A stretch of 64,000 bases of DNA. Source: TM7 phylum sp. oral taxon 349 (GTDB lineage: Bacteria; Patescibacteriota; Saccharimonadia; Saccharimonadales; Saccharimonadaceae). A program made the translations under genes and the position numbers. Of the stretch, positions 1-64,000 are shown one piece after another. How positions within the stretch are numbered: the first letter of the stretch is position 1; each line of letters starts with the position of its first letter. The stretch is from the NCBI GenBank assembly GCA_018127705.1, contig CP072328.1, positions 957,751 through 1,021,750 on the forward strand, in the 5' to 3' direction. The notes under the pieces are model-generated. The model was not told the origin of the DNA. It saw only the letters and a program-made list of their open reading frames with translations, and made no database searches.

Positions 1-1731
1 CGTTAAAATCGTCATCACATACGTACCGCGCGGATGGTGCACGATCGCTGTATCATTGACATAATCCCACACAAATCCAACCTTATCCCATACCTTGCCT
101 TTGCTACCCGCTGGAATGCCATAGCGGTACGGGTGACGACTCAGCGAGCTCAGCAACCGCTCGCGCTGCGCGCCGCCAATAAGCGTACCGCGCTCAAGAC
201 CAATCATGTAGTTCGTCAGGTCGCGCGCTGATGTATGCGCCGCTTCTGGGTGCGTGAATGTCGTCGCCGCGCTAAAGCCGCGGCTATACAAATAATTGTT
301 CAGATTTGTACGTCCGAATTGGTTCAACCACTCTTCGGCGCAGGGGTTTGTGCTCGCGATTGTCATGCGGTCAAAACACGCATTTGTTGTCGTGCCAAGG
401 ATTGGCGTATTCCAGTCGTGCCTACCTTCATTCATCTCTTTAAATAAATACAGCGCCACATACAACTTATACGTGCTGCCACTCACGACGCTCTCAGTAT
501 CACGTGCGCCAAGCGGCCATTTTTCGCCATCAAGCTGTTGAATACTAATCCACGTATTCCAACGAGCTTTTTTATCAATGTATGCCTGCAAGCCATCACG
601 CGTCGTCGTATAGTCGCCGCTATATGCGACTTTCGGTTGAATCTCAATCATTTCAGCAACGAACGGCGAACGCCCTGTGTACTGCAACATATACTTTGTC
701 AGCGCTTCAGCTAATGGCGGCGCATTGACGCCCAAACCAGTTTCGCCTATCTCGCGATGTATTTCGCGCCCATTCTGCAGTTGAATCTTTGTCACGCCAG
801 CAACACGCCCAGCACGCACCGTCACAACGTTTGTAAGATACGACTGAAGCTTCGCGTCGTCAATCCGCAGCGTCGTCTTACCTGATGCGTCTGTTCCAAG
901 CACTAACCATTGCGCTTTTTCTTCTCGCGATGGTGTAAACGTCATATTGTTCGCTTGAATTTGCAGCGGCAATGCAAGCGCGCGTTCCGCCTGCGCACGA
1001 ACATCAGCCAGCGCCGCCGCTGTTTTTTCCGGTTGCTGCACCGTCCCAGCTACCACAATTGTCGGCGTACCGTTATAGGCAATCACAGCTGAGCGTACCG
1101 CCGCTTGCACCTGCTCCGCGCTCACCTGTACACCCAACGAATCATGCTTCGCAACCAATTGCCCATTTTCAATTGATAGCTCGGCGTTTTCTGGCAGGCG
1201 CGTTAGCTCCGCGCTCAGTGTTTGGCTGAATTCGCGCAGCGGCGCGTCAGAAATCTGCAGATCCCACTCACGCACCACTGGCAATTGCCACAGCACTGAT
1301 CCCGGCACAAACCGCAGCCAAAACGGATATTCCATAAGCTTCGCTACCATATCGGTTGATTTCGGCTCCACGCCAACGCTTGCTAACGTACGTTCTTTCG
1401 ATGTCGTATTTTCGCTTGAGAACCTTACGTGCGCCACCTCAAACCGGTTGTTAACGCGGCCTTGCAGCTCCAGATCAGTCTGCCAGCCAACCATCTGATC
1501 GCCTAACCGGGCAAACGGCAAAGCGCGATCAATCGGATACATCATTTGTCCAATAATTGTACTCGTTACAAGCAAAAACACCGTCCACACCATCACGCGG
1601 TGATGTTTTTTCTCGGGCATAAGCGAATAGTAGTGCCGGCTAAAATGTTCTTTCGTTTTTGCCGCGCGCCGCCGAAATGCAGTTGAGCGGCGCTTTGATG
1701 CATGTGCTGTTTGTTTTGGCTTTATTGCCAT
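1..1731 (-). CDS. Beta-lactamase-like (serine hydrolase) membrane protein, 3' end cut by the window edge
   Basis: 577 codons are visible and the frame is still open at base 1, so the C-terminus is missing. The N-terminus is basic, followed by one membrane segment (about residues 47-65) and a long extracytoplasmic region. The C-terminal part resembles a class A beta-lactamase/PBP-like hydrolase: an S-x-x-K motif appears in VSGSTYK, an S-x-N motif in ASTNP, and a K-x-G-like motif in DKVGF. Such proteins act on beta-lactams or peptidoglycan peptides outside the membrane; which applies here is unknown. The ATG at 1731 lies 13 bases after the efp stop, suggesting co-transcription with efp. The hydrolase fold is inferred from motif order; the middle region (residues 80-400) is unrecognised. 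Confidence 0.7.
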   Translation of the reverse strand, partial: MAIKPKQTAHASKRRSTAFRRRAAKTKEHFSRHYYSLMPEKKHHRVMVWTVFLLVTSTIIGQMMYPIDRALPFARLGDQMVGWQTDLELQGRVNNRFEVAHVRFSSENTTSKERTLASVGVEPKSTDMVAKLMEYPFWLRFVPGSVLWQLPVVREWDLQISDAPLREFSQTLSAELTRLPENAELSIENGQLVAKHDSLGVQVSAEQVQAAVRSAVIAYNGTPTIVVAGTVQQPEKTAAALADVRAQAERALALPLQIQANNMTFTPSREEKAQWLVLGTDASGKTTLRIDDAKLQSYLTNVVTVRAGRVAGVTKIQLQNGREIHREIGETGLGVNAPPLAEALTKYMLQYTGRSPFVAEMIEIQPKVAYSGDYTTTRDGLQAYIDKKARWNTWISIQQLDGEKWPLGARDTESVVSGSTYKLYVALYLFKEMNEGRHDWNTPILGTTTNACFDRMTIASTNPCAEEWLNQFGRTNLNNYLYSRGFSAATTFTHPEAAHTSARDLTNYMIGLERGTLIGGAQRERLLSSLSRHPYRYGIPAGSKGKVWDKVGFVWDYVNDTAIVHHPRGTYVMTILT

Positions 1732-1744
1732 GCTCTTTAGTATA

Positions 1745-2305
1745 CTACTTTTTGCGCTCGCGGTATTCGCCCGTTGTCGTGTCAATTGAAATCACATCAC
1801 CAACTTTAATAAATGCTGGCACTTTCACAACAGCGCCCGTTTCAAGCGTCGCATCCTTCAAGACACTCGAAGTCGTATCACCTTTAACAACATCTTCAGT
1901 ATAGGTCACTTCCAGATATAGATTTTTTGGCAGCTCAACAGTAATAACGCGCTCGCCGAAAAATTGCAATGCCAGCTCGTCGCCCTCTTTCAAGTATTGC
2001 TTCGCATCACCCACAGTGTCTGCTGGCAGCTCAAATTGTTCGAAACTTGCCGGATCCATGAAGAAAAACGCCGATCCGTCATTATAGAGATATTGTACCG
2101 TACGACTTGTCACCTCAGCTGGCTCTATTTTCTCTTGCCCCTTAAATGTTTTAGGAATTACCGCCCCCGTGATTAAATTCTTCAATTTTACATTGACAAT
2201 TGAACCGCCGCGTCCCATAACTTTTTGGTTATATTCCATAACACGGTACGGCTGCCCATCAATTTGGCAAACGATGCCTTTTTTCAAATCGGTTGGTTGA
2301 TACAT
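1745..2305 (-). CDS. efp: Translation elongation factor P
   Basis: 186 residues, the normal EF-P length, with three beta-barrel domains. EF-P binds between the P and E sites of the ribosome and rescues stalling at polyproline. The N-terminal KOW-like domain includes the conserved loop MGRGGS, in which the tip residue that is modified in many bacteria is Arg32, not Lys. The central and OB domains are complete and include the signature VTYTEDVVKGDT. The start is supported by a strong Shine-Dalgarno (AAAGGAGG) just upstream. It sits downstream of rpsF-ssb-rpsR and upstream of the beta-lactamase-like gene, all in the same direction. Proline-rich proteins are common in this window (for example at 14146 and 56287), which fits a need for EF-P. 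No EarP, EpmA or YmfI-like modifier is visible here. Confidence 0.97.
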   Translation of the reverse strand: MYQPTDLKKGIVCQIDGQPYRVMEYNQKVMGRGGSIVNVKLKNLITGAVIPKTFKGQEKIEPAEVTSRTVQYLYNDGSAFFFMDPASFEQFELPADTVGDAKQYLKEGDELALQFFGERVITVELPKNLYLEVTYTEDVVKGDTTSSVLKDATLETGAVVKVPAFIKVGDVISIDTTTGEYRERKK

Positions 2306-2384
2306 AGTGCCTCCTTTGTTTATCCTGTAGAAATACTCGCCAGCGCACGACTAGCATTGTGGTCACGCGCTGAAAAATTTTCTG

Positions 2385-2588
2385 CTATTGCCCTTGCGAC
2401 ACAAACGGCATCAGTGCCAAGTGGCGCGCGCGTTTTATCTCGCGTGCTAGCTGCCGCTGCTGCTTGGCGGTCAAGCCGGTTTTACCAATCGGCTCAATCT
2501 GACCGTACGGATCAATAAAGCGCAACAGCGTTTTTACATCTTTGTAGTCGAATGCGACTGGCGCATCCTTACGTAATCGCTTTGTCAT
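2385..2588 (-). CDS. rpsR: 30S ribosomal protein S18
   Basis: 67 residues, a compact S18 with the typical motifs FDYKDVKTLLRFI and ARHLALMPF, the latter forming the conserved basic C-terminal helix region. S18 pairs with S6 on the platform of the small subunit. It is the third gene of the canonical rpsF-ssb-rpsR cluster, 14 bases downstream of ssb, so translational coupling is likely. The N-terminal tail is shorter than in Escherichia coli. Confidence 0.96.
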   Translation of the reverse strand: MTKRLRKDAPVAFDYKDVKTLLRFIDPYGQIEPIGKTGLTAKQQRQLAREIKRARHLALMPFVSQGQ

Positions 2589-2602
2589 ACTAAAACTCCT
2601 TT

Positions 2603-3058
2603 TTAGAATGGGATCTCGCTGAGGTCAATCGGCTTGTCGTCGATATCCTCGACCACGACATCTTGTGATTTATTATTTGTTGATTGATTGCTGCTTGGTG
2701 CGCTGAGCGACGGATCATCGCTACGCCCGCCACCGACAAAATTGAAATCTTCGACAACAACTTCAACCGCGGAGCGCTTATTGCCGTCCTTGTCTTGATA
2801 ACTACGCTGATCTAAGCGGCCGCTTACGAGTAACGGCGAACCTTTATGCACATACTGCGCAATAATATCACCAACCTTGCCCCACGCCACACAGTTAATA
2901 AAACTGGTTTGATCTTGCTGCTGTCCATCCTGCCCGCGCCAACTGCGGTTAACGGCAAGGCTGAAGTTCGCTACGCTTTGCCCGCTTGCTGTCGTACGCA
3001 CCTCAACATCGCGCGTCAGGTTGCCCATAAGTATTACTTTATTAAACCCCTTTGCCAT
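2603..3058 (-). CDS. ssb: Single-stranded DNA-binding protein
   Basis: 151 residues. The N-terminal OB fold (about residues 1-105) contains the family motifs NKVILMGNLTRDVEVR and FINCVAWGK. It is followed by a short polar linker rich in Ser/Asn and an acidic tip ending PIDLSEIPF, the conserved peptide through which SSB recruits replication and repair partners. The protein coats single-stranded DNA during replication, recombination and repair. It lies between rpsF and rpsR, the order found in most bacteria. A GGAGG-type ribosome binding site precedes the ATG. Confidence 0.96.
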   Translation of the reverse strand: MAKGFNKVILMGNLTRDVEVRTTASGQSVANFSLAVNRSWRGQDGQQQDQTSFINCVAWGKVGDIIAQYVHKGSPLLVSGRLDQRSYQDKDGNKRSAVEVVVEDFNFVGGGRSDDPSLSAPSSNQSTNNKSQDVVVEDIDDKPIDLSEIPF

Positions 3059-3083
3059 AAGACCTCCTCCTTATGGTTTACTG

Positions 3084-3443
3084 TTACGCTTCTAAATCAC
3101 TGCTTACTTCGCCGCGTTCTTCAGCACGCTTTTTTGCTTCAGCAAGTGCGATACGCGCTTTTTCGTCGACTTTCACAAGCAAGTAGCGAATCACGTCATC
3201 ACTGATATTGAGCGCATTGCTGATTTTCAATGGCGCCGCAGCTGGCAACTCAACATTCAACAGCACATAGACGGCGAAATCTTCGCCTTTAATTTTATAT
3301 GCGAGGCGTTTTTTGCCCCAATTATCTTCTGACAACAGCTTGCCGCCATTGTCAGCCACGAGTTTTTTAACCGCACCGAGACTCTTATCAAGCTCCGCCT
3401 CGCGATCAGGACGAATTAACACGGTCAATTCGTACTCTTTCAT
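3084..3443 (-). CDS. rpsF: 30S ribosomal protein S6
   Basis: 119 residues, starting MKEYELTVLIRPD and containing the conserved WGKKRLAYKI segment of S6. An Ala/Glu/Lys-rich tail of about 20 residues follows the core and is longer than in many homologues. S6 binds S18 and 16S rRNA on the subunit platform. It is the first gene of the rpsF-ssb-rpsR-efp group and has a near-perfect Shine-Dalgarno (AAAGGAGGTG). Its upstream region holds a good promoter and two small hairpins that could form an S6:S18 autoregulatory leader. Confidence 0.96.
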   Translation of the reverse strand: MKEYELTVLIRPDREAELDKSLGAVKKLVADNGGKLLSEDNWGKKRLAYKIKGEDFAVYVLLNVELPAAAPLKISNALNISDDVIRYLLVKVDEKARIALAEAKKRAEERGEVSSDLEA

Positions 3444-3463
3444 ACGTTCTCACCTCCTTTGGT

Positions 3464-3497
3464 ATCCGTACGGATGGTTGCGCTATCGCACGCAACC
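3464..3497 (-). promoter_or_regulatory. Possible S6:S18 autoregulatory leader hairpins
   Basis: Between the promoter and the rpsF ribosome binding site are two adjacent structures: a 12-base palindrome with CCG in one arm (3464-3475) and a 7-bp stem with a short loop (3476-3497). Many bacteria control rpsF mRNA with a leader that mimics the S18 binding site and carries an exposed CCG. Position and the CCG fit that idea; the secondary structure was judged by eye only. Confidence 0.35.
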
Positions 3498-3517
3498 TTA
3501 GGTTTAATATCAGGGTA

Positions 3518-3546
3518 ATTATAGCAATTTCGCGCGCAATTGTCTA
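3518..3546 (-). promoter_or_regulatory. Promoter of the rpsF-ssb-rpsR-efp operon
   Basis: On the minus strand, TAGACA (3546-3541) is followed by a 17-base spacer and TATAAT (3523-3518). The -35 box overlaps the stop codon of ftsK, which lies upstream in the same direction. This gives the ribosomal protein operon its own start despite the tight packing. Confidence 0.75.
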
Positions 3547-5763
3547 GGAGCCATTGTCAAGCTCGTCGACGCTGCTGATAAGTACTTCACGCGGACGCGA
3601 ACCGTCTGCCGGTCCGATAATTCCTTGTTCCTCCATCTCTTCAATAATACGCGCCGCCCGCGAATAGCCGATGCGTAATTTGCGCTGCAACAAGCTTGTC
3701 GACGCTTTACGCATTTGCACAACGACGCTCACTGCATCGCGAAACATATCGTCGCCACCCTCGTTGCCAAAGTCCATCACTACGCCGCCTTTACCATTAA
3801 GCTGCACCGGCTGGCTAATGATTTCATTGTTATACTGCGGCGCCGACTGCATACGCACGTGATCAGCAATTTTGTTCACCTCGTTATCCATCACCCACGC
3901 ACCCTGGATACGCTTCGGTTTCGGCATACTAGCGGTTTTCATAAGCATGTCGCCCTGCCCCAGCAACTTCTCCGCACCCGCTTGGTCTAGGATTGTAATA
4001 CTATCCGTCTGGCTTGCCACAGTAAAAGCGATGCGCGCTGGTACATTCGCTTTAATGAGCCCAGTAATTACATCTACGCTCGGACGCTGCGTTGCTAGCA
4101 CTAAGTGTATGCCAACTGCACGCGCTTTCTGCGCAATCCGCACAATCAGTGCTTCAACGTCACGCTTCGCGATCATCATTAAGTCTGCCATCTCATCAAT
4201 CACGATCACGATGTACGGCATCTTACCGCCATCAACTTGCTGTACATTACCCGCCTCATCTTGAACGCCAATTTTCTTGCCCTTCGACTCAACCTTCTGA
4301 TTATATGTCTTAATATCGCGCACACGTTCATCTGCGAGAAGCGTGTAACGGCGCTCCATTTCATTCACAGCCCATTTTAGCGCGCTTACCGTCTTTTCCG
4401 GCTCGACGATCACCGGCGTTAACAAATGCGGAATGTCTTGATAAGGCGCCATTTCGACCTGTTTCGGGTCAACAAGGATGAGTTTTAGATCGCTTGGTGC
4501 GTTTCGGTATAGCAAGCTGCACAACAGCGTATTAATCATTACCGACTTACCGCTACCCGTTTGCCCCGCCACTAATAGGTGCGGCATTTTATTAAGCTCA
4601 CCAACAAACGGCTGCCCCGAAATGTCTTTGCCAATAGCAATACTGAGCGGTGCTTTACTCTTACGCCACTCGCTGCTGTTTAGAATGCCGTAGAGGCGCA
4701 CATCAGCCGCTTTTTTGTTTGGAACTTCAATACCGACAGCCTTTTTACCTGGAATTGGCGCTTCCATGCGCAAACTTGACGCTGCTAGATTCAACGCAAT
4801 GTTTGTCTCAAGCGCTGTAATGCGATTTAGCTTAATGCCAGCAGGCGGTCGCAGCATGTATTGCGTCACCTTCGGGCCAATATTTGCGCCCTCCATTTCG
4901 ACGTCAATGTTAAACTCATGTAGCGTATCCTGTATAATACCAGCATTTTGCTTGATATCACCTACGTCGGCAGGCGATTGACTCTTCTCAAGCAAATCAA
5001 GGCTCGGAAACTGCCAGTTCGGATCGCTTACCGCAAGCATCGCGGCTTTTTCTTCCGGCTCGTCTTTCTTGTCATGAGCGTGCAACGCCGCAAGTTTCAG
5101 CTTCTTCTTATCCGCCTCAGTCATCGTAGGGACGCCTTCGTTGAGTTTGAACTCGCTCATAGCTTTTGGCTTTGGTTTGGAAGCTTTGCGCATTACCTCA
5201 ACGTTTGCCTCATTTTCCGCTGTTTCTCTACTTGACATAACTGCTGTTTTTAAAAACTGCAGCACATCATCAAATGACAGCTGGAATATAAATGTCATCG
5301 TGAGCGCAAGTAGTAAGATGTATATAAAAATCCCGACGGGCGCACTCACAAGGGAAAGCATCAATAAGTTTATGCCGTCGCCCAGCAAGCCACCGCCCGA
5401 CGGACGGCTTCCCTGCTTTGTCATTATCAGCCCACAAATGCCACTGCACCATACAACAACAAGCGGCGATGTGATCTTCACGCTAAGCGGCAACCGGTTA
5501 CCTTCAGCACGAAACGTTTCCACTGCAATGAAGAATGCAACAATCGGCACAACATATACTGCCCAACCAATCATATCTTGCAGCGTATGCTGCAGCCAAT
5601 CCAATACCGGACCACCTGCACCAAACCACGATACAATAATCAACACGGCGCACGCCATCAATAGCACTGCCGCCGCCTGCTGCCAATACCCCTCCGGCAA
5701 CTCGTGCTGTGGCGCCGCTTTGCGGCGTGTTGCCGCACGTTTGGTTGATTTTCTTTTTGCCAT
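3544..5763 (-). CDS. ftsK: DNA translocase FtsK/SpoIIIE
   Basis: 739 residues. The N-terminus has about four membrane segments (residues 25-175), followed by a short linker and the RecA-like motor. The Walker A motif is GQTGSGKS and the Walker B motif is IVIVIDEMADL. The C-terminal winged-helix gamma domain (RKASTSLLQRKLRIGYSRAA) reads KOPS-type sequences. FtsK pumps chromosome ends through the closing septum and coordinates dimer resolution. The ATG follows an AGGAAAGG ribosome binding site. It lies 19 bases downstream of the surface protein gene; the rpsF promoter begins at its stop codon. The linker is short compared with Escherichia coli, as in other small-genome bacteria. Confidence 0.96.
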   Translation of the reverse strand: MAKRKSTKRAATRRKAAPQHELPEGYWQQAAAVLLMACAVLIIVSWFGAGGPVLDWLQHTLQDMIGWAVYVVPIVAFFIAVETFRAEGNRLPLSVKITSPLVVVWCSGICGLIMTKQGSRPSGGGLLGDGINLLMLSLVSAPVGIFIYILLLALTMTFIFQLSFDDVLQFLKTAVMSSRETAENEANVEVMRKASKPKPKAMSEFKLNEGVPTMTEADKKKLKLAALHAHDKKDEPEEKAAMLAVSDPNWQFPSLDLLEKSQSPADVGDIKQNAGIIQDTLHEFNIDVEMEGANIGPKVTQYMLRPPAGIKLNRITALETNIALNLAASSLRMEAPIPGKKAVGIEVPNKKAADVRLYGILNSSEWRKSKAPLSIAIGKDISGQPFVGELNKMPHLLVAGQTGSGKSVMINTLLCSLLYRNAPSDLKLILVDPKQVEMAPYQDIPHLLTPVIVEPEKTVSALKWAVNEMERRYTLLADERVRDIKTYNQKVESKGKKIGVQDEAGNVQQVDGGKMPYIVIVIDEMADLMMIAKRDVEALIVRIAQKARAVGIHLVLATQRPSVDVITGLIKANVPARIAFTVASQTDSITILDQAGAEKLLGQGDMLMKTASMPKPKRIQGAWVMDNEVNKIADHVRMQSAPQYNNEIISQPVQLNGKGGVVMDFGNEGGDDMFRDAVSVVVQMRKASTSLLQRKLRIGYSRAARIIEEMEEQGIIGPADGSRPREVLISSVDELDNGS

Positions 5764-5782
5764 CCTTTCCTATATTACTCCG

Positions 5783-8700
5783 TTAGCTCCTTTTCCTCCA
5801 CACTATCACCGCGCCACCAATACAAACACCAGCACATGCAGCAATAGCAAACACATTTGTACCAGTGCTTGCGAGAGAAGCAGTTACGTTACTAATAACT
5901 TCGCCAGGATTAGGTATTACTGGACGACTAATCGCTAATGTTTCAGTGGCATTAGCGACGACAGTAGCGTCGGGGTCAGTGTCGGCAGTAAACTGAGCGC
6001 TTACCGTATTTGTAACAGTCGCACGATCAAGCGCAGTCGTTGTTCGAACGTTCACTGTAAGCGTCTCATTTGCAGCAAGGGCGACAACGACATTGAGGCG
6101 CGTTGGATTAACTGGCTGATCAAAATTGCACGTATTAATCGTTGAGTTGGTGCTCGTCACGGCACAAACAGCGCTATTCGCAACAAATGCGCTTTGACCC
6201 GGTAACTGATCAGTGGCTGAAACAGTTTGCGTTGCATCATTCGGATTACGAATTGAGATCGTCCACTCTACTTCATTCGTTTGCCGGTTAAGAAATTTTG
6301 ACGATTTCGTTACAACTGGAGGGTTGATCGAAATCGAAAGTTTAAGCGTGTTTGGTGTTGTATACACGTTGCCAGCAAGATCCGTAAATGTAATTGTGAT
6401 ATCATGGTCACCCTCAGCAAGAGCTGGCGCAATACTATTATCCGGCAACGTCCACGTGCCATTGCCATTATTAATAGCATTGTAGGTTACACCACCAATC
6501 TTTACTGTAATTGTAGCGTGCGGATCATCAACGTTCCCTGTTAACGCCGGCGTCTGATCGCTCGTTTTACTCGTAGTGAGCGAGCCAGTTGGCGCAGTCG
6601 TATCAATAACTAGCGACAGCGGGTGTGATGGTTCGGAAACATTACCAGACGAAGTAGTCGTTGTGTACGTAATCGCATGCGTACCTTCAGAAAGCGGCGG
6701 ATTCATTGTTACGGAATGCGTACCTGCACTCGTACAAACAATCGTCTTGAATAAAACGCCGTTATCATACAGCTTTAGCGTATCGCCTGCGCGTGCGCAC
6801 ACAAAATCAACAATCGTTGGCGTGAGAGTGCTTGTGATATTGTCCGTATTGCTCGCACCAGTGTCAGACGACGGATCGAGATGCGGCGTAGCAGGTCGAG
6901 CAACAACATCAGTATCTACAACATACTGCTTGCTTACCGTACCCGTAGCCTGGTTGCCGGCATCATCGGCAGTTGTAATGCGCACGTCAACCGCATGATT
7001 AGCATCAGCAGCAAGGTCGCTGCCGGCAACAGTTACAGACCAAGTGCCGCCGGTAGCAACATGCGTAGTCTTCGCGACCCCATTGACAGTAACTGTAACC
7101 AAATCGCCTTCCCTCGCTCCAGTAACAGTGCCTGTAATTGTTTGGTTGGTTTTTGACTCGGCTATATTAATAATATTATCCGGTGTGATACTGTTAACGG
7201 TAATAACCGGCGCTGGCGGCGGTGTCGTATCTATCACGACAACAAGGCTCGGCGAAACAGCTGATTCATTATTGAGCGCATCAGATTCAGTGAATGTAAC
7301 TGTGTGCGAACCATCGCCTAACGCGGACGACGCTACAACAGTCACCGGGCCAATAGCAGTACAGGCTGCTGTCCCGCGAGCAACACCATCAATATACAGT
7401 GTCACATGACCGCCAAGCTCGCTACACCGAAGAGTGAATGTCGGCGTAGTGACGTTTGTAATGTTATCTGTATCACTGATGCCGCTGTCTGAGCTAGCAA
7501 CAAGATCGGGCGCAACAGTTGGTGTAGCAGGCGGCGTTGTATCAATGACAGTAAAGGTGAAAACGGTATCAAGCGTTTGGCCTTGGCTATTAGTGACACG
7601 AACACACACGTGCACCGGTCCAGAAACAGCCGCGGCACTTCGCGACAGACTAAGCGTATTGCCAGAGACGCTAAACAGATTATCGTGTGCAGACGGCGTA
7701 GCGCACGTTAAACTGTAGGTAAAGGTATCAAGCGGCGTAACAGTCGGGTCAGTATCAACAGTGGTCAGCGTGCCAAGAGCGTGCGGTACCGGCGTCGTAC
7801 TATTAAACGTTGTTGCACCGGTGAAGGTTGTCGTGGCTGGCTGGTAGATAGCGCAGTCCTTGCTATCAGTGCCGCCCAATGTCCAACCATGGCCACCAGG
7901 CTGTTGCTGCACAAGATGAGCGCGAGCCGATTCAGCAACGCAATACTTCAATTTATCAACTCCTAGTTTTACGTTTGGCTTGACGGATTGCCCATCCCAC
8001 GATATCAATGCTGCGTCATAATTTCCCACTGATAGTTTACTGCCTGATAGCATATCCTCAGCGGTATTTGCCGCCGTAAGATTCCAGTTGCTGAGAGATT
8101 GATTAAATGAAGATGCTTTTTCAAAAGTATGCGAAAAATCGGTTACCTTAGCGGTGTTCCAGTGAGAGAGATCTTGATTGAACGCTTCCGCCGATAAGAA
8201 TACCGCCCACAAAGTGGTGTTATTCGATAAATTCCAATTACCGACCGGCTGGTTAAAAGCTTTTGCGACCCAGAATACACCACCAATGTCAGTAACATTT
8301 GAAGTGTCCCAGGTATTAATTGAGCTACTGCCACCGTTGTTGAATGAGGCCGCCTCTCTGAACATTCTATGAAGCGATGTAACGTGGCTAATATTCCAGC
8401 CGCCAATGTTTTGATTGAAAGCCCTTGCCGACTCAAACACAGATTCCATACTTGCAGCCTTGGCAGTGTTCCAACTGCCAATAGAATTACTGCCGCCGTT
8501 ATTGAACGCTGTTGCGTTACTAAACATGTGCTTCATATTCACCACATTAGCCATATTCCAGCCACCAACCGGCTGATTAAATGCAGACGCCCGATGAAAC
8601 ATTCCTTCCATGGTTGTGACGTGAGCGGTATTCCAGCCATTAATTGAGCTACTGCCGCCGTTGTTGAATGCTGTGGCGCCATCAAACATATAATTCATAT

Positions 8701-9676
8701 TCGTCACGCTGCCAACGTCCCATGACCCAACGTCGCGGTCAAATGCCCGAGCGCCATAGAACGCGTTACTCATATTAGTCGCCTTCGAAGTATCCCAATG
8801 GGAAAGATCCTGATTGAAATTCTCCGCATCCATAAACACAATCGCGAAACTCGTCGCATTACTCACGTTCCAGCTACCAACCGGCTGATTAAAAGCTTTT
8901 GCGCCCCAGAATACCCCCTCCATGCTTGTTGCCTTAGCGGTATTCCACGCACTAATTGAGCTACTGCCGCCGTTGTTGAATGCCGCCGCATCGTTAAACA
9001 TACGAGTCATGCTTTCAACGTTTGACATATCCCAACTGCCAATATTTTGATTAAAGTTACGCGCACGCACAAACATGGTGTCGGTATATTTTACATTTGA
9101 TGTATTCCACGCCCAATTTGCGCCTTCACCCTTCAACGACGTAGCATCTCCAAACATACCGGACAAATCCTGCACTAACGAAAGATCTGGAACATCAGAT
9201 GCCTTAACGTCCATATTTGAACACCCATAGAAGGCGTTCATCATCGACCTCCACTTACCCGTGCCCCACTGATCGACAGAAAGCAACTTCAGTTTATCCC
9301 CTTGACCGCTAAAGCTCACGCGAGGTATCGCGCTTGCGATACGAACCGTATACACACCCGGCGTTGAATAATTACATGTATGCGGCGTATTTGCAGCAAC
9401 CGATGCGTCAACGACGCCGTCATTATTACAGTCAATCGTATACGCATCGCTGCCCAGCCCCGGATACGTAAACTGCGTATCTGTTGATGCCCCGTTAAGT
9501 CCCGCGCCTTTTGTTGTATCAATCGTTATCACGAAATCTGTACTATTAATTGCATCGGCACGAGCTCGTGAATTATATGCAAACCAATATGCTGCCGACC
9601 CTCCCCCGATCAGCAGAGACGCTAGCATCAACAAAGATGCCCGTCTTCCGTGCTTCTGTACAACTATCGTTAACAC
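5783..9676 (-). CDS. BspA-like LRR surface protein with Ig-like domains and an LAxTG sorting signal
   Basis: 1297 residues from a GTG at 9676, chosen because GGGAGG lies six bases upstream; an ATG at 9736 would add 20 residues without a ribosome binding site. Residues 1-40 look like a signal peptide ending SRARA. A PKD-like segment follows, then about 18 BspA-type (DUF285) repeats of roughly 25 residues (about 120-570), recognisable by W-[ND]-T/V-S and M-F-x-x-A motifs and frequent FNNGGSSSI inserts. Next come four Ig-like modules introduced by DTTPP/DTTAP, then a DUF11-like module. The C-terminus is LASTG (1268-1272), a hydrophobic stretch and RKRS, the layout of a sortase substrate. BspA-like repeats mediate adhesion in oral bacteria, so a role in attachment to the host bacterium or to biofilm is likely but inferred. 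Confidence 0.85.
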   Translation of the reverse strand: MLTIVVQKHGRRASLLMLASLLIGGGSAAYWFAYNSRARADAINSTDFVITIDTTKGAGLNGASTDTQFTYPGLGSDAYTIDCNNDGVVDASVAANTPHTCNYSTPGVYTVRIASAIPRVSFSGQGDKLKLLSVDQWGTGKWRSMMNAFYGCSNMDVKASDVPDLSLVQDLSGMFGDATSLKGEGANWAWNTSNVKYTDTMFVRARNFNQNIGSWDMSNVESMTRMFNDAAAFNNGGSSSISAWNTAKATSMEGVFWGAKAFNQPVGSWNVSNATSFAIVFMDAENFNQDLSHWDTSKATNMSNAFYGARAFDRDVGSWDVGSVTNMNYMFDGATAFNNGGSSSINGWNTAHVTTMEGMFHRASAFNQPVGGWNMANVVNMKHMFSNATAFNNGGSNSIGSWNTAKAASMESVFESARAFNQNIGGWNISHVTSLHRMFREAASFNNGGSSSINTWDTSNVTDIGGVFWVAKAFNQPVGNWNLSNNTTLWAVFLSAEAFNQDLSHWNTAKVTDFSHTFEKASSFNQSLSNWNLTAANTAEDMLSGSKLSVGNYDAALISWDGQSVKPNVKLGVDKLKYCVAESARAHLVQQQPGGHGWTLGGTDSKDCAIYQPATTTFTGATTFNSTTPVPHALGTLTTVDTDPTVTPLDTFTYSLTCATPSAHDNLFSVSGNTLSLSRSAAAVSGPVHVCVRVTNSQGQTLDTVFTFTVIDTTPPATPTVAPDLVASSDSGISDTDNITNVTTPTFTLRCSELGGHVTLYIDGVARGTAACTAIGPVTVVASSALGDGSHTVTFTESDALNNESAVSPSLVVVIDTTPPPAPVITVNSITPDNIINIAESKTNQTITGTVTGAREGDLVTVTVNGVAKTTHVATGGTWSVTVAGSDLAADANHAVDVRITTADDAGNQATGTVSKQYVVDTDVVARPATPHLDPSSDTGASNTDNITSTLTPTIVDFVCARAGDTLKLYDNGVLFKTIVCTSAGTHSVTMNPPLSEGTHAITYTTTTSSGNVSEPSHPLSLVIDTTAPTGSLTTSKTSDQTPALTGNVDDPHATITVKIGGVTYNAINNGNGTWTLPDNSIAPALAEGDHDITITFTDLAGNVYTTPNTLKLSISINPPVVTKSSKFLNRQTNEVEWTISIRNPNDATQTVSATDQLPGQSAFVANSAVCAVTSTNSTINTCNFDQPVNPTRLNVVVALAANETLTVNVRTTTALDRATVTNTVSAQFTADTDPDATVVANATETLAISRPVIPNPGEVISNVTASLASTGTNVFAIAACAGVCIGGAVIVWRKRS

Positions 9677-9739
9677 GTTTTCCCTCCCGAAGTTGTTATT
9701 TGTTTTTAACGCCCTATCACAATAATGCTTATACAAATC

Positions 9740-9770
9740 CTATCATAAACTATGATAGATTATTTAGCAA
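9740..9770 (-). promoter_or_regulatory. Promoter with overlapping palindromic operator for the surface protein
   Basis: On the minus strand TTGCTA (9770-9765), a 17-base spacer and TATGAT (9747-9742) form a promoter. A perfect inverted repeat of 8-bp arms with a 3-base centre spans 9740-9758 and covers the -10 box, the usual place for a repressor to block RNA polymerase. The regulator is not identifiable here. Confidence 0.6.
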
Positions 9771-9794
9771 CCCCTCATTGCTTAAAGCATGCAG

Positions 9795-11909
9795 CTAGTA
9801 CGACCGGCTGTCTGGCCGTTCGCGCGGCACGACAGTTTCGGTATCAGGTACTTGTTTACGCGGAAATTTCCGTTTCGACGGCGCAGGCATAAGCGGCTGT
9901 TTTGCCACACGCGCATTCATCTGCGGGCGCTGCGCAACAGTTTTATTCACACCAACTTCATTGATAACCGGGATAACGATCGGCGTACGACGCGTCTGAT
10001 CGTAGAGAATGTGTGTAATTTCGTCGCGAATCTCTTTCTTAACCACCTCAATATCGTACCGCCCAGTGAAGCTACGCGACGCCTTCTGCTTAAGATACTG
10101 GCGAATCATGCCCATCAACTCTTCATTATCGCGCAAATAAATAAACCCGCGGCTAATAATATCTGGGCTCGTAAGCAGTCGTCCTGTACCGCGCTGCACT
10201 GTTAGCACGACGACAAACATACCCTCTTGGCTCATGTGAATGCGGTCTTTTAACACGACTTCACTCACGATTTCCCCTGCATCATCATACATAACACCGC
10301 CGGCGTGAATACGCCCGATCTTCTTCGCGCCATTCGGGGTGAGTTCAATAATATCGCCCGGGTCGCACACAAAGATATGATCGCGCGGAATACCGCACTC
10401 TTTTTCTGCCAACTCCGCATTGTGCACTAACATATGAAATTCGCCGTGATTCGGAATATAATACGTTGGCTTCACTGCGTTGATAACCCGCACGTGATCA
10501 TCATAATATCCATGCCCTGACAAGTGTAGCGGCCCGACGCCCGTAAGGTGCGTCTTGCCATTTTGAATGATTTCACCACCCTCGCGCATCAGTCCGTCAA
10601 CGGTACGCACGACATATTTTTCGTTACCTGGAATCGGGTTTGAGCTAAAAACGACAACATCTGAGCTCTTAATCTTCACATATTTATGTGCGCCCGTCGC
10701 CATGCGGTTAAGTACCGCGTTAAATTCACCCTGGCTACCCGTACAAATAATCGTCACCTTATTATCTGCCATTTTGATAATATCTTCCATTTTGACAACC
10801 GTATCTTTCGGTACTTTGATTACGCCCGTACGCAGTGCCACTTCAAGGTTTTGGATCATACTAAAGCCGGCAAATGCTACTTTACGCCTATGCCGCTGCG
10901 CTTCATCTAAAATTAGCTGGATACGATGCAGCTGGCTCGAAAAACTACTAATAATGATACGCGAGCCTGCCCATTTATCCATGACTTCGCCAATACTATG
11001 CTGGATATCAAACTCGCCATGCGTGTGCGTACCTGCCGATTCGCAGTTTGTCGACTCGTTCAGGAAGGCCAAGAAACCTTCATTCTTCGCGATTTCTTGA
11101 ATACGATCAAAGTCAAACTTCTTGCCATCCACTGGGTTCTCTTCAATGCGCCAGTCGCCGCTACTTAAGATGTTGCCGACTGGCGTACGCACCACGACCG
11201 CCGCCGAATCAGGAATTGAGTGATTCACGCGTACCAACTCCACGCTAAACGAGTCGCAAAGCTGAATACTATCGTGATTCTCCGGGTTCATTTCATGGTA
11301 CTCCGGCTCGTATGTGTTATCGGTTTCTGCTAACGTGCGTTGCAGCATGCCAATCGTAAACTTTGTACTATATACAGGCGCGGGAATCTTCGAAATAAAA
11401 TGCCGGAATGAACCAATATGGTCTAAGTGCCCGTGTGTAAAAATATGCGCGCGGATACGGTGTTTATTCTCCTCAAGCCAGGTAATGTCCGGTGTAATGT
11501 AATTAACGCCTGGGTAATCGCTGCCTGGAAACAAAAAACCCATGTCGATCACGATAATATCGTTATCGTATTCAATCGCGGTCATATTTTTGCCGATACC
11601 CATCTCGCCAACGCCGCCGATCGGAATAATTTTAAGCGTTGGACGCGGTGCGCGTGGTTTTTTCGGTTGCATCGTCAAACTAAATTGTTTGCCGCCATAG
11701 CCGTTATACACAGACTTATTCACCGGCACGTTAATTACATGCTGCGACGCCTGCGCTTGCACACCTTCACTCGTACGGCGCTGTGCTCGAAAAACTTCCC
11801 CTTTGCGTGTTGTCGTAGCGTCAAGGACAGTGTTATTAGTTTTTTTACGTTGTTGCGGGCGCTTAGATGCGTCGTCCGCCTGTGGTTTTGCGAGTCGCTG
11901 CTGACCCAT
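9795..11909 (-). CDS. rnj: Ribonuclease J
   Basis: 704 residues from the ATG at 11909, chosen for the GGAG eight bases upstream; a GTG three codons earlier overlaps that site. The first 95 residues form a basic, Gln/Arg-rich extension that many homologues lack. The metallo-beta-lactamase core begins LKIIPIGGVGEMGIGKN and holds the metal motif HGHLDH. The beta-CASP domain contains FTGRYDIE-type and HLSGHG motifs. RNase J is a dual 5'-3' exonuclease/endonuclease for mRNA decay and rRNA maturation and replaces RNase E in many bacteria. The C-terminus has another basic tail (KRKFPRKQ). Together with pnp (15194) and orn (61781) it supplies a minimal RNA turnover set within this window. Confidence 0.95.
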   Translation of the reverse strand: MGQQRLAKPQADDASKRPQQRKKTNNTVLDATTTRKGEVFRAQRRTSEGVQAQASQHVINVPVNKSVYNGYGGKQFSLTMQPKKPRAPRPTLKIIPIGGVGEMGIGKNMTAIEYDNDIIVIDMGFLFPGSDYPGVNYITPDITWLEENKHRIRAHIFTHGHLDHIGSFRHFISKIPAPVYSTKFTIGMLQRTLAETDNTYEPEYHEMNPENHDSIQLCDSFSVELVRVNHSIPDSAAVVVRTPVGNILSSGDWRIEENPVDGKKFDFDRIQEIAKNEGFLAFLNESTNCESAGTHTHGEFDIQHSIGEVMDKWAGSRIIISSFSSQLHRIQLILDEAQRHRRKVAFAGFSMIQNLEVALRTGVIKVPKDTVVKMEDIIKMADNKVTIICTGSQGEFNAVLNRMATGAHKYVKIKSSDVVVFSSNPIPGNEKYVVRTVDGLMREGGEIIQNGKTHLTGVGPLHLSGHGYYDDHVRVINAVKPTYYIPNHGEFHMLVHNAELAEKECGIPRDHIFVCDPGDIIELTPNGAKKIGRIHAGGVMYDDAGEIVSEVVLKDRIHMSQEGMFVVVLTVQRGTGRLLTSPDIISRGFIYLRDNEELMGMIRQYLKQKASRSFTGRYDIEVVKKEIRDEITHILYDQTRRTPIVIPVINEVGVNKTVAQRPQMNARVAKQPLMPAPSKRKFPRKQVPDTETVVPRERPDSRSY

Positions 11910-11930
11910 AGATGTCACTCCTTTAATTAA

Positions 11931-12139
11931 AACTATTTGAAATCTTTAGCTAAAGCGAGGGAAGCCTAGTCAGACATATACTAATTGCAGACATTCCCAA
12001 GTTAAAACGTTAGTTGTATTATAGCAAATAAGCGATATAATATCAACTCCGTGTATGCGTCGGTAGGTACATTATGCTTCACCTCAAAAGGTATGCTACA
12101 ATAACAGGGTTAACGTACCATGTTGTATGATTAGCCCTT
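11931..12139. other. Intergenic region upstream of rnj
   Basis: No open frame of note. The minus-strand side carries the rnj ribosome binding site and AT-rich sequence suitable for its promoter. On the + strand an extended -10 box (TGCTACAAT, 12094-12102) lies about 40 bases before the hairpin at 12140, which could make a very short RNA. Confidence 0.4.
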
Positions 12140-12170
12140 GAAGTGTCCTCACGGGCACTTCTTGTTTTTA
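12140..12170 (+). terminator. Rho-independent terminator, + strand
   Basis: A 9-bp stem (GAAGTGTCC/GGGCACTTC, one G-U pair) with a 4-base loop is followed by TTGTTTTTA. No + strand gene lies upstream for over 12 kb, so it either ends a small RNA starting near 12108 or blocks antisense transcription. Confidence 0.55.
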
Positions 12171-12365
12171 CAGTACTCTAAAAGATTTTTTAAGAAGTTT
12201 ATCAAAATCACGTCGCCGATAAGGATAAATGGGAAATGCCGTAACAATAATGACCTTATTATCAACAGACGTAGTCCGCCTGTTAACATACGGCGTTAAA
12301 ATAACCACGAAGTCATGGTCTTTCAGCCAAAGATACAGCTTATCCTTTTCGGTTGACGATACCAA
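12168..12365 (-). CDS. Short orphan ORF, probable C-terminal fragment
   Basis: 65 codons. The tail (KVIIVTAFPIYPYRRRDFDKL) resembles the end of small nuclease-like domains seen at the C-terminus of phage head and toxin proteins (barnase/EndoU/RelE-like superfamily), where an hxxTA[FY]P strand followed by a basic helix is typical. The resemblance is weak. No ribosome binding site is visible and the N-terminal part of such a domain is missing. It is probably a decayed remnant, lying next to other broken genes. Confidence 0.3.
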   Translation of the reverse strand: MVSSTEKDKLYLWLKDHDFVVILTPYVNRRTTSVDNKVIIVTAFPIYPYRRRDFDKLLKKSFRVL

Positions 12366-12423
12366 AACCTGACCCGACCCCCAAAAGTCATACCTAAAAT
12401 CTAATAATTGGAGGTCGGTTCTT

Positions 12424-12849
12424 ACGACAAAATATAGCTATGAGTTCAAAAAGAAAATTGTTACCGCCTATCTTAATAGTGAAGGTGGATATCTATGCCT
12501 AGCAAAAAATATGGTATTCCTGATAAGAATAGCGTTAAGCTATGGGTGAGTAATTACCAATCATTCGGTGATAATGCTTTGATACGATCCAGAAAACAAG
12601 AAAAATACTCTTTTGAAAAGAAACTTTTTGTTGTAGATGATTATTAACTGGGTTAGCCGCTTTCGTACAGCCGGCCCTGATACGTTAAGACTTCATAGGA
12701 AAGGGCGAAAGAAGACTTTGGATAATCCTAAGAAAGATATAAAAGAAGAAACGGCTGAGAGAATTGTTAATACAAGTGCTGAGCATATAAAAGAATTAGA
12801 AGATGAACTTCTTAAACTAAAAATAGAGAATGCCTTTTTAACTAAATAG
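12424..12849 (+). pseudogene. IS3-family (IS150-like) transposase OrfA remnant
   Basis: Pieces of an IS150-type OrfA can be read in three successive frames: KYSYEFKKKIVTAYLNSEGG, then KYGIPDKNSVKLWVSNYQ, then INWVSRFRTAGPDTLRLHRK and a Lys/Glu-rich coiled coil ending ENAFLTK. These are the two helix-turn-helix units and leucine-zipper region of the family. The expected ATG is ACG (12424), a run of six A's after 12503 shifts the frame, and the part of the second HTH before INWVSRF is deleted. OrfB cannot be found downstream, so the element is dead. Confidence 0.7.
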
Positions 12850-13135
12850 TTGATCTATAAAGGTTAATTCCATGGAAGATGAGGTAGTTGATGGCTCAAC
12901 CCAAGAAGTATCACCATAATATTAAGAACGGAGTAGTTGACTCTGGTTCATTCGTTGTGAAGGTGGGATCCGTCGGCACGTTAATCATATATCTATGATG
13001 CATTGCCGGCGCAATATACTTGCTCCCTACAGAAAAAACGCTTGAGGGCTTTTCATAGGAGACCTTTGTATTGTCTAATTTACAGAGATTTTTTCACAGG
13101 CTCATCTAGAAATAAATTTCCAGGCATAATTTATA
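12850..13135. other. Decayed sequence after the IS3 remnant
   Basis: No credible gene. Short stretches look like worn-out transposon sequence, but nothing can be aligned by eye with OrfB. Confidence 0.4.
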
Positions 13136-13636
13136 CTACTCACAGAAATGCTCATGCCTCAGGTAATTATAAATTTCCGCAAAAGAGTTGCTCGTTATGT
13201 ACTCAGTTAGCTTTGATGCTGGCACAAAAGCGCGTTCCATTATTTCAAATTTATTCACAAACTCATCAACTCGTTCTGCTTTAGCAACAAACAGTAATTG
13301 GTATGATTTCTTCGGGGAGTCCTTGTTTAGGGTTGATTCAAACAATTTCTCTGCTAACCAGCCGCCAACTATCCTTACATCCTTTATTACAACTGCCGTT
13401 TCTTCATATACCTCGCGGATTGCAGCTTGTTGAGGCGTCTCGCCTTTTTCGACATATCCACCAGGTAGACCTCAGCCTCGTTTCGGTCTAGCTATGGCTA
13501 CCGTATTGTTATTCACGAAGACAACAACCATGCATGCTATAACCTTCAATATAGGCATTCTTTTTAGCGGTTGAAATTTCACTTTTGTGGATTTTTCTTT
13601 ATCCCAGTAAAATGTGCTGAACCGATATCTCTTCAT
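13136..13636 (-). pseudogene. NUDIX hydrolase gene interrupted by one in-frame TGA
   Basis: Reading from an ATG at 13636, 54 codons run in frame to a TGA at 13474-13472, after which the same frame continues to a normal stop at 13136. The NUDIX box after the TGA is nearly complete: GGYVEKGETPQQAAIREVYE, then ETAV, with Ala replacing the usual Gly near its end. The sequence around the stop is RPKRG-stop-GLPGG, where the family commonly has Trp, so one TGG-to-TGA change explains it. The ATG overlaps the stop of the upstream remnant as ATGA. NUDIX enzymes hydrolyse nucleoside diphosphate derivatives. Either a recent pseudogene or a read-through gene; elsewhere in the window TGA acts as a normal stop. 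Confidence 0.75.
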
Positions 13637-13872
13637 TCTCTTTCTTCTAGACGTACTGCAAACTTAAGTATCTCTGTAGCTACATCAATACCATAAGAGT
13701 CAGCATCTATTCGAGCGAGAGGGTTAACCCCAATAATTGCGAAACTCTGTCCATTTATTGCGTCTATTCTACAATATCCGCTTGCTCCAACGGTACTTGC
13801 AGCCTTAACGAGAACCTATTTTCATGATTGGTTACATAACATCCGATAGTGCTTCTATCCACAATAAGCTTT
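13633..13872 (-). pseudogene. Unidentified gene fragment upstream of the NUDIX gene
   Basis: Two frames join to give KLIVDRSTIGCYVTNHENRF followed by VKAASTVGASGYCRIDAING and a C-terminus ATEILKFAVRLEERE. The shift lies near 13818. The second part reads like a real protein end and its TGA overlaps the NUDIX ATG, so the two were probably one operon. The family is not recognised. Confidence 0.45.
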
Positions 13873-13954
13873 AAAAAGTTACTTCTTAATCTTTAGCTTC
13901 GGATAGCCCCGACAGTACCACCTTAGCCCTTCAACCACAACACCAAATCCCAGT

Positions 13955-13989
13955 ATATTCCGGTGACTAACGCCACCGGAATATTTTTT
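13955..13989 (+). terminator. Strong hairpin with T-run, + strand
   Basis: A perfect 11-bp stem (ATATTCCGGTG/CACCGGAATAT) with an 8-base loop is followed by TTTTTC. No + strand gene precedes it. It interrupts the only minus-strand open frame here (13879-14070), which is therefore unlikely to be coding. Confidence 0.55.
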
Positions 13990-14145
13990 CTTGGTTAGTT
14001 TGTTACGCTTAGACTTTATATCCCGTATATCTTTGTACACCCTTACTGAAGTTGTGCTTACGCTCTCCAAAAAGGCTAAGCGAGCTGTTTAAACTTCTCT
14101 CGATCCGGCGCATAAAAGCACGCCGTCTACTTTTACTATGATTAT

Positions 14146-15105
14146 CTACTCTTTAGCTTTTTTTAGCAATAAATTATACAAGTCTTGTTCCTTATTAGAT
14201 AATCCATTCTTATCAAGATTGTCTGATACGCTGCTTACCGGATCCTTCACGTCCGGAAGATCAGGGTACTTTGGCAACTTTGTAGTGTAGTCCTTCGCCG
14301 AATAAAGGTTCGCCATCGTGACGTAGTACTCTCTCAAACTATTGTAGTAACTGATCATCGTTTCAGCATACTTCTTCGTATCGCTGTCATCGGAGTTTTT
14401 CATCTTATTCAGAACTTTCGAGCAGTCTGCAATACTTTTATCAAACTCTTCTCCGACTTGAGTGCCGCTCTTATCAAAATACGAAACGTATCCAACAGAT
14501 GTGCTGTTACAAGCTTCTACATAGTTTAGGTAATCCGAATATACATTCACAAACCTCTGCAACAGCTTCTTTGCTTTATTATACTCACTATGGTATTCCT
14601 GGTATAGTTTCTTTACCTCCGGATCGCGCATCGCTTTTGCCTTTTCGAGCTTATTAAAGTGCGCATCCGATTCTGCTAGAACACCGTCCATAGCCTTCTT
14701 AAGTTGACTCGCATCTTTCGTATTTGATATCCCCTTTTTCAGATTGTCGGAATATTTAAAATCAGACATCATTTTAGCGGCATCTTTATAGTCTTGCGTA
14801 CTTGGGCCGCTAAGCAGCATAATCGCAACGATGACACCAATGATCAGCAATACAAGCGCGATACTTCCTCCGATAATCCCCCATAATAGCCCTTTATTCA
14901 TGCCGCTTCTCGGCATCTGGCCAGGCATCATCGGCTGTACTGGTTGCACTGGCTGCAATGGAGCTCCCGGCATTGGCGGCGGCGAATAAGGCTGTCCGCC
15001 TTGTGGTACCGGCGGCTGGCCGTTTGTCGGCTGCGTAGGCGCTGGAGGCATCTGCGGTGTTGGCGGTGGTGTCTGTGGCATTGGTGGTGTTGGCTGGTTA
15101 TTCAT
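14146..15105 (-). CDS. Membrane-anchored protein with Pro-rich cytoplasmic tail
   Basis: 319 residues. The first 65 residues are a Pro/Gln/Met-rich low-complexity tail, followed by a single membrane helix (about 72-97, LLWGIIGGSIALVLLIIG) and an extracytoplasmic helical domain rich in Lys, Asp and Tyr. The same plan (Pro-rich tail, one or two membrane segments) recurs at 56287 and 59592 and may be a lineage habit. A purine-rich AAGGGGAAA precedes the ATG. The protein lies just downstream of pnp in the same direction. The function is unknown; the helical exterior could bind a partner at the cell surface. Confidence 0.75.
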   Translation of the reverse strand: MNNQPTPPMPQTPPPTPQMPPAPTQPTNGQPPVPQGGQPYSPPPMPGAPLQPVQPVQPMMPGQMPRSGMNKGLLWGIIGGSIALVLLIIGVIVAIMLLSGPSTQDYKDAAKMMSDFKYSDNLKKGISNTKDASQLKKAMDGVLAESDAHFNKLEKAKAMRDPEVKKLYQEYHSEYNKAKKLLQRFVNVYSDYLNYVEACNSTSVGYVSYFDKSGTQVGEEFDKSIADCSKVLNKMKNSDDSDTKKYAETMISYYNSLREYYVTMANLYSAKDYTTKLPKYPDLPDVKDPVSSVSDNLDKNGLSNKEQDLYNLLLKKAKE

Positions 15106-15193
15106 ATTTCCCCTTACCTATATTGTTTTAGCTTATTATAACAGAATAGCCGGCTACTGTGCACGATTTTTATCGGCATACCACACGAGGTAA

Positions 15194-17317
15194 CTATGAT
15201 TGGGCTACGTCCTTCATTGTCAAGCTTAGACGACCCTTTTCATCAATCGCTGTTAGCTTCACGCGCACACGTTGCCCCTCTTTCAATATATCCGTCACTT
15301 TGCCGACGCGCTTATTTGATAGCTGTGAAATATGGAGCATACCATCGACACCTGGTAAGATGTTTACAAATGCGCCAAAATCTTTAATTGTAACTACCGT
15401 ACCGCTATACGTTTTACCAACTTCCGGTTCTTCAACTAAACGCTTAATCCACGCAACCGCTTTCGCAATTGACTCGCCATCCGGGCTTGCTACCGTAATT
15501 AAGCCGTCTTCTTTAATATCAACCTCAGCACCCGTCTCGGCAGTAATCTTGTTTATCACCTCGCCGCCTTTACCAATAACCGCACCGATCTTGTCTGGAT
15601 TAATCTTAAGCTTTTCAATGCGCGGCGCATACGGGCTGAGGGTTTCGCGCGGAGCTGGCAGAATGCTTAGCATATGCTCCAAAATGAAGGCGCGCCCCGA
15701 CTTTGATTGCTCAAGCGCCTGGCGCAGTACATCAACTGGCAAACCATGCACCTTCATATCCATCTGTAAGGCAGTGATACCCTTGCTTGTACCGGTCACT
15801 TTAAAGTCCATGTCACCTGCAAAGTCCTCAGCATCAGCAATATCGCTTAGCACATACGGCGTCTCGCCATCCATCATCAAACCCATAGCGATACCGCTTA
15901 CCGGCGCCGTCAGCGGCACGCCAGCATCCATCAATGCGAGACAGCTTGAACACGTTGCCGCCATTGACGTTGAGCCGTTCTGCGACATAATTTCCGTTAC
16001 GCTGCGAATCGCGTACGGGAAGTCCTCAACGCTCGGCAAAACCGCTGTAAGCGCACGTTCTGCCAGATAGCCATGTCCGATCTCGCGGCGTCCCGGGCTG
16101 CCCATACGCTTAACTTCACCGACAGTATAGCCTGGTGCATTGTAGTGGTGCATATAGCGCCGCTCGTCGTCAGTCCGCTCCATTGTATCAACTAGCTGTG
16201 CATAACTAAGCGGTGCGAGCGTTACGATATTCATACCTTGTGTCACACCGCGCGTAAACAGGCTTGAACCATGGGCGCGTGGCAAAATACCAACCTCGCT
16301 TGACAGCGGGCGGATTTCTGTCAGTGCACGACCATCAGGGCGCATGCCATCTTCAACGATGCCACGCCGCACGTCTTTATGCAGCGCCATCGTGAAGGCT
16401 TCGTCGTATTCGTCGCGAACCTCATCGTAATCAACCTCGCCATCAAGGGTTTTTGCCATCTCCTCGTGGAACTGCCAACGAATTTCGTTGACGACTTCAT
16501 TACGCTCTGGGTACGGACGGCGGATTTTCTCGCCCAGCTTGCCGTCAACCCACGCGTCAGCCGTTGCCTGAACGGTTTCATTAGGCAATACTAACTCATA
16601 CTCCTGCCGAACAGGTGCAACTTTTTCTGCCAGCTCTTTCTGCAAGCGAATTGCCGGCTGCATCATCTGGTGCGCCCATGTCATCGCATCGACAATCACA
16701 GTTTCCGATACCTCTTTAGCACCTGCTTCCACCATCGTGATGCCGTGCTCAATACCAGCGACTACCAAATCTAAGTCGCTCGCTGCACGCTCTTCTGGCG
16801 TTAAGAACGCTTTAAACTCGCCGTTCACGCGCCCAACGCGCAAACCCGCCACCGGTCCGTCAAATGGCGTACCAGTTAGCATAAGCGCGCTTGACGCCGC
16901 AATCATCGCGATTACATCAGGACGAAATGCCGGATCCATACTCAGCACCGTTGCTACTACCTGCACCTCTTGGCGATAGCCCTTCGGAAATAGCGGACGA
17001 ATCGGACGATCAATCAGCCGCCCAACCAATACCGCATCGTCGCTCGGACGACCTTCGCGCTTAATAAATCGACTACCCGATATCTTGCCGGCTGCATAAA
17101 ACTTTTCTTCATAGTCAATGCTCAAGGGGAAATAATCCAGCGTCACTGGTCGCGAACCGACTTGCGCACTACCTAGTACCACCGTATCGCCGTAGCGCAC
17201 CAGCACGCTTCCAGTCGTGCGAAAACCGACGCGGTTAACCTCTAGCGTGAGCGGACGACCGCAAAAATCAGTCGTGACAGAGAAAATTTCTTTGCCACTC
17301 GGGTTAATAATACTCAT
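15194..17317 (-). CDS. pnp: Polynucleotide phosphorylase
   Basis: 707 residues from the ATG at 17317, which follows an AAGGAGC ribosome binding site; an upstream start at 17386 has no such site. Two RNase PH-like domains (residues about 5-210 and 300-530), separated by the all-alpha linker, are followed by a KH domain with the VIGKGGEVINKI loop and an S1 domain ending IDEKGRLSLTMKDV. The enzyme degrades RNA 3' to 5' by phosphorolysis as a trimeric ring. The leader between promoter and start includes a GCCC/GGGC hairpin, possibly relevant to autoregulation. Confidence 0.97.
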   Translation of the reverse strand: MSIINPSGKEIFSVTTDFCGRPLTLEVNRVGFRTTGSVLVRYGDTVVLGSAQVGSRPVTLDYFPLSIDYEEKFYAAGKISGSRFIKREGRPSDDAVLVGRLIDRPIRPLFPKGYRQEVQVVATVLSMDPAFRPDVIAMIAASSALMLTGTPFDGPVAGLRVGRVNGEFKAFLTPEERAASDLDLVVAGIEHGITMVEAGAKEVSETVIVDAMTWAHQMMQPAIRLQKELAEKVAPVRQEYELVLPNETVQATADAWVDGKLGEKIRRPYPERNEVVNEIRWQFHEEMAKTLDGEVDYDEVRDEYDEAFTMALHKDVRRGIVEDGMRPDGRALTEIRPLSSEVGILPRAHGSSLFTRGVTQGMNIVTLAPLSYAQLVDTMERTDDERRYMHHYNAPGYTVGEVKRMGSPGRREIGHGYLAERALTAVLPSVEDFPYAIRSVTEIMSQNGSTSMAATCSSCLALMDAGVPLTAPVSGIAMGLMMDGETPYVLSDIADAEDFAGDMDFKVTGTSKGITALQMDMKVHGLPVDVLRQALEQSKSGRAFILEHMLSILPAPRETLSPYAPRIEKLKINPDKIGAVIGKGGEVINKITAETGAEVDIKEDGLITVASPDGESIAKAVAWIKRLVEEPEVGKTYSGTVVTIKDFGAFVNILPGVDGMLHISQLSNKRVGKVTDILKEGQRVRVKLTAIDEKGRLSLTMKDVAQS

Positions 17318-17432
17318 ATTCAGAGCTCCTTTCTTGTAGCAGAAGAGTAACAGGTGTAAACTTTGCATGATCCGCCCGAAAGGCAAAGGGCAAAATTTAT
17401 ATCCATCACTTTCTGCCAGTTACTATACTCCT

Positions 17433-17438
17433 ATTATA
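17433..17438 (-). promoter_or_regulatory. -10 box of pnp
   Basis: TATAAT on the minus strand about 115 bases upstream of the pnp ATG. No convincing -35 box is seen at the right distance. Confidence 0.45.
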
Positions 17439-17528
17439 TCGCACTCACCGCGTATCTGCTACAATGAGTTGTAACGAATGAACATCCGTTCCTCTGGTTA
17501 TCATCACTAAAAAAACCAAGGAGAATCT

Positions 17529-18008
17529 ATGGAATACTACACCGGACGGCGCATTAATGTCCGCGCCATCATCTATAAAGATGGTAAACTACTTGCTGTT
17601 AAACACAAGCATGGTGACAACATATCACACTATTACGCTGTACCCGGCGGTGGGCTTGATCCGCAAGAATCGCTGATCGACGGATTAGCACGCGAGCTAC
17701 ACGAAGAAACAGGCATAGACGCCGTCATTGGCAATCTATTATTTATCCAGCAATTCCCATCTGCGCGTGCTGGTTACGCCGAAGAGCTAGAATTCTTCTT
17801 TGCCATCAAAAACCCTGACAACTTCACCAACATTAACCTTGAGAACACCAGCCACGGTATTAAAGAGCTCGCTGTGTGTGAATTTGTCGATCCTGCTAGC
17901 GTCACGCTCTATCCCGAGTTTCTACAGTCAATTGACCTTGCGGATTATATCAATAACGACCGTCCAGCACTTGTTATTGATAATTTGCATGAAATACATA
18001 AAAACTAG
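17529..18008 (+). CDS. NUDIX hydrolase
   Basis: 159 residues. The NUDIX box is complete: GGGLDPQESLIDGLARELHE followed by ETGI, matching G-x5-E-x7-R-E-[LIV]-x-E-E-x-G-[LIV]. The start follows AAGGAGA and an extended -10 box (TGCTACAAT, 17457-17465). The family cleaves nucleoside diphosphates linked to another group, for example oxidised nucleotides or NDP-sugars. The substrate cannot be told. It is divergent from pnp and convergent with the acetyltransferase gene downstream. It is intact, unlike the NUDIX gene at 13136. Confidence 0.9.
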   Translation: MEYYTGRRINVRAIIYKDGKLLAVKHKHGDNISHYYAVPGGGLDPQESLIDGLARELHEETGIDAVIGNLLFIQQFPSARAGYAEELEFFFAIKNPDNFTNINLENTSHGIKELAVCEFVDPASVTLYPEFLQSIDLADYINNDRPALVIDNLHEIHKN

Positions 18009-18063
18009 CAAAGCCCTCTTTCCGCCGGCATTTTAAGGTACGCGCGCTAATACAGCCGCAAAC

Positions 18064-18732
18064 TTATACTAATTCAACGTTTTCCCGCGCCCACTCTAAC
18101 GCCGCCTCGGTTCTCTTGCGCGCCTCCAGGCTTTTTTGAGTTGGACGGTCGCTGCCCCACCACTGCCGCCATGCCCAGTCTGTCGGATTAAGACACTCTA
18201 AACAGTCCATATGGACGAGCGCGCCATTAACGAACGTCTCATTGCGTTCAGTGTAGACAAGCGCGTAGCCGCTGCGTTCCAGTGCTTTTCGGCTGCCACC
18301 ATTTGGCTGTAGCACTGCCGATTTTATACGATGCAGCCCCAATTGCTCAAATGCGAAATATGTCCGTGCTTTGTGGCACGCACTCGCGATTCCCCTGCCC
18401 CAGTAGCTTGCATCACAGATCACTGAACCACTAACCGCCTGGCGAATATGTTTACGAAGCTCCATATCCGTCAATGCGCTATTGCCGATAAGCCGGCGCT
18501 CATTATCTTCAACCACCCAGATCCCCCACACGCGCGAGGTCCTGTCCTTAATCATCTTGTCATACCACTCTTCCTCAGTTTCTTTCGTCTGCACGCGGTT
18601 TGTCACATATTGAATAACTGAGTGATGTGCAAAACCATCCGCAAACGTCGTCGCCTCTTCGCGCGTAAACGGTGCAAGCTCTAGCTTCAGTCCAGATTCG
18701 GTCGTTAACTTCATGATTGGTCCAAATGCCAT
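18064..18732 (-). CDS. GNAT-family acetyltransferase (copy 1)
   Basis: 222 residues with the RimJ/RimL-type GNAT plan: a strand carrying the query residue stretch RLIGNSALTDMELR, the pyrophosphate-binding turn as WGRGIASACHKARTYFAFEQ, and LHRIKSAVLQPNGGSRKALE before the last strand. These enzymes move an acetyl group from acetyl-CoA to protein N-termini or small molecules. AAGGAG precedes the ATG. A paralogue lies directly upstream; the two share a perfectly identical 77-base 5' end, whereas the rest is only about half identical in protein. Substrate unknown. Confidence 0.88.
   Translation of the reverse strand: MAFGPIMKLTTESGLKLELAPFTREEATTFADGFAHHSVIQYVTNRVQTKETEEEWYDKMIKDRTSRVWGIWVVEDNERRLIGNSALTDMELRKHIRQAVSGSVICDASYWGRGIASACHKARTYFAFEQLGLHRIKSAVLQPNGGSRKALERSGYALVYTERNETFVNGALVHMDCLECLNPTDWAWRQWWGSDRPTQKSLEARKRTEAALEWARENVELV
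18656..18732 (-). repeat. 77-bp direct repeat, copy 1 (5' end of GNAT copy 1)
   Basis: Identical over all 77 bases to 19478-19554. It covers the start codon and about the first 25 codons (MAFGPIMKLTTESGLKLELA and on). Identity stops abruptly at both ends. Confidence 0.95.
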
Positions 18733-18873
18733 AATGCACTCCTTACGCTATAAATACATTTGTATTATACACTATCTCTATACGACACGCCGCATACAAA
18801 AATGTACATACATAATTTCGCCGTCTACGACCATTACTTTCCAGCGCTTATACACCTTACGCGTCACCCACGC

Positions 18874-19554
18874 CTAGGGGAGCACAACGTGCTCACGCGA
18901 CCACGCCAACGCCGCTTCCGTCTTCTTACGTGCCTGTAAATTTTTACGTGGCGGACGATCATCACCCCACCACAAGCGCCATGCCCAATCCGCCGGGTTG
19001 AGACACTCAAGCATATCTTCATGAACATAATGTCCATCAATAAACTGAAAATTTCGCTCAACATATACATGAGAGTATCCTACTTTATCAAGCGCTCGTC
19101 TGCTCGCAGTGTTTTCCTGTGCAACCGCCGACCTTAGCCTAACTAGCCCCAGTTGCTCAAATGCATACCACGTACGAGCATAGTGCGCTGCACTTGCAAT
19201 ACCTCTACGCCAGTAGCTGTTATTAGTTAGAGTAATACTCGTAGAGCCCTGTGTAATATTACGCTGAGTTGGTACCAAAGGGCTAATTTCATTTATCTCT
19301 GTGTAGCCAATAAGTTTCCTCTTATCACGCTCAACAACCCAGACGCCCCACAGCATCACATTGCTCTCTTTCGACCTCTTGTCAAACCACTCTTGCTCCA
19401 TCTCTGCCGTTACCGGCAGCATGCCATTATATTGGTTGGTGCTCTGTTTTTGAAACCCTGCGATAAAAACTAACACTTCTTCGCGCGTAAACGGTGCAAG
19501 CTCTAGCTTCAGTCCAGATTCGGTCGTTAACTTCATGATTGGTCCAAATGCCAT
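18874..19554 (-). CDS. GNAT-family acetyltransferase (copy 2)
   Basis: 226 residues, a tandem paralogue of the downstream gene. Shared motifs are SYWRRGIASAAHYARTWYAF (acetyl-CoA binding turn) and CLECLNPxDWAW-type C-terminal sequence, here MLECLNPADWAWRLWWGDDR. The two proteins are close to half identical after the first 26 residues, which are fully identical. Duplication followed by divergence is clear; the conserved 5' segment suggests gene conversion or selection on that segment. Substrate unknown. Confidence 0.88.
   Translation of the reverse strand: MAFGPIMKLTTESGLKLELAPFTREEVLVFIAGFQKQSTNQYNGMLPVTAEMEQEWFDKRSKESNVMLWGVWVVERDKRKLIGYTEINEISPLVPTQRNITQGSTSITLTNNSYWRRGIASAAHYARTWYAFEQLGLVRLRSAVAQENTASRRALDKVGYSHVYVERNFQFIDGHYVHEDMLECLNPADWAWRLWWGDDRPPRKNLQARKKTEAALAWSREHVVLP
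19478..19554 (-). repeat. 77-bp direct repeat, copy 2 (5' end of GNAT copy 2)
   Basis: Partner of 18656-18732, with no mismatch. Confidence 0.95.
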
Positions 19555-19591
19555 TATCGTCTCCCTGTTTCAAGTAATTGAATATGATCTT

Positions 19592-20161
19592 TTACGCTTC
19601 GCCTAAATCAATATCTATCACCTTATATTTATGCACGTACTCAATCCGTGTTAAACCAAACTGCCGCACCATTGTTGTCTCAGCTGGGTACGTATGACCA
19701 TGCAGTAGTAACTTTGGCGGCGTACGCTCTATATACGTACGCAAGCCGTCAAATCCTTGATGCGCCAATTCTTCCTCATCGTTGATGCCGCGCGGCGGAC
19801 AATGCGTTAAGAACACGTCAACTGGCGGCATACCTGCAAGCAGCTCACGTGCTTCTTGCTGTGTATACATAATTGCGTCAGGATTTTCTTTATAACGAAC
19901 ACACCCCTGGAAACCGCCAAAAGACACACCACGCCATTGCCATACGTTGAGATGCATATTAACAATCCCAAACTCATTCATATACGTACCGCTACAGTGA
20001 TTGCCATACACGCCAATCTTTGGCGTAGTAACACGCTCTAACCCGATAAGCTGCGAGCGATCCAAATCACCTAGTGTCATCACGATATCTATAGCATGTT
20101 CAGCAACAAACTGCGGGTAATCTAGTTGAGGATTTGTGTCAGCGATTGCAAGTATCTTCAT
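19592..20161 (-). CDS. Calcineurin-like metallophosphoesterase
   Basis: 189 residues from the ATG at 20161, chosen because TATAAT ends six bases upstream, the leaderless layout seen for many genes here. Motifs follow the family order: MKILAIADTN, MTLGDLD, VYGNHC, FLTHCPPRG and LLHGHTYP. The first motif normally is D-x-H; here the His position is Asn, so one metal site may be altered. The YfcE/YmdB-like superfamily hydrolyses phosphodiesters or phosphomonoesters. It lies upstream of the GNAT pair in the same direction. Substrate unknown. Confidence 0.85.
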   Translation of the reverse strand: MKILAIADTNPQLDYPQFVAEHAIDIVMTLGDLDRSQLIGLERVTTPKIGVYGNHCSGTYMNEFGIVNMHLNVWQWRGVSFGGFQGCVRYKENPDAIMYTQQEARELLAGMPPVDVFLTHCPPRGINDEEELAHQGFDGLRTYIERTPPKLLLHGHTYPAETTMVRQFGLTRIEYVHKYKVIDIDLGEA

Positions 20162-20167
20162 ATCCAT

Positions 20168-20173
20168 ATTATA
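20168..20173 (-). promoter_or_regulatory. -10 box for a leaderless transcript
   Basis: TATAAT on the minus strand with six bases before the ATG at 20161. There is no Shine-Dalgarno. Transcription would begin at or next to the start codon. Confidence 0.6.
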
Positions 20174-20248
20174 CAACACAGAGTAGCCTTGGAGTGGCCT
20201 TGGCTCTAATAACGTAAACGAATCAATGAATAAGTTTATTGGACGCAA

Positions 20249-20533
20249 GTAGTAGCAGAGATGGCACTATGAGTAGTCTGTCATTCAACACCCAAACAAT
20301 TAATTACGTAATTTGCCCTGGTTTATTTTGAGATAGCGCTGAAATTTAAATTTGCTTGCTATACGATTAAGTTGTATCAAACTAACAATTCGCCCGTAAT
20401 GATATTCCATATACACAAACGACTATGGACTTTTAAGCATACTGCCATTAAATAGCTGTCATTTCTTTATTGGGATTTATCTCATAAAAAGGACTGCGCT
20501 CCTACTTTGGTGCACAGATAGCATGCTCCTTCT
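20249..20533. other. Intergenic region without recognised features
   Basis: AT-rich, no open frame or hairpin of note. It may hold the promoter elements of the metallophosphoesterase gene on its left side. Confidence 0.5.
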
Positions 20534-21506
20534 CTATCTCTCGCACGCAATCCCGTCGTGGTCACGATCAAGCTCTTCCCGATATCCAGGCGTGCCGCGA
20601 CTCATATTGCTATAACCAGCGGCACGTGCTTCTTTACAGTTCCGGAAGAACACGCCTGCCGCTTGGTTTTGCGCAGGGGTAGCTGCTGGAGCTACAGCAG
20701 CTTGGCGCTGTCGTTGCTGTTGAATTTGTTGTTGGCGAGTTTTTTTGGCTGCTGCTGCCGCGGCAGCAGCTTGCTCTGCCCTGTTTTTTTTGCTCCTCAG
20801 CGTCTTTTTTCGCTTTTTCAGCACGCTCTTTTTCCTCTTGTTTGGCTTTTTCTAATTTTGCAATGCGTTCAGAGAATGGCATGCGTTTATTGTCCGGCAA
20901 GTTTTTGATATCTAACTTAGCGCCTTCGATATGTTCATCGGTTGGTTCAGCTTCCGCCTTCTTAGTTGATTCTTCAGCTTTTTTGAGAGCTTCCTCAAGC
21001 TTTTGTTTGTCATACTCGGCTTTGGTTTGACGCTTAAATGTAATGGTTTTGTCTGTGTGGCGGTTACCGTCGACAACAGAAACAACGATGTCCCTTTTAC
21101 CTTCAGGGATATTTTCGAATCTATGCTTAAATTTGGCAGTGTTATTATGGCGATCGGTTAGGTTTCCGATCGTATTACCAATCGTTACTTGAGAGAACGT
21201 ACTAACCCCCGAAAGCTCTCCGCTTATTTCATGGCTATCTGTATGGTAGCCTAACTCTATTTCATCATCGATTCCAGAGATAGTAATTGGAATGTTGTCA
21301 TTTTCGAGGCGAGATTGATCTTTGAGAGCAGCGACATAAGTCACGCCGACAGATATTACAGTAAGCACACAAACGATGGCAGCGACAATGCCTATAACAG
21401 TAAAGGCCTTTTTGTTTTCTTTAGTAGATGTCTGATTTTTTCGAGTTGAGTTCGTTGATAAATTTTGTAGCAATGTAATCAGCTTGGGCAATGTCTTCTT
21501 TGTCAT
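20534..21506 (-). pseudogene. Excalibur-domain membrane protein split by a homopolymer frameshift
   Basis: Reading from 21506, the protein has one membrane helix (about residues 33-58), an extracytoplasmic beta-rich part and a Lys/Glu-rich coiled coil. At a run of eight A's on the coding strand (20791-20784) the frame changes. The next frame continues through an Ala-rich stretch to a typical excalibur domain with NCKEARAAG and DRDHDGIACE, a calcium-binding motif found in secreted Gram-positive proteins. Removing one A joins both parts into about 323 residues. The break could be a sequencing error, a recent mutation or phase variation by slippage. Without the fusion the long frame ends in about 60 nonsense residues and lacks the excalibur domain. 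Confidence 0.75.
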
Positions 21507-21539
21507 ATTTCTATATCATGCATTACTATTAGGGGTTTG

Positions 21540-22250
21540 TCAATAAAGTGCCTACACCAACCACTCAACTGCAACACTCCTACATACAAAAAGAGCCACC
21601 ATTTTTTCCGTTTTGTTAAAATTAGGCTTGTACGGTTTAGCAACCCCAACCCAAAACAACCAACATCTCCCAAACCTACCCCCATACAACCCCTCAAGTA
21701 TATCCATCTGCCCTTTCTTAAGTACTAAACGTTTATTGTTCGTCTGCTTATCTACCTGCTTATCCATCTGCTTGCTCATCCGTTCGTCTATCCGCTTACT
21801 TACCAACTAACTTACCTACTAACTTACAACCTTACAACCTATCATTTACTTGCTACTAACCAACCTATTTGCTTATTTACTCATCCATTCATTCATTCGT
21901 CCATCCATTTACTAACTAACTTAATTTACTTAATTTACTTCGTCTGCCTACCTGTCTACTTACTTCCATATTATTTTTATACTAATCTTCCTAAACTCTC
22001 TTTACTTAATTCTCTCTACCTCCTTAGCAGTTCTTTAACAAGCCCTAACTCCTATACTCCTAACTCCTAACTCTCTATAGCTCTTTAATGATATTCTCTA
22101 TAGTTCTATAGTTCTATAGTTCTATAGTTCTATAGTTCTATAGTTCTATAACTCTATAACTCTATAACTTCCATAGTTTCATAGTTCCATAATCCCATAT
22201 AATTCTTACCATAATTCTCCTCTATATATTTATATATAAAAGAAGAGAAA
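21540..22250. repeat. Low-complexity, G-poor tract
   Basis: About 700 bases in which the + strand is almost free of G and made of short C/T/A-rich words (CTTAC, CTAAC, CCATC and similar). No protein-coding pattern is visible on either strand. It ends in the 8-bp tandem repeat at 22099-22170. Confidence 0.85.
22099..22170. repeat. 8-bp tandem repeat
   Basis: Six exact copies of TATAGTTC followed by three copies of TATAACT[C/T]. This is a likely slippage hotspot. Confidence 0.95.
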
Positions 22251-22283
22251 AAAGAATAAAAGATAACAGAGGTAAAATAAACA

Positions 22284-22315
22284 AAAAATACCGGATATCG
22301 ATATCCGGTATTTTT
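22284..22315. terminator. Bidirectional terminator
   Basis: A 32-base perfect palindrome whose core is CCGGATATCGATATCCGG, flanked by A-run and T-run, so it can end transcription in either direction. It separates the low-complexity tract from the tRNA gene. Confidence 0.75.
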
Positions 22316-22543
22316 ATACTAAGAGAATGGCTAAAATTATTGGATATTTATGGGTAAATAGTAATACAATACTAACCGCTCTGAAGCTTTAATGGTTATT
22401 CATTAGCTATTTATACCGAGCTTCGCTCGGTATATCTACTAAACGAGACATACAGAGACATCTCCTTATAGAATTAGTTGCTACTATATCTAATTTTACT
22501 AGGGTGTTCCGTTTTAGTTTAATGTACCGAGAGTAAGCCCCTC

Positions 22544-22572
22544 TTGTGTACCCACCGATATCGTGCTATGAT
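22544..22572 (+). promoter_or_regulatory. Promoter of tRNA-Arg
   Basis: TTGTGT (22544-22549), 17-base spacer, TATGAT (22567-22572); the tRNA starts 12 bases further on. Confidence 0.7.
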
Positions 22573-22584
22573 TTAAGGTGGTAT

Positions 22585-22661
22585 GCACCCGTAGCTCAGC
22601 TGGATAGAGCGTTTGCTTGCGGAGCAAGAGGTCGTACGTTCGAATCGTATCGGGTGTACCA
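22585..22661 (+). tRNA. tRNA-Arg (anticodon GCG)
   Basis: 77 bases with a clean cloverleaf: acceptor GCACCCG pairs with CGGGTGT, D stem GCTC/GAGC, anticodon stem TTTGC/GCAAG with loop TTGCGGA, T stem GTACG/CGTAT with loop TTCGAAT, and encoded CCA. The anticodon GCG reads CGC and CGU. Most bacteria use an inosine-modified ACG tRNA for these codons, so this gene implies a different decoding set. It stands alone in an accessory region. Confidence 0.93.
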
Positions 22662-22725
22662 CGGTGCCGTCACGCAAACCCTGGATCCAAAGATTTGTTT
22701 ACTGTAGTTTGCAGGATGACACTGG

Positions 22726-22755
22726 ACTCCCATCCGTCATGGATGGGAGTTTTTA
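22726..22755 (+). terminator. Terminator downstream of tRNA-Arg
   Basis: A 10-bp perfect stem (ACTCCCATCC/GGATGGGAGT), 5-base loop and T-run on the + strand, 64 bases after the tRNA. Confidence 0.85.
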
Positions 22756-23548
22756 ATGTCTTGATGAGACTGGCTCTGCCGTCTGGGGTAGTACTATAGG
22801 TTCACGGAGCTGTCATTGGAGTGCTGCTCTATTAATACTTTAACCTAACCCAACCTCCCATAAAATTAGAGTGATATGTAAAACTAATCCTATAAAGAGA
22901 TGCTTCGTATGTCTATTACATACCGAGCCTTGCTAATAATAAGAAATGTTAGTTAAATAATCCAGCCTTCAGAGACGAATTGCTATTACTCATAATAGCG
23001 AACGTAGCCTGCAAGAAAACTGTCTCTTTAAGGTACTTGCGGTGCAGAATATAGAGGCTTGAGTCCACTATGCTGCTTGCCGGAATAGCTATCCAACGGT
23101 ATCCGGATGGTTTTCTCATTTCAGGGATGATCTACCTGGCAGACGCTTCGCTTCTATAGAGCTTATCTCTAGACAGATTAAACAGCTATTTTGCTAGACT
23201 CTAAAAGCAAACAAGACACATACTATCGCATCTAGAGCCATTGAAACAGACACCGGGCGCCTAATTTATGAACAACGTATGATTTCTATGATGGACGAGA
23301 AGCCGTGAGACCGTACCTAAAGAGCCTATCTATTGTTAGCTAATATGCGCAAACTATATGACCAGCGGATACTTAACTCACCAACTTGAAGGGCTATACA
23401 ATGAATTGATGACAAGAGCGGCATTGTTGCACAACCCTCTAGACAACAAAAAATGAGCGGTGTTATTCTTTTGGTGTGAAGACTAAAGATAAAAACACTG
23501 CTCATACCAATAATAACACTAAAAAGTCTGCTAGGATAACCACGAAGA
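22756..23548. other. Decayed region between the tRNA and the IS cluster
   Basis: No intact gene. On the minus strand below 23549 the sequence begins like the 5' end of the IS5-type element at 25164 but soon diverges with stops. A 17-base word (GTTGTGCAACAATGCCG on the minus strand near 23435) recurs at about 26358 on the + strand. Probably remains of older insertions. Confidence 0.5.
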
Positions 23549-23598
23549 CTTGAGTTTCCGCAAATTTTCACAGCACTCCTAATATCGCCTATACCTAA
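23549..23598. repeat. 50-bp inverted repeat, left arm
   Basis: Matches the reverse complement of 25164-25213 at 46 of 50 positions. It lies just outside the IS4-type element. It derives from the 5' end of the IS5-type element in opposite orientation. Confidence 0.85.
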
Positions 23599-23609
23599 AC
23601 AAGTAAGTT

Positions 23610-25162
23610 CTCAAAAAACGCCAAAATATATAAGGAATCATTTCCCTTTTTTGATACGTTGAATTGCAATATCAACATAAGAATCAATTCGATGATTTTT
23701 AAATAAATTTGAACAATAGCTCTAATAACCGGCGTACTTTAATAGGTTCCATAGAAATTGAGCTTTATGGGACGTATCCTTTTAATCCTAATCTTTTAAA
23801 TTTAAATTTAAATGATAAACTTAAAACAAAGCTGCCGGTATGTGGGACGCCTGGTTCTAAACCAAAGCCTAACTCCCTCTTTTGCGTATGAGAGTATTCG
23901 TACAATGCCTTTTGCTAGCCGGTAGTAACAAAAAAATACGTTTTCTTTCACAGGGTTTGCTGTCTTTATAACTAAAACCCGTATTGTATTGTATTTGTCT
24001 CTGGCGCCATGGATATCATGGCAAGAAACGCCATACACAAACTAATATAAAAGTTAAGCGCGTTTATGGCGCGAAGCTTTCTGACACGAAAGTTTTCAAA
24101 TTGAAACATCTGTTTTTTGCAACGGAAATACTCCTCAATTTTCCATCGTGAAAAATAGATGCGCGCAACATGGACAACATCGTCCTTTGACTTGATCTCT
24201 TTGTTAGTGGCAAGCATCATCGGATGTTCTGTGATGCCATAAATAAGAACGAGATTTATATTCTTTCTGGAGGCTGTAATCCGTACTCTGGCATGCGACA
24301 GATAGGCATCATGATCTTTCCCTTTATAGAATACTCCTGTTTTTATTTTACCCTTACGACGGTCGCGAAGCTGCGTAGCTGGAATCCATTTGTTATGATA
24401 AAGGAGTTTCCTTTTAGAAGTAAGTCGGATGACATAATCTTGTTTTAATTTGTCGAGCTTAATAAACATTTTATTATCATCGTAGCCGCGATCCATAGCA
24501 AAAACAGCATTTTCGAAGAGAGCGGCAGCCTGTTCTATCGCTTGAAAAGTAATAACATTGGCAGACTTATAATTCTTCTCGTAAGAAGAATGTATCCTGG
24601 AAAAAATACTGACAGGGTGGTTGCCGGAAGTAAGAACACAGGCTTCAGTAACATGATAGCCTTTCTTGTAAACGCTTTTGGTTGAAGTGCTAGCGGAACC
24701 GTCCCTGACAACGCCGAGGGCTTCAAATTTATAACCATCTGGCTTTACAATATCACTGTCATCTATATGAACAACCGGTTCTTTAGGAACCCATTGTTTT
24801 ACGATCTGAAGGTAGGGATTTAGAGCCTGCGCGGGAATTCCTTTTTTCAGATGTCCGGAAAGGCGATCAACAATATTTATCTTTTTAGAATTTTCATGCA
24901 GTTGGTCAACTACATCTGTTAGAAGACAACTTCCACTAGCCAGCATGCCATAAATGATGTCAGCGGTAAACTTACGATCGGGTCTTGGCAAATGATTGGA
25001 AATTTTATTTGTAAAACTTAAAATCTTTCTTTTCAGAATATAAGTATTTGATGTAAAATTGGTCATAAGGAATCCTCCTCTTTTTGTTTTATATAGTTTT
25101 TTAAATTAACTTTATTTTATATCAAAAAGGGAAAGGATTCCTTATATTTTGGCGTTTTTGAG
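23610..25162 (-). mobile_element. IS4-family-like insertion sequence
   Basis: About 1.55 kb. The ends are imperfect inverted repeats: left CTCAAAAAACGCCAAAATAT, right (reversed) CTCAAAAACGCCAAAATATA, both continuing with AAGGAATC and TTTCCC. It carries a single transposase gene whose 3' end is frameshifted. It sits exactly between two inverted copies of a 50-bp sequence from another IS. Confidence 0.8.
23808..25066 (-). pseudogene. IS4-family transposase, frameshifted near its C-terminus
   Basis: Frame 1 gives 364 residues with the DDE residues in VVHIDDSDIVK, FAMDRGYDDNKMF and the Y-x2-R-x3-E-x6-K signature YFSRWKIEEYFRCKKQ. It ends at a TAG near 23972. The proper C-terminus (KTANPVKENVFFCYYRLAKG and on to TYRQLCFKF) continues in another frame to 23808. 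The switch lies near the repeated AATAC units at 24000. The catalytic core is complete, so the loss affects only the last 60 residues. It may be a mutation, or less likely a programmed shift. Confidence 0.8.
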
Positions 25163-25163
25163 A

Positions 25164-25213
25164 TTAGGTATAGGTGATATCAGGAGTGCCGTGAAGATTT
25201 GCGGAAACTCAAG
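25164..25213. repeat. 50-bp inverted repeat, right arm
   Basis: Partner of 23549-23598. It forms the left end of the IS5-type element and includes the beginning of its transposase frame. Confidence 0.85.
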
Positions 25214-26204
25214 ACGAAGAAGGTTGCTAGGAAGGCTGCCAGGAAGATTACTAATTGGAGCGCGTATAATAACGCCCTCAAGAGTCGAGGAAATCTAAGC
25301 ATCTTCCTTGCCGAAGATGTTTTTAAGCAAGATGCGCTGAAGCAGAAAAATAATGGTAAAAATGGACACCCGTTTTGTTATTCCGATGAGTTTATTAAAT
25401 TAATCCTCATCATCCGCGAACTGTTTCATCTGCTACTGCGCCAGACCAGCGGCTTTGCCGAGTTATTGTTTAATGCAATGAAGATTAGCCGAAAGGTTCC
25501 AGATTATTCTACTCTCTCTAGGCGAGCTGCCAAACTAACCGTTGACTTCCTGCCGAAATGTCGCTCCAGGGAGAATATTGTTATGCTAATCGATAGCTCT
25601 GGCTTTAAGTTATTCGGCGAAGGTGAATGGAAAGCTAGAAAGCATGGCTATAGCCGCCAGCGGACTTGGCGGGAACTACACATCGCTATAGATCACTCTA
25701 GCCGAGATATTGTTGGTCTTATTAATACTTCCGCTCATACTCATGACAATACCCAGCTTCTGCCGATGCTAGATCAGGTTCAGTCTCGCTACAGCCCTAC
25801 CGCTTGTGCAAACCATCATCGGCGACGGAGCTTACGACGCGCAGCGTAATTATCTCGACATCACTAGAAAGCGTGGCATAGAATTCATCGCCCCGCCGCC
25901 TAAAAATGCTACACTACACCTCAATACCGGGCGGCACTTTAGTTGGTATGACACACCAGGCTGGGAGGAACGCAACCAAGTTGTTCGGCATGTTATTGAG
26001 TATGGTCTAGATGGCTGGAAAGCTGATGTCGACTACCATCGCCGCAGCCTAGTTGAAAATACTTTCTTTAGACTAAAGACCATATTCGGCGAACGGCTGA
26101 AATCGCGCACAGAAGCGAACCAACTAACCGAACAAAAACTAAAAGCCCTAATCATTAACCAATTCAATAGCCTAGGACTGCCGAGGTATAGCGGAACCAG
26201 CTAA
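25199..26204 (+). pseudogene. IS5-family transposase in two frames
   Basis: The first frame (from a TTG at 25199) carries an N-terminal basic region, YSTLSRRAAKL and the first catalytic Asp in IVMLIDSSGFKLFGEGEW, then fails near 25806. The second frame supplies the second Asp (IIGDGAYDAQRNY) and the Glu region (YHRRSLVENTFFRLKTIFGE). A one-base shift would fuse them. Some IS5-group elements use programmed frameshifting, but no classic slippery heptamer is seen, so decay is more likely. The gene ends just before the 15-bp tandem repeat. Confidence 0.78.
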
Positions 26205-26205
26205 C

Positions 26206-26316
26206 GAGACAAAGCAGGACAAGACAAAGCAGGACAAGACAAAGCAGGACAAGACAAAGCAGGACAAGACAAAGCAGGACAAGACAAAGCAGGACAAGAC
26301 AAAGCAGGACAAAGCA
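26206..26316. repeat. 15-bp tandem repeat, seven units
   Basis: The word AAAGCAGG recurs every 15 bases at 26211, 26226, 26241, 26256, 26271, 26286 and 26301, with GACAA between. The unit is a multiple of three and has no stop in several frames, which creates spurious open frames such as repeated Cys-Phe-Val-Leu-Ser on the minus strand. Confidence 0.95.
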
Positions 26317-26518
26317 AAACCCGCAGCAACTAGGGTGAGCTGAGGGTTTGAGGGTTGGGTTGTGCAACAATGCCGACAAGAGCCAACCATTCTCGAGCTA
26401 TTTGAAGACTCAATTACCTATCTGCGATTTAGGGTTGTTTTGGGTTAGGTGGCTGAACCGGACGCGCATATACAATATTTATCAAATTTCTCCTTATCTG
26501 CTACGCTATTTTTATAAT

Positions 26519-26734
26519 ATGACGACAGCAGAGTTATCTAAAAGACAGCAGACTGTCCGCACTGTGATCGTTGAAGGTACACTCATGGACGTTCATATGA
26601 AGCAAGCCCTTAAGGCATTCGCTCAAGGGAAACTTTCTATTGACGATTTGCTAGCGTTAGCACGCCAGATCGCTGAGAGTGGAGTGCTAGCCGCGCCGAT
26701 TGACGGACTCTATAGCCTACGATCTCACAAATGA
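26519..26734 (+). CDS. VbhA-like antitoxin of a Fic toxin
   Basis: 71 residues. The inhibition motif of class I Fic antitoxins, [S/T]-x-x-x-E-[G/N], is present as TVIVEG (residues 15-20), and the helical remainder ends YSLRSHK. The antitoxin helix places its Glu in the Fic active site to block ATP positioning. It overlaps the start of the Fic gene by 35 bases, the usual arrangement. A TATAAT sequence abuts the ATG, and there is no Shine-Dalgarno. Confidence 0.82.
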   Translation: MTTAELSKRQQTVRTVIVEGTLMDVHMKQALKAFAQGKLSIDDLLALARQIAESGVLAAPIDGLYSLRSHK

Positions 26735-27227
26735 TCCCTGCACTGACCCAGACACCGGAGTCATGCATAACCGACTTGGAATCACAACTGCTAACGAACT
26801 GGTTCGTGCTGAGAAAGCTACTGCCGCTGCCATGACCACAGCGATATTAGAGAATGTGGAGCCGAATAGTTGGAAACCTTCTCTACTAAGAGACCTTCAC
26901 TACAAGCTGTTCGGACAGATCTACTCCTGGGCTGGAGAGTACAGGACAGCAGAGATCGGCAAAGGGACATCGCACTTCGCTGCGGCCGAACACGTCACGG
27001 CGCAAGTTGAGACGATTCTGGACGCATTGGAGCAAGAATGCCAACATTGGAATCCTCGTGCTACAGCAGTACTTGACCGCCTTGCCCACTACTATTCAGA
27101 GCTCAACGCCATTCACCCTTTTCGTGATGGTAACGGACGTACAATCCGTCTGTTCTTGTCTTTGTTAGCCAATCGTTATGGCTGGTGGCTTGACTGGACT
27201 GCCATGACAGCTGAAGAGAACGTATAG
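26700..27227 (+). CDS. Fic/DOC family adenylyltransferase toxin
   Basis: 175 residues from a TTG at 26700; an ATG at 26763 is an alternative, but the earlier start keeps the family-typical TGVMHNRLGIT leader. The catalytic motif HPFRDGNGRTIR matches H-x-F-x-[D/E]-G-N-G-R-x-x-R completely, so the enzyme should be active. Fic proteins transfer AMP to target proteins such as topoisomerases. The stop is a TAG after EENV, but the same frame stays open for 70 more codons (to 27440), in clearly more GC-rich sequence. The toxin may have been truncated by the TAG or joined to foreign DNA there. Confidence 0.85.
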   Translation: MTDSIAYDLTNDPCTDPDTGVMHNRLGITTANELVRAEKATAAAMTTAILENVEPNSWKPSLLRDLHYKLFGQIYSWAGEYRTAEIGKGTSHFAAAEHVTAQVETILDALEQECQHWNPRATAVLDRLAHYYSELNAIHPFRDGNGRTIRLFLSLLANRYGWWLDWTAMTAEENV

Positions 27228-27440
27228 GCCTGCGCGGCCGCGTTCTACGGTGACGAGACCGTGTTCCTCGGCACCAGACCCCGGACGGTCTGGTTCTTCA
27301 ACCGCCTCAGCTTCCTTGAACGACCAGGCGCACCCACCACCAACAACCAGCTCGACCTAAAAGGAGGTAGCACCGTGACCACACAGTACCACGACCTCTA
27401 CGGAGAACTCTTCAGCGGAATGGGATGGGAGTGGGAGTGA
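27228..27440 (+). pseudogene. GC-rich in-frame extension after the Fic stop, actinobacterial in style
   Basis: Directly after the TAG the Fic frame continues ACAAAFYGDETVFLGTRPRT and on to a TGA at 27440. The start ACAAAFYGD is what a Fic C-terminus may look like, suggesting that the TAG is a nonsense mutation. Within it, AAGGAGG (27361-27367) precedes a GTG at 27375 that would start a 21-residue peptide. Codons mostly end in G or C, unlike the neighbours, so transfer from an actinobacterium is plausible. Confidence 0.5.
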
Positions 27441-27501
27441 GGCTCTACTATTTGCCAGTGTATTGCCATCCAGATAATCATGTGAGAGTATAGAAAATGA
27501 A

Positions 27502-27771
27502 ATGAGCGAGCTGAGCGAGCAAGATAAATGGTACCAGGATTTAGATAAATTCAACGAGGTTCCGGCGTCGCGCCTTGGTCGCGTATGTAAAGAAATTGGA
27601 AAACGTGCTGCAATAGTGTGGATGGTCATAACCTCGATCGGCACCGACCCTGAAAAACTGGGAGAAGAATATAAGTCTAAGTATTGGAAACCAGGCGACA
27701 TGATGACAGTATGGACACAGTTTGACCCGCACCCAACATATTCTCAAGAAGAAATACGCGAAGCATTTTAA
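27502..27771 (+). CDS. Hypothetical protein, 89 residues
   Basis: A charged protein (MSELSEQDKWYQDLDKFNEV start) with a hydrophobic stretch AAIVWMVITSIG in the middle. The family is not recognised. A TATAGA box ends seven bases before the ATG and there is no ribosome binding site, matching the leaderless pattern. It lies in a region of orphan genes after the Fic module. Confidence 0.5.
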   Translation: MSELSEQDKWYQDLDKFNEVPASRLGRVCKEIGKRAAIVWMVITSIGTDPEKLGEEYKSKYWKPGDMMTVWTQFDPHPTYSQEEIREAF

Positions 27772-28060
27772 GTACAATCTCGGGATGCATGCAAAGACTC
27801 CGACGGAGGAACATACATATTCTAAGTTTTAAAGTATGGATTTAGTTTTTGTCGCGTAAAACCCGAAATTAAGTTGAAGACATTCACTAGCTTTGAGAGG
27901 CTCTAATGGGACACTTTAGCTCTTTGCTGATGGACTCAGTCAGGAAATATAGTCGTGCATACCAAATGCTGCTCAAGCTTGAAGAGAATAGGTCTGCTTG
28001 GAGTCGACACCATCGTTTGGAGACCCCCAGGAATTACCATAACTAACGCCACTATTTATA
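27772..28060. other. Intergenic, nothing recognised
   Basis: No sustained open frame or hairpin seen. Confidence 0.4.
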
Positions 28061-28219
28061 ATGGTTCACACAGTTACGAGAGGGATAAACGAACAAGTCG
28101 TGTCGGATGACAATGAAAAAAGTAGACGCGCTTCAAGTAGCTTTGTAAAAAAATTGGGTGCACGATTACTGTTGCTAATCTGCGATCGTCACAAAGAAGA
28201 CCAACCTCAAGCTGAGTAG
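28061..28219 (+). CDS. Possible small protein, 52 residues
   Basis: Starts MVHTVTRGINEQVV, then a basic-serine patch and a hydrophobic run (LGARLLLLIC) before an acidic tail EDQPQAE. An AT-rich box (TATTTATA) abuts the ATG. Supported only by an open frame and composition; it may be chance. Confidence 0.3.
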   Translation: MVHTVTRGINEQVVSDDNEKSRRASSSFVKKLGARLLLLICDRHKEDQPQAE

Positions 28220-28252
28220 ACAGTCCTCGGACCTAGACCTCATAGAGAGGAT

Positions 28253-28456
28253 ATGCATGTTGCAGGATTGCCTAATTGCCGTACAGTTGCTAGCGTAGTG
28301 GACTTGGGCGAGTATCCCGAGCCATTGGAATCACGCCTAATAGAGGAAAAACACCGACCGTGGATACAGCCTGCGATAGAATTAGAGCTAAAACTCATGG
28401 AGGAAAGAAGAAAGGCGCATGCCAGACTGGTTAGTCTTGGTACTTTAGAAGAATAG
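28253..28456 (+). CDS. Hypothetical protein, 67 residues
   Basis: Helical, charged C-terminal half (AIELELKLMEERRKAHARLV). The family is not recognised. GAGAGG lies too close to the first ATG to be an ideal ribosome binding site. It may be a gene fragment. Confidence 0.35.
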   Translation: MHVAGLPNCRTVASVVDLGEYPEPLESRLIEEKHRPWIQPAIELELKLMEERRKAHARLVSLGTLEE

Positions 28457-28459
28457 GAT

Positions 28460-28720
28460 TCATTCCGTATTGGATATAGACAGTAGAGCGCGGTTGCGCC
28501 AGTCTATAGCGTGAAGCGAGCACTCGCCGATCAGAGTCCCACCATCCTTAATGACGAAAGTGTACGCACCAGCAGGCACAGGACCCGAAGTGTCAGTGAT
28601 CTTGCGCTGGAGCTCCGCAGCCGAACGTGGCCGCCAGTACGGCGGCCCCCCACTGAGCCAGCTCACGCCAGTTTGCACAGGCCTCCACAATGAATGGGAT
28701 GTGCTCGGGTGCAAGTGCAT
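28460..28720 (-). pseudogene. GNAT acetyltransferase N-terminal fragment
   Basis: The readable part AYTFVIKDGGTLIGECSLHA resembles the beta2-beta4 region of GNAT enzymes. The sequence stops before the acetyl-CoA-binding turn. GC-rich patches (GGGGGGCCG near 28645) set it apart from neighbours. A truncated transfer remnant is likely. Confidence 0.5.
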
Positions 28721-28994
28721 GGATGTGCGGGCTATCCATCCCTACTCAACCTTTCGTCTCGCAATAGTCTTGATGAGGATCATACTACCCGTAGATTGAC
28801 ATGATATCAAGCAGCGAACGTAAGAACCTTGGGAAAGTGGCATGCCTCTCTTGTTCTCTGGAGGATAGGGAGCTGTTCACAGCACAGTGGAAACTAGCTC
28901 TGGCTTACGGGCATGAAAACTAGGAATGCTTTCGTAAATAAATCAAGCTTAGTTCTTGTCCCGCTTTCCAGTCTGTGATTAAATATAACTAACC

Positions 28995-29402
28995 ATGACG
29001 AACGAAGACTTAGCTAAACAGATACAAACGCTAACCGAGACGATGAACGTTAAGTTTGATCAGATCAATACCCAACTCTCCGACATCCGCAGTGACCACA
29101 AGAACCTTACAAACATAGTAAGAGACATGGAACTACGTATTGACAAACGTTTTGCTGAGGTTGATGAACAGTTTGCTAACGTCAATGAACAATTCGCTGA
29201 ATTGAAAGCCGGACAAGCCACCCTCCGCACCAATATAGCAGATCTCCGTCATGACATCTTTATTGAAGAAGGTTCACGTGAACAAGTAGATGACACAATC
29301 TTCGAAGAACAGAAACAAAACTACGAATCACTTGATAAGCGTCTTCGCCTGCTTGAAACTAAGTTCCATGACTTAGCACAGAAGACGGCAACAATAGCCT
29401 AA
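28995..29402 (+). CDS. Coiled-coil protein, 135 residues
   Basis: Nearly all helical with heptad-like hydrophobic spacing (MNVKFDQINTQLSDIRSDHK and FAEVDEQFANVNEQFAEL). No membrane segment or catalytic motif. Similar short proteins are common near mobile DNA and may act as structural or antitoxin-like partners, but nothing here decides this. An AT-rich TATAAC box precedes the ATG closely and there is no Shine-Dalgarno. Confidence 0.6.
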   Translation: MTNEDLAKQIQTLTETMNVKFDQINTQLSDIRSDHKNLTNIVRDMELRIDKRFAEVDEQFANVNEQFAELKAGQATLRTNIADLRHDIFIEEGSREQVDDTIFEEQKQNYESLDKRLRLLETKFHDLAQKTATIA

Positions 29403-29529
29403 GTTTGCGACTCCTGCTCTACGCAGATACCTTGCAGCAAACAAGCAAACATTTCTATTGTGGAATAGTCTTATCGCTATGTGATGAGGCTGTTTTAGTA
29501 AAGATAATCTCACCACTAGACGTTAGATT

Positions 29530-29618
29530 ACCATCGCATGCCGATACCGACTAACTGCCCGCCGATCTACACCAATCTATGCGGCAATCTCTCGGTTGGA
29601 CAATCCATCTTTCACGTT
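29530..29618 (-). pseudogene. Helix-turn-helix remnant of a transposase or recombinase
   Basis: The minus strand reads VKDGLSNREIAA, a stop, then IGVDRRAVSRYR, a typical resolvase/IS30-type HTH with one nonsense codon. The rest of the gene is missing. Confidence 0.45.
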
Positions 29619-29646
29619 TGAACGGAGGTACACTACGATGAAAAAC

Positions 29647-31059
29647 CTACGGCTGCAAATACTCTTTAATCTGTCCCTTCGCCCGCTCTACTGACGTACT
29701 ATCAGGAATCATCACATACAGCGGCATCGCACCCATGCTATACGTTTGGCGGGTCGCGCCTACTCCATCAACGCTCATTGACTCGACTTTCCAGCCCTTA
29801 AAATCATTGAGCTGCATTTTTATCAACGATGCGATCGTCTCCTGACTCATGTTCGTTTGTAGCGAGCTTTGTAATGTCGACAAAATCGCGTTATATCGTG
29901 TCAGGTTGCGCGGCTCGCTCATCTTCGCGACGATCGCCTCGATTACCTTCTGCTGGTTACGTCCCCGCTGCCGATCGCCGTCGCTAAAGCTATAACGCTC
30001 GCGCGCAAACTCAAGCGTTCGCTTGCTATCAAGCGTATTCTTGCCCGCTTGGAATGAATGAAACGCATAATCAGAATCAACCGTAATGTCGCCTACGACA
30101 TCAACCATCTTTACAAGCGACGTGAAGTTCAATCGTACATAGTACGGAATATCAACACCATACAAATCACCAAGCGTTTGCCGTGACATATCAATACCGT
30201 AAATGCCCGCATGCGTTAGCTTATCCGGCGTGCCTGTCACACCATGCAGCTGTACATAATAATCCCTTGGTGTATTTACGAGCAACATCGTCCGCTTCGC
30301 CGGATTTATTACCGCCAGCATATTCACATCGCTCCGTGACACCTCACCCACATCACCATACGTATCAATACCACTGATATACAGTACGAACGGTTTTGTC
30401 ACGTCAGTTTTCGGTGCAGCTTGGCGATTATCATCCCGCACTTTATAGGTTGCAAGCGTTGCCACACTGTCATAAAATTCACGGTAATTTTCTTGCAATA
30501 CGCCCATATTCGCCGTCCGGATTGATGCTAATTCAACCGCACCAGTGTTAAGTTGCTCCGTCAACGCCATTAGGCTATCGTAACTGCTCTGCGCCGCCGG
30601 TGTCACGTCAGCAAGCGCTTTTGCCGTTTTATCGTGCAGTGTATCCGTCCCAACCATACCGACCGACCGAGCAGAATCAAGCGCCACGCTGCGGTCTTTC
30701 TTTGCAATAATTGTATATTCTACATAGGTGACCTGTGGCGGCTGTACGGCACTCAAAAATGAATTCACCGAGTGTCCACTGTTATATACGGCAACATTAG
30801 CAGCAATCATCAACACGCCAGCTATCACGAGCAGTGCTCCTCGCCACGCTGCTTTCGGCTGGCGATATACTAGCCACCACAATACGACGCCCGCTATAAC
30901 CACATACAATGGCACGGCTATATATAAATACTTATCAGGGATTATACCCATCGCAAACAAGTTAATACCAGCAGGAATCGCCGTCACGACAATGCCCGCA
31001 CCAACTAACCGCTGTAACCATGCAAACAGCGATGCCCTTTGTTCTCTACTCACTTTCAC
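29647..31059 (-). CDS. LytR-CpsA-Psr (LCP) family cell-envelope ligase
   Basis: 470 residues. The first 110 residues carry about four membrane segments, more than the single one of most LCP proteins. The LCP domain includes LYISGIDTYG, SRSDVNMLAVINP, LVNTPRDYYV, THAGIYG, and FARERYSFSDGDRQRGRNQQ with its conserved Asp and Arg residues. LCP enzymes attach teichoic acid-like or capsular polymers to peptidoglycan. The polysaccharide operon begins 1.1 kb upstream, so this protein is a good candidate for anchoring its product. The GTG start lies two bases after the VanZ-like gene. Confidence 0.92.
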   Translation of the reverse strand: MKVSREQRASLFAWLQRLVGAGIVVTAIPAGINLFAMGIIPDKYLYIAVPLYVVIAGVVLWWLVYRQPKAAWRGALLVIAGVLMIAANVAVYNSGHSVNSFLSAVQPPQVTYVEYTIIAKKDRSVALDSARSVGMVGTDTLHDKTAKALADVTPAAQSSYDSLMALTEQLNTGAVELASIRTANMGVLQENYREFYDSVATLATYKVRDDNRQAAPKTDVTKPFVLYISGIDTYGDVGEVSRSDVNMLAVINPAKRTMLLVNTPRDYYVQLHGVTGTPDKLTHAGIYGIDMSRQTLGDLYGVDIPYYVRLNFTSLVKMVDVVGDITVDSDYAFHSFQAGKNTLDSKRTLEFARERYSFSDGDRQRGRNQQKVIEAIVAKMSEPRNLTRYNAILSTLQSSLQTNMSQETIASLIKMQLNDFKGWKVESMSVDGVGATRQTYSMGAMPLYVMIPDSTSVERAKGQIKEYLQP

Positions 31060-31061
31060 TG

Positions 31062-31511
31062 TTAAATTCTATCACATTTTTGATTTTTATGCAACTTACA
31101 GATAAACTTATATCCGCCAGCAATAATTACTGCGCCGGCGCATGCCGCCGCCGTATCAAGCAGTACATCACTCACCTGCCCACTTCGCCCACCAACAAGT
31201 AACTGATGAGTTTCATCGGTCGCTGCATATGTACACGCAATACCAACCGCCCATAGCACAACGCTGCGCCAACGTATATGATACGTACGCACCAGCAGAG
31301 TTAGCAATATTCCCAACACGAAGTACAAAAACACATGCGCTGCTTTGCGCACTATCATCTCGGGAACCGATATATTCGTCATGTGTCGTACGCCCTGGAC
31401 TACACGTTCACTTTGTCCGCTTGATACTTCATGTCCAGCACTCGAAAACCAAAAAATTAATATCATCCATGATATAACGAGTACAAAAAGAATAATTCGT
31501 TTTTTAGTCAT
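31062..31511 (-). CDS. VanZ-like membrane protein
   Basis: 149 residues with four membrane segments and the VanZ motifs FWFSSAGHE, RKAAHVFLYFVLG and DETHQLLVGGRSGQVSDVLLD. The founding member gives low-level teicoplanin resistance, and the family is linked to envelope homeostasis. It is followed immediately by the LCP gene, probably one transcript. Confidence 0.88.
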   Translation of the reverse strand: MTKKRIILFVLVISWMILIFWFSSAGHEVSSGQSERVVQGVRHMTNISVPEMIVRKAAHVFLYFVLGILLTLLVRTYHIRWRSVVLWAVGIACTYAATDETHQLLVGGRSGQVSDVLLDTAAACAGAVIIAGGYKFICKLHKNQKCDRI

Positions 31512-31673
31512 ACTTTTCCAAAACTACTTGCCTCTAAAATACCCGCACGAGACACAAGTACAAGCGCGGGGAGACAATTAAATTCTAACGAACTCGTCAT
31601 AATGTGTCAACTGTCACTTATCCTCCCACAGCATCACACCACCACCATCATCACCAACTCACACAAATCAATA

Positions 31674-31703
31674 TTGACTAAAATCAAGACAATAAACTAT
31701 AAT
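31674..31703 (+). promoter_or_regulatory. Promoter of the orphan gene at 31711
   Basis: TTGACT (31674-31679), 18-base spacer, TATAAT (31698-31703), then seven bases to the ATG, giving a leaderless transcript. Confidence 0.75.
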
Positions 31704-31710
31704 ACAGCTA

Positions 31711-31950
31711 ATGGAAGAGTACTGCTTCATACAACAAAGCAGTGTCTCTAAATCACTTTCTTACGTCAGTAGTACTATTCTAGGTGAATCTTACAATAGA
31801 CTAAGGTCAATTGACATACTAAACGTCAGCGATAGCAAAGCTATATCAAGCGACTACTCTGCTGTTTATAAAAATTATTCAATATCCATCGCTAAAATAG
31901 GCAGGAAAAAGCATGTCTCAAAGGAGAATGACAATGAAAAAAAGAGATAA
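31711..31950 (+). CDS. Hypothetical protein, 79 residues
   Basis: Ser/Tyr-rich, with a basic tail (KIGRKKHVSKENDNEKKR). The family is unknown. It has one of the best promoters in the window, so it is probably expressed. Near its end AAAGGAG precedes ATGACAATG in another frame, which would encode only about ten residues, so a downstream gene may have been lost here. Confidence 0.5.
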   Translation: MEEYCFIQQSSVSKSLSYVSSTILGESYNRLRSIDILNVSDSKAISSDYSAVYKNYSISIAKIGRKKHVSKENDNEKKR

Positions 31951-32179
31951 ACAAGCTAAATAATCGACCTTGTAGGAGTTGATTCCATGGAGTTCTTGAG
32001 GGTGCTGCTCTAGGGCTCTTCACTGGTTTTGCAAAGTCTCTAGCGTTGTTTAGAGGTATCGGCGATCGGTCAAGGAAAAACCTACGAGGAGCAAAGATAA
32101 CGATTCTCGGTCGACTAAATGATATATAGTAAAGAACTTCAAAAAGAAGCTAAAAGACATCTCTTACACTCCCACAATA
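31951..32179. other. Short gap before the polysaccharide operon end
   Basis: Fragments of coding-like sequence on the + strand but no complete frame. Confidence 0.35.
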
Positions 32180-33640
32180 TCACGGGGTGCTTACGTTTAC
32201 TCCTCTGCGTCGCTTTGTAAACTCTCGCCCTTTACTCAACACACCCTTCCATAACACCACTACGACGGAGCGGTTAAGCAATAGTACTGATACACCAATA
32301 ATGATGATATTTGCGATATTGCCAACCAGCATGTTCAGATAATACAACGAGATCGCTATCGCATACAACAGCGCTAGCACTACAAATGTCTTTGTCTCAT
32401 ACCGAATCGCGATATATTTTTTCATATCATAGTGGCGATACACTGCCATCGCAAAGAATGCTACTGCCATCGCCGCCGCTGGCGCATACAGCCCCACAAA
32501 ACGAATGCCGACTAGCGATACCACCACACTTACTACTGCTGCAATAATTGAAGTATTCATCACTTGCTTTGTCATCTTCTTAGCAATATAGAGCGCGCTG
32601 TAGAGCCCAACAATAGAGTTAAAAAACGAGCCAACGATAAGCAACGGTATATACAAATACGCTTCACGAAATGCCGCACCGACAAATAAGTTAAATACGA
32701 TTGGCAACCCCGCAAGCATTACTAAGCCTAGCGACCCAAATAGTTTTACGCCCGCGTTCATCGTTCTTGAGAAAAATGTATCGCAATCTGGACTATTGAT
32801 ATGCACTGACGCTGACTCTGTCCAGGACATACTAAAAAACGAAAATATCCCGTTAAACACCAGCGGGAATCGATACGCTGCCGCATAAACACCATTAGCA
32901 GCTACCCCAAGAAAAATCGCTACAATCGTACGATCGGCAGCATTAATTGCCCACCATGACGCACCATTTGGCACTAGCGGCGCCGAATAACCAAGCAGCT
33001 GCTGCAGTAACTTTCTATCGTGGATACGAAAATCTATATACCGATAGAGTTTCAACGCAACGAACAAATATATTGCACATGCGACATTCGCTAAAATCGT
33101 TGACGTCAGCATACCCCTAGCACCAATACCCATTACGACGATAAACAATATGTTCGCAGCAATCGTCGTCACGCCAGCGACCATGCCACCAATCGCGAAC
33201 TTCACGTTATCGCCAAAACCACGCGCAATCTGCAAAAACATGTTTGACACAATCACTGCTACCGTTGCACCGAGTGCATACAATCCGTATGGGATATTCA
33301 CGAAAGACCAAACAAGCAGATATACTGCCGTAGCAAGTGCAAGCATACACGCCGTGAACCGCACTACCGTCGAGATAATTCGTTTTTGTCTTTCCTCGTC
33401 GCTTCGTACGTCAATCAAAAAGCGAAATACGCCCATCTCAAGCGAAACAGTAATAATCGGCGCGAGCAATGTAACGTACGTCATTACCAAGTCGACTGTG
33501 CCAAACTCGCTCGTCGCCAAATACGTCGTATATAGCGGCAGCAAAAGGAACGTCAGAAACTGCGTCGATAACTTACCAAACGCAATGATGAGGGTGTTTT
33601 TGACGAGAGACACGCTCCTCTTGGTAGATTCAGCACTCAT
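32180..33640 (-). CDS. Wzx-type polysaccharide flippase
   Basis: 486 residues with about 14 membrane segments, typical of the MOP superfamily. The N-terminus (SLVKNTLIIAFGKLSTQFLT) and the early loop LPLYTTYLATSEFGTVDLV are characteristic of Wzx. It moves lipid-linked repeat units to the outer face of the membrane. It is the last gene of the operon; its ATG overlaps the stop of the pyruvyl transferase gene. Confidence 0.9.
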   Translation of the reverse strand: MSAESTKRSVSLVKNTLIIAFGKLSTQFLTFLLLPLYTTYLATSEFGTVDLVMTYVTLLAPIITVSLEMGVFRFLIDVRSDEERQKRIISTVVRFTACMLALATAVYLLVWSFVNIPYGLYALGATVAVIVSNMFLQIARGFGDNVKFAIGGMVAGVTTIAANILFIVVMGIGARGMLTSTILANVACAIYLFVALKLYRYIDFRIHDRKLLQQLLGYSAPLVPNGASWWAINAADRTIVAIFLGVAANGVYAAAYRFPLVFNGIFSFFSMSWTESASVHINSPDCDTFFSRTMNAGVKLFGSLGLVMLAGLPIVFNLFVGAAFREAYLYIPLLIVGSFFNSIVGLYSALYIAKKMTKQVMNTSIIAAVVSVVVSLVGIRFVGLYAPAAAMAVAFFAMAVYRHYDMKKYIAIRYETKTFVVLALLYAIAISLYYLNMLVGNIANIIIIGVSVLLLNRSVVVVLWKGVLSKGREFTKRRRGVNVSTP

Positions 33641-34932
33641 CTCGCAGTTCTTTCGTTGATAAATTTAGCAATAGGCGCAAAGTATGCTCTCATGCTCGTG
33701 TGAGAGCGTACTTCTTTAGTGCTAGATTTAAGTTTTTCAATCGCCAAATCAATCTCTTTAGGATCAATACTACTTGCAACTGCTATATATGAATACTTGC
33801 TAAGCCACGAGTTGTACAGGTTCAATACTTTACCATCTTTATTGTTGATAGCTACACAAGGGGTATTGGTGATTACACTGAAAATCATGCCATGTAACCT
33901 ATCTGTTATAACCAACTCTGACATACTGTAATCTTTCCAGATTGATCTCAAAACACTTATTCTATCAGAAATATCTATATGAACGTTTCCAAGAGAAGTA
34001 TCACGATAAACGACATGTTTGCCTTTATCAACAAGGTGATTCTCTAATCGCCTAAGTTGTGCTGGTGAAAATCTAGCTTCTTTGTCGCGCCGTACTGAAA
34101 ATACTACCCTATTTCTCTTTCTTGTCACATCAGCCTGACAATTGTCTAATGATAGCACTATGTCAGGAGTAGATGCAATTTCATTGTGAAAATGCCTTTT
34201 TATAAATTCATAGCTTGAGTTATCTCTTGCAGTGATAAGCAAGTTACTGCAGCTGTCATATGCAAGGACGCTCGCGCGAAGTTGACGTTTGCCAAATCTA
34301 TTATCATCAAAAAATGCACTCTGCGGAAATGATATGATAGTATTCTTTTTAAATTTCCTTATAATAAATCGACGCTGCCGTTCTACTCCAAGATAGTGTG
34401 TCCCCATGTCACCACCCCCTGTTAGAACTATCACATCTTGGGGTGTCACTTGAGATCTCACCTTTCGCAGAACACTATACGTTTGACTAACCGGTATCTC
34501 TATATGGTCATAATTAGGCAATAATCTAACCATATACTCACGTTGAGCGTAGCCTAAAGCCAAATCTCCGATATTACCATGGTCAGGAACTAGCGTATAA
34601 ATAACCTTTGGTTTATTTCGATTAATTAACCTATGTATATTCGACTTTCCAAACGTATACACAACTGTTTGTTGATAAAGGTCATCAATATTTCGCTTTA
34701 AACGTTTTACCCTATCCGAATTTAACATAATAATAAGGGAAGCTAGATGTTTTCTGTAAAGAAATCCATTTACCTTATCTGCCATAGTCTCATACGCAAT
34801 ACTCTTTAAATCAACCTCGTTGTCCACGGTGCTAAGCCTAGATAGTATAGCTCTCTTTTTTGCAACAAAACCAAGATTCAGATCTGTAACAATGCTGTCA
34901 ATATCCCACTTTAGATTTATAAATTTTTCCAT
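33637..34932 (-). CDS. Polysaccharide pyruvyl transferase family protein
   Basis: 431 residues from the ATG at 34932; a TTG 15 bases upstream is less likely because AGGTG is better spaced for the ATG. Motifs VIVLTGGGDMGTHYLG, SFPQSAFF and TDRLHGMIFSVITNTPCVAI match the PS_pyruv_trans (CsaB/WcaK-like) family. These enzymes add ketal-linked pyruvate from phosphoenolpyruvate to a sugar, giving the polymer negative charge and, in Gram-positives, a ligand for SLH domains. The N-terminal 100 residues are an extra helical segment. Confidence 0.85.
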   Translation of the reverse strand: MEKFINLKWDIDSIVTDLNLGFVAKKRAILSRLSTVDNEVDLKSIAYETMADKVNGFLYRKHLASLIIMLNSDRVKRLKRNIDDLYQQTVVYTFGKSNIHRLINRNKPKVIYTLVPDHGNIGDLALGYAQREYMVRLLPNYDHIEIPVSQTYSVLRKVRSQVTPQDVIVLTGGGDMGTHYLGVERQRRFIIRKFKKNTIISFPQSAFFDDNRFGKRQLRASVLAYDSCSNLLITARDNSSYEFIKRHFHNEIASTPDIVLSLDNCQADVTRKRNRVVFSVRRDKEARFSPAQLRRLENHLVDKGKHVVYRDTSLGNVHIDISDRISVLRSIWKDYSMSELVITDRLHGMIFSVITNTPCVAINNKDGKVLNLYNSWLSKYSYIAVASSIDPKEIDLAIEKLKSSTKEVRSHTSMRAYFAPIAKFINERTAR

Positions 34933-34943
34933 AATTACACCTA

Positions 34944-35735
34944 TCAATCGCCTTTCAATATGTATTTTCTGCGAATAGCATTGACTAATTGTGCTGGTAA
35001 TACACCAGCAATGATACTTTTTACAACACGAAAATACTCTACTGGACCAGCACCAAGCTTGGGGTAATAATACATCCTCACTTTGATTTCGCCTTTGCGG
35101 TTTCTTAACTTACGCTTCGTATAGTCATCATCATTGACTCTATACCTTAAAAGTACATCATCCAATACATATATTTTTTGACCAGCTAGCACAAGCTCGC
35201 ACCACAAAGCCAAATCTTCAGCTCGATTAAAGCTAGGGTAGCCCCCAACTTTTTTAATTACCTCTTTTTTCATAATGACACTAGGGTGGACAGGAACATC
35301 ACCACGCATAATATTTCTTCCTGCCTTCTCTCCTTTACTTGATAAAATACCTTTCTCACCACGATCAGAAAACTCAACTGCCCTGCTACCTATCACTGCA
35401 TATTCAGGGTTCGCAAGGACGGCTTTGTATAGTGTTTCAATTCTATTCGGCATAGCAATATCGTCAGTATCCATGCGAACCAGGTATTCACCATCCGCCT
35501 TCTCGATTGCAGTATTTAACGAAGCGACTAGCCCCGAATTTTGTTTGTTTCGTACAATTTTTATTCTTGGATCTGCATAAGACTCAACTATTTTCACTAA
35601 ATCATTAGTGCCACAGTCATCTATTATAATAAACTCGAAATCTCTAAAAGTTTGGTTAAGGACACTTTCAATTGATTCACGTAAATACTGAGGTGCAGTA
35701 TTGTACTCCGACATAATTACCGATACTTTTGTCAT
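34944..35735 (-). CDS. Family 2 glycosyltransferase
   Basis: 263 residues from the ATG at 35735, which overlaps the stop of the polymerase gene as ATGA and follows GGAG. The GT-A fold motifs are VSVIMSEYN, IIIDDCGTND and LVRMDTDDIAMPNR (the metal-binding D-x-D). C-terminal motif AEDLALWCEL supplies the catalytic base region. It adds one sugar to the lipid-linked repeat unit; donor unknown. Confidence 0.9.
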   Translation of the reverse strand: MTKVSVIMSEYNTAPQYLRESIESVLNQTFRDFEFIIIDDCGTNDLVKIVESYADPRIKIVRNKQNSGLVASLNTAIEKADGEYLVRMDTDDIAMPNRIETLYKAVLANPEYAVIGSRAVEFSDRGEKGILSSKGEKAGRNIMRGDVPVHPSVIMKKEVIKKVGGYPSFNRAEDLALWCELVLAGQKIYVLDDVLLRYRVNDDDYTKRKLRNRKGEIKVRMYYYPKLGAGPVEYFRVVKSIIAGVLPAQLVNAIRRKYILKGD

Positions 35736-36949
35736 GAATTCTTCTCCAGCAAGCACTTATCTGACAAATCTGTAGCGGTAGCGCGAGATACGCCCCCTAC
35801 TAACACAACAAACATCCAGAATAAAGACTGCCTTTGGTTGAGAAGTGTAAAACTCTCAACGATAAGAGCAATAAGAGCAACTTTAGCGTACACCGGAGCA
35901 TCCTTTAGGCGACGATAGATCCATATGATAAGGATACCACATGGTATGAAGCCATATACAAAAAGAATCGCAGGTAGAGTTGCATGCACTTCAAGCGGCA
36001 TAGCCGCCTTTACGAACCTGCTATATTCCCCTTGCCCAGCGCCAAATAGTATATACTGTGGATACAAATAAAGCTTATCATATCCCCGATCTTCCCAAAA
36101 TGTAAGACCATTTGTCGTGCCTCCGCTGGACGCCTTATTTGATATGCGCTCAATGATCACTTGTTCTGACAGCACTTCACTAATTGATGACTCACCTCTT
36201 ACGAGAGACCATGCTGGCATAATAATAAAAATAAAGCTAGTGATAGCAATAGAACATATATATGCAATTCGTTGAATAGTGCTGTACCGAGTCCGCCCGA
36301 TTTGCAAAAAAGCGTAACACAATATAGCCACAACAAAAAAACCAATTCCCAATATCATTCCTGTTGAGCCACTAAGTGCAATTAAGAATAATGCTAAAAC
36401 AAGAGCTAAAAGTGTGCGCGTAGACCGAGCATTTAGCCAATGGCGTATAACGTAAATATAAAGAAATGTTATAAATACGAAAAATCCAAACTGATTTGGA
36501 TCATTCATAGTCCCCATGTATCGCGTTTCGTCGTACATCCTGCCTATACCCAAAAGAAAAATAATAGTTTGTACCACGAGATGTATCTCAAAAATACTTG
36601 ATATTCTTGACAAAAAAGATTTGTCACGACTTAGATACGAAAAAAGAGTTACAGCAACAAGATTAAATATCAAGTATGATGAAGACAGTAAAAAACTAGC
36701 CTTACCTAACGTTACAAAATAACATACGTTGATAGCAATGGCTAAGAATGTAAATATCACAAAAAATCTATTGTCACGAATAACGCTCTTTGCCGATGAG
36801 TTGCTACGACGATTAAGGAATAATAACGATAGGGCTATAATAGCCGACAGAATAAGAAATATATCTGCAAATTGAAGACCACCAGAGCCGAATATATAGA
36901 AAGGCTTCAGCAGCAAAAATATTAAAAAAGATACTCTTGCGTATTTCAT
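35732..36949 (-). CDS. Wzy-like O-antigen/exopolysaccharide polymerase
   Basis: 405 residues with about 10-11 membrane segments and one large external loop (about residues 240-330), the architecture of Wzy. Sequence conservation in this family is low, so the call relies on topology and on its place between a flippase and glycosyltransferases. It joins repeat units at the outer face of the membrane. It overlaps the genes on both sides by four bases. Confidence 0.78.
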   Translation of the reverse strand: MKYARVSFLIFLLLKPFYIFGSGGLQFADIFLILSAIIALSLLFLNRRSNSSAKSVIRDNRFFVIFTFLAIAINVCYFVTLGKASFLLSSSYLIFNLVAVTLFSYLSRDKSFLSRISSIFEIHLVVQTIIFLLGIGRMYDETRYMGTMNDPNQFGFFVFITFLYIYVIRHWLNARSTRTLLALVLALFLIALSGSTGMILGIGFFVVAILCYAFLQIGRTRYSTIQRIAYICSIAITSFIFIIMPAWSLVRGESSISEVLSEQVIIERISNKASSGGTTNGLTFWEDRGYDKLYLYPQYILFGAGQGEYSRFVKAAMPLEVHATLPAILFVYGFIPCGILIIWIYRRLKDAPVYAKVALIALIVESFTLLNQRQSLFWMFVVLVGGVSRATATDLSDKCLLEKNS

Positions 36950-38046
36950 GCTATGTATAACTTCCTCATTTCTAATACAATATGCTCAATTTGATATTTT
37001 TTACTTCTATTCTTACTGCATCTTCCAAATTCATATATTCCATTCTGGGATATTTTCGTAATCTCAGTCGCCATCGCTTCTACATCATCAAAATCCACCA
37101 AGTAGCCATTTTTGCCCTCTTCAACAAGTTCAGTAGCACCTCGGCACTTCGTAGAAGTTATCGGCAAGCCTGCCGTCATCGCTTCCATAATATGCACCGG
37201 CAAGCCTTCGCGATAACTCGCCGATACTGATAAATCCGATACCATCAGTAACTGCGGTATATCAGTTCTATAACCTAGCAAATGGATATTATTTTGCAAA
37301 TCCTTTTCTCTAATGAGCTTTGAGTGAAAACCGTTCATACTGTCTTGACCAGGCAGGAGTAGATGAATATGTGGATTTGTAGCGACAAGTTTTTCCATCG
37401 CCATTATGAGCATGGTTTGGTTTTTATTTTTATTAAGTTCAGCCGGATAGATCATTACAAAATCGTCTGGCTTAAGTCCGAGTGATCGGCGTAAGTCATT
37501 GCGTTGTTTTTTTGTAAGACGCGGCTTGAACCGATCAGGATCAACTCCCACTCCAGGCACATAGCGGACATCTGTCTTGAATGCACGTTTCGCCCGTTTA
37601 TAATCCTCGTCGTTAATCGTGATGAGTGTGTCGGTATATCGCGCCATGAAACGCTCAGTCGGATAGTAGATTAGCCAATTCAGTAGCGGCGCACCCGTGA
37701 AAAAATGAAAGCCATGAGCTGTATAGATAACGCGCGTTCCTCGGCTACGGGCACGTCGTGCCGCCAAGCGGGTCACTACGCTCCCGACAGGGGTGTGCGT
37801 GTGAATAATATCGTAGTTTTCGCGGTCAATAATTTGCTTTAGCTGTTTGTATGCGCGAATATTACTAATAGTAAACGGGCTACGTGTAAACGGAACGACG
37901 AACGATTTGTCGGCGTCTAGAATCTTTTCTTCACCCATTGACGCATAATGCACTTCCCAGCCGCTCTCCCGCAGCATGCGCATAAATGGGCGGTTGAATT
38001 TTTGGAAGTTTGCGGTATGCGATGTGAAAAGAATCTTTTTACTCAT
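36946..38046 (-). CDS. Family 4 glycosyltransferase
   Basis: 366 residues, GT-B fold. The N-terminal half has IIHTHTPVGSVVTRLAAR and the C-terminal half the donor-binding motif YREGLPVHIMEAMTAGLPI with E-x7-E spacing, then GATELVEEGKNGYLV. It probably adds the second sugar of the repeat unit. Its start lies five bases after the phosphoglycosyl transferase gene. Confidence 0.92.
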   Translation of the reverse strand: MSKKILFTSHTANFQKFNRPFMRMLRESGWEVHYASMGEEKILDADKSFVVPFTRSPFTISNIRAYKQLKQIIDRENYDIIHTHTPVGSVVTRLAARRARSRGTRVIYTAHGFHFFTGAPLLNWLIYYPTERFMARYTDTLITINDEDYKRAKRAFKTDVRYVPGVGVDPDRFKPRLTKKQRNDLRRSLGLKPDDFVMIYPAELNKNKNQTMLIMAMEKLVATNPHIHLLLPGQDSMNGFHSKLIREKDLQNNIHLLGYRTDIPQLLMVSDLSVSASYREGLPVHIMEAMTAGLPITSTKCRGATELVEEGKNGYLVDFDDVEAMATEITKISQNGIYEFGRCSKNRSKKYQIEHIVLEMRKLYIA

Positions 38047-38050
38047 ATGC

Positions 38051-38680
38051 CTACTTCTCCACGCTTAGCTTCTGACTTTCTTTGTTTGCGTTATTCTCGT
38101 ACCCCTCGGAATGACCCGCCAGCGAAACAACCGTCCATACTGTCATCAATATACACTTTACGTCAAATGCAAAACTAATATGCGCAGCATAAAATCCATC
38201 AAGCTTTGCCTTTTTGTCGGGTGTCAGTTCATCGCGACCGTTTATTTGCGCCCAACCAGTGATCCCTGGTTTTACTGTTGTTGCACCATGCTTTGTGCGT
38301 AAACTAAGGAGTCTCTTTTCCGTTAGAACGACTGGTCGCGGGCCAACAATGCTCATATCGCCTTTAATAACATTGAGTAGTTGTGGCAATTCGTCAATAG
38401 AGAGTTTGCGCAAAACCTTACCAGATCGTGTAATATATGCATCAGCATTCTTAAAATCATTAGTCGGCATATCACTTGGCGCAGTTTGTGCCATAGAGCG
38501 AAACTTATAGACGATGAATGGCACATTTCCTTGACCTACGCGCGGTTGACGAAACAATATTGAGCCTTTTGAGTCAAGTTTTATCCATATTGCTGCACCG
38601 ATCATCAGCGGAGACAATATGACAAGTGCCGGTAGCGCAATGATAATGTCAAATACTCGTTTTCCAAAACGTACATACAT
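38051..38680 (-). CDS. Initiating phosphoglycosyl transferase (bacterial sugar transferase)
   Basis: 209 residues, the short monotopic PglC-like form. An N-terminal re-entrant membrane helix (about 12-33) precedes GSILFRQPRVGQ, FIVYKFRSM, KLSIDELPQLLNVIKGDMSI, VGPRP and PGITGWAQINGR, all diagnostic. It transfers a sugar phosphate from a UDP-sugar to undecaprenyl phosphate, the committed step of repeat-unit assembly. Confidence 0.94.
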   Translation of the reverse strand: MYVRFGKRVFDIIIALPALVILSPLMIGAAIWIKLDSKGSILFRQPRVGQGNVPFIVYKFRSMAQTAPSDMPTNDFKNADAYITRSGKVLRKLSIDELPQLLNVIKGDMSIVGPRPVVLTEKRLLSLRTKHGATTVKPGITGWAQINGRDELTPDKKAKLDGFYAAHISFAFDVKCILMTVWTVVSLAGHSEGYENNANKESQKLSVEK

Positions 38681-38701
38681 AGCGTAAACTGTCCTTCCGT
38701 C

Positions 38702-39439
38702 CTACTCTTTTTCGTATGCTTCACCGGTATAAAAATGTGAAATCGTGGTACAATTAGCATCTTTTTTCGCCGTATCCGCTTCTAGCTCTACGTCCGTCTG
38801 ACCTTTTGCCTGTGCTGGATCACTGCCATGCGAGTCGTCTGTCTTTGCCCCCTTTGGTTGTGAGTGGCGATAATCGTAGATAAAGAACAATCCGATGATC
38901 GCGAGCATAAATCCAGCAGCGGTAGCAAGTCCAATTTGAGTCACTGGGCGTACGTTTGACGGCGATTTTGGCGTACTGGCAGCGTCAACTGTATTGATTT
39001 TGATGCTGCTATTACCGTATAGCTCTTTAGCCTCATTACGGAATGATTCAATTGCGCCTTCAAGCAATAATTTACTCTGTTTCGCGTCAGGCGTTTTGAT
39101 TGACACATTAATAACATCCGTACCTTTGACACCTTGCGCAGTCACACCTGAAGCAAGTGCATCATACCCTTTATCGTATCCTTGGTCAGTAATAACCGGC
39201 TCAAGCACGCGACGCGATTTAAATAGCTCAACGTAGTTATTGAGTGCCACTGATTCCTGATTCGCTGCCGTCCGATTCGTTCCTACTAGTAGCAGCGTCG
39301 CTTTGCTTTCGTATTGCGGCGTCTGAATGTAATACGTATATGCGATACCGACGATTCCGCCGATCATGACGAAAATCGCTATCGTTAGCCATTTTTTAAT
39401 ATAAAACCTCAACAGGTCGTACAAGTTTATCTCTTCCAC
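38702..39439 (-). CDS. Wzz/CapA-type chain-length regulator
   Basis: 245 residues from a GTG at 39439, seven bases after AGAGGA; a GTG two codons earlier is too close to that site. Two membrane helices (about 18-38 and 160-182) flank an extracytoplasmic domain. The Pro-rich segment before the second helix (STPKSPSNVRPV) is typical. No Walker motifs and no separate tyrosine kinase are present, so this is the kinase-less type. First gene of the polysaccharide operon. Confidence 0.88.
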   Translation of the reverse strand: MEEINLYDLLRFYIKKWLTIAIFVMIGGIVGIAYTYYIQTPQYESKATLLLVGTNRTAANQESVALNNYVELFKSRRVLEPVITDQGYDKGYDALASGVTAQGVKGTDVINVSIKTPDAKQSKLLLEGAIESFRNEAKELYGNSSIKINTVDAASTPKSPSNVRPVTQIGLATAAGFMLAIIGLFFIYDYRHSQPKGAKTDDSHGSDPAQAKGQTDVELEADTAKKDANCTTISHFYTGEAYEKE

Positions 39440-39468
39440 GGTCACTTCCTCTTACGTTATTCTCTTTG

Positions 39469-39497
39469 ACTATATCACAATATACACCCTTTGTAAA
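39469..39497 (-). promoter_or_regulatory. Promoter of the polysaccharide operon
   Basis: On the minus strand TTTACA (39497-39492), 17-base spacer, TATAGT (39474-39469) with an extended TGA just before it. This fits the first gene of a seven-gene operon with stop-start overlaps. Confidence 0.8.
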
Positions 39498-39613
39498 TAC
39501 CTACTTAATTATTATGCCAAATCGTCAAAGCTTATTGAAAATACCCCTCTATTAGTGCTACTATTAAAATTACTTACTTTATATAAAAGTTAAGTGGGGT
39601 ATAAGGAAAAACG

Positions 39614-40678
39614 ATGCGAAAGTTTCGATTGAATCAGCGTCGGGTGGCTATAATATGCGCTGTCATATTGGTGGGATTATCAACAGTAACAGTGTTGCGT
39701 CAAAAAGGCGTCTTGTTTGACACTAAGCAAAACGACAGCGCTAACACACATGTCGAGCCGGCAAAGAAGACCAATACTGCTGCGCCGCAACCAAAACAAA
39801 AGGTAGAGCCGGCTACCGACAAGACACAGAATTCGCCTGCACCGCAAGCGAAGCCGGAAGCGTCCGCTATGCCAGCAAACGAGAAAAAAACAAATGAACC
39901 GCAGCTAGAACAACCTAAGCAAACAACAGAGACAAAACAGCCAACTGCAGACACAACCGCACCAACAGCTGAACAGAAGCAAGCGGCGCAAGCAGACGGT
40001 AAAAAATCGGCAGAAAAAACGTCAGAAAAGACAGCCGATACGGGCGCAGCTAAAAAATCAAGTGACGCATTCACGTATACAGCAAGTGCGGGCAGTTCGT
40101 ACACGTTATTTGCACGCAAGGCTATCTCGTCCGTTGTTGCCAATCAGCAACTTCAGGCTAGCACCACACAAACACTGCAGGCTGAGGTAGAGCTGACCAA
40201 TAATGCTGGCTCGCCTCTATTAGACATCGGACAGGCTGTCACAATTTCTCGTGCAAACGTTATCGCAGCGCTGCAACATACTGGCGTAAAAGCGACCACG
40301 CAAAATGCTAGTACAGATTCAGCGGCACAATCGCGCGAGTCTGACAAGTCTAAAGAGAATACACCAGCAAAAACCACGCAACAAACACAAGCCACAGCAA
40401 CGACCGCTGATTATAACGCGACCGCGAACCCTGGCGACTCGTACACATTTCACGCTCGTACCGCTATCGCAAAATATCTGCAGGCAAACAAACGAACGTT
40501 ATCGCCCGAACAACGTGTCGCTGCCGAATCGTATGTGACTGTCGCAGCTGGTTCGCCCTCGCTTGAGATTGGACAAACCGTTGCCATTACCGCAAAAACG
40601 ATCGCAGATGCTGTCGCTCAAGCGAGCTCGCTCTCTACGGACGAGCAAGCAGCATGGGCTCAGTGGGCAACCTCGTAA
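39614..40678 (+). CDS. Membrane-anchored protein with two LysM-like repeats
   Basis: 354 residues. One N-terminal membrane helix (about 10-29) is followed by a long Lys/Thr/Pro/Gln-rich linker (40-150) and two repeats: YTASAGSSYTLFARKAI ... DIGQAVTI and YNATANPGDSYTFHARTAI ... EIGQTVAI. The opening Y-x-[AT]-x-x-G-x-S-Y-T and closing I-G-Q-x-V-x-I resemble LysM, but the middle is longer than usual. LysM domains bind N-acetylglucosamine-containing glycans, so attachment to peptidoglycan is likely. AAGGA precedes the ATG, and a terminator follows. Confidence 0.72.
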   Translation: MRKFRLNQRRVAIICAVILVGLSTVTVLRQKGVLFDTKQNDSANTHVEPAKKTNTAAPQPKQKVEPATDKTQNSPAPQAKPEASAMPANEKKTNEPQLEQPKQTTETKQPTADTTAPTAEQKQAAQADGKKSAEKTSEKTADTGAAKKSSDAFTYTASAGSSYTLFARKAISSVVANQQLQASTTQTLQAEVELTNNAGSPLLDIGQAVTISRANVIAALQHTGVKATTQNASTDSAAQSRESDKSKENTPAKTTQQTQATATTADYNATANPGDSYTFHARTAIAKYLQANKRTLSPEQRVAAESYVTVAAGSPSLEIGQTVAITAKTIADAVAQASSLSTDEQAAWAQWATS

Positions 40679-40723
40679 GAAGTCATCACTGCCATTAGCA
40701 CCAACCCTATTCACGATATACCG

Positions 40724-40760
40724 TCGGCTAGATAGAGACAATCATCTAGCCGATTTATTT
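40724..40760 (+). terminator. Terminator after the LysM-like gene
   Basis: 10-bp stem TCGGCTAGAT/ATCTAGCCGA, 10-base loop, then TTTATTT. Confidence 0.8.
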
Positions 40761-41026
40761 AGATTAGACAAAGGAGTAAACGCTTTGGCGAAGAGCGTAC
40801 CGCCCTACTGGCTCTATATCTTTATCCCTATCCAGTACTACATTGCTACTTAGCAAGTTCTACAACGTCGTCGAACGTCCATCGCAATAAAGTAGCATGT
40901 ATCTGACCAATCAACAGTACACTGTTTACCCGTCCGATAAATTCATAACATATTCACAACAAAACGATGTAATTGCCTTAACGCCGCTTAATGGCGACTT
41001 GATTTCTATAGTTCCTTTTCTTTTTT
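40761..41026. other. Intergenic, nothing firm
   Basis: A weak GC hairpin near 40981-40998 lies downstream of truB on the minus strand. No gene seen. Confidence 0.4.
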
Positions 41027-41764
41027 TCAATTCGTAATACCAAAGTCGCGCAATTGCTGCGCCGCTGCGACGTCGTAATCGGCGATTCTCGTCCGTCGTA
41101 GTTTCTGGCAATATGCACCCGTTCCTAGTGCTACACCGATATCAACCGCCAGACTGCGAATATACGTGCCGCTTGATACGTGCGCGCGAACTTTAAGCTC
41201 TGGGTAGTTGTATGACAGCAGCTCAAGTGCATAAATCTGTACAGTTCGTTCAGGGATCTCAACTTCCTTGCCATCGCGGGCGAGTTTATAAGCCCGCTGA
41301 CCATTAATTTTTATTGCGCTAAAGATCGGCGGACGCTGCTTGATTTCGCCGGTAAATTGCGCGAGCACTGCTTGAACTCGCATAATAGACGGCGCAGCAA
41401 ATCTTTCGATAGAACAGCCTGAACCCCGAGCAAACTCGTCCGTCCGGCGTACAGTTGATTTAGAGGGAATCTCATCTGCATCATACGCCGAAATCTCTCC
41501 TTCCGGATCGCCCGTTGTGCTTATTTGCCCAAGCCTTATTGTCGCTTCGTACACTTTATCAAGTTTTGTATAGCGCATAGCATCTTTGCACGCTTTACCT
41601 GTCACGATGATCATCAAACCTGTCGCAAACGGATCGAGCGTGCCTGTGTGCCCAACCTTTACCTTTTTACCCGCCTGTTCCGACAGCACCCGCCGCAAGC
41701 GCGCTACCACGCCGAAGCTTGTCATGCCAGCCGGTTTGTCTATCAAGATAATACCATCGTGCAT
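41027..41764 (-). CDS. truB: tRNA pseudouridine(55) synthase
   Basis: 245 residues. The opening DGIILIDKPAGMTSFGVVAR and catalytic motif KVGHTGTLDPFATGLM (Asp nucleophile) are unmistakable, followed by KRPPIFSAIKINGQRAY and SSGTYIRSLAVDIG. TruB converts U55 of tRNA T-loops to pseudouridine. The C-terminal PUA-like domain is reduced or absent, as in short TruB forms. A TATACT box ends six bases before the ATG and there is no Shine-Dalgarno. Confidence 0.95.
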   Translation of the reverse strand: MHDGIILIDKPAGMTSFGVVARLRRVLSEQAGKKVKVGHTGTLDPFATGLMIIVTGKACKDAMRYTKLDKVYEATIRLGQISTTGDPEGEISAYDADEIPSKSTVRRTDEFARGSGCSIERFAAPSIMRVQAVLAQFTGEIKQRPPIFSAIKINGQRAYKLARDGKEVEIPERTVQIYALELLSYNYPELKVRAHVSSGTYIRSLAVDIGVALGTGAYCQKLRRTRIADYDVAAAQQLRDFGITN

Positions 41765-41770
41765 GCTACT

Positions 41771-41776
41771 AGTATA
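41771..41776 (-). promoter_or_regulatory. -10 box of truB (leaderless layout)
   Basis: TATACT on the minus strand, six bases before the truB ATG. Confidence 0.5.
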
Positions 41777-41851
41777 CTATAGTTGCTATATTGTAAAATA
41801 TGATATTATAAGCCTGTTCCTTAACAACGCCTATCCGGAAGGGAAGATATC

Positions 41852-42472
41852 ATGACTCCCATGGTCATTGCTATCGCTATCACCGTCATCACCGCCGCAA
41901 TCATCATTGCCTTTTGGGTAACGATGTTCCGTACTTTTCGGCGGAGCTCGCACATCATGCTTTTTATTTGGTGCGCAATTCTGAGCGCAGCCCTGTACGG
42001 CTGCGCCAACCTTGTCTCTCTACGCCTGACTGCACCCACTGTGGCGCAGTCGCTGGCAGCGTCAGGCATTCAGCCCAGGCAGAGCTATGCTCTGTCTGTC
42101 GGAACCAATCGCGACGACAGCCACCAGCCCGTCTGGGCTATCCTTGACCCATCGTCCTACGATGGACGCACTGCGAGGATGCATCTCCATGTGCGTCAGG
42201 GAGATAGCATTCTTACCTGCACTATCCCAGTGCAGCGTCAGAGCATTGACCGCGACGCCGACATCAACCCACCTGCTTCATCGGTCACGTTCTTAATCTA
42301 TAAGAACGCCCCGAGCGGAGTAAAAGCGCGGCACTTCGCTGGCGTGCTCTATGACCAGGCGACTGATTACGGCGGGTGCGTCGGACTCGTCCTAGCCATC
42401 ACAGGACCGGACGTTCACCCGGTCATCGCGCTGAGCGCGCAGGATCGCTCTCGGCTTGAGCGCTCGTCCTGA
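41852..42472 (+). CDS. Membrane protein of unknown function
   Basis: 206 residues. Two N-terminal membrane helices (about 4-27 and 35-57; the second ends near a Cys, LSAALYGCANLV) precede an extracytoplasmic domain of about 145 residues with several strands (ARMHLHVRQGDSILTCTIPV). It begins with a strong GGAAGGGAAG ribosome binding site. The Cys could be a lipobox (YGC), but the preceding first helix makes a classical lipoprotein signal unlikely. It is followed by the GC-rich terminator inside the 113-bp repeat. Confidence 0.7.
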   Translation: MTPMVIAIAITVITAAIIIAFWVTMFRTFRRSSHIMLFIWCAILSAALYGCANLVSLRLTAPTVAQSLAASGIQPRQSYALSVGTNRDDSHQPVWAILDPSSYDGRTARMHLHVRQGDSILTCTIPVQRQSIDRDADINPPASSVTFLIYKNAPSGVKARHFAGVLYDQATDYGGCVGLVLAITGPDVHPVIALSAQDRSRLERSS

Positions 42473-42489
42473 GCTCATCGCTATCGTTA

Positions 42490-42602
42490 AGGAATCCCCG
42501 CCACAACCAGTGGCGGGGTCTTCTCTTTGAACACTTACGTTACTTTATTGCCCAGGAATCCGGAACTGTGCTGGATCGGCAGGCGCCGATGGCGCAACTG
42601 CC
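42490..42602. repeat. 113-bp perfect direct repeat, left copy
   Basis: Identical to 44956-45068. It contains a terminator hairpin and the last 18 codons plus stop of the DHH-like gene whose intact copy lies at 45011. Weak similarity continues a few bases past the end, so the original duplication may have been slightly longer. Confidence 0.97.
42496..42527 (+). terminator. GC-rich terminator
   Basis: 8-bp stem CCCCGCCA/TGGCGGGG, 7-base loop, followed by TCTTCTCTTT on the + strand. Ends the gene at 41852. An identical hairpin lies in the right repeat copy at 44962. Confidence 0.8.
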
Positions 42603-42723
42603 TGTACTGTTTGCCGTATAGATGTAGTGGTATGAGTCCATCATACACATACGATTTATCTTGATACCTAAGCTGGGTTCAGCCAGCTAACCTAGAGTAA
42701 TCCTAACCCATAGATAGATAAGT

Positions 42724-43533
42724 TAATGGTTCAACCCCACCTTACCCTACCTACTTCCTCCCGTAGCAATTTAAGTAACTCATGATACACATCTTCATAT
42801 CTCATGCTATGCCTTATACCTTTATACTTTATATCTAAATTCACATTCTTTGAGGTGAAGATTAAAATGGTCTTTTCTAAGTCCGCGTAGCTTTTAGCTA
42901 GGCGGACTTTAGCAATGCCCCAGAAATTCTCTATACCATTGATATGGTTTTTTAGGATTGTTTTTATTAACGAATTCATTATTACCATGATTTACACGGG
43001 TAGTGACGCTTATATCCCCAGTCAACTAACCCGTCATAACTACGCCAACCATCACTGTAGATAGTACTATTCTAGCTGTACTTTCATTTGTACAATCTGT
43101 TTTAGAGTCTCTTAGGCTAACATGAGGTATAGGTACTAAGTACTATTTGGGTATATACCTTACCATGACGCTTTAATAGACCAAAGACAATAATCTTAGT
43201 CTTTGTTACTAGCTCTACGGAGACTATGTATATCATGTGCGCTACGTACTCTACATGGTCCAAAATAACTTTCATCAATCTCAACTTCGCCAGAGAGTGG
43301 CGAGGTGGCCTCGCAGCGCTTGGCGATAACGGTTCGAATATGCGTCAGAATGCGATTGATTGTATTGCGGTTCACGCCGGTTAAAGAGGCTATTTGAGTA
43401 GCCGTGATATCTTCACAAAATAGCCTAACAGTCTGCCTGGTTTTAGCCTCTGAAATATGTGAACGTTTTAGATACCTATTCCTCATCTGTTATTTAGTAT
43501 AGATGATGGGGTTAAAGTAGGCTTGAACCATTA
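42724..43533 (-). mobile_element. IS1595-family element remnant
   Basis: About 810 bases flanked by inverted ends: TAATGGTTCAACCCCACCTT on the left, and TAATGGTTCAAGCCTACTTT as the reverse complement on the right. It encloses a degraded transposase. Confidence 0.75.
42731..43486 (-). pseudogene. IS1595-family (ISXO2-like) transposase, broken
   Basis: The N-terminal part (QIASLTGVNRNTINRILTHI, an HTH) leads to GEVEIDESYFG with the first Asp. Further on, another frame gives YSDGWRSYDGLVDWGYKRHY with the second Asp, and the last part holds HINGIENFWGIAKVRLAK with the Glu. At least two frameshifts and stops separate them. The HINGIENFW motif is diagnostic for the family. Confidence 0.8.
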
Positions 43534-43549
43534 CATATACTACGCGCAT

Positions 43550-43736
43550 TACCGTACATCACGTACTCGGTATGGTCTAAAGTAGCTTTCATCTATTGCT
43601 CTACTTCGCCAGACAATGGTGAAGTAGACTCGTAGTGTTTAGCTAAACTAGACATAGCGGAACAGTCCTTTCGTAGATGCTAGTTTATTAACCTATATTC
43701 TACTATTTTATGGGCTGTTTTGGTTTAGTTTAGCAG
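43550..43736 (-). pseudogene. Second IS1595-type fragment
   Basis: The minus strand reads AKHYESTSPLSGEVE, matching the same region of the preceding transposase, then breaks. The + strand at 43712-43736 carries GGGCTGTTTTGGTTTAGTTT, an element end that recurs at 52505 and 52581. Confidence 0.6.
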
Positions 43737-43837
43737 ATCAATTTTGTTTCATGCAAACACTTCTCTGTTGTCGATCGCTGGGTCTTGACAGTTTTAATAG
43801 TCCTATAATGAAATTCTCTAACCATTCTAGCGAATCG

Positions 43838-44704
43838 CTAATCAATGCCCCCTGTACAAATTGAGATTTGTTCACTACTAACCTTTAGGTTACTAGTGTA
43901 ATAATCTTGTTTTATACGATCTATAAATGATAGAATTTCAGCTGATTTGACATAATACCCTAGATTAACCATTATTGGCGTACTGGGCATAATATTATAC
44001 CGTGTAGGTATTGTCTCAGTTATTAATGAACCATTAGCAGTATACTGTGGTCCTGCAAACAGATAACCGATAAGAAAAAATCTTGGCGAACCTATATGTA
44101 CAGTTCCTCTCTTATCACTATATCCACTATTATTAAATATATAAATGGGTGAGCCTGATGAACCTGGGAAACACGCCATATCAACTAATCCTATTCCTTT
44201 TTGGTTGAAATCGTTCCGTGGATGGCAAGCTGTAAATCCCTTTCTAAATATAGGAAAATTGTTTACTTGATCCCATAGTCCAATTGGGTAGCCAACCATA
44301 ACTAGCTCTTCTAAAGCGTCTAACTCTTCAAGCTCTTTCTGACTTGGAATTAATTCAGCATCATTTGTAATACAAAAAACTTCTTTATGGTATTCACTTT
44401 TAACTTTTTCGAAAATCGGATTTACATAACAAAAACATATATCTTTATCCTCATGAAAAATCCAATTAGCATCATATTGAATTTTAACATTTCCAGACAG
44501 ATGACCGTTGTTATCTTTTGTATGAACAAGAAAAGTTACTTTCTCATGCTCGTTGTCATTGACTACATGTTTGTTGGTGATAATAACTGTAATGTTACAA
44601 TTTCCTATTTTATAGTTGAAATAGGAACCCGTTCCACACCCCGATTCAGTTTTTAATCTAACTGTGCTGTACATCAACTGTTCCGGAATACTTTCAGGCT
44701 TCAT
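43838..44704 (-). CDS. Trypsin-like serine protease
   Basis: 288 residues, with AGAAGGAG before the ATG. The catalytic triad can be placed: His46 in IITNKHVV, Asp88 in EDKDICFCYV, and Ser183 in FPGSSGSPIY. GYPIGLWD before the nucleophile is also typical of the family. There is no signal peptide or membrane segment, so it should act in the cytoplasm. Stand-alone cytoplasmic trypsin-like proteins of this kind are found in bacterial defence and regulatory modules, but no partner gene is adjacent. Codons are A/T-rich, unlike the flanks, and it lies in a repeat-bounded island, both signs of transfer. Confidence 0.82.
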   Translation of the reverse strand: MKPESIPEQLMYSTVRLKTESGCGTGSYFNYKIGNCNITVIITNKHVVNDNEHEKVTFLVHTKDNNGHLSGNVKIQYDANWIFHEDKDICFCYVNPIFEKVKSEYHKEVFCITNDAELIPSQKELEELDALEELVMVGYPIGLWDQVNNFPIFRKGFTACHPRNDFNQKGIGLVDMACFPGSSGSPIYIFNNSGYSDKRGTVHIGSPRFFLIGYLFAGPQYTANGSLITETIPTRYNIMPSTPIMVNLGYYVKSAEILSFIDRIKQDYYTSNLKVSSEQISICTGGID

Positions 44705-44955
44705 GTTTAAAACTCCTTCTATTTACTTGTAGTACTTTGAGGTTCAAAAATCGTAAAAATATAAGATCAATAAAATCTAATTTGCATATTTCGTATAAAA
44801 TTAGTAGGCAAAATATCTTGTGCAAACCTCTTGAACGGCATTAATATTGAAATTTTAGCGCACCTCTTCCCGATATGCCAAAGGGTATACATATCAATGC
44901 ACTTAACTAAACCGCTCAACCAGCTACACAAATTATACAGGGAATGAATGGCGAT

Positions 44956-45068
44956 AGGAATCCCCGCCACAACCAGTGGCGGGGTCTTCTCTTTGAACAC
45001 TTACGTTACTTTATTGCCCAGGAATCCGGAACTGTGCTGGATCGGCAGGCGCCGATGGCGCAACTGCC
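44956..45068. repeat. 113-bp perfect direct repeat, right copy
   Basis: Partner of 42490-42602, offset 2466 bases. It includes the true 3' end and stop of the DHH-like gene. Confidence 0.97.
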
Positions 45069-46825
45069 GGCTGCGCTGTTTGCTGTGGAAGCGGCGGTAA
45101 CGCAGTCTCAAGCGTGTCCGGCACGGCAGCACCAGACGTGCTGTCATTCGTCGACGGAAGCGGCGGTAATGTCGAAAAGTCCGGCATCGGCGGTAATGGC
45201 GGCGGTGGAGGCAATGTCCCGTCTGTTACCGACGCTGCGCTTAGTGCGCCTGAAAGTGCCGCATCAACAGCAGCGCGTGCACCATCCTGCGTAGATTGCG
45301 GTTCAGTCGCACTTGGCGCAATAGGCACAGGCGGCTGCACTGCTGCCGCGTGATCCGTTGGCGCTGTCATAGCGCCCTGCGCAAGTACATCAGGTACTGA
45401 TGGTTCAGCGTCAGCGTGCGCTATTACGGCATTAAGCGGCGCCTGCGTATTTGGCGCATCGGACGCATACTTACTTTTGCCGTCGTGGCTCAAAATTACT
45501 TTGTTACGGTCATCTTCGGCTGCGCGGCGCGCATCTTCAGCGGCTTGCTCGGTTGTCGCATTGAGCGTGCCGCCAAGTGTCGGTTCAACAACCTCAGGTA
45601 ATTGTGTTTTTGGTGCCTCAATTTTCTCTTGGATAACCGGTTGCGCCGCAGCCTCGTCAAGTGTTTCGTTCGCGCGTGCAATGTCGCGCTGTATATCTTC
45701 AACTGATGGCGCAGCGGACTTATTAGCAGGTGCAACTGCCGGCATCGCAGCTGCTAGCTGTTCAGCAAGCTTTTCTTCCGCTTCTATTGTATCTTTTTTA
45801 TTTAATTCGGCGGATTGCTGCGTATGTTTAGCAAGAACTGCTTCGGCAGCGCTTAAAGCTGCTTGGCTATTTTTCTCATTGATCGCCCGCTTCACTTCGT
45901 CAACGTCGCCCGCCGGCTCATGCGAAATCGCAAGCGTTCCGACGCCGGATTCTTGCGCAGCTTTTTGCGGCGTCTTTGTTTTACTACCGGTTGCCATCTC
46001 CGAAACACGCACCGATTCGCCTTCTTGTGCGTCTTTGCTGCGCGGAGCAGTCTCATCAGCCTGAGCTTTTTTCTCGCCTTCTTCTAATTTAGTTGCAATC
46101 AGCTGCTGGTTTGCGCCCGCCCCCATCAGCGATGCGGCAATTCGCATTACTGCCGAACTGGTTCTACTGTTGCTAAATCGTTCCGTCGCTGCCACAATGC
46201 CCGTCAGAAACGCCGTCGCAATTTGTTCGTCAATCATTTTCTTGTTCTCGCCAACTAGCGCGTCAGCGAGCGCATATAGCAGCTCACTGTAGCCACTTGC
46301 TCGCGGATTACTCCATTCAATCCCGCCCAGGTGCGATGGCTCATCTAGTGAAACTGATGTTACGACGGCGTCGTGCAAAATCCGCCCGTGGCTCTCAAGC
46401 GCATGGTCTAAATCCGCTGTACTGCGTACGCCAATCGCCAACACCGCCTCAACGTTATAATCACCTTGGCTGAAATCCAGATCCTTTTCGTTAATCGTTG
46501 TACGGTACGGCGTAATAAAAATCTTAACCATATCGTCGACGACTTTATAACGCAAGTGGTCGGCTTTTTCTTTATCAAGAGCAATGATAAAGTCCCGCAA
46601 ACTGTCAACAGTACCTTCAAACGTTTTTTCAGGCTGCAAGAACTCTAACGCCGGTGGCACATGGCCGCTGAATACTGCCGTTGCGTGTTTATCAAGTTTA
46701 TTCAACAGCAGCGTGATACCGAGCGCTGCACTGAGCTCGTCGACCGTCGGATTTGTATTGACCGTCACGAGAATATTGCTGTTTTCTTCCAGCTTTTCGA
46801 CGATCTGTGTGAGCGCATCTGCCAT
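45011..46825 (-). CDS. DHH-like fold protein with degenerate active site and long Ala/Pro-rich tail
   Basis: 604 residues, AGGA before the ATG. The first 240 residues resemble DHH/DHHA1 phosphoesterases (NrnA-like): NILVTVNTNPTVDELSAALG sits where active enzymes have ILxxHxxPDxDAxGS, so the metal ligands are mostly lost. The middle has coiled-coil-like Lys/Glu/Ala sequence. The last 150 residues are Pro/Ala/Thr/Gln-rich low complexity ending FRIPGQ. A structural or regulatory role is more likely than catalysis. Its 3' end is the site of the 113-bp duplication. Confidence 0.65.
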   Translation of the reverse strand: MADALTQIVEKLEENSNILVTVNTNPTVDELSAALGITLLLNKLDKHATAVFSGHVPPALEFLQPEKTFEGTVDSLRDFIIALDKEKADHLRYKVVDDMVKIFITPYRTTINEKDLDFSQGDYNVEAVLAIGVRSTADLDHALESHGRILHDAVVTSVSLDEPSHLGGIEWSNPRASGYSELLYALADALVGENKKMIDEQIATAFLTGIVAATERFSNSRTSSAVMRIAASLMGAGANQQLIATKLEEGEKKAQADETAPRSKDAQEGESVRVSEMATGSKTKTPQKAAQESGVGTLAISHEPAGDVDEVKRAINEKNSQAALSAAEAVLAKHTQQSAELNKKDTIEAEEKLAEQLAAAMPAVAPANKSAAPSVEDIQRDIARANETLDEAAAQPVIQEKIEAPKTQLPEVVEPTLGGTLNATTEQAAEDARRAAEDDRNKVILSHDGKSKYASDAPNTQAPLNAVIAHADAEPSVPDVLAQGAMTAPTDHAAAVQPPVPIAPSATEPQSTQDGARAAVDAALSGALSAASVTDGTLPPPPPLPPMPDFSTLPPLPSTNDSTSGAAVPDTLETALPPLPQQTAQPAVAPSAPADPAQFRIPGQ

Positions 46826-46914
46826 ATGTTTCCTATTTTTGTTTTATTTTATACGATTATTCACGTGCCACTATACCATAAGTAGTTTGTAATAGTCAAG
46901 TGGTTGCCACCACT

Positions 46915-46943
46915 TTACAAACAGAGGTACTTGCGATATAATC
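46915..46943 (+). promoter_or_regulatory. Promoter of rpsT
   Basis: TTTACA (46915-46920), 17-base spacer, TATAAT (46938-46943), then a leader of about 40 bases with AAAGGAG before the ATG. Confidence 0.85.
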
Positions 46944-46990
46944 TAACATTGATCGTAAATAGCAAGCAACAACAGAGGTAAAGGAGCCTT

Positions 46991-47380
46991 ATGCCACTCA
47001 TCAAATCAGCCATTAAACGCATGAAACAGACCGCTAAACGCCGCGAACGAAATCTCGCTATCAAGCGCGATGTTAAGCTGGCAACCAAAGCATTTCTCGC
47101 TAATCCAAGCGCTGAGAGTTTGAGTAAAGCACAGAGTGAGCTAGATACCGCTGTCAAAAAGGGTTTGTTGAAGAAAGGTACCGTAAGTCGCCGCAAAGCT
47201 GCACTCGTTAAGGTTGCGAAAGCTGCCGGCGTTAAGCCGACTGCAAAAAAGACGACAAAGGAAGCACCTGTTGCTAAACCAACCGCAAAGAAACCTGCAG
47301 CAAAAGCAAAAACGGCTACAAAGACAGCAGCCACCAAGCCAGCTGCAAAGAAGACGAAAAAAGCTGACGCGAAAAAATAA
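46991..47380 (+). CDS. rpsT: 30S ribosomal protein S20 with long basic tail
   Basis: 129 residues; typical S20 is about 85-90. The core (MPLIKSAIKRMKQTAKRRER through KGLLKKGTVSRRKAAL) matches S20, which stabilises 16S rRNA from the bottom of the small subunit. The C-terminal 45 residues are a Lys/Ala/Thr-rich, histone H1-like extension (PAAKKTKKADAKK). It has its own promoter and terminator. Confidence 0.93.
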   Translation: MPLIKSAIKRMKQTAKRRERNLAIKRDVKLATKAFLANPSAESLSKAQSELDTAVKKGLLKKGTVSRRKAALVKVAKAAGVKPTAKKTTKEAPVAKPTAKKPAAKAKTATKTAATKPAAKKTKKADAKK

Positions 47381-47413
47381 CAACATAGTATTCAACCGCA
47401 GCATCAACGACAG

Positions 47414-47455
47414 CTCGCCCGGAGAGACTACTCACTTCTCTCCGGGCGAGTTTCG
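47414..47455 (+). terminator. Terminator after rpsT, overlapping the 3' end of holA
   Basis: 13-bp perfect stem CTCGCCCGGAGAG/CTCTCCGGGCGAG with an 11-base loop, then TTTCG. The right arm encodes the last residues of the convergent holA gene, so the two genes share it. Confidence 0.75.
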
Positions 47456-48391
47456 TGTGGAAACGCCAAGCACAAACCGGTCAATAATATCCCACGGCGC
47501 TATTGCCAGCGTCTTTGATTGATAGTCTAGTTCTGCTGCAAGCTGTGTTAGCTCACGCACGCTTGCCATAGTGAAATACGGCATGAGCGCCTGTAATTTC
47601 TTGACGACAAACGGATGAATCGCTAAGTCGCTCGCAATGCGCGTAGACGAAACGCCCTCTGTTGTCATTACTGCCGCAAATTGCGCCCATTGCACCCATA
47701 ATAGCGCCATCACCTTGTACGGATCGTCAGCTGCGCGCAATTCACCAAGCGCTTTTTGCACCGCCCGTACATCACGCCGCGCTGCTAATTCCAATATGTC
47801 AAACACCGAGAATTCCCGCGCTGGCGGTAACACTGTTGCAATAACCTCATCCGTTACCGCATCAACGTTTGCAAGCGCTCTTACGGCGTGCGCCAACTGT
47901 AATTGGTCAACTTCCGCTATCCGCGACGTTTCATTCGGTACGAGCGCTCGTGAGACCATATTGGTTGCTTGCGCCCGTGAGATCTCCACGCCCTGCATAC
48001 GCGCCACATCTCGCAGCCACGTTTCCGCCTCTGAGCGCGTACGTTCCGTTAATGGCTCGGCGGCGATGACTTCACCCGCGCGCGCAAGTGTTTTGTATGC
48101 CTTTGTGCGTTTATCGGGTTTTGTCTCAACTAGCACAAGCGTCGTATCAGCACTAACATCACGCGCCCAGTCTCCAAGCTTCGCCCATAACTCCTTATAT
48201 TCAGATAGCTGCCTTAGTACAACGAGCCGCGTTTCGTGGAATAAACTCGTTCCACGCACAATATCCGCCAAACTGTTTAGATTAAGCAGATCTACATCAA
48301 TCGTCTCCGCTCGCACACCAAGCCGCTTCGCAAGCGCCGCGATCTCTTGCCGCACGCGGTATTCATTTGTGCCCGTTATCAGATAAATCAC
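47432..48391 (-). CDS. holA: DNA polymerase III subunit delta
   Basis: 319 residues from a GTG at 48391, which follows TATAAT by six bases (leaderless layout). The N-terminus (MIYLITGTNEYRVRQEIAAL), the SLFHETRLVVLRQLSEYKEL segment and the C-terminal helical collar (LRAADDPYKVMALLWVQWAQ) match the delta family. Delta opens the sliding clamp during loading. Sequence similarity in this family is low, but length and segment order agree. Confidence 0.88.
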   Translation of the reverse strand: MIYLITGTNEYRVRQEIAALAKRLGVRAETIDVDLLNLNSLADIVRGTSLFHETRLVVLRQLSEYKELWAKLGDWARDVSADTTLVLVETKPDKRTKAYKTLARAGEVIAAEPLTERTRSEAETWLRDVARMQGVEISRAQATNMVSRALVPNETSRIAEVDQLQLAHAVRALANVDAVTDEVIATVLPPAREFSVFDILELAARRDVRAVQKALGELRAADDPYKVMALLWVQWAQFAAVMTTEGVSSTRIASDLAIHPFVVKKLQALMPYFTMASVRELTQLAAELDYQSKTLAIAPWDIIDRFVLGVSTRNSPGEK

Positions 48392-48397
48392 TTGTTT

Positions 48398-48403
48398 ATT
48401 ATA
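48398..48403 (-). promoter_or_regulatory. -10 box of holA (leaderless layout)
   Basis: TATAAT on the minus strand, six bases before the GTG start; no Shine-Dalgarno. Confidence 0.55.
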
Positions 48404-48475
48404 CCGCCGCTGTACCTCGTTCGTACAGCGTACTAGCTAAGCTGCTAAACGTATTGACCCTTCTTTACTGCTTAT

Positions 48476-49357
48476 TCACTCCAACGGAAGCACTTGGCAT
48501 GCTGGGCATATATGCGTACCGCGCCCTGCGACGCGAATTTTTTGGATAGTAAGGTCAGGATGGCGCCGGCAAGGTTGGTTCTCGCGACGAAAAACATGCG
48601 CGAATTGCAAATAGTTGCCCCTATTCCCTTCGGCATCAACATAATTTTTATCGGTACTGCCGCCCATTTCAATACCAAGTGTCAGAACGTTTTTAATGTG
48701 CGTAAGCAGTGCTGCAAGCTGTCTATCGCTCAGCACGTGCACGCGTGCTGCCGGATGAATACGCGTCAGCCACAGTGATTCGTCAGCGTAAATATTACCG
48801 ACGCCAGCAATAACCGACTGGTCAAGAATTGCAGCTTTAACGGTTGTGTTATTGCGACGTCGAATGCGTGGAATAAATACCGCAGAGCTACAGGAATCAT
48901 CAAGCGGCTCCGGACCAACGCGGCGCATAAACGGTATATCTGGCACCTCTGCCGTCGGGTATAGCTTCATCCAGCCGAATTTGCGCAAATCATTAAAGAA
49001 CAACCGCGAGTTATCGGTAAAATCAATGCTAACGCGCGTATGACGATCGGGCAGCTCGTGAATCAAACTATCTGTCGGATGACCACCGCCCCAGCGTTCT
49101 GCGCCGACAAACACTAACTGCCCTGTCATTTTTAGATGGACGACAAGCGTATACCGTGTATCTAGGTCAATGAGCAAAACTTTTGCACGCCGCCGTACCG
49201 CTGTGATATGAGCCCCGTACAGGAAGTGCGCGACCGTTGTTGAATCGTTCGGGAAACTTTTCGACGAGTCATAATGACGCGCCCGCGCGATCGTCTTACC
49301 GACAATTAATCGATTGAGTCCCCGACGAATTGTCTCAACCTCGGGCAGTTCAGGCAT
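48476..49357 (-). CDS. mutM: Formamidopyrimidine-DNA glycosylase
   Basis: 293 residues. Starts MPELPEVETIRRGL, with the catalytic Pro-Glu of the family. The helix-two-turn-helix region has VIAGVGNIYADESLW. The C-terminal zinc finger reads QPCRRHPDL and ICPACQ, so one of the four usual Cys ligands is His. The enzyme removes 8-oxoguanine and ring-opened purines and cuts the strand. It overlaps the end of the HAD gene by eight bases. Confidence 0.95.
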   Translation of the reverse strand: MPELPEVETIRRGLNRLIVGKTIARARHYDSSKSFPNDSTTVAHFLYGAHITAVRRRAKVLLIDLDTRYTLVVHLKMTGQLVFVGAERWGGGHPTDSLIHELPDRHTRVSIDFTDNSRLFFNDLRKFGWMKLYPTAEVPDIPFMRRVGPEPLDDSCSSAVFIPRIRRRNNTTVKAAILDQSVIAGVGNIYADESLWLTRIHPAARVHVLSDRQLAALLTHIKNVLTLGIEMGGSTDKNYVDAEGNRGNYLQFAHVFRRENQPCRRHPDLTIQKIRVAGRGTHICPACQVLPLE

Positions 49358-49925
49358 GCGTTACCTCAAGCCATGCTTGAACTGCTGCCATCGTCTGAGT
49401 GTTTGATGTATGCAAGATTGATGCAAGCCCCGCCGCCTCGGCACCATCACAGTTCTCTGGCTTATCGTCAACCATTACACAATCGCCCGCCGGCATGCCT
49501 AGCCGCTCTACGGCAAGCGTGAATACCGCCGGATTCGGCTTTGTTAGACCTTCGGCAAACGATAAAATTTTTGCATCAAACATACCATCAAGCTCACCTG
49601 GCGCAAATAGCTCGTCCAGCGTACCGCTGCTAACGTTGCTCAAAAGTGCAAGCGGTACGCCGTCAGTATGCAGCTGCTTCACGTATGCGATAAGCGGCTC
49701 GTTACGCACGCGTGCCTGCTTAAACGTTGCGCTAACATCATCAACCGTCCAACCAAGCACTGCCGCAACACCTCGTGCATACTCCGCGTTCGAAATATAT
49801 CCGTAGTCTGCCTGCGTATTAAGGTCGCGCAGTTCCTTCACGCGCTCCGGCTGGCATTTTGCCGCCAGTACCTCAAAACTGCTACCGCACAACACTCCGA
49901 AACAGTCGAAAATAACGCCGCGCAT
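49350..49925 (-). CDS. HAD-superfamily hydrolase
   Basis: 191 residues. Motif I is VIFDCFGVL (the nucleophile Asp is present; the second Asp is Phe, as in the YihX/haloacid dehalogenase-like branch), motif II is ALLSNVS, motif III includes the Lys of LTKPNPAVF, and motif IV is MVDDKPENCDGA. A cap domain of four helices follows motif I. Likely a phosphatase for a small metabolite. AAAGG precedes the ATG. Translationally coupled to mutM. Confidence 0.88.
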   Translation of the reverse strand: MRGVIFDCFGVLCGSSFEVLAAKCQPERVKELRDLNTQADYGYISNAEYARGVAAVLGWTVDDVSATFKQARVRNEPLIAYVKQLHTDGVPLALLSNVSSGTLDELFAPGELDGMFDAKILSFAEGLTKPNPAVFTLAVERLGMPAGDCVMVDDKPENCDGAEAAGLASILHTSNTQTMAAVQAWLEVTHA

Positions 49926-49937
49926 GCCCGCCTTTCT

Positions 49938-50552
49938 TTAATAAATGTTGTTAAAACTCGGCTTGAATTCAGGAATTTGGTTCACAAAAAGCGCATGAAC
50001 CTTCAATGGATCGGCGCCAAGCGTACCTGGCGAATCCTTACACGTCGAGCCCCACACTGTGTGATCGGCGGTCGCGCCGTTAACTGTCTCAAATTTATAC
50101 ACGATACCGTTTGTAGCGCATACACCACGGATATCTGAGTCGTCCTCTTTGCCGCGTACGACGCCAATATTCGCCTTATCAAGCGCGTACGTAAATTGCT
50201 CGTATGCCGTCGCGTTGTTGTCGTAGGTTTTTTGGCTTTCGACCTTGTCGAGATAACCGTTATAAACCGTATAGGTTCGGGCAGTTGGCGTAATAACAAT
50301 TTGATAGCTTTTAAATTTCTCATCGGCAACAATCGGCCCGCGTACCGTCCAGCGCACGCTGCGTGTTGCGTCTTGACTGACCGCCGCCATCTGTAGCGTT
50401 TGTTTTTGTGCTTGATCAGATTGCTGACTATCATTTGGCGTGCCGCCCTGTAGCATAGAGCGCACAAGCGTTACAGCGACAGCAATCACGATTACGACTA
50501 CAACAATCGTGACAAACACAGGTAAAATTCTCGGTCGCGATCCTCGATACAT
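49938..50552 (-). CDS. Membrane-anchored hypothetical protein
   Basis: 204 residues with one N-terminal membrane helix (about 10-31, ILPVFVTIVVVVIVIAVAVT) and an extracytoplasmic domain with two Cys (GVCATNG and GSTCKD) that could form a disulfide. Repeated strand-like segments (YQIVITPTARTYTVYNGYLD) suggest a beta-rich fold. TTGACT and TAAATA with 16-base spacing end seven bases before the ATG. Function unknown. Confidence 0.72.
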   Translation of the reverse strand: MYRGSRPRILPVFVTIVVVVIVIAVAVTLVRSMLQGGTPNDSQQSDQAQKQTLQMAAVSQDATRSVRWTVRGPIVADEKFKSYQIVITPTARTYTVYNGYLDKVESQKTYDNNATAYEQFTYALDKANIGVVRGKEDDSDIRGVCATNGIVYKFETVNGATADHTVWGSTCKDSPGTLGADPLKVHALFVNQIPEFKPSFNNIY

Positions 50553-50587
50553 ATCAATATATTTACATTCTTAAGGCAAAAAGTCAA

Positions 50588-51253
50588 TCAGACTGTGTGC
50601 CGCCAGCTTATCGGTATACACTGGCTTACTTCCGGTTCAGCACAAACATCACTCAGCGCCGCATCAATATTCTTATAGTCATTAATACGCGACATTACTG
50701 ATTCAAGCGGCAAATACAAATTACCACTTGAATCAGTAACAACAAACCCACGCTCATCTTTTAGCGATATAACTTCATACGTCGTACCGCTTTTACAGTT
50801 TAGCGTTTCGATTGACGCAACATCACTCACCCCTAATGGCGGTGGCAGAAGAGTATTTGTCTGCTTGCTTATTACAGTATCCGCCCCAATAAGAACCGAT
50901 CCGTCGTCACCTTCCCGGATATAGGTAATACACCAGCCAGAGCCGTCTGGCTCATCTTTTCTGTTCCCATCGTTTCGTACTTCAACAATACTGCTATCTT
51001 TTGCTACGAACCGACCAAATGAGAAGCCAAGCGATTCACCCGTTGTTTCACGATCAGCGGTATACGCGTTAAAAGCTTCAATACGACGATCAAGCGTGCC
51101 TCTTTGCTGTAATACATACGCACAGTCAAGCGTTAAATTATCCTGTTTCTTGCGTGACAATAGTTCTGTTGATGACATTGTTTCGGCATATGCATCATCG
51201 CCCTCCCCTGATATACTATCGTTGCTGAATGGGTTCTCAAGTGAGCTATACAT
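50588..51253 (-). CDS. Hypothetical soluble protein
   Basis: 221 residues, acidic, without membrane segment or known motif. Begins MYSSLENPFSNDSISGEGDD; two Cys pairs are scattered. AGAGG lies before the ATG. It may belong with the preceding membrane-anchored gene (50552) but has its own spacing. Family not recognised. Confidence 0.6.
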   Translation of the reverse strand: MYSSLENPFSNDSISGEGDDAYAETMSSTELLSRKKQDNLTLDCAYVLQQRGTLDRRIEAFNAYTADRETTGESLGFSFGRFVAKDSSIVEVRNDGNRKDEPDGSGWCITYIREGDDGSVLIGADTVISKQTNTLLPPPLGVSDVASIETLNCKSGTTYEVISLKDERGFVVTDSSGNLYLPLESVMSRINDYKNIDAALSDVCAEPEVSQCIPISWRHTV

Positions 51254-51490
51254 ACCGACGCCTCTTTTGTCTTATGTTAAAATGACACTTACATCATACG
51301 CCTTTCCTAACAAAAAATCCATAGTTTTAGTTTAATGTACTCAGCACTTCTTATTGCTAGCAAAGTTTGGTATATGTTCGACATACAAGAGACACCCTTT
51401 TCTTTGATTAGTTGTTTTACTGTATAGCTAGAACTAATTTTACTAGGGGGTTTTGGGTTAGGGTAATGTACCCTTTTTTTCAGATGTGAT
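51254..51490. other. Gap with IS-end-like sequence
   Basis: Two copies of a recurring end-like motif lie here: TAGTTTTAGTTTAATGTAC (51322-51340) and, on the same strand, a GT-rich version starting at 51446 preceded by CTAATTTTACTAGGG, the same word as at 22490. Confidence 0.5.
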
Positions 51491-51874
51491 TTATCTAACA
51501 ATCTTAAATAATGCGCATGCCGCAACTACTATTAGTATTGAAATAGATATAGTAGCTACTACCATATCCAAAATAATGCAGGCATTATAAAAATACGGAT
51601 GCACCGTTTTTAGCTTTACTATCTTTAGCTCTAGATTCTCACCTTTGTACGTTCTATTTGCGACATATTCAAAGTAATCAAAGAATGTCTTTGCGTGAAG
51701 TAGTGATCCAAGAAAATCTGCGCCGTTCGTATCCGCTTTTTTCGCACTATCTGCGATAGGATCGGAAGATATAGGTTCTTCTGCAGTAGCAGTAACTTTC
51801 GCGCTATTGCTAACAGATGGCTTATCTGGGCTTTGCTCGATGATGTCTTCGTACTGCTCTGTCCGCTTACTCAC
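51491..51874 (-). CDS. Membrane protein paired with the ImmA/IrrE peptidase
   Basis: 127 residues. Polar, acidic N-terminal half, a central region with FDYFEYVANRTYKGENLELK, and one or two membrane segments at the end (ACIILDMVVATISISILIVV). The ATG overlaps the end of the peptidase gene by eight bases, so the two are translated together. No family recognised; it could be a membrane partner or substrate. Confidence 0.65.
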   Translation of the reverse strand: MSKRTEQYEDIIEQSPDKPSVSNSAKVTATAEEPISSDPIADSAKKADTNGADFLGSLLHAKTFFDYFEYVANRTYKGENLELKIVKLKTVHPYFYNACIILDMVVATISISILIVVAACALFKIVR

Positions 51875-52391
51875 CGCTCAGCAATCCCAAATTCTCCACC
51901 CTATAATATGCTGCCGATCTAGATACATTAAATATGCTCGCCAGATCTTCAATGTCGCGACTTTCTTTCCATGCGCGCTCTACGAGCGCTCTTGGCATCA
52001 ACAAAGCGGATGAAAGCATATTGGCTTGTATCTCTTTGTATAAATCGTTTTCACCATACTCAGAAAGTTTCTTGCGCCATTCAATAAATGATTCTTTTCC
52101 ATCGTCATGAAGTAAAAGATGCGCAACCTCATGGGCTATAGAAAAACGCTGGCGTTTTGGCTCATCATCTCTTGAAATTTGGATTATATATCGCGCAGAG
52201 TCGACATCTCTTTTTATACGAGCAGAGATAGTTTGTGGGTTAAACGTCACTTCTTCGACTTCACAACCAAAGAACTGAGCTAGCTTGACCGCATCGACAG
52301 CCCCCGGTTCGCTGTCGTTAAGTCCCGCATCCTTCCTAACTTTTTCTGCTAAGTCTTCTATTGTACCCGGAGATATGTAGCGTGTCGTCAT
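51867..52391 (-). CDS. ImmA/IrrE family metallopeptidase
   Basis: 174 residues with the zinc motif HEVAH in RFSIAHEVAHLLLHDD and a downstream helix with Glu/Asn (EIQANMLSSALLMPRALVER). Such peptidases cleave phage or ICE repressors (ImmA) or DdrO-like repressors (IrrE) to switch on mobile elements or stress genes. A Shine-Dalgarno (AAAGGTGG) precedes the ATG. No HTH repressor is adjacent; the partner gene codes for a membrane protein. Confidence 0.85.
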   Translation of the reverse strand: MTTRYISPGTIEDLAEKVRKDAGLNDSEPGAVDAVKLAQFFGCEVEEVTFNPQTISARIKRDVDSARYIIQISRDDEPKRQRFSIAHEVAHLLLHDDGKESFIEWRKKLSEYGENDLYKEIQANMLSSALLMPRALVERAWKESRDIEDLASIFNVSRSAAYYRVENLGLLSGE

Positions 52392-53094
52392 GTTGTTACC
52401 ACCTTTATATTTTTAATTGTAACAAAGTTATAAAGCTTGACACAATAAGTGCAGTGCTTAGGATTCATTCAACTAACCCATAACAACCACTCTCAAAGGG
52501 ATTTGTTAAACTAAACCGTACCAGCCCATAAATAGTAGGATATAGGTTAGAAAATAATAAACTAGTACTCTACGAAAGGGCTGTTCCGTTTTAGTTTAGC
52601 GAATCCTCAACCAGCTACAAGACTTATGTAAAGAATGGATGGTATAAGAGCCAACCATTCAGAGTTATTTAAAGATCCATTAACATATCTAAAGTTTACG
52701 CTTGTTCCATTTTAGTTGACTGTACCTAAGGTCTAATATAAAGAAGAAACTCCGACAGATATACGCTGATACGCAGCGTCCAATCTTGCAGAAATAGTTC
52801 TTATTCTGAAGATCATATCTTAGAGCACCTACTTTGCGTTACGCCATAGTTCAAGGCTCAGCTATTTGCCCCAACAACCTTAGCCCATAACGTATTCAGC
52901 ACTTCTTATGCTCTTACGTACTATACTTAGTATCAGATGAACCACTAGCTAGCTCACTGCTAAACTTTGCATGATAGGTATAGAGACGCCTTCTCTTGTA
53001 ATAAATTAGTTGGTGTTATTGCTTATGCATACGTCAATCTACTTTACTAGATGTTTTGCTAAGTTATTGTACCGCAATTATCGCTGCGCAAGTG
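52392..53094. other. Region of IS-end debris between the ImmA pair and polA
   Basis: At 52505-52595 lies a segment matching the reverse complement of 43655-43735: GTTAAACTAAACC at one side and CTGTTCCGTTTTAGTTTAGC at the other, around AATAGTAGGATATAGGTTAG. A further end-like motif is at 52701-52726. The words AAGAGCCAACCATT (52648) also occur at 26376. No gene is intact. These look like solo ends or small internally deleted elements. Confidence 0.6.
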
Positions 53095-55635
53095 CTACAC
53101 ATCACCCCAATGCACGCCAATTTTCACATCAACCCGCAAGCGAACGCCAAGTTTGGGATAGACCTGCTCCATCGCATCAACCAGAAGTGCCGCAATTGCT
53201 TTCGTCTCAGTGCGCGGACATTCGACTAAGATACTATCGTGAATTTGCAGGATTTGCCGCGCCTTGGGGTAATCGCGGTCAAGTAACTGTTGTACTTTTA
53301 TCATCGCAAGTTTCATTAGATCAGCTTCCGTGCCCTGAATTGGCATATTTGCAGCAGCACGCTCTGCCGCATTACGTACAGCAAAATTACTCGACTTCAC
53401 ATCGGGCGTCCAGCGGCGGCGCCCAAACAGCGTCTCAACAAAACCGTCGTCGTGCGCCTTTTGAATCGTATTTTCCATATATGCTTTCAGATTCGGATGC
53501 ATACGGTAGTACTCGTCGATAAAATGCTGCGCCTCAGCGTAACTCATGTGCGCCGCTGCCGCTAGCCCATGCTGCCCCATACCGTATAGCACACCGAAGT
53601 TTACTACTTTAGCGCGCCGGCGCTGCGCGGGCGTCACGTCATCAAGCGGTACACCGTACACTTCGGCAGCAGTTTTGGCGTGAATGTCAGTATCGCTATT
53701 GAAATCGTCTATCATGCTCTGCTCGCCCGCCATCACCGCCGCAAGACGCAGTTCAAACTGTGAATAATCGGCGTTTACGAACATATTTCCGTCTGCCGGC
53801 ACAAATGCATCGCGAATGTGTCGTCCAAGCGCCGTACGGATTGGAATATTCTGCAGATTCGGGTCGGTACTGCTCAGACGCCCCGTCGCCACAACATCTT
53901 GGTTAAATGTTGTATGCACATAGCCGCGCTCGTCAGCCTGCTGCGGCAACGTCGTAACATACGTATTCTGTAATTTTGCTAGCTCGCGGTAGCGTTCAAC
54001 CAGCTCAACAATTGGATGCTGCCCGCGCAATTTATCTAATTCTTTTTGCCCAGTACTATATCCCGTGCGTCCTTTTTTAATCCCGACAGTTGGCAGTTGT
54101 AATTTTGTAAACAATGCCTCAGACAACTGCATTGGACTGGAAACATTAAATTCGTAGCCGACCATATCATGCACCTGCGCTTGTATGTCTGCAATTTCGC
54201 GAGTTAATTTTGTATTCATCGCATCAAGCACACCCGCATCTAAACGAATCCCTTGATGCTCCATGCGCGCCAGGATTGCAATGAGCGGAAAGTCCATCTC
54301 ATGCGCTACGCGCGACAAGTCAGGCAACGCTTCAAATGCTTGCCGCTGTTCATCGTACAACGCCCAGATCGCGCGAACTGCGCTTTGAGGGCTATCAATT
54401 GACTCTAGCCCAACGAGATCTTCCAGTCGACGTGATTTTCGCAACGGATTCAGGAGAAACGAACCTTGTGCTGTATCATGTTGTACTTTTGGTAACGTTG
54501 TGATTCCATCGGCAAGCAATTGCTTTAAAAACATTTTTACATCATGCCCAATCATCGGTACGTGAACAAGGATTTTCGCCGCATCAACGCGAGTGAGACA
54601 CGCAGCTTTAGTACGCTCGTGGCTAAGCCATACGTTATCGCCGTCAGCCCAGACTACTAATTCCGGCGCCATTATCAAAACCGCCTGCGCTGTGCCTGGT
54701 TCGATTTCTTCAATATCATTTGTGTCGAGTGCAGGCATTGTTGGCGCATTATCTTTATCTTTCATAGCATCTGGCAATTTTCGCAGCAAACTGCGGAATT
54801 CCAATTTCACTAACATCGCTTTCAACTTTGCTGTATCAAGTCGCGCGATATCCATCGCTGGCAGATCCAGTGCCACCGGTGCATCAAACATTAACGCTGC
54901 AAGCCGCTTACTCATATACGCCGAATCTTTGCCTGCAATTAATTTCTTGCGCACACTTTCCTTCACGTCATCAAGATGCTCGTAAATGCCGTCGAGTGTA
55001 TCAAATTGCTGCAATAGCTGTGTCGCCGTCTTTTCGCCAACGCCTGCGACACCAGGGATATTGTCGCTGGCGTCGCCTTTTAGGCTCTTTAAGTCAAGAA
55101 ATTGATCAATTCGAATACTGTAGCGCGCTTCAAATTCTGCCACATCGAATTTATCAATGTTTGACACGCCTTTTTTTAATGCATACAAAAACGTATTATC
55201 GTCCAAAATCTGCAGCGCATCTAAGTCGCTTGTAATTAAATAGGTCTCAATATTGCCGCGCGCCTCTGCCTGGCGATCAAGCGTTGCCATAATATCATCC
55301 GCTTCGTAATCGTCAAATTCGTAGAGCGGCCAGCCAAACGCATCAAGCAGTTCATGCAAAATCGGAATTTGCGCGTAAAAATCTGGTGGCGCCGGCTTAC
55401 GCCCGGCTTTGTACTCGGGGTAGATTTCGAGACGCTTACGAATATTTGTTTTCGGCTTATCCCATGCCACGCATACGTAATCGGGCTGGATCTGTCGAAT
55501 CAGCTCAAGGCTCAGCGCCGCAAATCCGTACACGCCGCCCGTCGGCGTACCGTCCGCCGTTGACAGATTCGGCATCGCATAGTAACCGCGATAAAATACG
55601 CTTTTGCCGTCAATAATTACTAAGCGTTTCGTCAT
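53095..55635 (-). CDS. polA: DNA polymerase I
   Basis: 846 residues. The N-terminal 5'-3' exonuclease domain (about 1-290) has YEFDDYEADDIMATL and LKGDASDNIPGVAGVGEKTA. The 3'-5' exonuclease region (about 310-450) lacks the F-D-T-E-T motif, so proofreading is lost, as in Taq and Bacillus enzymes. Polymerase motifs are DYSQFELRLA (A), RRAKVVNFGVLYG (B) and QIHDSILVE (C); in C the usual HDE reads HDS. The enzyme fills gaps and removes RNA primers. TATAAT ends six bases before the ATG. Confidence 0.96.
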   Translation of the reverse strand: MTKRLVIIDGKSVFYRGYYAMPNLSTADGTPTGGVYGFAALSLELIRQIQPDYVCVAWDKPKTNIRKRLEIYPEYKAGRKPAPPDFYAQIPILHELLDAFGWPLYEFDDYEADDIMATLDRQAEARGNIETYLITSDLDALQILDDNTFLYALKKGVSNIDKFDVAEFEARYSIRIDQFLDLKSLKGDASDNIPGVAGVGEKTATQLLQQFDTLDGIYEHLDDVKESVRKKLIAGKDSAYMSKRLAALMFDAPVALDLPAMDIARLDTAKLKAMLVKLEFRSLLRKLPDAMKDKDNAPTMPALDTNDIEEIEPGTAQAVLIMAPELVVWADGDNVWLSHERTKAACLTRVDAAKILVHVPMIGHDVKMFLKQLLADGITTLPKVQHDTAQGSFLLNPLRKSRRLEDLVGLESIDSPQSAVRAIWALYDEQRQAFEALPDLSRVAHEMDFPLIAILARMEHQGIRLDAGVLDAMNTKLTREIADIQAQVHDMVGYEFNVSSPMQLSEALFTKLQLPTVGIKKGRTGYSTGQKELDKLRGQHPIVELVERYRELAKLQNTYVTTLPQQADERGYVHTTFNQDVVATGRLSSTDPNLQNIPIRTALGRHIRDAFVPADGNMFVNADYSQFELRLAAVMAGEQSMIDDFNSDTDIHAKTAAEVYGVPLDDVTPAQRRRAKVVNFGVLYGMGQHGLAAAAHMSYAEAQHFIDEYYRMHPNLKAYMENTIQKAHDDGFVETLFGRRRWTPDVKSSNFAVRNAAERAAANMPIQGTEADLMKLAMIKVQQLLDRDYPKARQILQIHDSILVECPRTETKAIAALLVDAMEQVYPKLGVRLRVDVKIGVHWGDV

Positions 55636-55641
55636 AAATCT

Positions 55642-55658
55642 ATTATATCTGATATGAT
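55642..55658. promoter_or_regulatory. Divergent leaderless promoters of polA and the kinase gene
   Basis: Minus strand TATAAT (55647-55642) is six bases before the polA ATG. Plus strand TATGAT (55653-55658) is six bases before the ATG at 55665. The two genes are only 29 bases apart and neither has a Shine-Dalgarno. Confidence 0.6.
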
Positions 55659-55664
55659 AAAGCT

Positions 55665-56237
55665 ATGAGTGAAATTCCTGCAAACATCAAAATTATCGCG
55701 TTCGTTGGACTAACGGGTAGCGGCAAGTCCGAAGCCGCAAGCTACGTTATCAACAAAGGCTACCCGCGCGTGTACTTTGGCGGCGTTATCTTAAGCGCCA
55801 TGAAGGAAGCCGGCATTGACTGGAGCGAAGCTAACGAACGCGCTTTCCGTGAAGATATTCGCGCACGCGAAGGTAAAGATTTCGTCGTAAAACACATCAT
55901 TCGCGAAATTCACAATCTCATTAACGCCGGGCAACGGCACATCGTCGCTGATGGATTATATACGTGGACGGAGTATAAAACCTTAAAACGCGAATTTTCC
56001 AGCGCCCTCACCGTTGTGGCAATCGTTGCGCCAAAGCGCCTGCGCCACCATCGTCTGACAACGCGCCCCGTCCGTCCGCTTACTGTTGAAGAAGCAAGTT
56101 CGCGCGACTGGGCAGAGATTGAGAATCTTGAAAAGGGCGGCCCAATCGCTATCGCTGATTACTATGTTCATAACGACAGCACAATTGATAGTTTACACCA
56201 GCAGCTTGACAAAATTTGCGCCATTATCCATTTTTAA
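55665..56237 (+). CDS. P-loop NTPase, dephospho-CoA-kinase-like
   Basis: 190 residues. Walker A is GLTGSGKSEAA, followed by GYPRVYFGGVILSAM and a lid with RLRHHRLTTRP. The overall pattern matches archaeal-type dephospho-CoA-kinase-related/AAA_18 P-loop kinases. It may phosphorylate a nucleotide or cofactor precursor; the true CoaE motifs are not complete. Divergent from polA with overlapping promoter space. Confidence 0.78.
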   Translation: MSEIPANIKIIAFVGLTGSGKSEAASYVINKGYPRVYFGGVILSAMKEAGIDWSEANERAFREDIRAREGKDFVVKHIIREIHNLINAGQRHIVADGLYTWTEYKTLKREFSSALTVVAIVAPKRLRHHRLTTRPVRPLTVEEASSRDWAEIENLEKGGPIAIADYYVHNDSTIDSLHQQLDKICAIIHF

Positions 56238-56286
56238 CCGCTAGTACGCTATAATTAAGTATAATACGATATGAAGGAGAATCATT

Positions 56287-56715
56287 ATGAGTAACGAAAC
56301 ACAACAAACCGCGCCGCAAACCCCACCGCAACCAGCTTCACCTGTGCCGCCACAGCCAGCCTACGTTCCACCGGCAGGACAGCCCTACCAGCAGTATCAA
56401 ACGCCAAGCACTGGTCAGCCATATCAACAACCCTATGCGCAGCCGGGGTACGCATACGAAAATCCGGGGCAGAACCTCGGTATCATCGGTATCATTCTTA
56501 ACGTGCTCGGCATCGGTCTTGGCGGACTCATTCTCGGCATCCTGTCGCGTAATAAATCACGCGAAGCCGGTATGTCTACTACAATCGGCACGGTGAGTTT
56601 AGTTTGGGGAATTATTGAGGTTGTAATTGGCTTTATTGCGGGGATTATTTTTATCATTGCCATACTTAGCGATCCGTCGCTTGCACCTGCTAATACGTCG
56701 TCTACGTTGTACTAA
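56287..56715 (+). CDS. DUF4190-like small membrane protein with Pro-rich tail
   Basis: 142 residues. Residues 1-60 are Pro/Gln/Tyr-rich (PYQQPYAQPGYAYENPGQN), then two membrane helices with a short loop (LGIIGIILNVLGIGLGGLIL and VVIGFIAGIIFIIAIL) around SRNKSREAGM. AAGGAGA precedes the ATG. The layout is common in actinobacteria and Firmicutes; function unknown. Confidence 0.72.
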   Translation: MSNETQQTAPQTPPQPASPVPPQPAYVPPAGQPYQQYQTPSTGQPYQQPYAQPGYAYENPGQNLGIIGIILNVLGIGLGGLILGILSRNKSREAGMSTTIGTVSLVWGIIEVVIGFIAGIIFIIAILSDPSLAPANTSSTLY

Positions 56716-56741
56716 CAGGCTTCAGATACAAAATAAATTAC

Positions 56742-56777
56742 AAAAACGGAGCGCTCTTTTTGTTGAGGGGCGCTCCG
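56742..56777 (-). terminator. Terminator of the dnaG-rpoD operon
   Basis: 8-bp stem CGGAGCGC/GCGCTCCG on the minus strand followed by TTTTTG. It lies 30 bases after the rpoD stop. Confidence 0.75.
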
Positions 56778-56807
56778 AATTGTTAAATAGCAGCGGACGC
56801 AATGCCC

Positions 56808-57806
56808 CTAGCGCAAATATTCAAATAATTTTTTCGCATCTTTGTGCTTGCGTAGTTTAGCAAGAGCTTTTGCTTCAATTTGGCGAATGCGCTCGCGCGT
56901 CACCGCAAATTCTTGCCCAACTTCCTCAAGCGTGTGGCTTTTGCCGCCGTCTAACCCAAAGCGCATACGAATAATCTTTTGTTCACGGTCGCTCAGCGTG
57001 CTAAGCAAATCTTGCACTTGTTCTTTCAATAGCTCGTTTGATGCCGCTTCTTCCGGACTAATCGTGTCTTCGTCTTCAATAAAATCGCCCAGCACCGACT
57101 CGCCATCTTCTTCGCCGTCACGCCCAACGCCCGCATCAAGGCTAGAAATATCTTGCTTGATCTTCATGACGTATTCAACCTTATCCGGCTCCATATCAAG
57201 CTCTTTAGCGAGCTCCTCAATTGTTGGTTCGCGGTTCAAATCTTGCGTCATGCGGCGCTGCGTGCGCAACAGCTTGTTAATCGTCTCAACCATATGGACA
57301 GGAATGCGAATCGTACGCGCCTGGTCGGCAATGGCGCGCGTAATCGCTTGGCGAATCCACCAGGTAGCATAGGTGCTAAACTTGAATCCCTTATCCGGAT
57401 CAAACTTTTCAACAGCACGCAATAATCCCGTGTGCCCTTCTTGGATCAAATCAAGAAAATCAAGCCCGCGTCCGCTATAGCGCTTTGCAATTGATACAAC
57501 AAGGCGCATATTTGCTTCCGCCATTTTATCCTTCGCCTTTTTGTCGCCATCTTTCACGCGCTGAGCAAGCGCCAGTTCTTCTTCGGCGCTAAGCAATGGA
57601 ATTTTACCAATTTCCCGCAGGTGCAAGCGCACCGAATCATCCGAGATATCATCAAAATACTGGTGCGCGTTCAGGATATCCTCCGGCGTATCTTCGTCCA
57701 TCAAGTCATCGGCGGCCGGCCCGTCAAAATCCTGGTTTGTAAAATCATCCGCTGGTGCTGCGGACATTGTTTTTTTTGCTTGCGCTTGATCGTCATCGTT
57801 TGCCAC
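56808..57806 (-). CDS. rpoD: RNA polymerase sigma factor (RpoD/SigA)
   Basis: 332 residues. Region 1.2 ([20 protein letters not shown]), region 2 ([20 protein letters not shown], covering -10 recognition), region 3 ([20 protein letters not shown]) and region 4 ([20 protein letters not shown], -35 recognition) are all present. Region 1.1 is replaced by a short acidic N-terminus. This is the housekeeping sigma, consistent with the TATAAT-type boxes in the window. Its start overlaps dnaG by 14 bases, a macromolecular synthesis operon order. Confidence 0.97.
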
Positions 57807-59535
57807 GTACTTTCTCCTTGATTATATTGTTGAGCGCAGTTCGCAAACGCTCCGCCGCCGATTCATCGCCGGCTGCTTCGGCGTCTCGCAACTGCGCGAG
57901 TAATCTGTCCTGTGTTTGTTTCGCGTGTTCATGTTCTATCTGCTGTAGCAATTGTCTCATCGCAAGCTGGCGATCCTCACCGCTCCAGACCCCATACCGC
58001 TCTTCAGCGCGTAATAGTACTATTTTTACATAGATGTCATATTCTTGCAACTCCTTCGGCGTTACTTGAATGAGCTCATCATGCGACTGTAAATATAGAG
58101 CAAGCGCACGCCGAGACGCCTCATGCCAATGCGTGGCATCAATACGGCGCAGCATATCCCGACAGCGTAGATCGCAGCACGCCAATGCAAGCGCGTTATC
58201 CTCCTTGACATATGCGTCATTGTTTGCCGTTTGCGCCGACTGCGCAACTGGTTTAAGCGGTTTTTCGCGCGTTTTACCGCCTGCAAATTTTGCGCGCACT
58301 GTTTCAACGCTCGTTTGCGCCAACTCTGCCGTCCGTGTTAAATAGTATTCTTGCTCCACCGGGTCGCCTAAAAGGCGGATTACGCCAAGTGCTGCCGTAG
58401 TAAAATTACGTTTACCTGCCGCCGTATCTAAATCTAACCGCGATGCATACTGCCGCAGTATCCAGTCAACTGCCGGTTCCGCCGTGTCAATTGCTCGCTG
58501 CCACGAGCTTACGTCTGCCTGAATAAGCTCATCAGGGTCTTTATACTGCTCCGGTAAACTAATAATCGTTAGTTCGACACCCGCCTGCGACGCCAGCGTA
58601 ATCGCACGCTCCGTCGCTGCTACACCCGCTTTGTCGCCATCATACGCTAGTCGCACATCTCCCGTTAGGCGCTTCACGGCGCGAATGTGCTGCTCGGTCA
58701 TTGCTGTACCGGCAGTTGCTACGACATTTTTGATACCCGCTTGATGGCTACTTACGACGTCAAGATTCCCCTCAACCATCACAATAAATCCTGCCTGACG
58801 AATCGCCTGCTTTGCCTGGCTGAGCGCAAAAATATGCCGTCCCTTATCATAAAGCAACGTCTGCGGCGTGTTCAAATATTTTGGCGCGTTCGGTACATCA
58901 CCGATAATTCGCCCGGTAAATCCAATCACCTGACCGCTTGAGTCCATTAGCGGTACCATCATACGTCCGCGGAACATATCGCCGCCGAAGCGATTGAGCA
59001 GGCCGGCATCATTAAGCTCGCGCCGCGAAAACCCTTTTTTATCCAGAGCGCGTACGAGCGCTTCGCCGCTATCGGGCGCGTAACCAATTTGGAAATCTGC
59101 CACAACCTGTTTAGATAGGCTGCGCACGCGAAATACATATTCCATCGCGTGTTGATTATGCAGTAAACACTGTTGATAAAACCGTGCCGCTAATTGATTT
59201 GCTATAAGCAAGCGTTTCTTACGCGCTGCGTGTTCTTTAGCGTGCGCTGGTTCGTAGTCGCTCAGCTCAACGCCCGCTTTTTTCGCTAAAAACTCCAGAG
59301 CTTGACGAAAGTCCATACCCTCAGCTTCCATCACAAACGCGAACACATCGCCGCCCTTGTTGCTGCTAAAATCATGCCAAATATTTTTGTCGGGACTAAC
59401 GAAAAAACTTGGCGTCTTTTCGCTTGTAAATGGACTTAGTCCCTTAAAGCTGCGCCCTGCCCGTTTCAGCTGTACATACTCGCCGATCACATCTTCAATG
59501 TTCAGCCGCGCGCGCACCTCCTCTTTGGCATCCAT
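57793..59535 (-). CDS. dnaG: DNA primase lacking zinc ligands
   Basis: 580 residues. The N-terminal domain aligns with the CHC2 zinc-binding domain, but the ligands are gone: usual C-P-F-H is SPFT in [15 protein letters not shown], and the second pair is replaced in [11 protein letters not shown]. The TOPRIM core is intact: [18 protein letters not shown] and [17 protein letters not shown] with the acidic triad. A short C-terminal helical domain (about 440-580) may contact DnaB. The enzyme makes RNA primers for replication. TATAAT ends seven bases before the ATG. Confidence 0.95.
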
Positions 59536-59542
59536 AGAATTT

Positions 59543-59548
59543 ATTATA
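59543..59548 (-). promoter_or_regulatory. -10 box of the dnaG-rpoD operon (leaderless layout)
   Basis: TATAAT on the minus strand, seven bases before the dnaG ATG; no Shine-Dalgarno. Confidence 0.6.
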
Positions 59549-59591
59549 TCACTCTTTACCTCTGTTATCGATTATGGTTAAATGGGATTAT

Positions 59592-60560
59592 ATGAATCCG
59601 CAAGACCCCTATCGTTCACTGCAAAACCCTCAACAGCCGCAGGGGTCTTCGTCGCTGCCGCCGGTTAATCCGGCGCCAAGCCAAAATTCGAATCAGAATC
59701 TACACGCCGCACCGAGCAACTCAGCGCCACAGCCAATACCGGAAATGACACCTCGGTCTCGGGCAGGCTATCCACAGTTGCAATCACTTCAGCCACGACC
59801 ACAGTCGGCACAGCAAATACCGCAGCCAGCACAAACTCCATACCGTCCACAGCCATTGCAAGCACCATACCAACCGCAGTCGGCGCAAAATCCGATCCCA
59901 AGCCCGGGCTCAAGCCAAACACAATTTTCCAATCCAGCATTTAATAATCTCAATTCCCCAGCTCCAGCGGCAACGCCCGATGATTACACAACCGTCGACT
60001 ATCTCAACCGAATCGCCCCGCTTGAGGAGCGCACCGTCAACCGGTTTGCTGTTTTTGGGCTGATTGGCGCTGTACTTACAGCGGTTGTCGTCATATTTAT
60101 TGTTATCACAAGTAGTCAAGGCCCAAATTCCAATGAGATGCTTCTGCCTATATCGCAGCGCGTTGATACGCTTGGAACTGTCGCGAAAGCCGAAACTACA
60201 AAACTTGTGCAAATAGAGATTGCTGAAGCAAATGCTTCATTATCGTCCACGCTAACATCCATGAAAGCTCAGCTTGAGACTATTATGAAAAGTAAAAAAA
60301 TAAAAACGGCGAATAGTGCTTCAGAGAAAAAATATCTAGAATCGATTGAGAAAAAACTCAACGACGCCCATCAAAAAGGAATTTTAGACCGCACATACAC
60401 GACACAGATGACTTATGAATTATCATTGCTTAAAACGCAAATAAATAAACTAAAGCGCGCTACAAAAAATAAAGACATCACTGAATTCTGCGATGCGTCT
60501 ATAAAAAATATTAATACTATCCTTGCCGCATACGATAAATTTAGCGCATCAAAACAATAG
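59592..60560 (+). CDS. Membrane protein with Pro/Gln-rich N-terminus and coiled coil
   Basis: 322 residues from the ATG at 59592 (MNPQDPYRSLQNP); an earlier frame start at 59574 is possible. The first 125 residues are Pro/Gln/Ser-rich. One membrane helix (about 152-175, FGLIGAVLTAVVVIFIVIT) precedes an external helical domain of 140 residues, rich in Lys. Overall plan matches the gene at 14146. Function unknown. Confidence 0.68.
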   Translation: MNPQDPYRSLQNPQQPQGSSSLPPVNPAPSQNSNQNLHAAPSNSAPQPIPEMTPRSRAGYPQLQSLQPRPQSAQQIPQPAQTPYRPQPLQAPYQPQSAQNPIPSPGSSQTQFSNPAFNNLNSPAPAATPDDYTTVDYLNRIAPLEERTVNRFAVFGLIGAVLTAVVVIFIVITSSQGPNSNEMLLPISQRVDTLGTVAKAETTKLVQIEIAEANASLSSTLTSMKAQLETIMKSKKIKTANSASEKKYLESIEKKLNDAHQKGILDRTYTTQMTYELSLLKTQINKLKRATKNKDITEFCDASIKNINTILAAYDKFSASKQ

Positions 60561-60902
60561 CTACCCGGCGACTAACCGATAGCTCAACCGCGCCAAATCT
60601 TTAATCTCGTCGTCGCTCAATTGCCCGCTGCAAATTATTGTAATCCAGTGTTTTTTGTTTAGATGATGCCCCGGCTGCACTGTTTCGTATTTCTGCTGTA
60701 AACGTAACGACAACTGCGGGTCACATTTTAGACTCACGCGCAGCGGCTGAGAGCCCTCGGCAATGAGCGCAAACATCTTTTCACGCTGCCCTGGTGCATC
60801 ATTATGCCCAACCTTATATACCGCCGGCGATTCACCAAACGGGTAATCAAGCCATGCATCTGGCAAACTTAGCAAAAACGCCTCTAAGTCTTTATGTGTC
60901 AT
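60561..60902 (-). CDS. MmcQ/YjbR family protein
   Basis: 113 residues from the ATG at 60902, which overlaps the corA stop as ATGA. Motifs AWLDYPFGESPAVYKVG, SLKCDPQLS and HLNKKHWITI match the MmcQ/YjbR double-wing fold. Members are often called DNA-binding, without firm proof. Third gene of the orn-corA operon. Confidence 0.88.
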   Translation of the reverse strand: MTHKDLEAFLLSLPDAWLDYPFGESPAVYKVGHNDAPGQREKMFALIAEGSQPLRVSLKCDPQLSLRLQQKYETVQPGHHLNKKHWITIICSGQLSDDEIKDLARLSYRLVAG

Positions 60903-61777
60903 AGCCATTTTTTCCATACGAAATACCACACCATCAAAAGCGGCATAACAACAATCAATACCATGATGATCACAAACGCTGTATCGTCATGAAATGGCAG
61001 CTGCGAAAAATTCATGCCGCCAAGTCCAGTCAAAAACGAAATCGGCATAAAAATCGTTGTTACTAGTGTCAGGCGTTTCATGACATCGTTCATGCGATTT
61101 GACACCACCGATAAATACATATCAAGTGCGCTCGTTAGCAGATCGCGCATCGTATCAATCAGCTCGTGCGTACGCCAAGCGTAGTCGTAGCTATCGCGCG
61201 CGTACAATTCATAGCGCTCCTCAAACAGCTCATAACGCCCGCTGCTCAAACCGTTAAGCGTATTCATCAGTGACAATACTACTTTACGCAAGTCCGCCAA
61301 CTGCCGCTTATACATAAATAGTTGCTGTACCTGCTTATGCTGCGGCGTACGAATCATCGTATCTTCTAGCTGATCGGTTACATCATCAATTTTATTCAAG
61401 ATTGGCGTAAACTGCTCTACCGTGTACTGCAAAATGATTGACGCAATCAACGATGGTGTCAATGACTCGCGATGGCGCGTCTGTACCCGCTCAGTAATCT
61501 CCGCATCAAGTGCACCCGCGTGAATTGTCACAATCTGCGATGCGCCAAGCAGCAGCGTCAGATTGCGTAATACGACGTCGCGCCGTTTCACTTCTGGCAG
61601 TTCCAATTGAATCAGCAGCCAATCGTCGCCCTCAATCGCCTGAGATAACTGCCGATCCTGTACTAACACGCGCGCTTGCAAATCCGGCAATCCCAGCTCT
61701 TTTGCTAGCTTTCGCCGATCGTTTGGTTCGGTCGTCTCTATATCGCGCCACAGATCACTAAGTGCCGTTGTTTCCAT
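60899..61777 (-). CDS. corA: CorA-type magnesium/divalent metal transporter
   Basis: 292 residues. A long cytoplasmic funnel domain is followed by two membrane helices at the C-terminus; the first ends with the signature FLTGLGGMNFSQLPF containing G-M-N. The protein ends with the basic WKKWL. It forms a pentameric Mg2+ channel. The start lies three bases after the orn stop, indicating co-transcription. Confidence 0.94.
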   Translation of the reverse strand: METTALSDLWRDIETTEPNDRRKLAKELGLPDLQARVLVQDRQLSQAIEGDDWLLIQLELPEVKRRDVVLRNLTLLLGASQIVTIHAGALDAEITERVQTRHRESLTPSLIASIILQYTVEQFTPILNKIDDVTDQLEDTMIRTPQHKQVQQLFMYKRQLADLRKVVLSLMNTLNGLSSGRYELFEERYELYARDSYDYAWRTHELIDTMRDLLTSALDMYLSVVSNRMNDVMKRLTLVTTIFMPISFLTGLGGMNFSQLPFHDDTAFVIIMVLIVVMPLLMVWYFVWKKWL

Positions 61778-61780
61778 CGC

Positions 61781-62332
61781 CTACATCTTCACTTTCTTTA
61801 AGTAATATTGCAATTCCTGAATGCTACCGCGAATATCGTCAAGCGCTCGATGCTCTTCTGGCTTCGCAAACTTCTTCCCAAATTTTCCCTCAAACACCAC
61901 TTTCCATGCGCTTACATCAAGCATCCGGTAGTGCAATCGCCTTGACACTGCCGGCCACCATTGGTCAATAAATCGCCGATCCTGGTGTATTGAATTACCG
62001 CCAAGCAAAATCTTTGGTTCATTCGCAAAATGTTCATCACAGAATACCAGCAAATCCTGCTCAACCGCTGCGAGTGCTTTGCCGCTATCATTTTGCGCCT
62101 CAAGCCCGCACCGCGCCTTAGGGTTCGCGTCCCAGAACGCTGCATTGCGATCAAGCAATCGCTTTAATTTTGTCGGCTCATGCCGCACAATACCTTCAAA
62201 CGTCGCAACCTCATGAAAATCCCAATCAGTTACGATTGCTGCTGCTTCCAGAATTTCGTCGCGTACTGGGTCAAGTCCTGTCATTTCCAAATCAACCCAC
62301 AAAATTCGTTGCGGTTTAAACGCGTGTTTCAT
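61781..62332 (-). CDS. orn: Oligoribonuclease
   Basis: 183 residues with the DEDDh exonuclease motifs: WVDLEMTGLDP (D, E), GNSIHQDRRFI (D) and HRALDDIRGSI (H, D). Orn finishes RNA decay by degrading 2-5 nt fragments and pGpG. TATAAT ends six bases before the ATG. First gene of the orn-corA-mmcQ operon. With RNase J and PNPase it forms the RNA decay set of this region. Confidence 0.95.
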   Translation of the reverse strand: MKHAFKPQRILWVDLEMTGLDPVRDEILEAAAIVTDWDFHEVATFEGIVRHEPTKLKRLLDRNAAFWDANPKARCGLEAQNDSGKALAAVEQDLLVFCDEHFANEPKILLGGNSIHQDRRFIDQWWPAVSRRLHYRMLDVSAWKVVFEGKFGKKFAKPEEHRALDDIRGSIQELQYYLKKVKM

Positions 62333-62338
62333 GATTGT

Positions 62339-62344
62339 ATTATA
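62339..62344 (-). promoter_or_regulatory. -10 box of orn (leaderless layout)
   Basis: TATAAT on the minus strand, six bases before the ATG, without a ribosome binding site. Confidence 0.6.
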
Positions 62345-62361
62345 TCATTTTATCTACACGC

Positions 62362-63291
62362 TCAGGGTGCATAGTCGCCAACCTTATGAGTTAGTCGCGC
62401 CATACGATGTCCTCTATCAAGTGCGCAGCGTGCGCCGTCCGACATGTCGAAATCATAAACTGTTTGCAGCAGCCCTTCGTACAATTCCTCAACGGTGACA
62501 TCCAAGCTGCTGTCGTACGGGCATAAGTCAAATTCACGCAGGTTTCGCATATATTGTTCCGCTACATCGCACCCATTTTCGAGCGCCTTATCAAGTTGAA
62601 GCAGCTGCATGAAGTAATCATACGCTGGGTCGCGATAAAAATTACTTAAGTCTTTCAAGCCAATACCGCAAATCCTCGCATCCGATAGACCGTCAACCTC
62701 CATCTGCGATAATAATCGCAGTGCCTTAAGTACTAATTTAGAACTTAATTGATATCCTCTATCCTCGTTAAATTCGTATAGTGTCGGGCGAATGATATTA
62801 TTTGCTGTATCAAACACCGCTTGTCTAGTAGTATAAAGACTCCACTGATCGGTGTTCTCTTTGCAAGCGAGCAATTGATTCATTGTAAAATCTTGCTGAC
62901 TCATGTATTGCTCCGACGTCTCTATGACGCTAACACCATAACCATGCGAGTAATCATCTGGAGATAATACTTCTGCTAATGATTCAAGAGTATCGTACGC
63001 ATCATACGAAGAGTCGCTGTCAGCCGCTTGTAAAACTTGATAAAGTCAACATCGCGCGGACGGTGTGCCCTGAGTCCATCATACAACGCTGCAAGCAGTA
63101 CGTTGCGTCCCGCCCCCTCGGAAGCCGCCAGAAACAGGAATATCATCAAGATTAATTCCCAGGTTAGCATGCTCAAGTGTTTTCTTGTTGAGAGCGACCC
63201 GACATAAACCTTCGTGCGATTTGATATGCCTCAGAAATAGGGAGGAAGAAGAGGAGCTAGTAAGGTCAGTATAAGTTTGAGATTGAACCAT
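62362..63291 (-). pseudogene. Uncharacterised gene with two frameshifts
   Basis: Three frames join into one protein of about 308 residues: MVQSQTYTDLTSSSSSSLFL to DDIPVSGG, then EGAGRNVLLAALYDGLRAHR to VDFIK, then VLQAADSDSSYDAYDTLESL into the 180-residue frame from 62904 that ends HKVGDYAP. The breaks fall near 63118 (a GGGGGCGGG run) and near 63040 (a TTTT run), typical of sequencing error or slippage. The C-terminal part is helical. Family not recognised. If the frameshifts are errors this is an intact gene. Confidence 0.6.
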
Positions 63292-63585
63292 AAGAGCATC
63301 TCTACTTAAACGCCCAGATGCTCTTTGTTATCTTTAGCACCTTAACTACTTATGTTTATCAAAAATACTTTATTAGCAAACACAAGTATCCAAGGAATAT
63401 TCCCCGCTTTGAGAAACCAGTGCGGGGAAACTGGGTGAATCATGTCAGTGACGTAATGCTTATAAGTAGCGAGCTACTTCACACACGTTCAACGACTTTA
63501 GCCTAGATACAGGCGGATGAATTTTGGTATCCACCAAAATTCATCATGTCCGGGTTTACTGCCCGTTCAGTGTGATACCGAGGCA
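63292..63585. other. Intergenic gap
   Basis: No gene seen. A strong hairpin lies at 63516-63545. Confidence 0.5.
63516..63545. terminator. 13-bp perfect hairpin
   Basis: GATGAATTTTGGT pairs with ACCAAAATTCATC around a 4-base loop. No T-run follows on either strand, so it may be a processing or boundary structure. It separates AT-rich sequence from the GC-rich gene at the edge. Confidence 0.45.
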
Positions 63586-63918
63586 TCAGAGCCGCGCAAG
63601 CGCGCGGCAACCGACGATTCGCCCCTGGTCGTCGCGGACAGCCCCACTCGTAATGAGCAGGTCGTCCGTGTTGAGACCCCGGGCGCGCGCCACCTCCACC
63701 GTGATGCGACTCACGATGAAGACGGTGTCCTCGGCAGGCTCAGGCAGGCCAAGAACCTCCCCGAACTCGGTCTTAACGACCGGGATCGAGTTGATCTCGT
63801 CCACCAGCACATCGTGCTGGGAAACCCGAGCCACCCCGTCACTAGGGAAGACCGCAACGACGTTGTTACCGCCGTCAACAATCTTCACCTCGTGCAGGGT
63901 GAGGTTTACGACCCTCAT
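63586..63918 (-). CDS. GC-rich conserved hypothetical protein of actinobacterial/phage type
   Basis: 110 residues, ATG at 63918 after an AAGGGGGG ribosome binding site. The start VVNLTLHEVKIVDGGNNVV and end GAVRDDQGRIVGCRALARL, with PEPAEDTVFIVSRITVEVAR between, resemble small proteins of actinobacteria and their phages. Most codons end in G or C, unlike nearly all other genes here. It is a likely import from a host actinobacterium or its phage. Function unknown. The sequence beyond 63918 continues GC-rich to the window edge. Confidence 0.65.
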   Translation of the reverse strand: MRVVNLTLHEVKIVDGGNNVVAVFPSDGVARVSQHDVLVDEINSIPVVKTEFGEVLGLPEPAEDTVFIVSRITVEVARARGLNTDDLLITSGAVRDDQGRIVGCRALARL

Positions 63919-64000
63919 TTCCCCCCTTCAAGGGTGAGCGCGCATAGCTCTGCAAAGTACCTTCAGAAGTCCCGAAAGCTATTCTTTGCGGTGCGCGAGG

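Follow-up and report, generated by a model that had tools for sequence, protein, structure and literature searches.

How did an AT-rich stretch of DNA carrying a protease gene come to lie between two exact copies of a gene end, with both adjacent genes keeping their 3′ ends? A repeat search of the window (the whole 64,000-nucleotide stretch analyzed, bases 957,751–1,021,750 of a single 1,021,750-bp contig) returned an exact 113-bp direct repeat at positions 42490–42602 and 44956–45068 (100% identity, spacing 2466), and a search of the whole genome (one contig, 1,021,750 bp) placed this sequence at these two sites only. The 2,353-bp insert between the copies has a G+C content of 36.4%, as compared to 50.9% in the flanks. 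The right copy contains the final 58 bases of the ORF at 45011–46825 on the minus strand (18 codons, the stop, and one base). The repeat comprises a hairpin, located between two convergent genes, and the last 18 codons and stop of a DHH-like gene. The hairpin, detected on the minus strand over 65 nt, folds at −24.9 kcal/mol (z −3.3), and none of 200 shuffled sequences folded equally well. A consensus scan scored both copies as terminator-like on the plus strand, the 2 sites in 3 kb being no excess over the shuffle mean of 2.1. The initial annotation had described identical copies at these positions, a terminator hairpin and the 3′-terminal 18 codons and stop of the DHH-like gene within them, and approximately 2.4 kb of AT-rich DNA in between, all of which is borne out.

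On the left side, ORF206 (41852–42472, plus strand) points toward the left copy, which holds a hairpin at 42496–42518 and a relic of the DHH-like 3′ end; on the right side, the intact DHH-like gene (45011–46825, minus strand, 604 aa) finishes in the right copy, where its own 3′ end accompanies the hairpin. The same hairpin thus ends both genes, and because the repeat is a terminator common to two convergent genes joined to the DHH-like 3′ end, both neighbors retain their ends. ORF206 had no family match in Pfam, NCBIfam, or PHROGs. The name “DHH-like” from the initial annotation is kept here for a weak assignment, since PF01368 scored 22.1 bits against a cut-off of 28.1 and the NrnA profile fell far under its cut-off. 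The gene is present in 58 of 60 genomes, own genome counted, and lies adjacent to truB in all 20 relatives fetched (11 from the genus and nine from the family), at distances of 21–2400 bp. The interval between the two genes varies in length and content among these relatives, without such repeats; in eight of the 20 it holds a gene that, by its N-terminal motif, we take to resemble a PIG-L/LmbE deacetylase.

In the closest relative, G009, whose DHH protein is 93% identical, the locus has one repeat copy and one hairpin, and the insert is absent. This matches the earlier prediction of an empty site with a single 113-bp copy, in the sole relative testable at the DNA level, and supports an insertion. 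ORF206 is split over two frames in G009 and is therefore probably broken there. When the window was chained with 80 kb of G009, with which it is collinear, 14 gaps were found; the flanking blocks overlap in G009 at the insert only (−123, i.e., 123 bases), and the other 13 gaps display no such overlap. A 4-kb insertion relative to G009 (91 bp there) is occupied by the gene for a repeat-rich 1317-aa protein at 5783–9736. Near truB, no further copy of the DHH 3′ end was found in any of the 20 relatives fetched, all of which keep this gene order; applied to the window as positive control, the same test does find one. The initial annotation had named a state in which all relatives carry both repeats as the case that would speak against it, and none of the 20 does; its suggestion of a cargo hotspot with flanking repeats is unsupported by the same count, and a recurrent repeat-flanked hotspot at this site was rejected. 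Across the genus, two copies were seen in one of 13 genomes (own), a weak test because nine of the 13 gave no DNA match whatsoever. The DHH-end pattern had 0 matches in viral contigs.

The left part of the insert is occupied by debris of mobile elements. An IS1595-family copy with broken transposase frames lies at 42715–43542 on the minus strand, with inverted arms at 42724–42747 and 43510–43533. Its match to NF033547 (E 3e-11) is under the cut-off and covers an N-terminal piece only; together with other IS1595 copies elsewhere in the genome, this upholds the earlier report of IS1595 debris. The copy is a mosaic, old-type on the left and young-type on the right: positions 42724–42944 are 89% identical to an old copy (L037) and 69–70% to three young copies, whereas positions 42945–43530 share 99% identity with the young copies and 69% with L037. 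At 43553–43645 comes another piece of old type, which matches part of L037 at 87%. The simplest story that the sequence suggests is that a young IS1595 inserted in an old copy and that recombination between them deleted the intervening part; the mosaic would then show a trace of recombination between IS copies within the insert. What resembles a complete insertion sequence is located elsewhere in the window at 23549–25213, in an insertion relative to G009, with 50-nt inverted ends (92%) 1.6 kb apart.

Beyond the IS1595 pieces, a MITE-like repeat of approximately 100 bp at 43637–43740 recurs at three further places in the genome (75–81% identity), one of them at 52500–52603 of the window. A 37-bp stretch near the right copy (44915–44951) is 78% identical to 52606–52642, which adjoins another MITE-like copy and falls in another AT-rich insertion relative to G009, at 51330–53087 (22 bp there). 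This second insertion, which has the MITE-like copy in common with the protease insert, carries an IrrE-like (Peptidase_M78) gene at 51867–52391. By eye, a stretch resembling an element end recurs at 22484–22528, 51428–51472, 52586–52605, and 52706–52727, and homology to G009 restarts at 22536, immediately past the first of these. A 14-base pattern beside the right copy had 14 matches genome-wide at up to 2 mismatches, two of them exact, as compared to 9 for the reversed control. A promoter scan found 8 promoters in the insert where 7.6 were expected.

The cargo proper is a gene for a trypsin-like serine protease (43838–44704, minus strand, 288 aa), as had been annotated; it scored 29.3 bits against PF13365 (Trypsin_2; cut-off 27.6). 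It matched the PADLOC profile PDC-S45, a candidate phage defence family, with an E value of 1.8e-90 (residues 1–268 to profile positions 11–287 of 293) and phrog_7688 with an E value of 5.1e-53. The His and Asp motifs align with those of three proteins from two plasmids and of two proteins encoded by other phylum genomes; the Ser motif, GSSGSP, is common with the three plasmid proteins, and the two from other phylum genomes have GNSGGP. The three motifs presumably form the triad. Relatives on plasmids comprised 11 records, nine of them with a query coverage of 80% or more; among phages, a single phage gave a match, in two records, over 23% of the query. The protease was found in one of 392 genomes of the order, the own genome, and in four of 379 genomes of a phylum sample, own included. 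Peptide patterns of the protease confirmed no relative among genome contigs and viral contigs, and seven weak MsrA matches among solved structures (E 0.026 or worse) were taken as chance. The gene resembles PDC-S45 candidates in its profile match, serine-protease motifs, and plasmid relatives, and differs in its occurrence in a probable Saccharibacterium, the one genome of the 392 in the order that has it. PDC-S45 is a candidate and not a proven defence system; it is named in print as a PADLOC prediction in one Sinorhizobium prophage (PMC12429752). The protease of the insert may serve phage defence.

The two repeat copies differ in what lies beyond them. By blastn, homology extends past the 113 bp to 42617 (131 columns, 95.4%) because the left copy runs on with a diverged tail of the DHH-like gene. 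This in-frame continuation (42603–42617, minus strand) corresponds to another allele of the gene end; the frame stays open further while homology fades. The left tail reads RQTVQA-VAP, as compared to QQTAQPAVAP in the intact own gene and QQAVQA-AAP in G009. Outside the identical stretch, a one-codon deletion and the V agree with G009, the T agrees with the own gene, and the R agrees with neither. Of 1000 shuffles, 10 equaled the match of the left tail to G009 and 78 equaled its match to the own gene, scores that ignore register. As homology stops at 42617, this evidence amounts to approximately 15 bases. The tail gives good but not decisive indication that the left relic derives either from the gene of another strain or from an earlier form of the own gene.

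A lineage-specific gain through recombination driven by homology, with no integrase carried by the insert itself, is the explanation we adopt with moderate confidence. It is supported by one copy and no insert in G009, by the placement of the insert between identical copies in the own genome, and by the passage of the left copy into a second in-frame allele. Also in its favor are the overlap at this gap alone among the 14, the single copy in all 20 relatives, the failure to find a recombinase gene within the insert, the recombination between repeats seen in the IS1595 mosaic, and a pair of GNAT genes elsewhere in the window that likewise has a block of identity between diverged copies. DNA of a close relative would have entered carrying its own terminator and DHH-like 3′ end, either as a circle integrated by a single crossover or as a linear fragment with homology at one end and an illegitimate join at the other. 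Recombination of the incoming gene end with the resident copy would have left one copy on each side, and the event would have been tolerated, each neighbor keeping its end, because the repeat is a terminator common to two convergent genes. A stretch of 113 identical bases that gives way to a diverged allele could be the outcome if the resident copy crossed over with a homologous copy on the incoming DNA. In turn, the two copies could recombine with each other, excising the insert in one step and returning the empty site. Among the options listed in the initial annotation, that of a recombination duplicate fits best, as the left copy bears a different allele of the gene tail.

The arrangement is akin to homology-facilitated illegitimate recombination (HFIR), as described in PMC3240628, or single-crossover (Campbell-type) integration, in which one homologous stretch suffices and its duplication is explained without a recombinase belonging to the element. 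Here, too, a homologous stretch is duplicated with distinguishable alleles (113 bp identical, then a short tail of the other allele); the differences are the absence of a ComEC match in the genome and a donor that was not found. Also on the supporting side, linear DNA whose ends are homologous is reported to transform the Saccharibacterium Southlakia epibionticum in a comEC-dependent manner (PMC10633639). As regards a com system for DNA entry, PF03772 (ComEC) had no match in the own genome while 11 of 12 congeners have one, which makes transformation doubtful as an entry route at present; ComEC loss may be later than the insertion, or the DNA may have come by another route. Two of the observations that weigh against a homology-driven gain are, besides these, the shortness of the tail and the inner edge of the right copy, where homology was sought and not seen (598 of 1000 shuffles scored as well). 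Full identity over 113 bp with an abrupt change could also reflect gene conversion.

An alternative that we consider doubtful is a decayed or trans-mobilized integrative element, in which a tyrosine recombinase, since lost or acting from elsewhere, would have inserted a small island where the DHH-like gene ends, with the 113 bp as attL and attR and with gene end and terminator restored. Islands at gene 3′ ends that depend on such recombinases resemble the present locus in the direct repeats of the gene end that bound the insert and restore the gene, and in the empty site of a relative (here G009 only); the AT-rich, foreign-looking cargo and the plasmid relatives of the protease are also consistent with this origin. 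However, no recombinase gene was detected among the frames scanned in the insert, in agreement with the initial annotation, which had seen no integrase inside. The sole PF00589 match of the genome, approximately 58 kb away, is Xer-like (XerC 255.5 and XerD 246.8 bits, both under the equivalog cut-offs), and the sole PF00239 match is a 581-aa protein far from the insert. The latter (L123, G000:C1:287288–287578) has a resolvase domain and is probably the large serine recombinase of another integrated element. A second island with these ends was found neither in the genome nor in the 20 relatives. Attachment sites of integrative elements are usually shorter than 113 bp, and here the long repeat has a diverged extension on one side. 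The earlier option of a trans-mobilized island gained no positive evidence.

Rather improbable, in our estimation, is a history in which the gene end was duplicated locally long ago and the insert DNA gathered between the copies before gene conversion homogenized 113 bp and left the tail unreached. The left tail retains states common with G009, as expected of an old copy, and the two own copies are identical despite 10 mismatches plus gaps between the 113 bp and G009. Conversion-like blocks also occur in the IS1595 mosaic and in a pair of tandem GNAT genes on the minus strand (18064–18732 and 18874–19554). The GNAT genes are near-identical at their start (18656–18742 and 19478–19564, 80 bp at 98.75%) and then diverge, one such gene being present in the compared G009 stretch; as this pair is similar in shape, short identity blocks between diverged copies are not unique to the insert. 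Such a history requires two steps, however, and no sign of a second copy is seen in G009 or 19 other relatives.

A misjoin that duplicated the 113 bp during assembly is very unlikely: an exact repeat flanking a strain-specific insert is a known warning sign and estimated contamination is 2.23%, but the genome is a single contig, the repeat goes on in diverged, in-frame form, the insert contains IS and MITE-like copies of the genome's own families, and spaced repeats of this sort are scarce (in 461,750 bp, one further non-tandem pair that is not within a repetitive gene). This last figure comes from a direct-repeat scan of 461,750 of the 1,021,750 bp (at least 35 bp, at least 88% identity, spacing 200–20,000), which printed six rows: the 113-bp repeat, the GNAT pair, one pair inside a long repetitive protein gene, and three from one short tandem array. 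Repeat-flanked inserts as a general feature of the genome were rejected on this result, and 80,000 bp of G009 yielded none at the same thresholds. Target-site duplications are usually short and of fixed length, and this origin was rejected, the 113 bp being too long, the homology continuing in diverged form, and inverted pairs in 40000–48000 being absent from the outer ends of the insert save for the repeat's own hairpins.

Most likely, the locus represents a single insertion that arose by recombination and carries a candidate defence gene, ordinary in kind and no new type of mobile element. New here are the terminator and gene-end nature of the repeat, the allele in the left copy, the PDC-S45 match, and the IS1595 and MITE-like debris from the genome's own families; literature searches, which were not directed at the exact locus, returned no paper on this island. 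A far-reaching generalization, to which we give little credence, is that shared terminators of convergent genes serve as landing pads, such that small defence cassettes, each with its own copy of the terminator and gene end at the site, would enter and exit by homologous recombination alone and exchange cargo integrase-free.

For the organism, a homology-driven gain would mean that a streamlined genome acquired a candidate defence gene next to a gene that is widely retained, with neither neighbor harmed. The insert offers a precise, reversible junction to seek in strain-level data. As a single case it represents ordinary genome plasticity; should such cassettes with flanking repeats turn up repeatedly, they would help to account for the turnover of cargo in genomes nearly lacking integrases.
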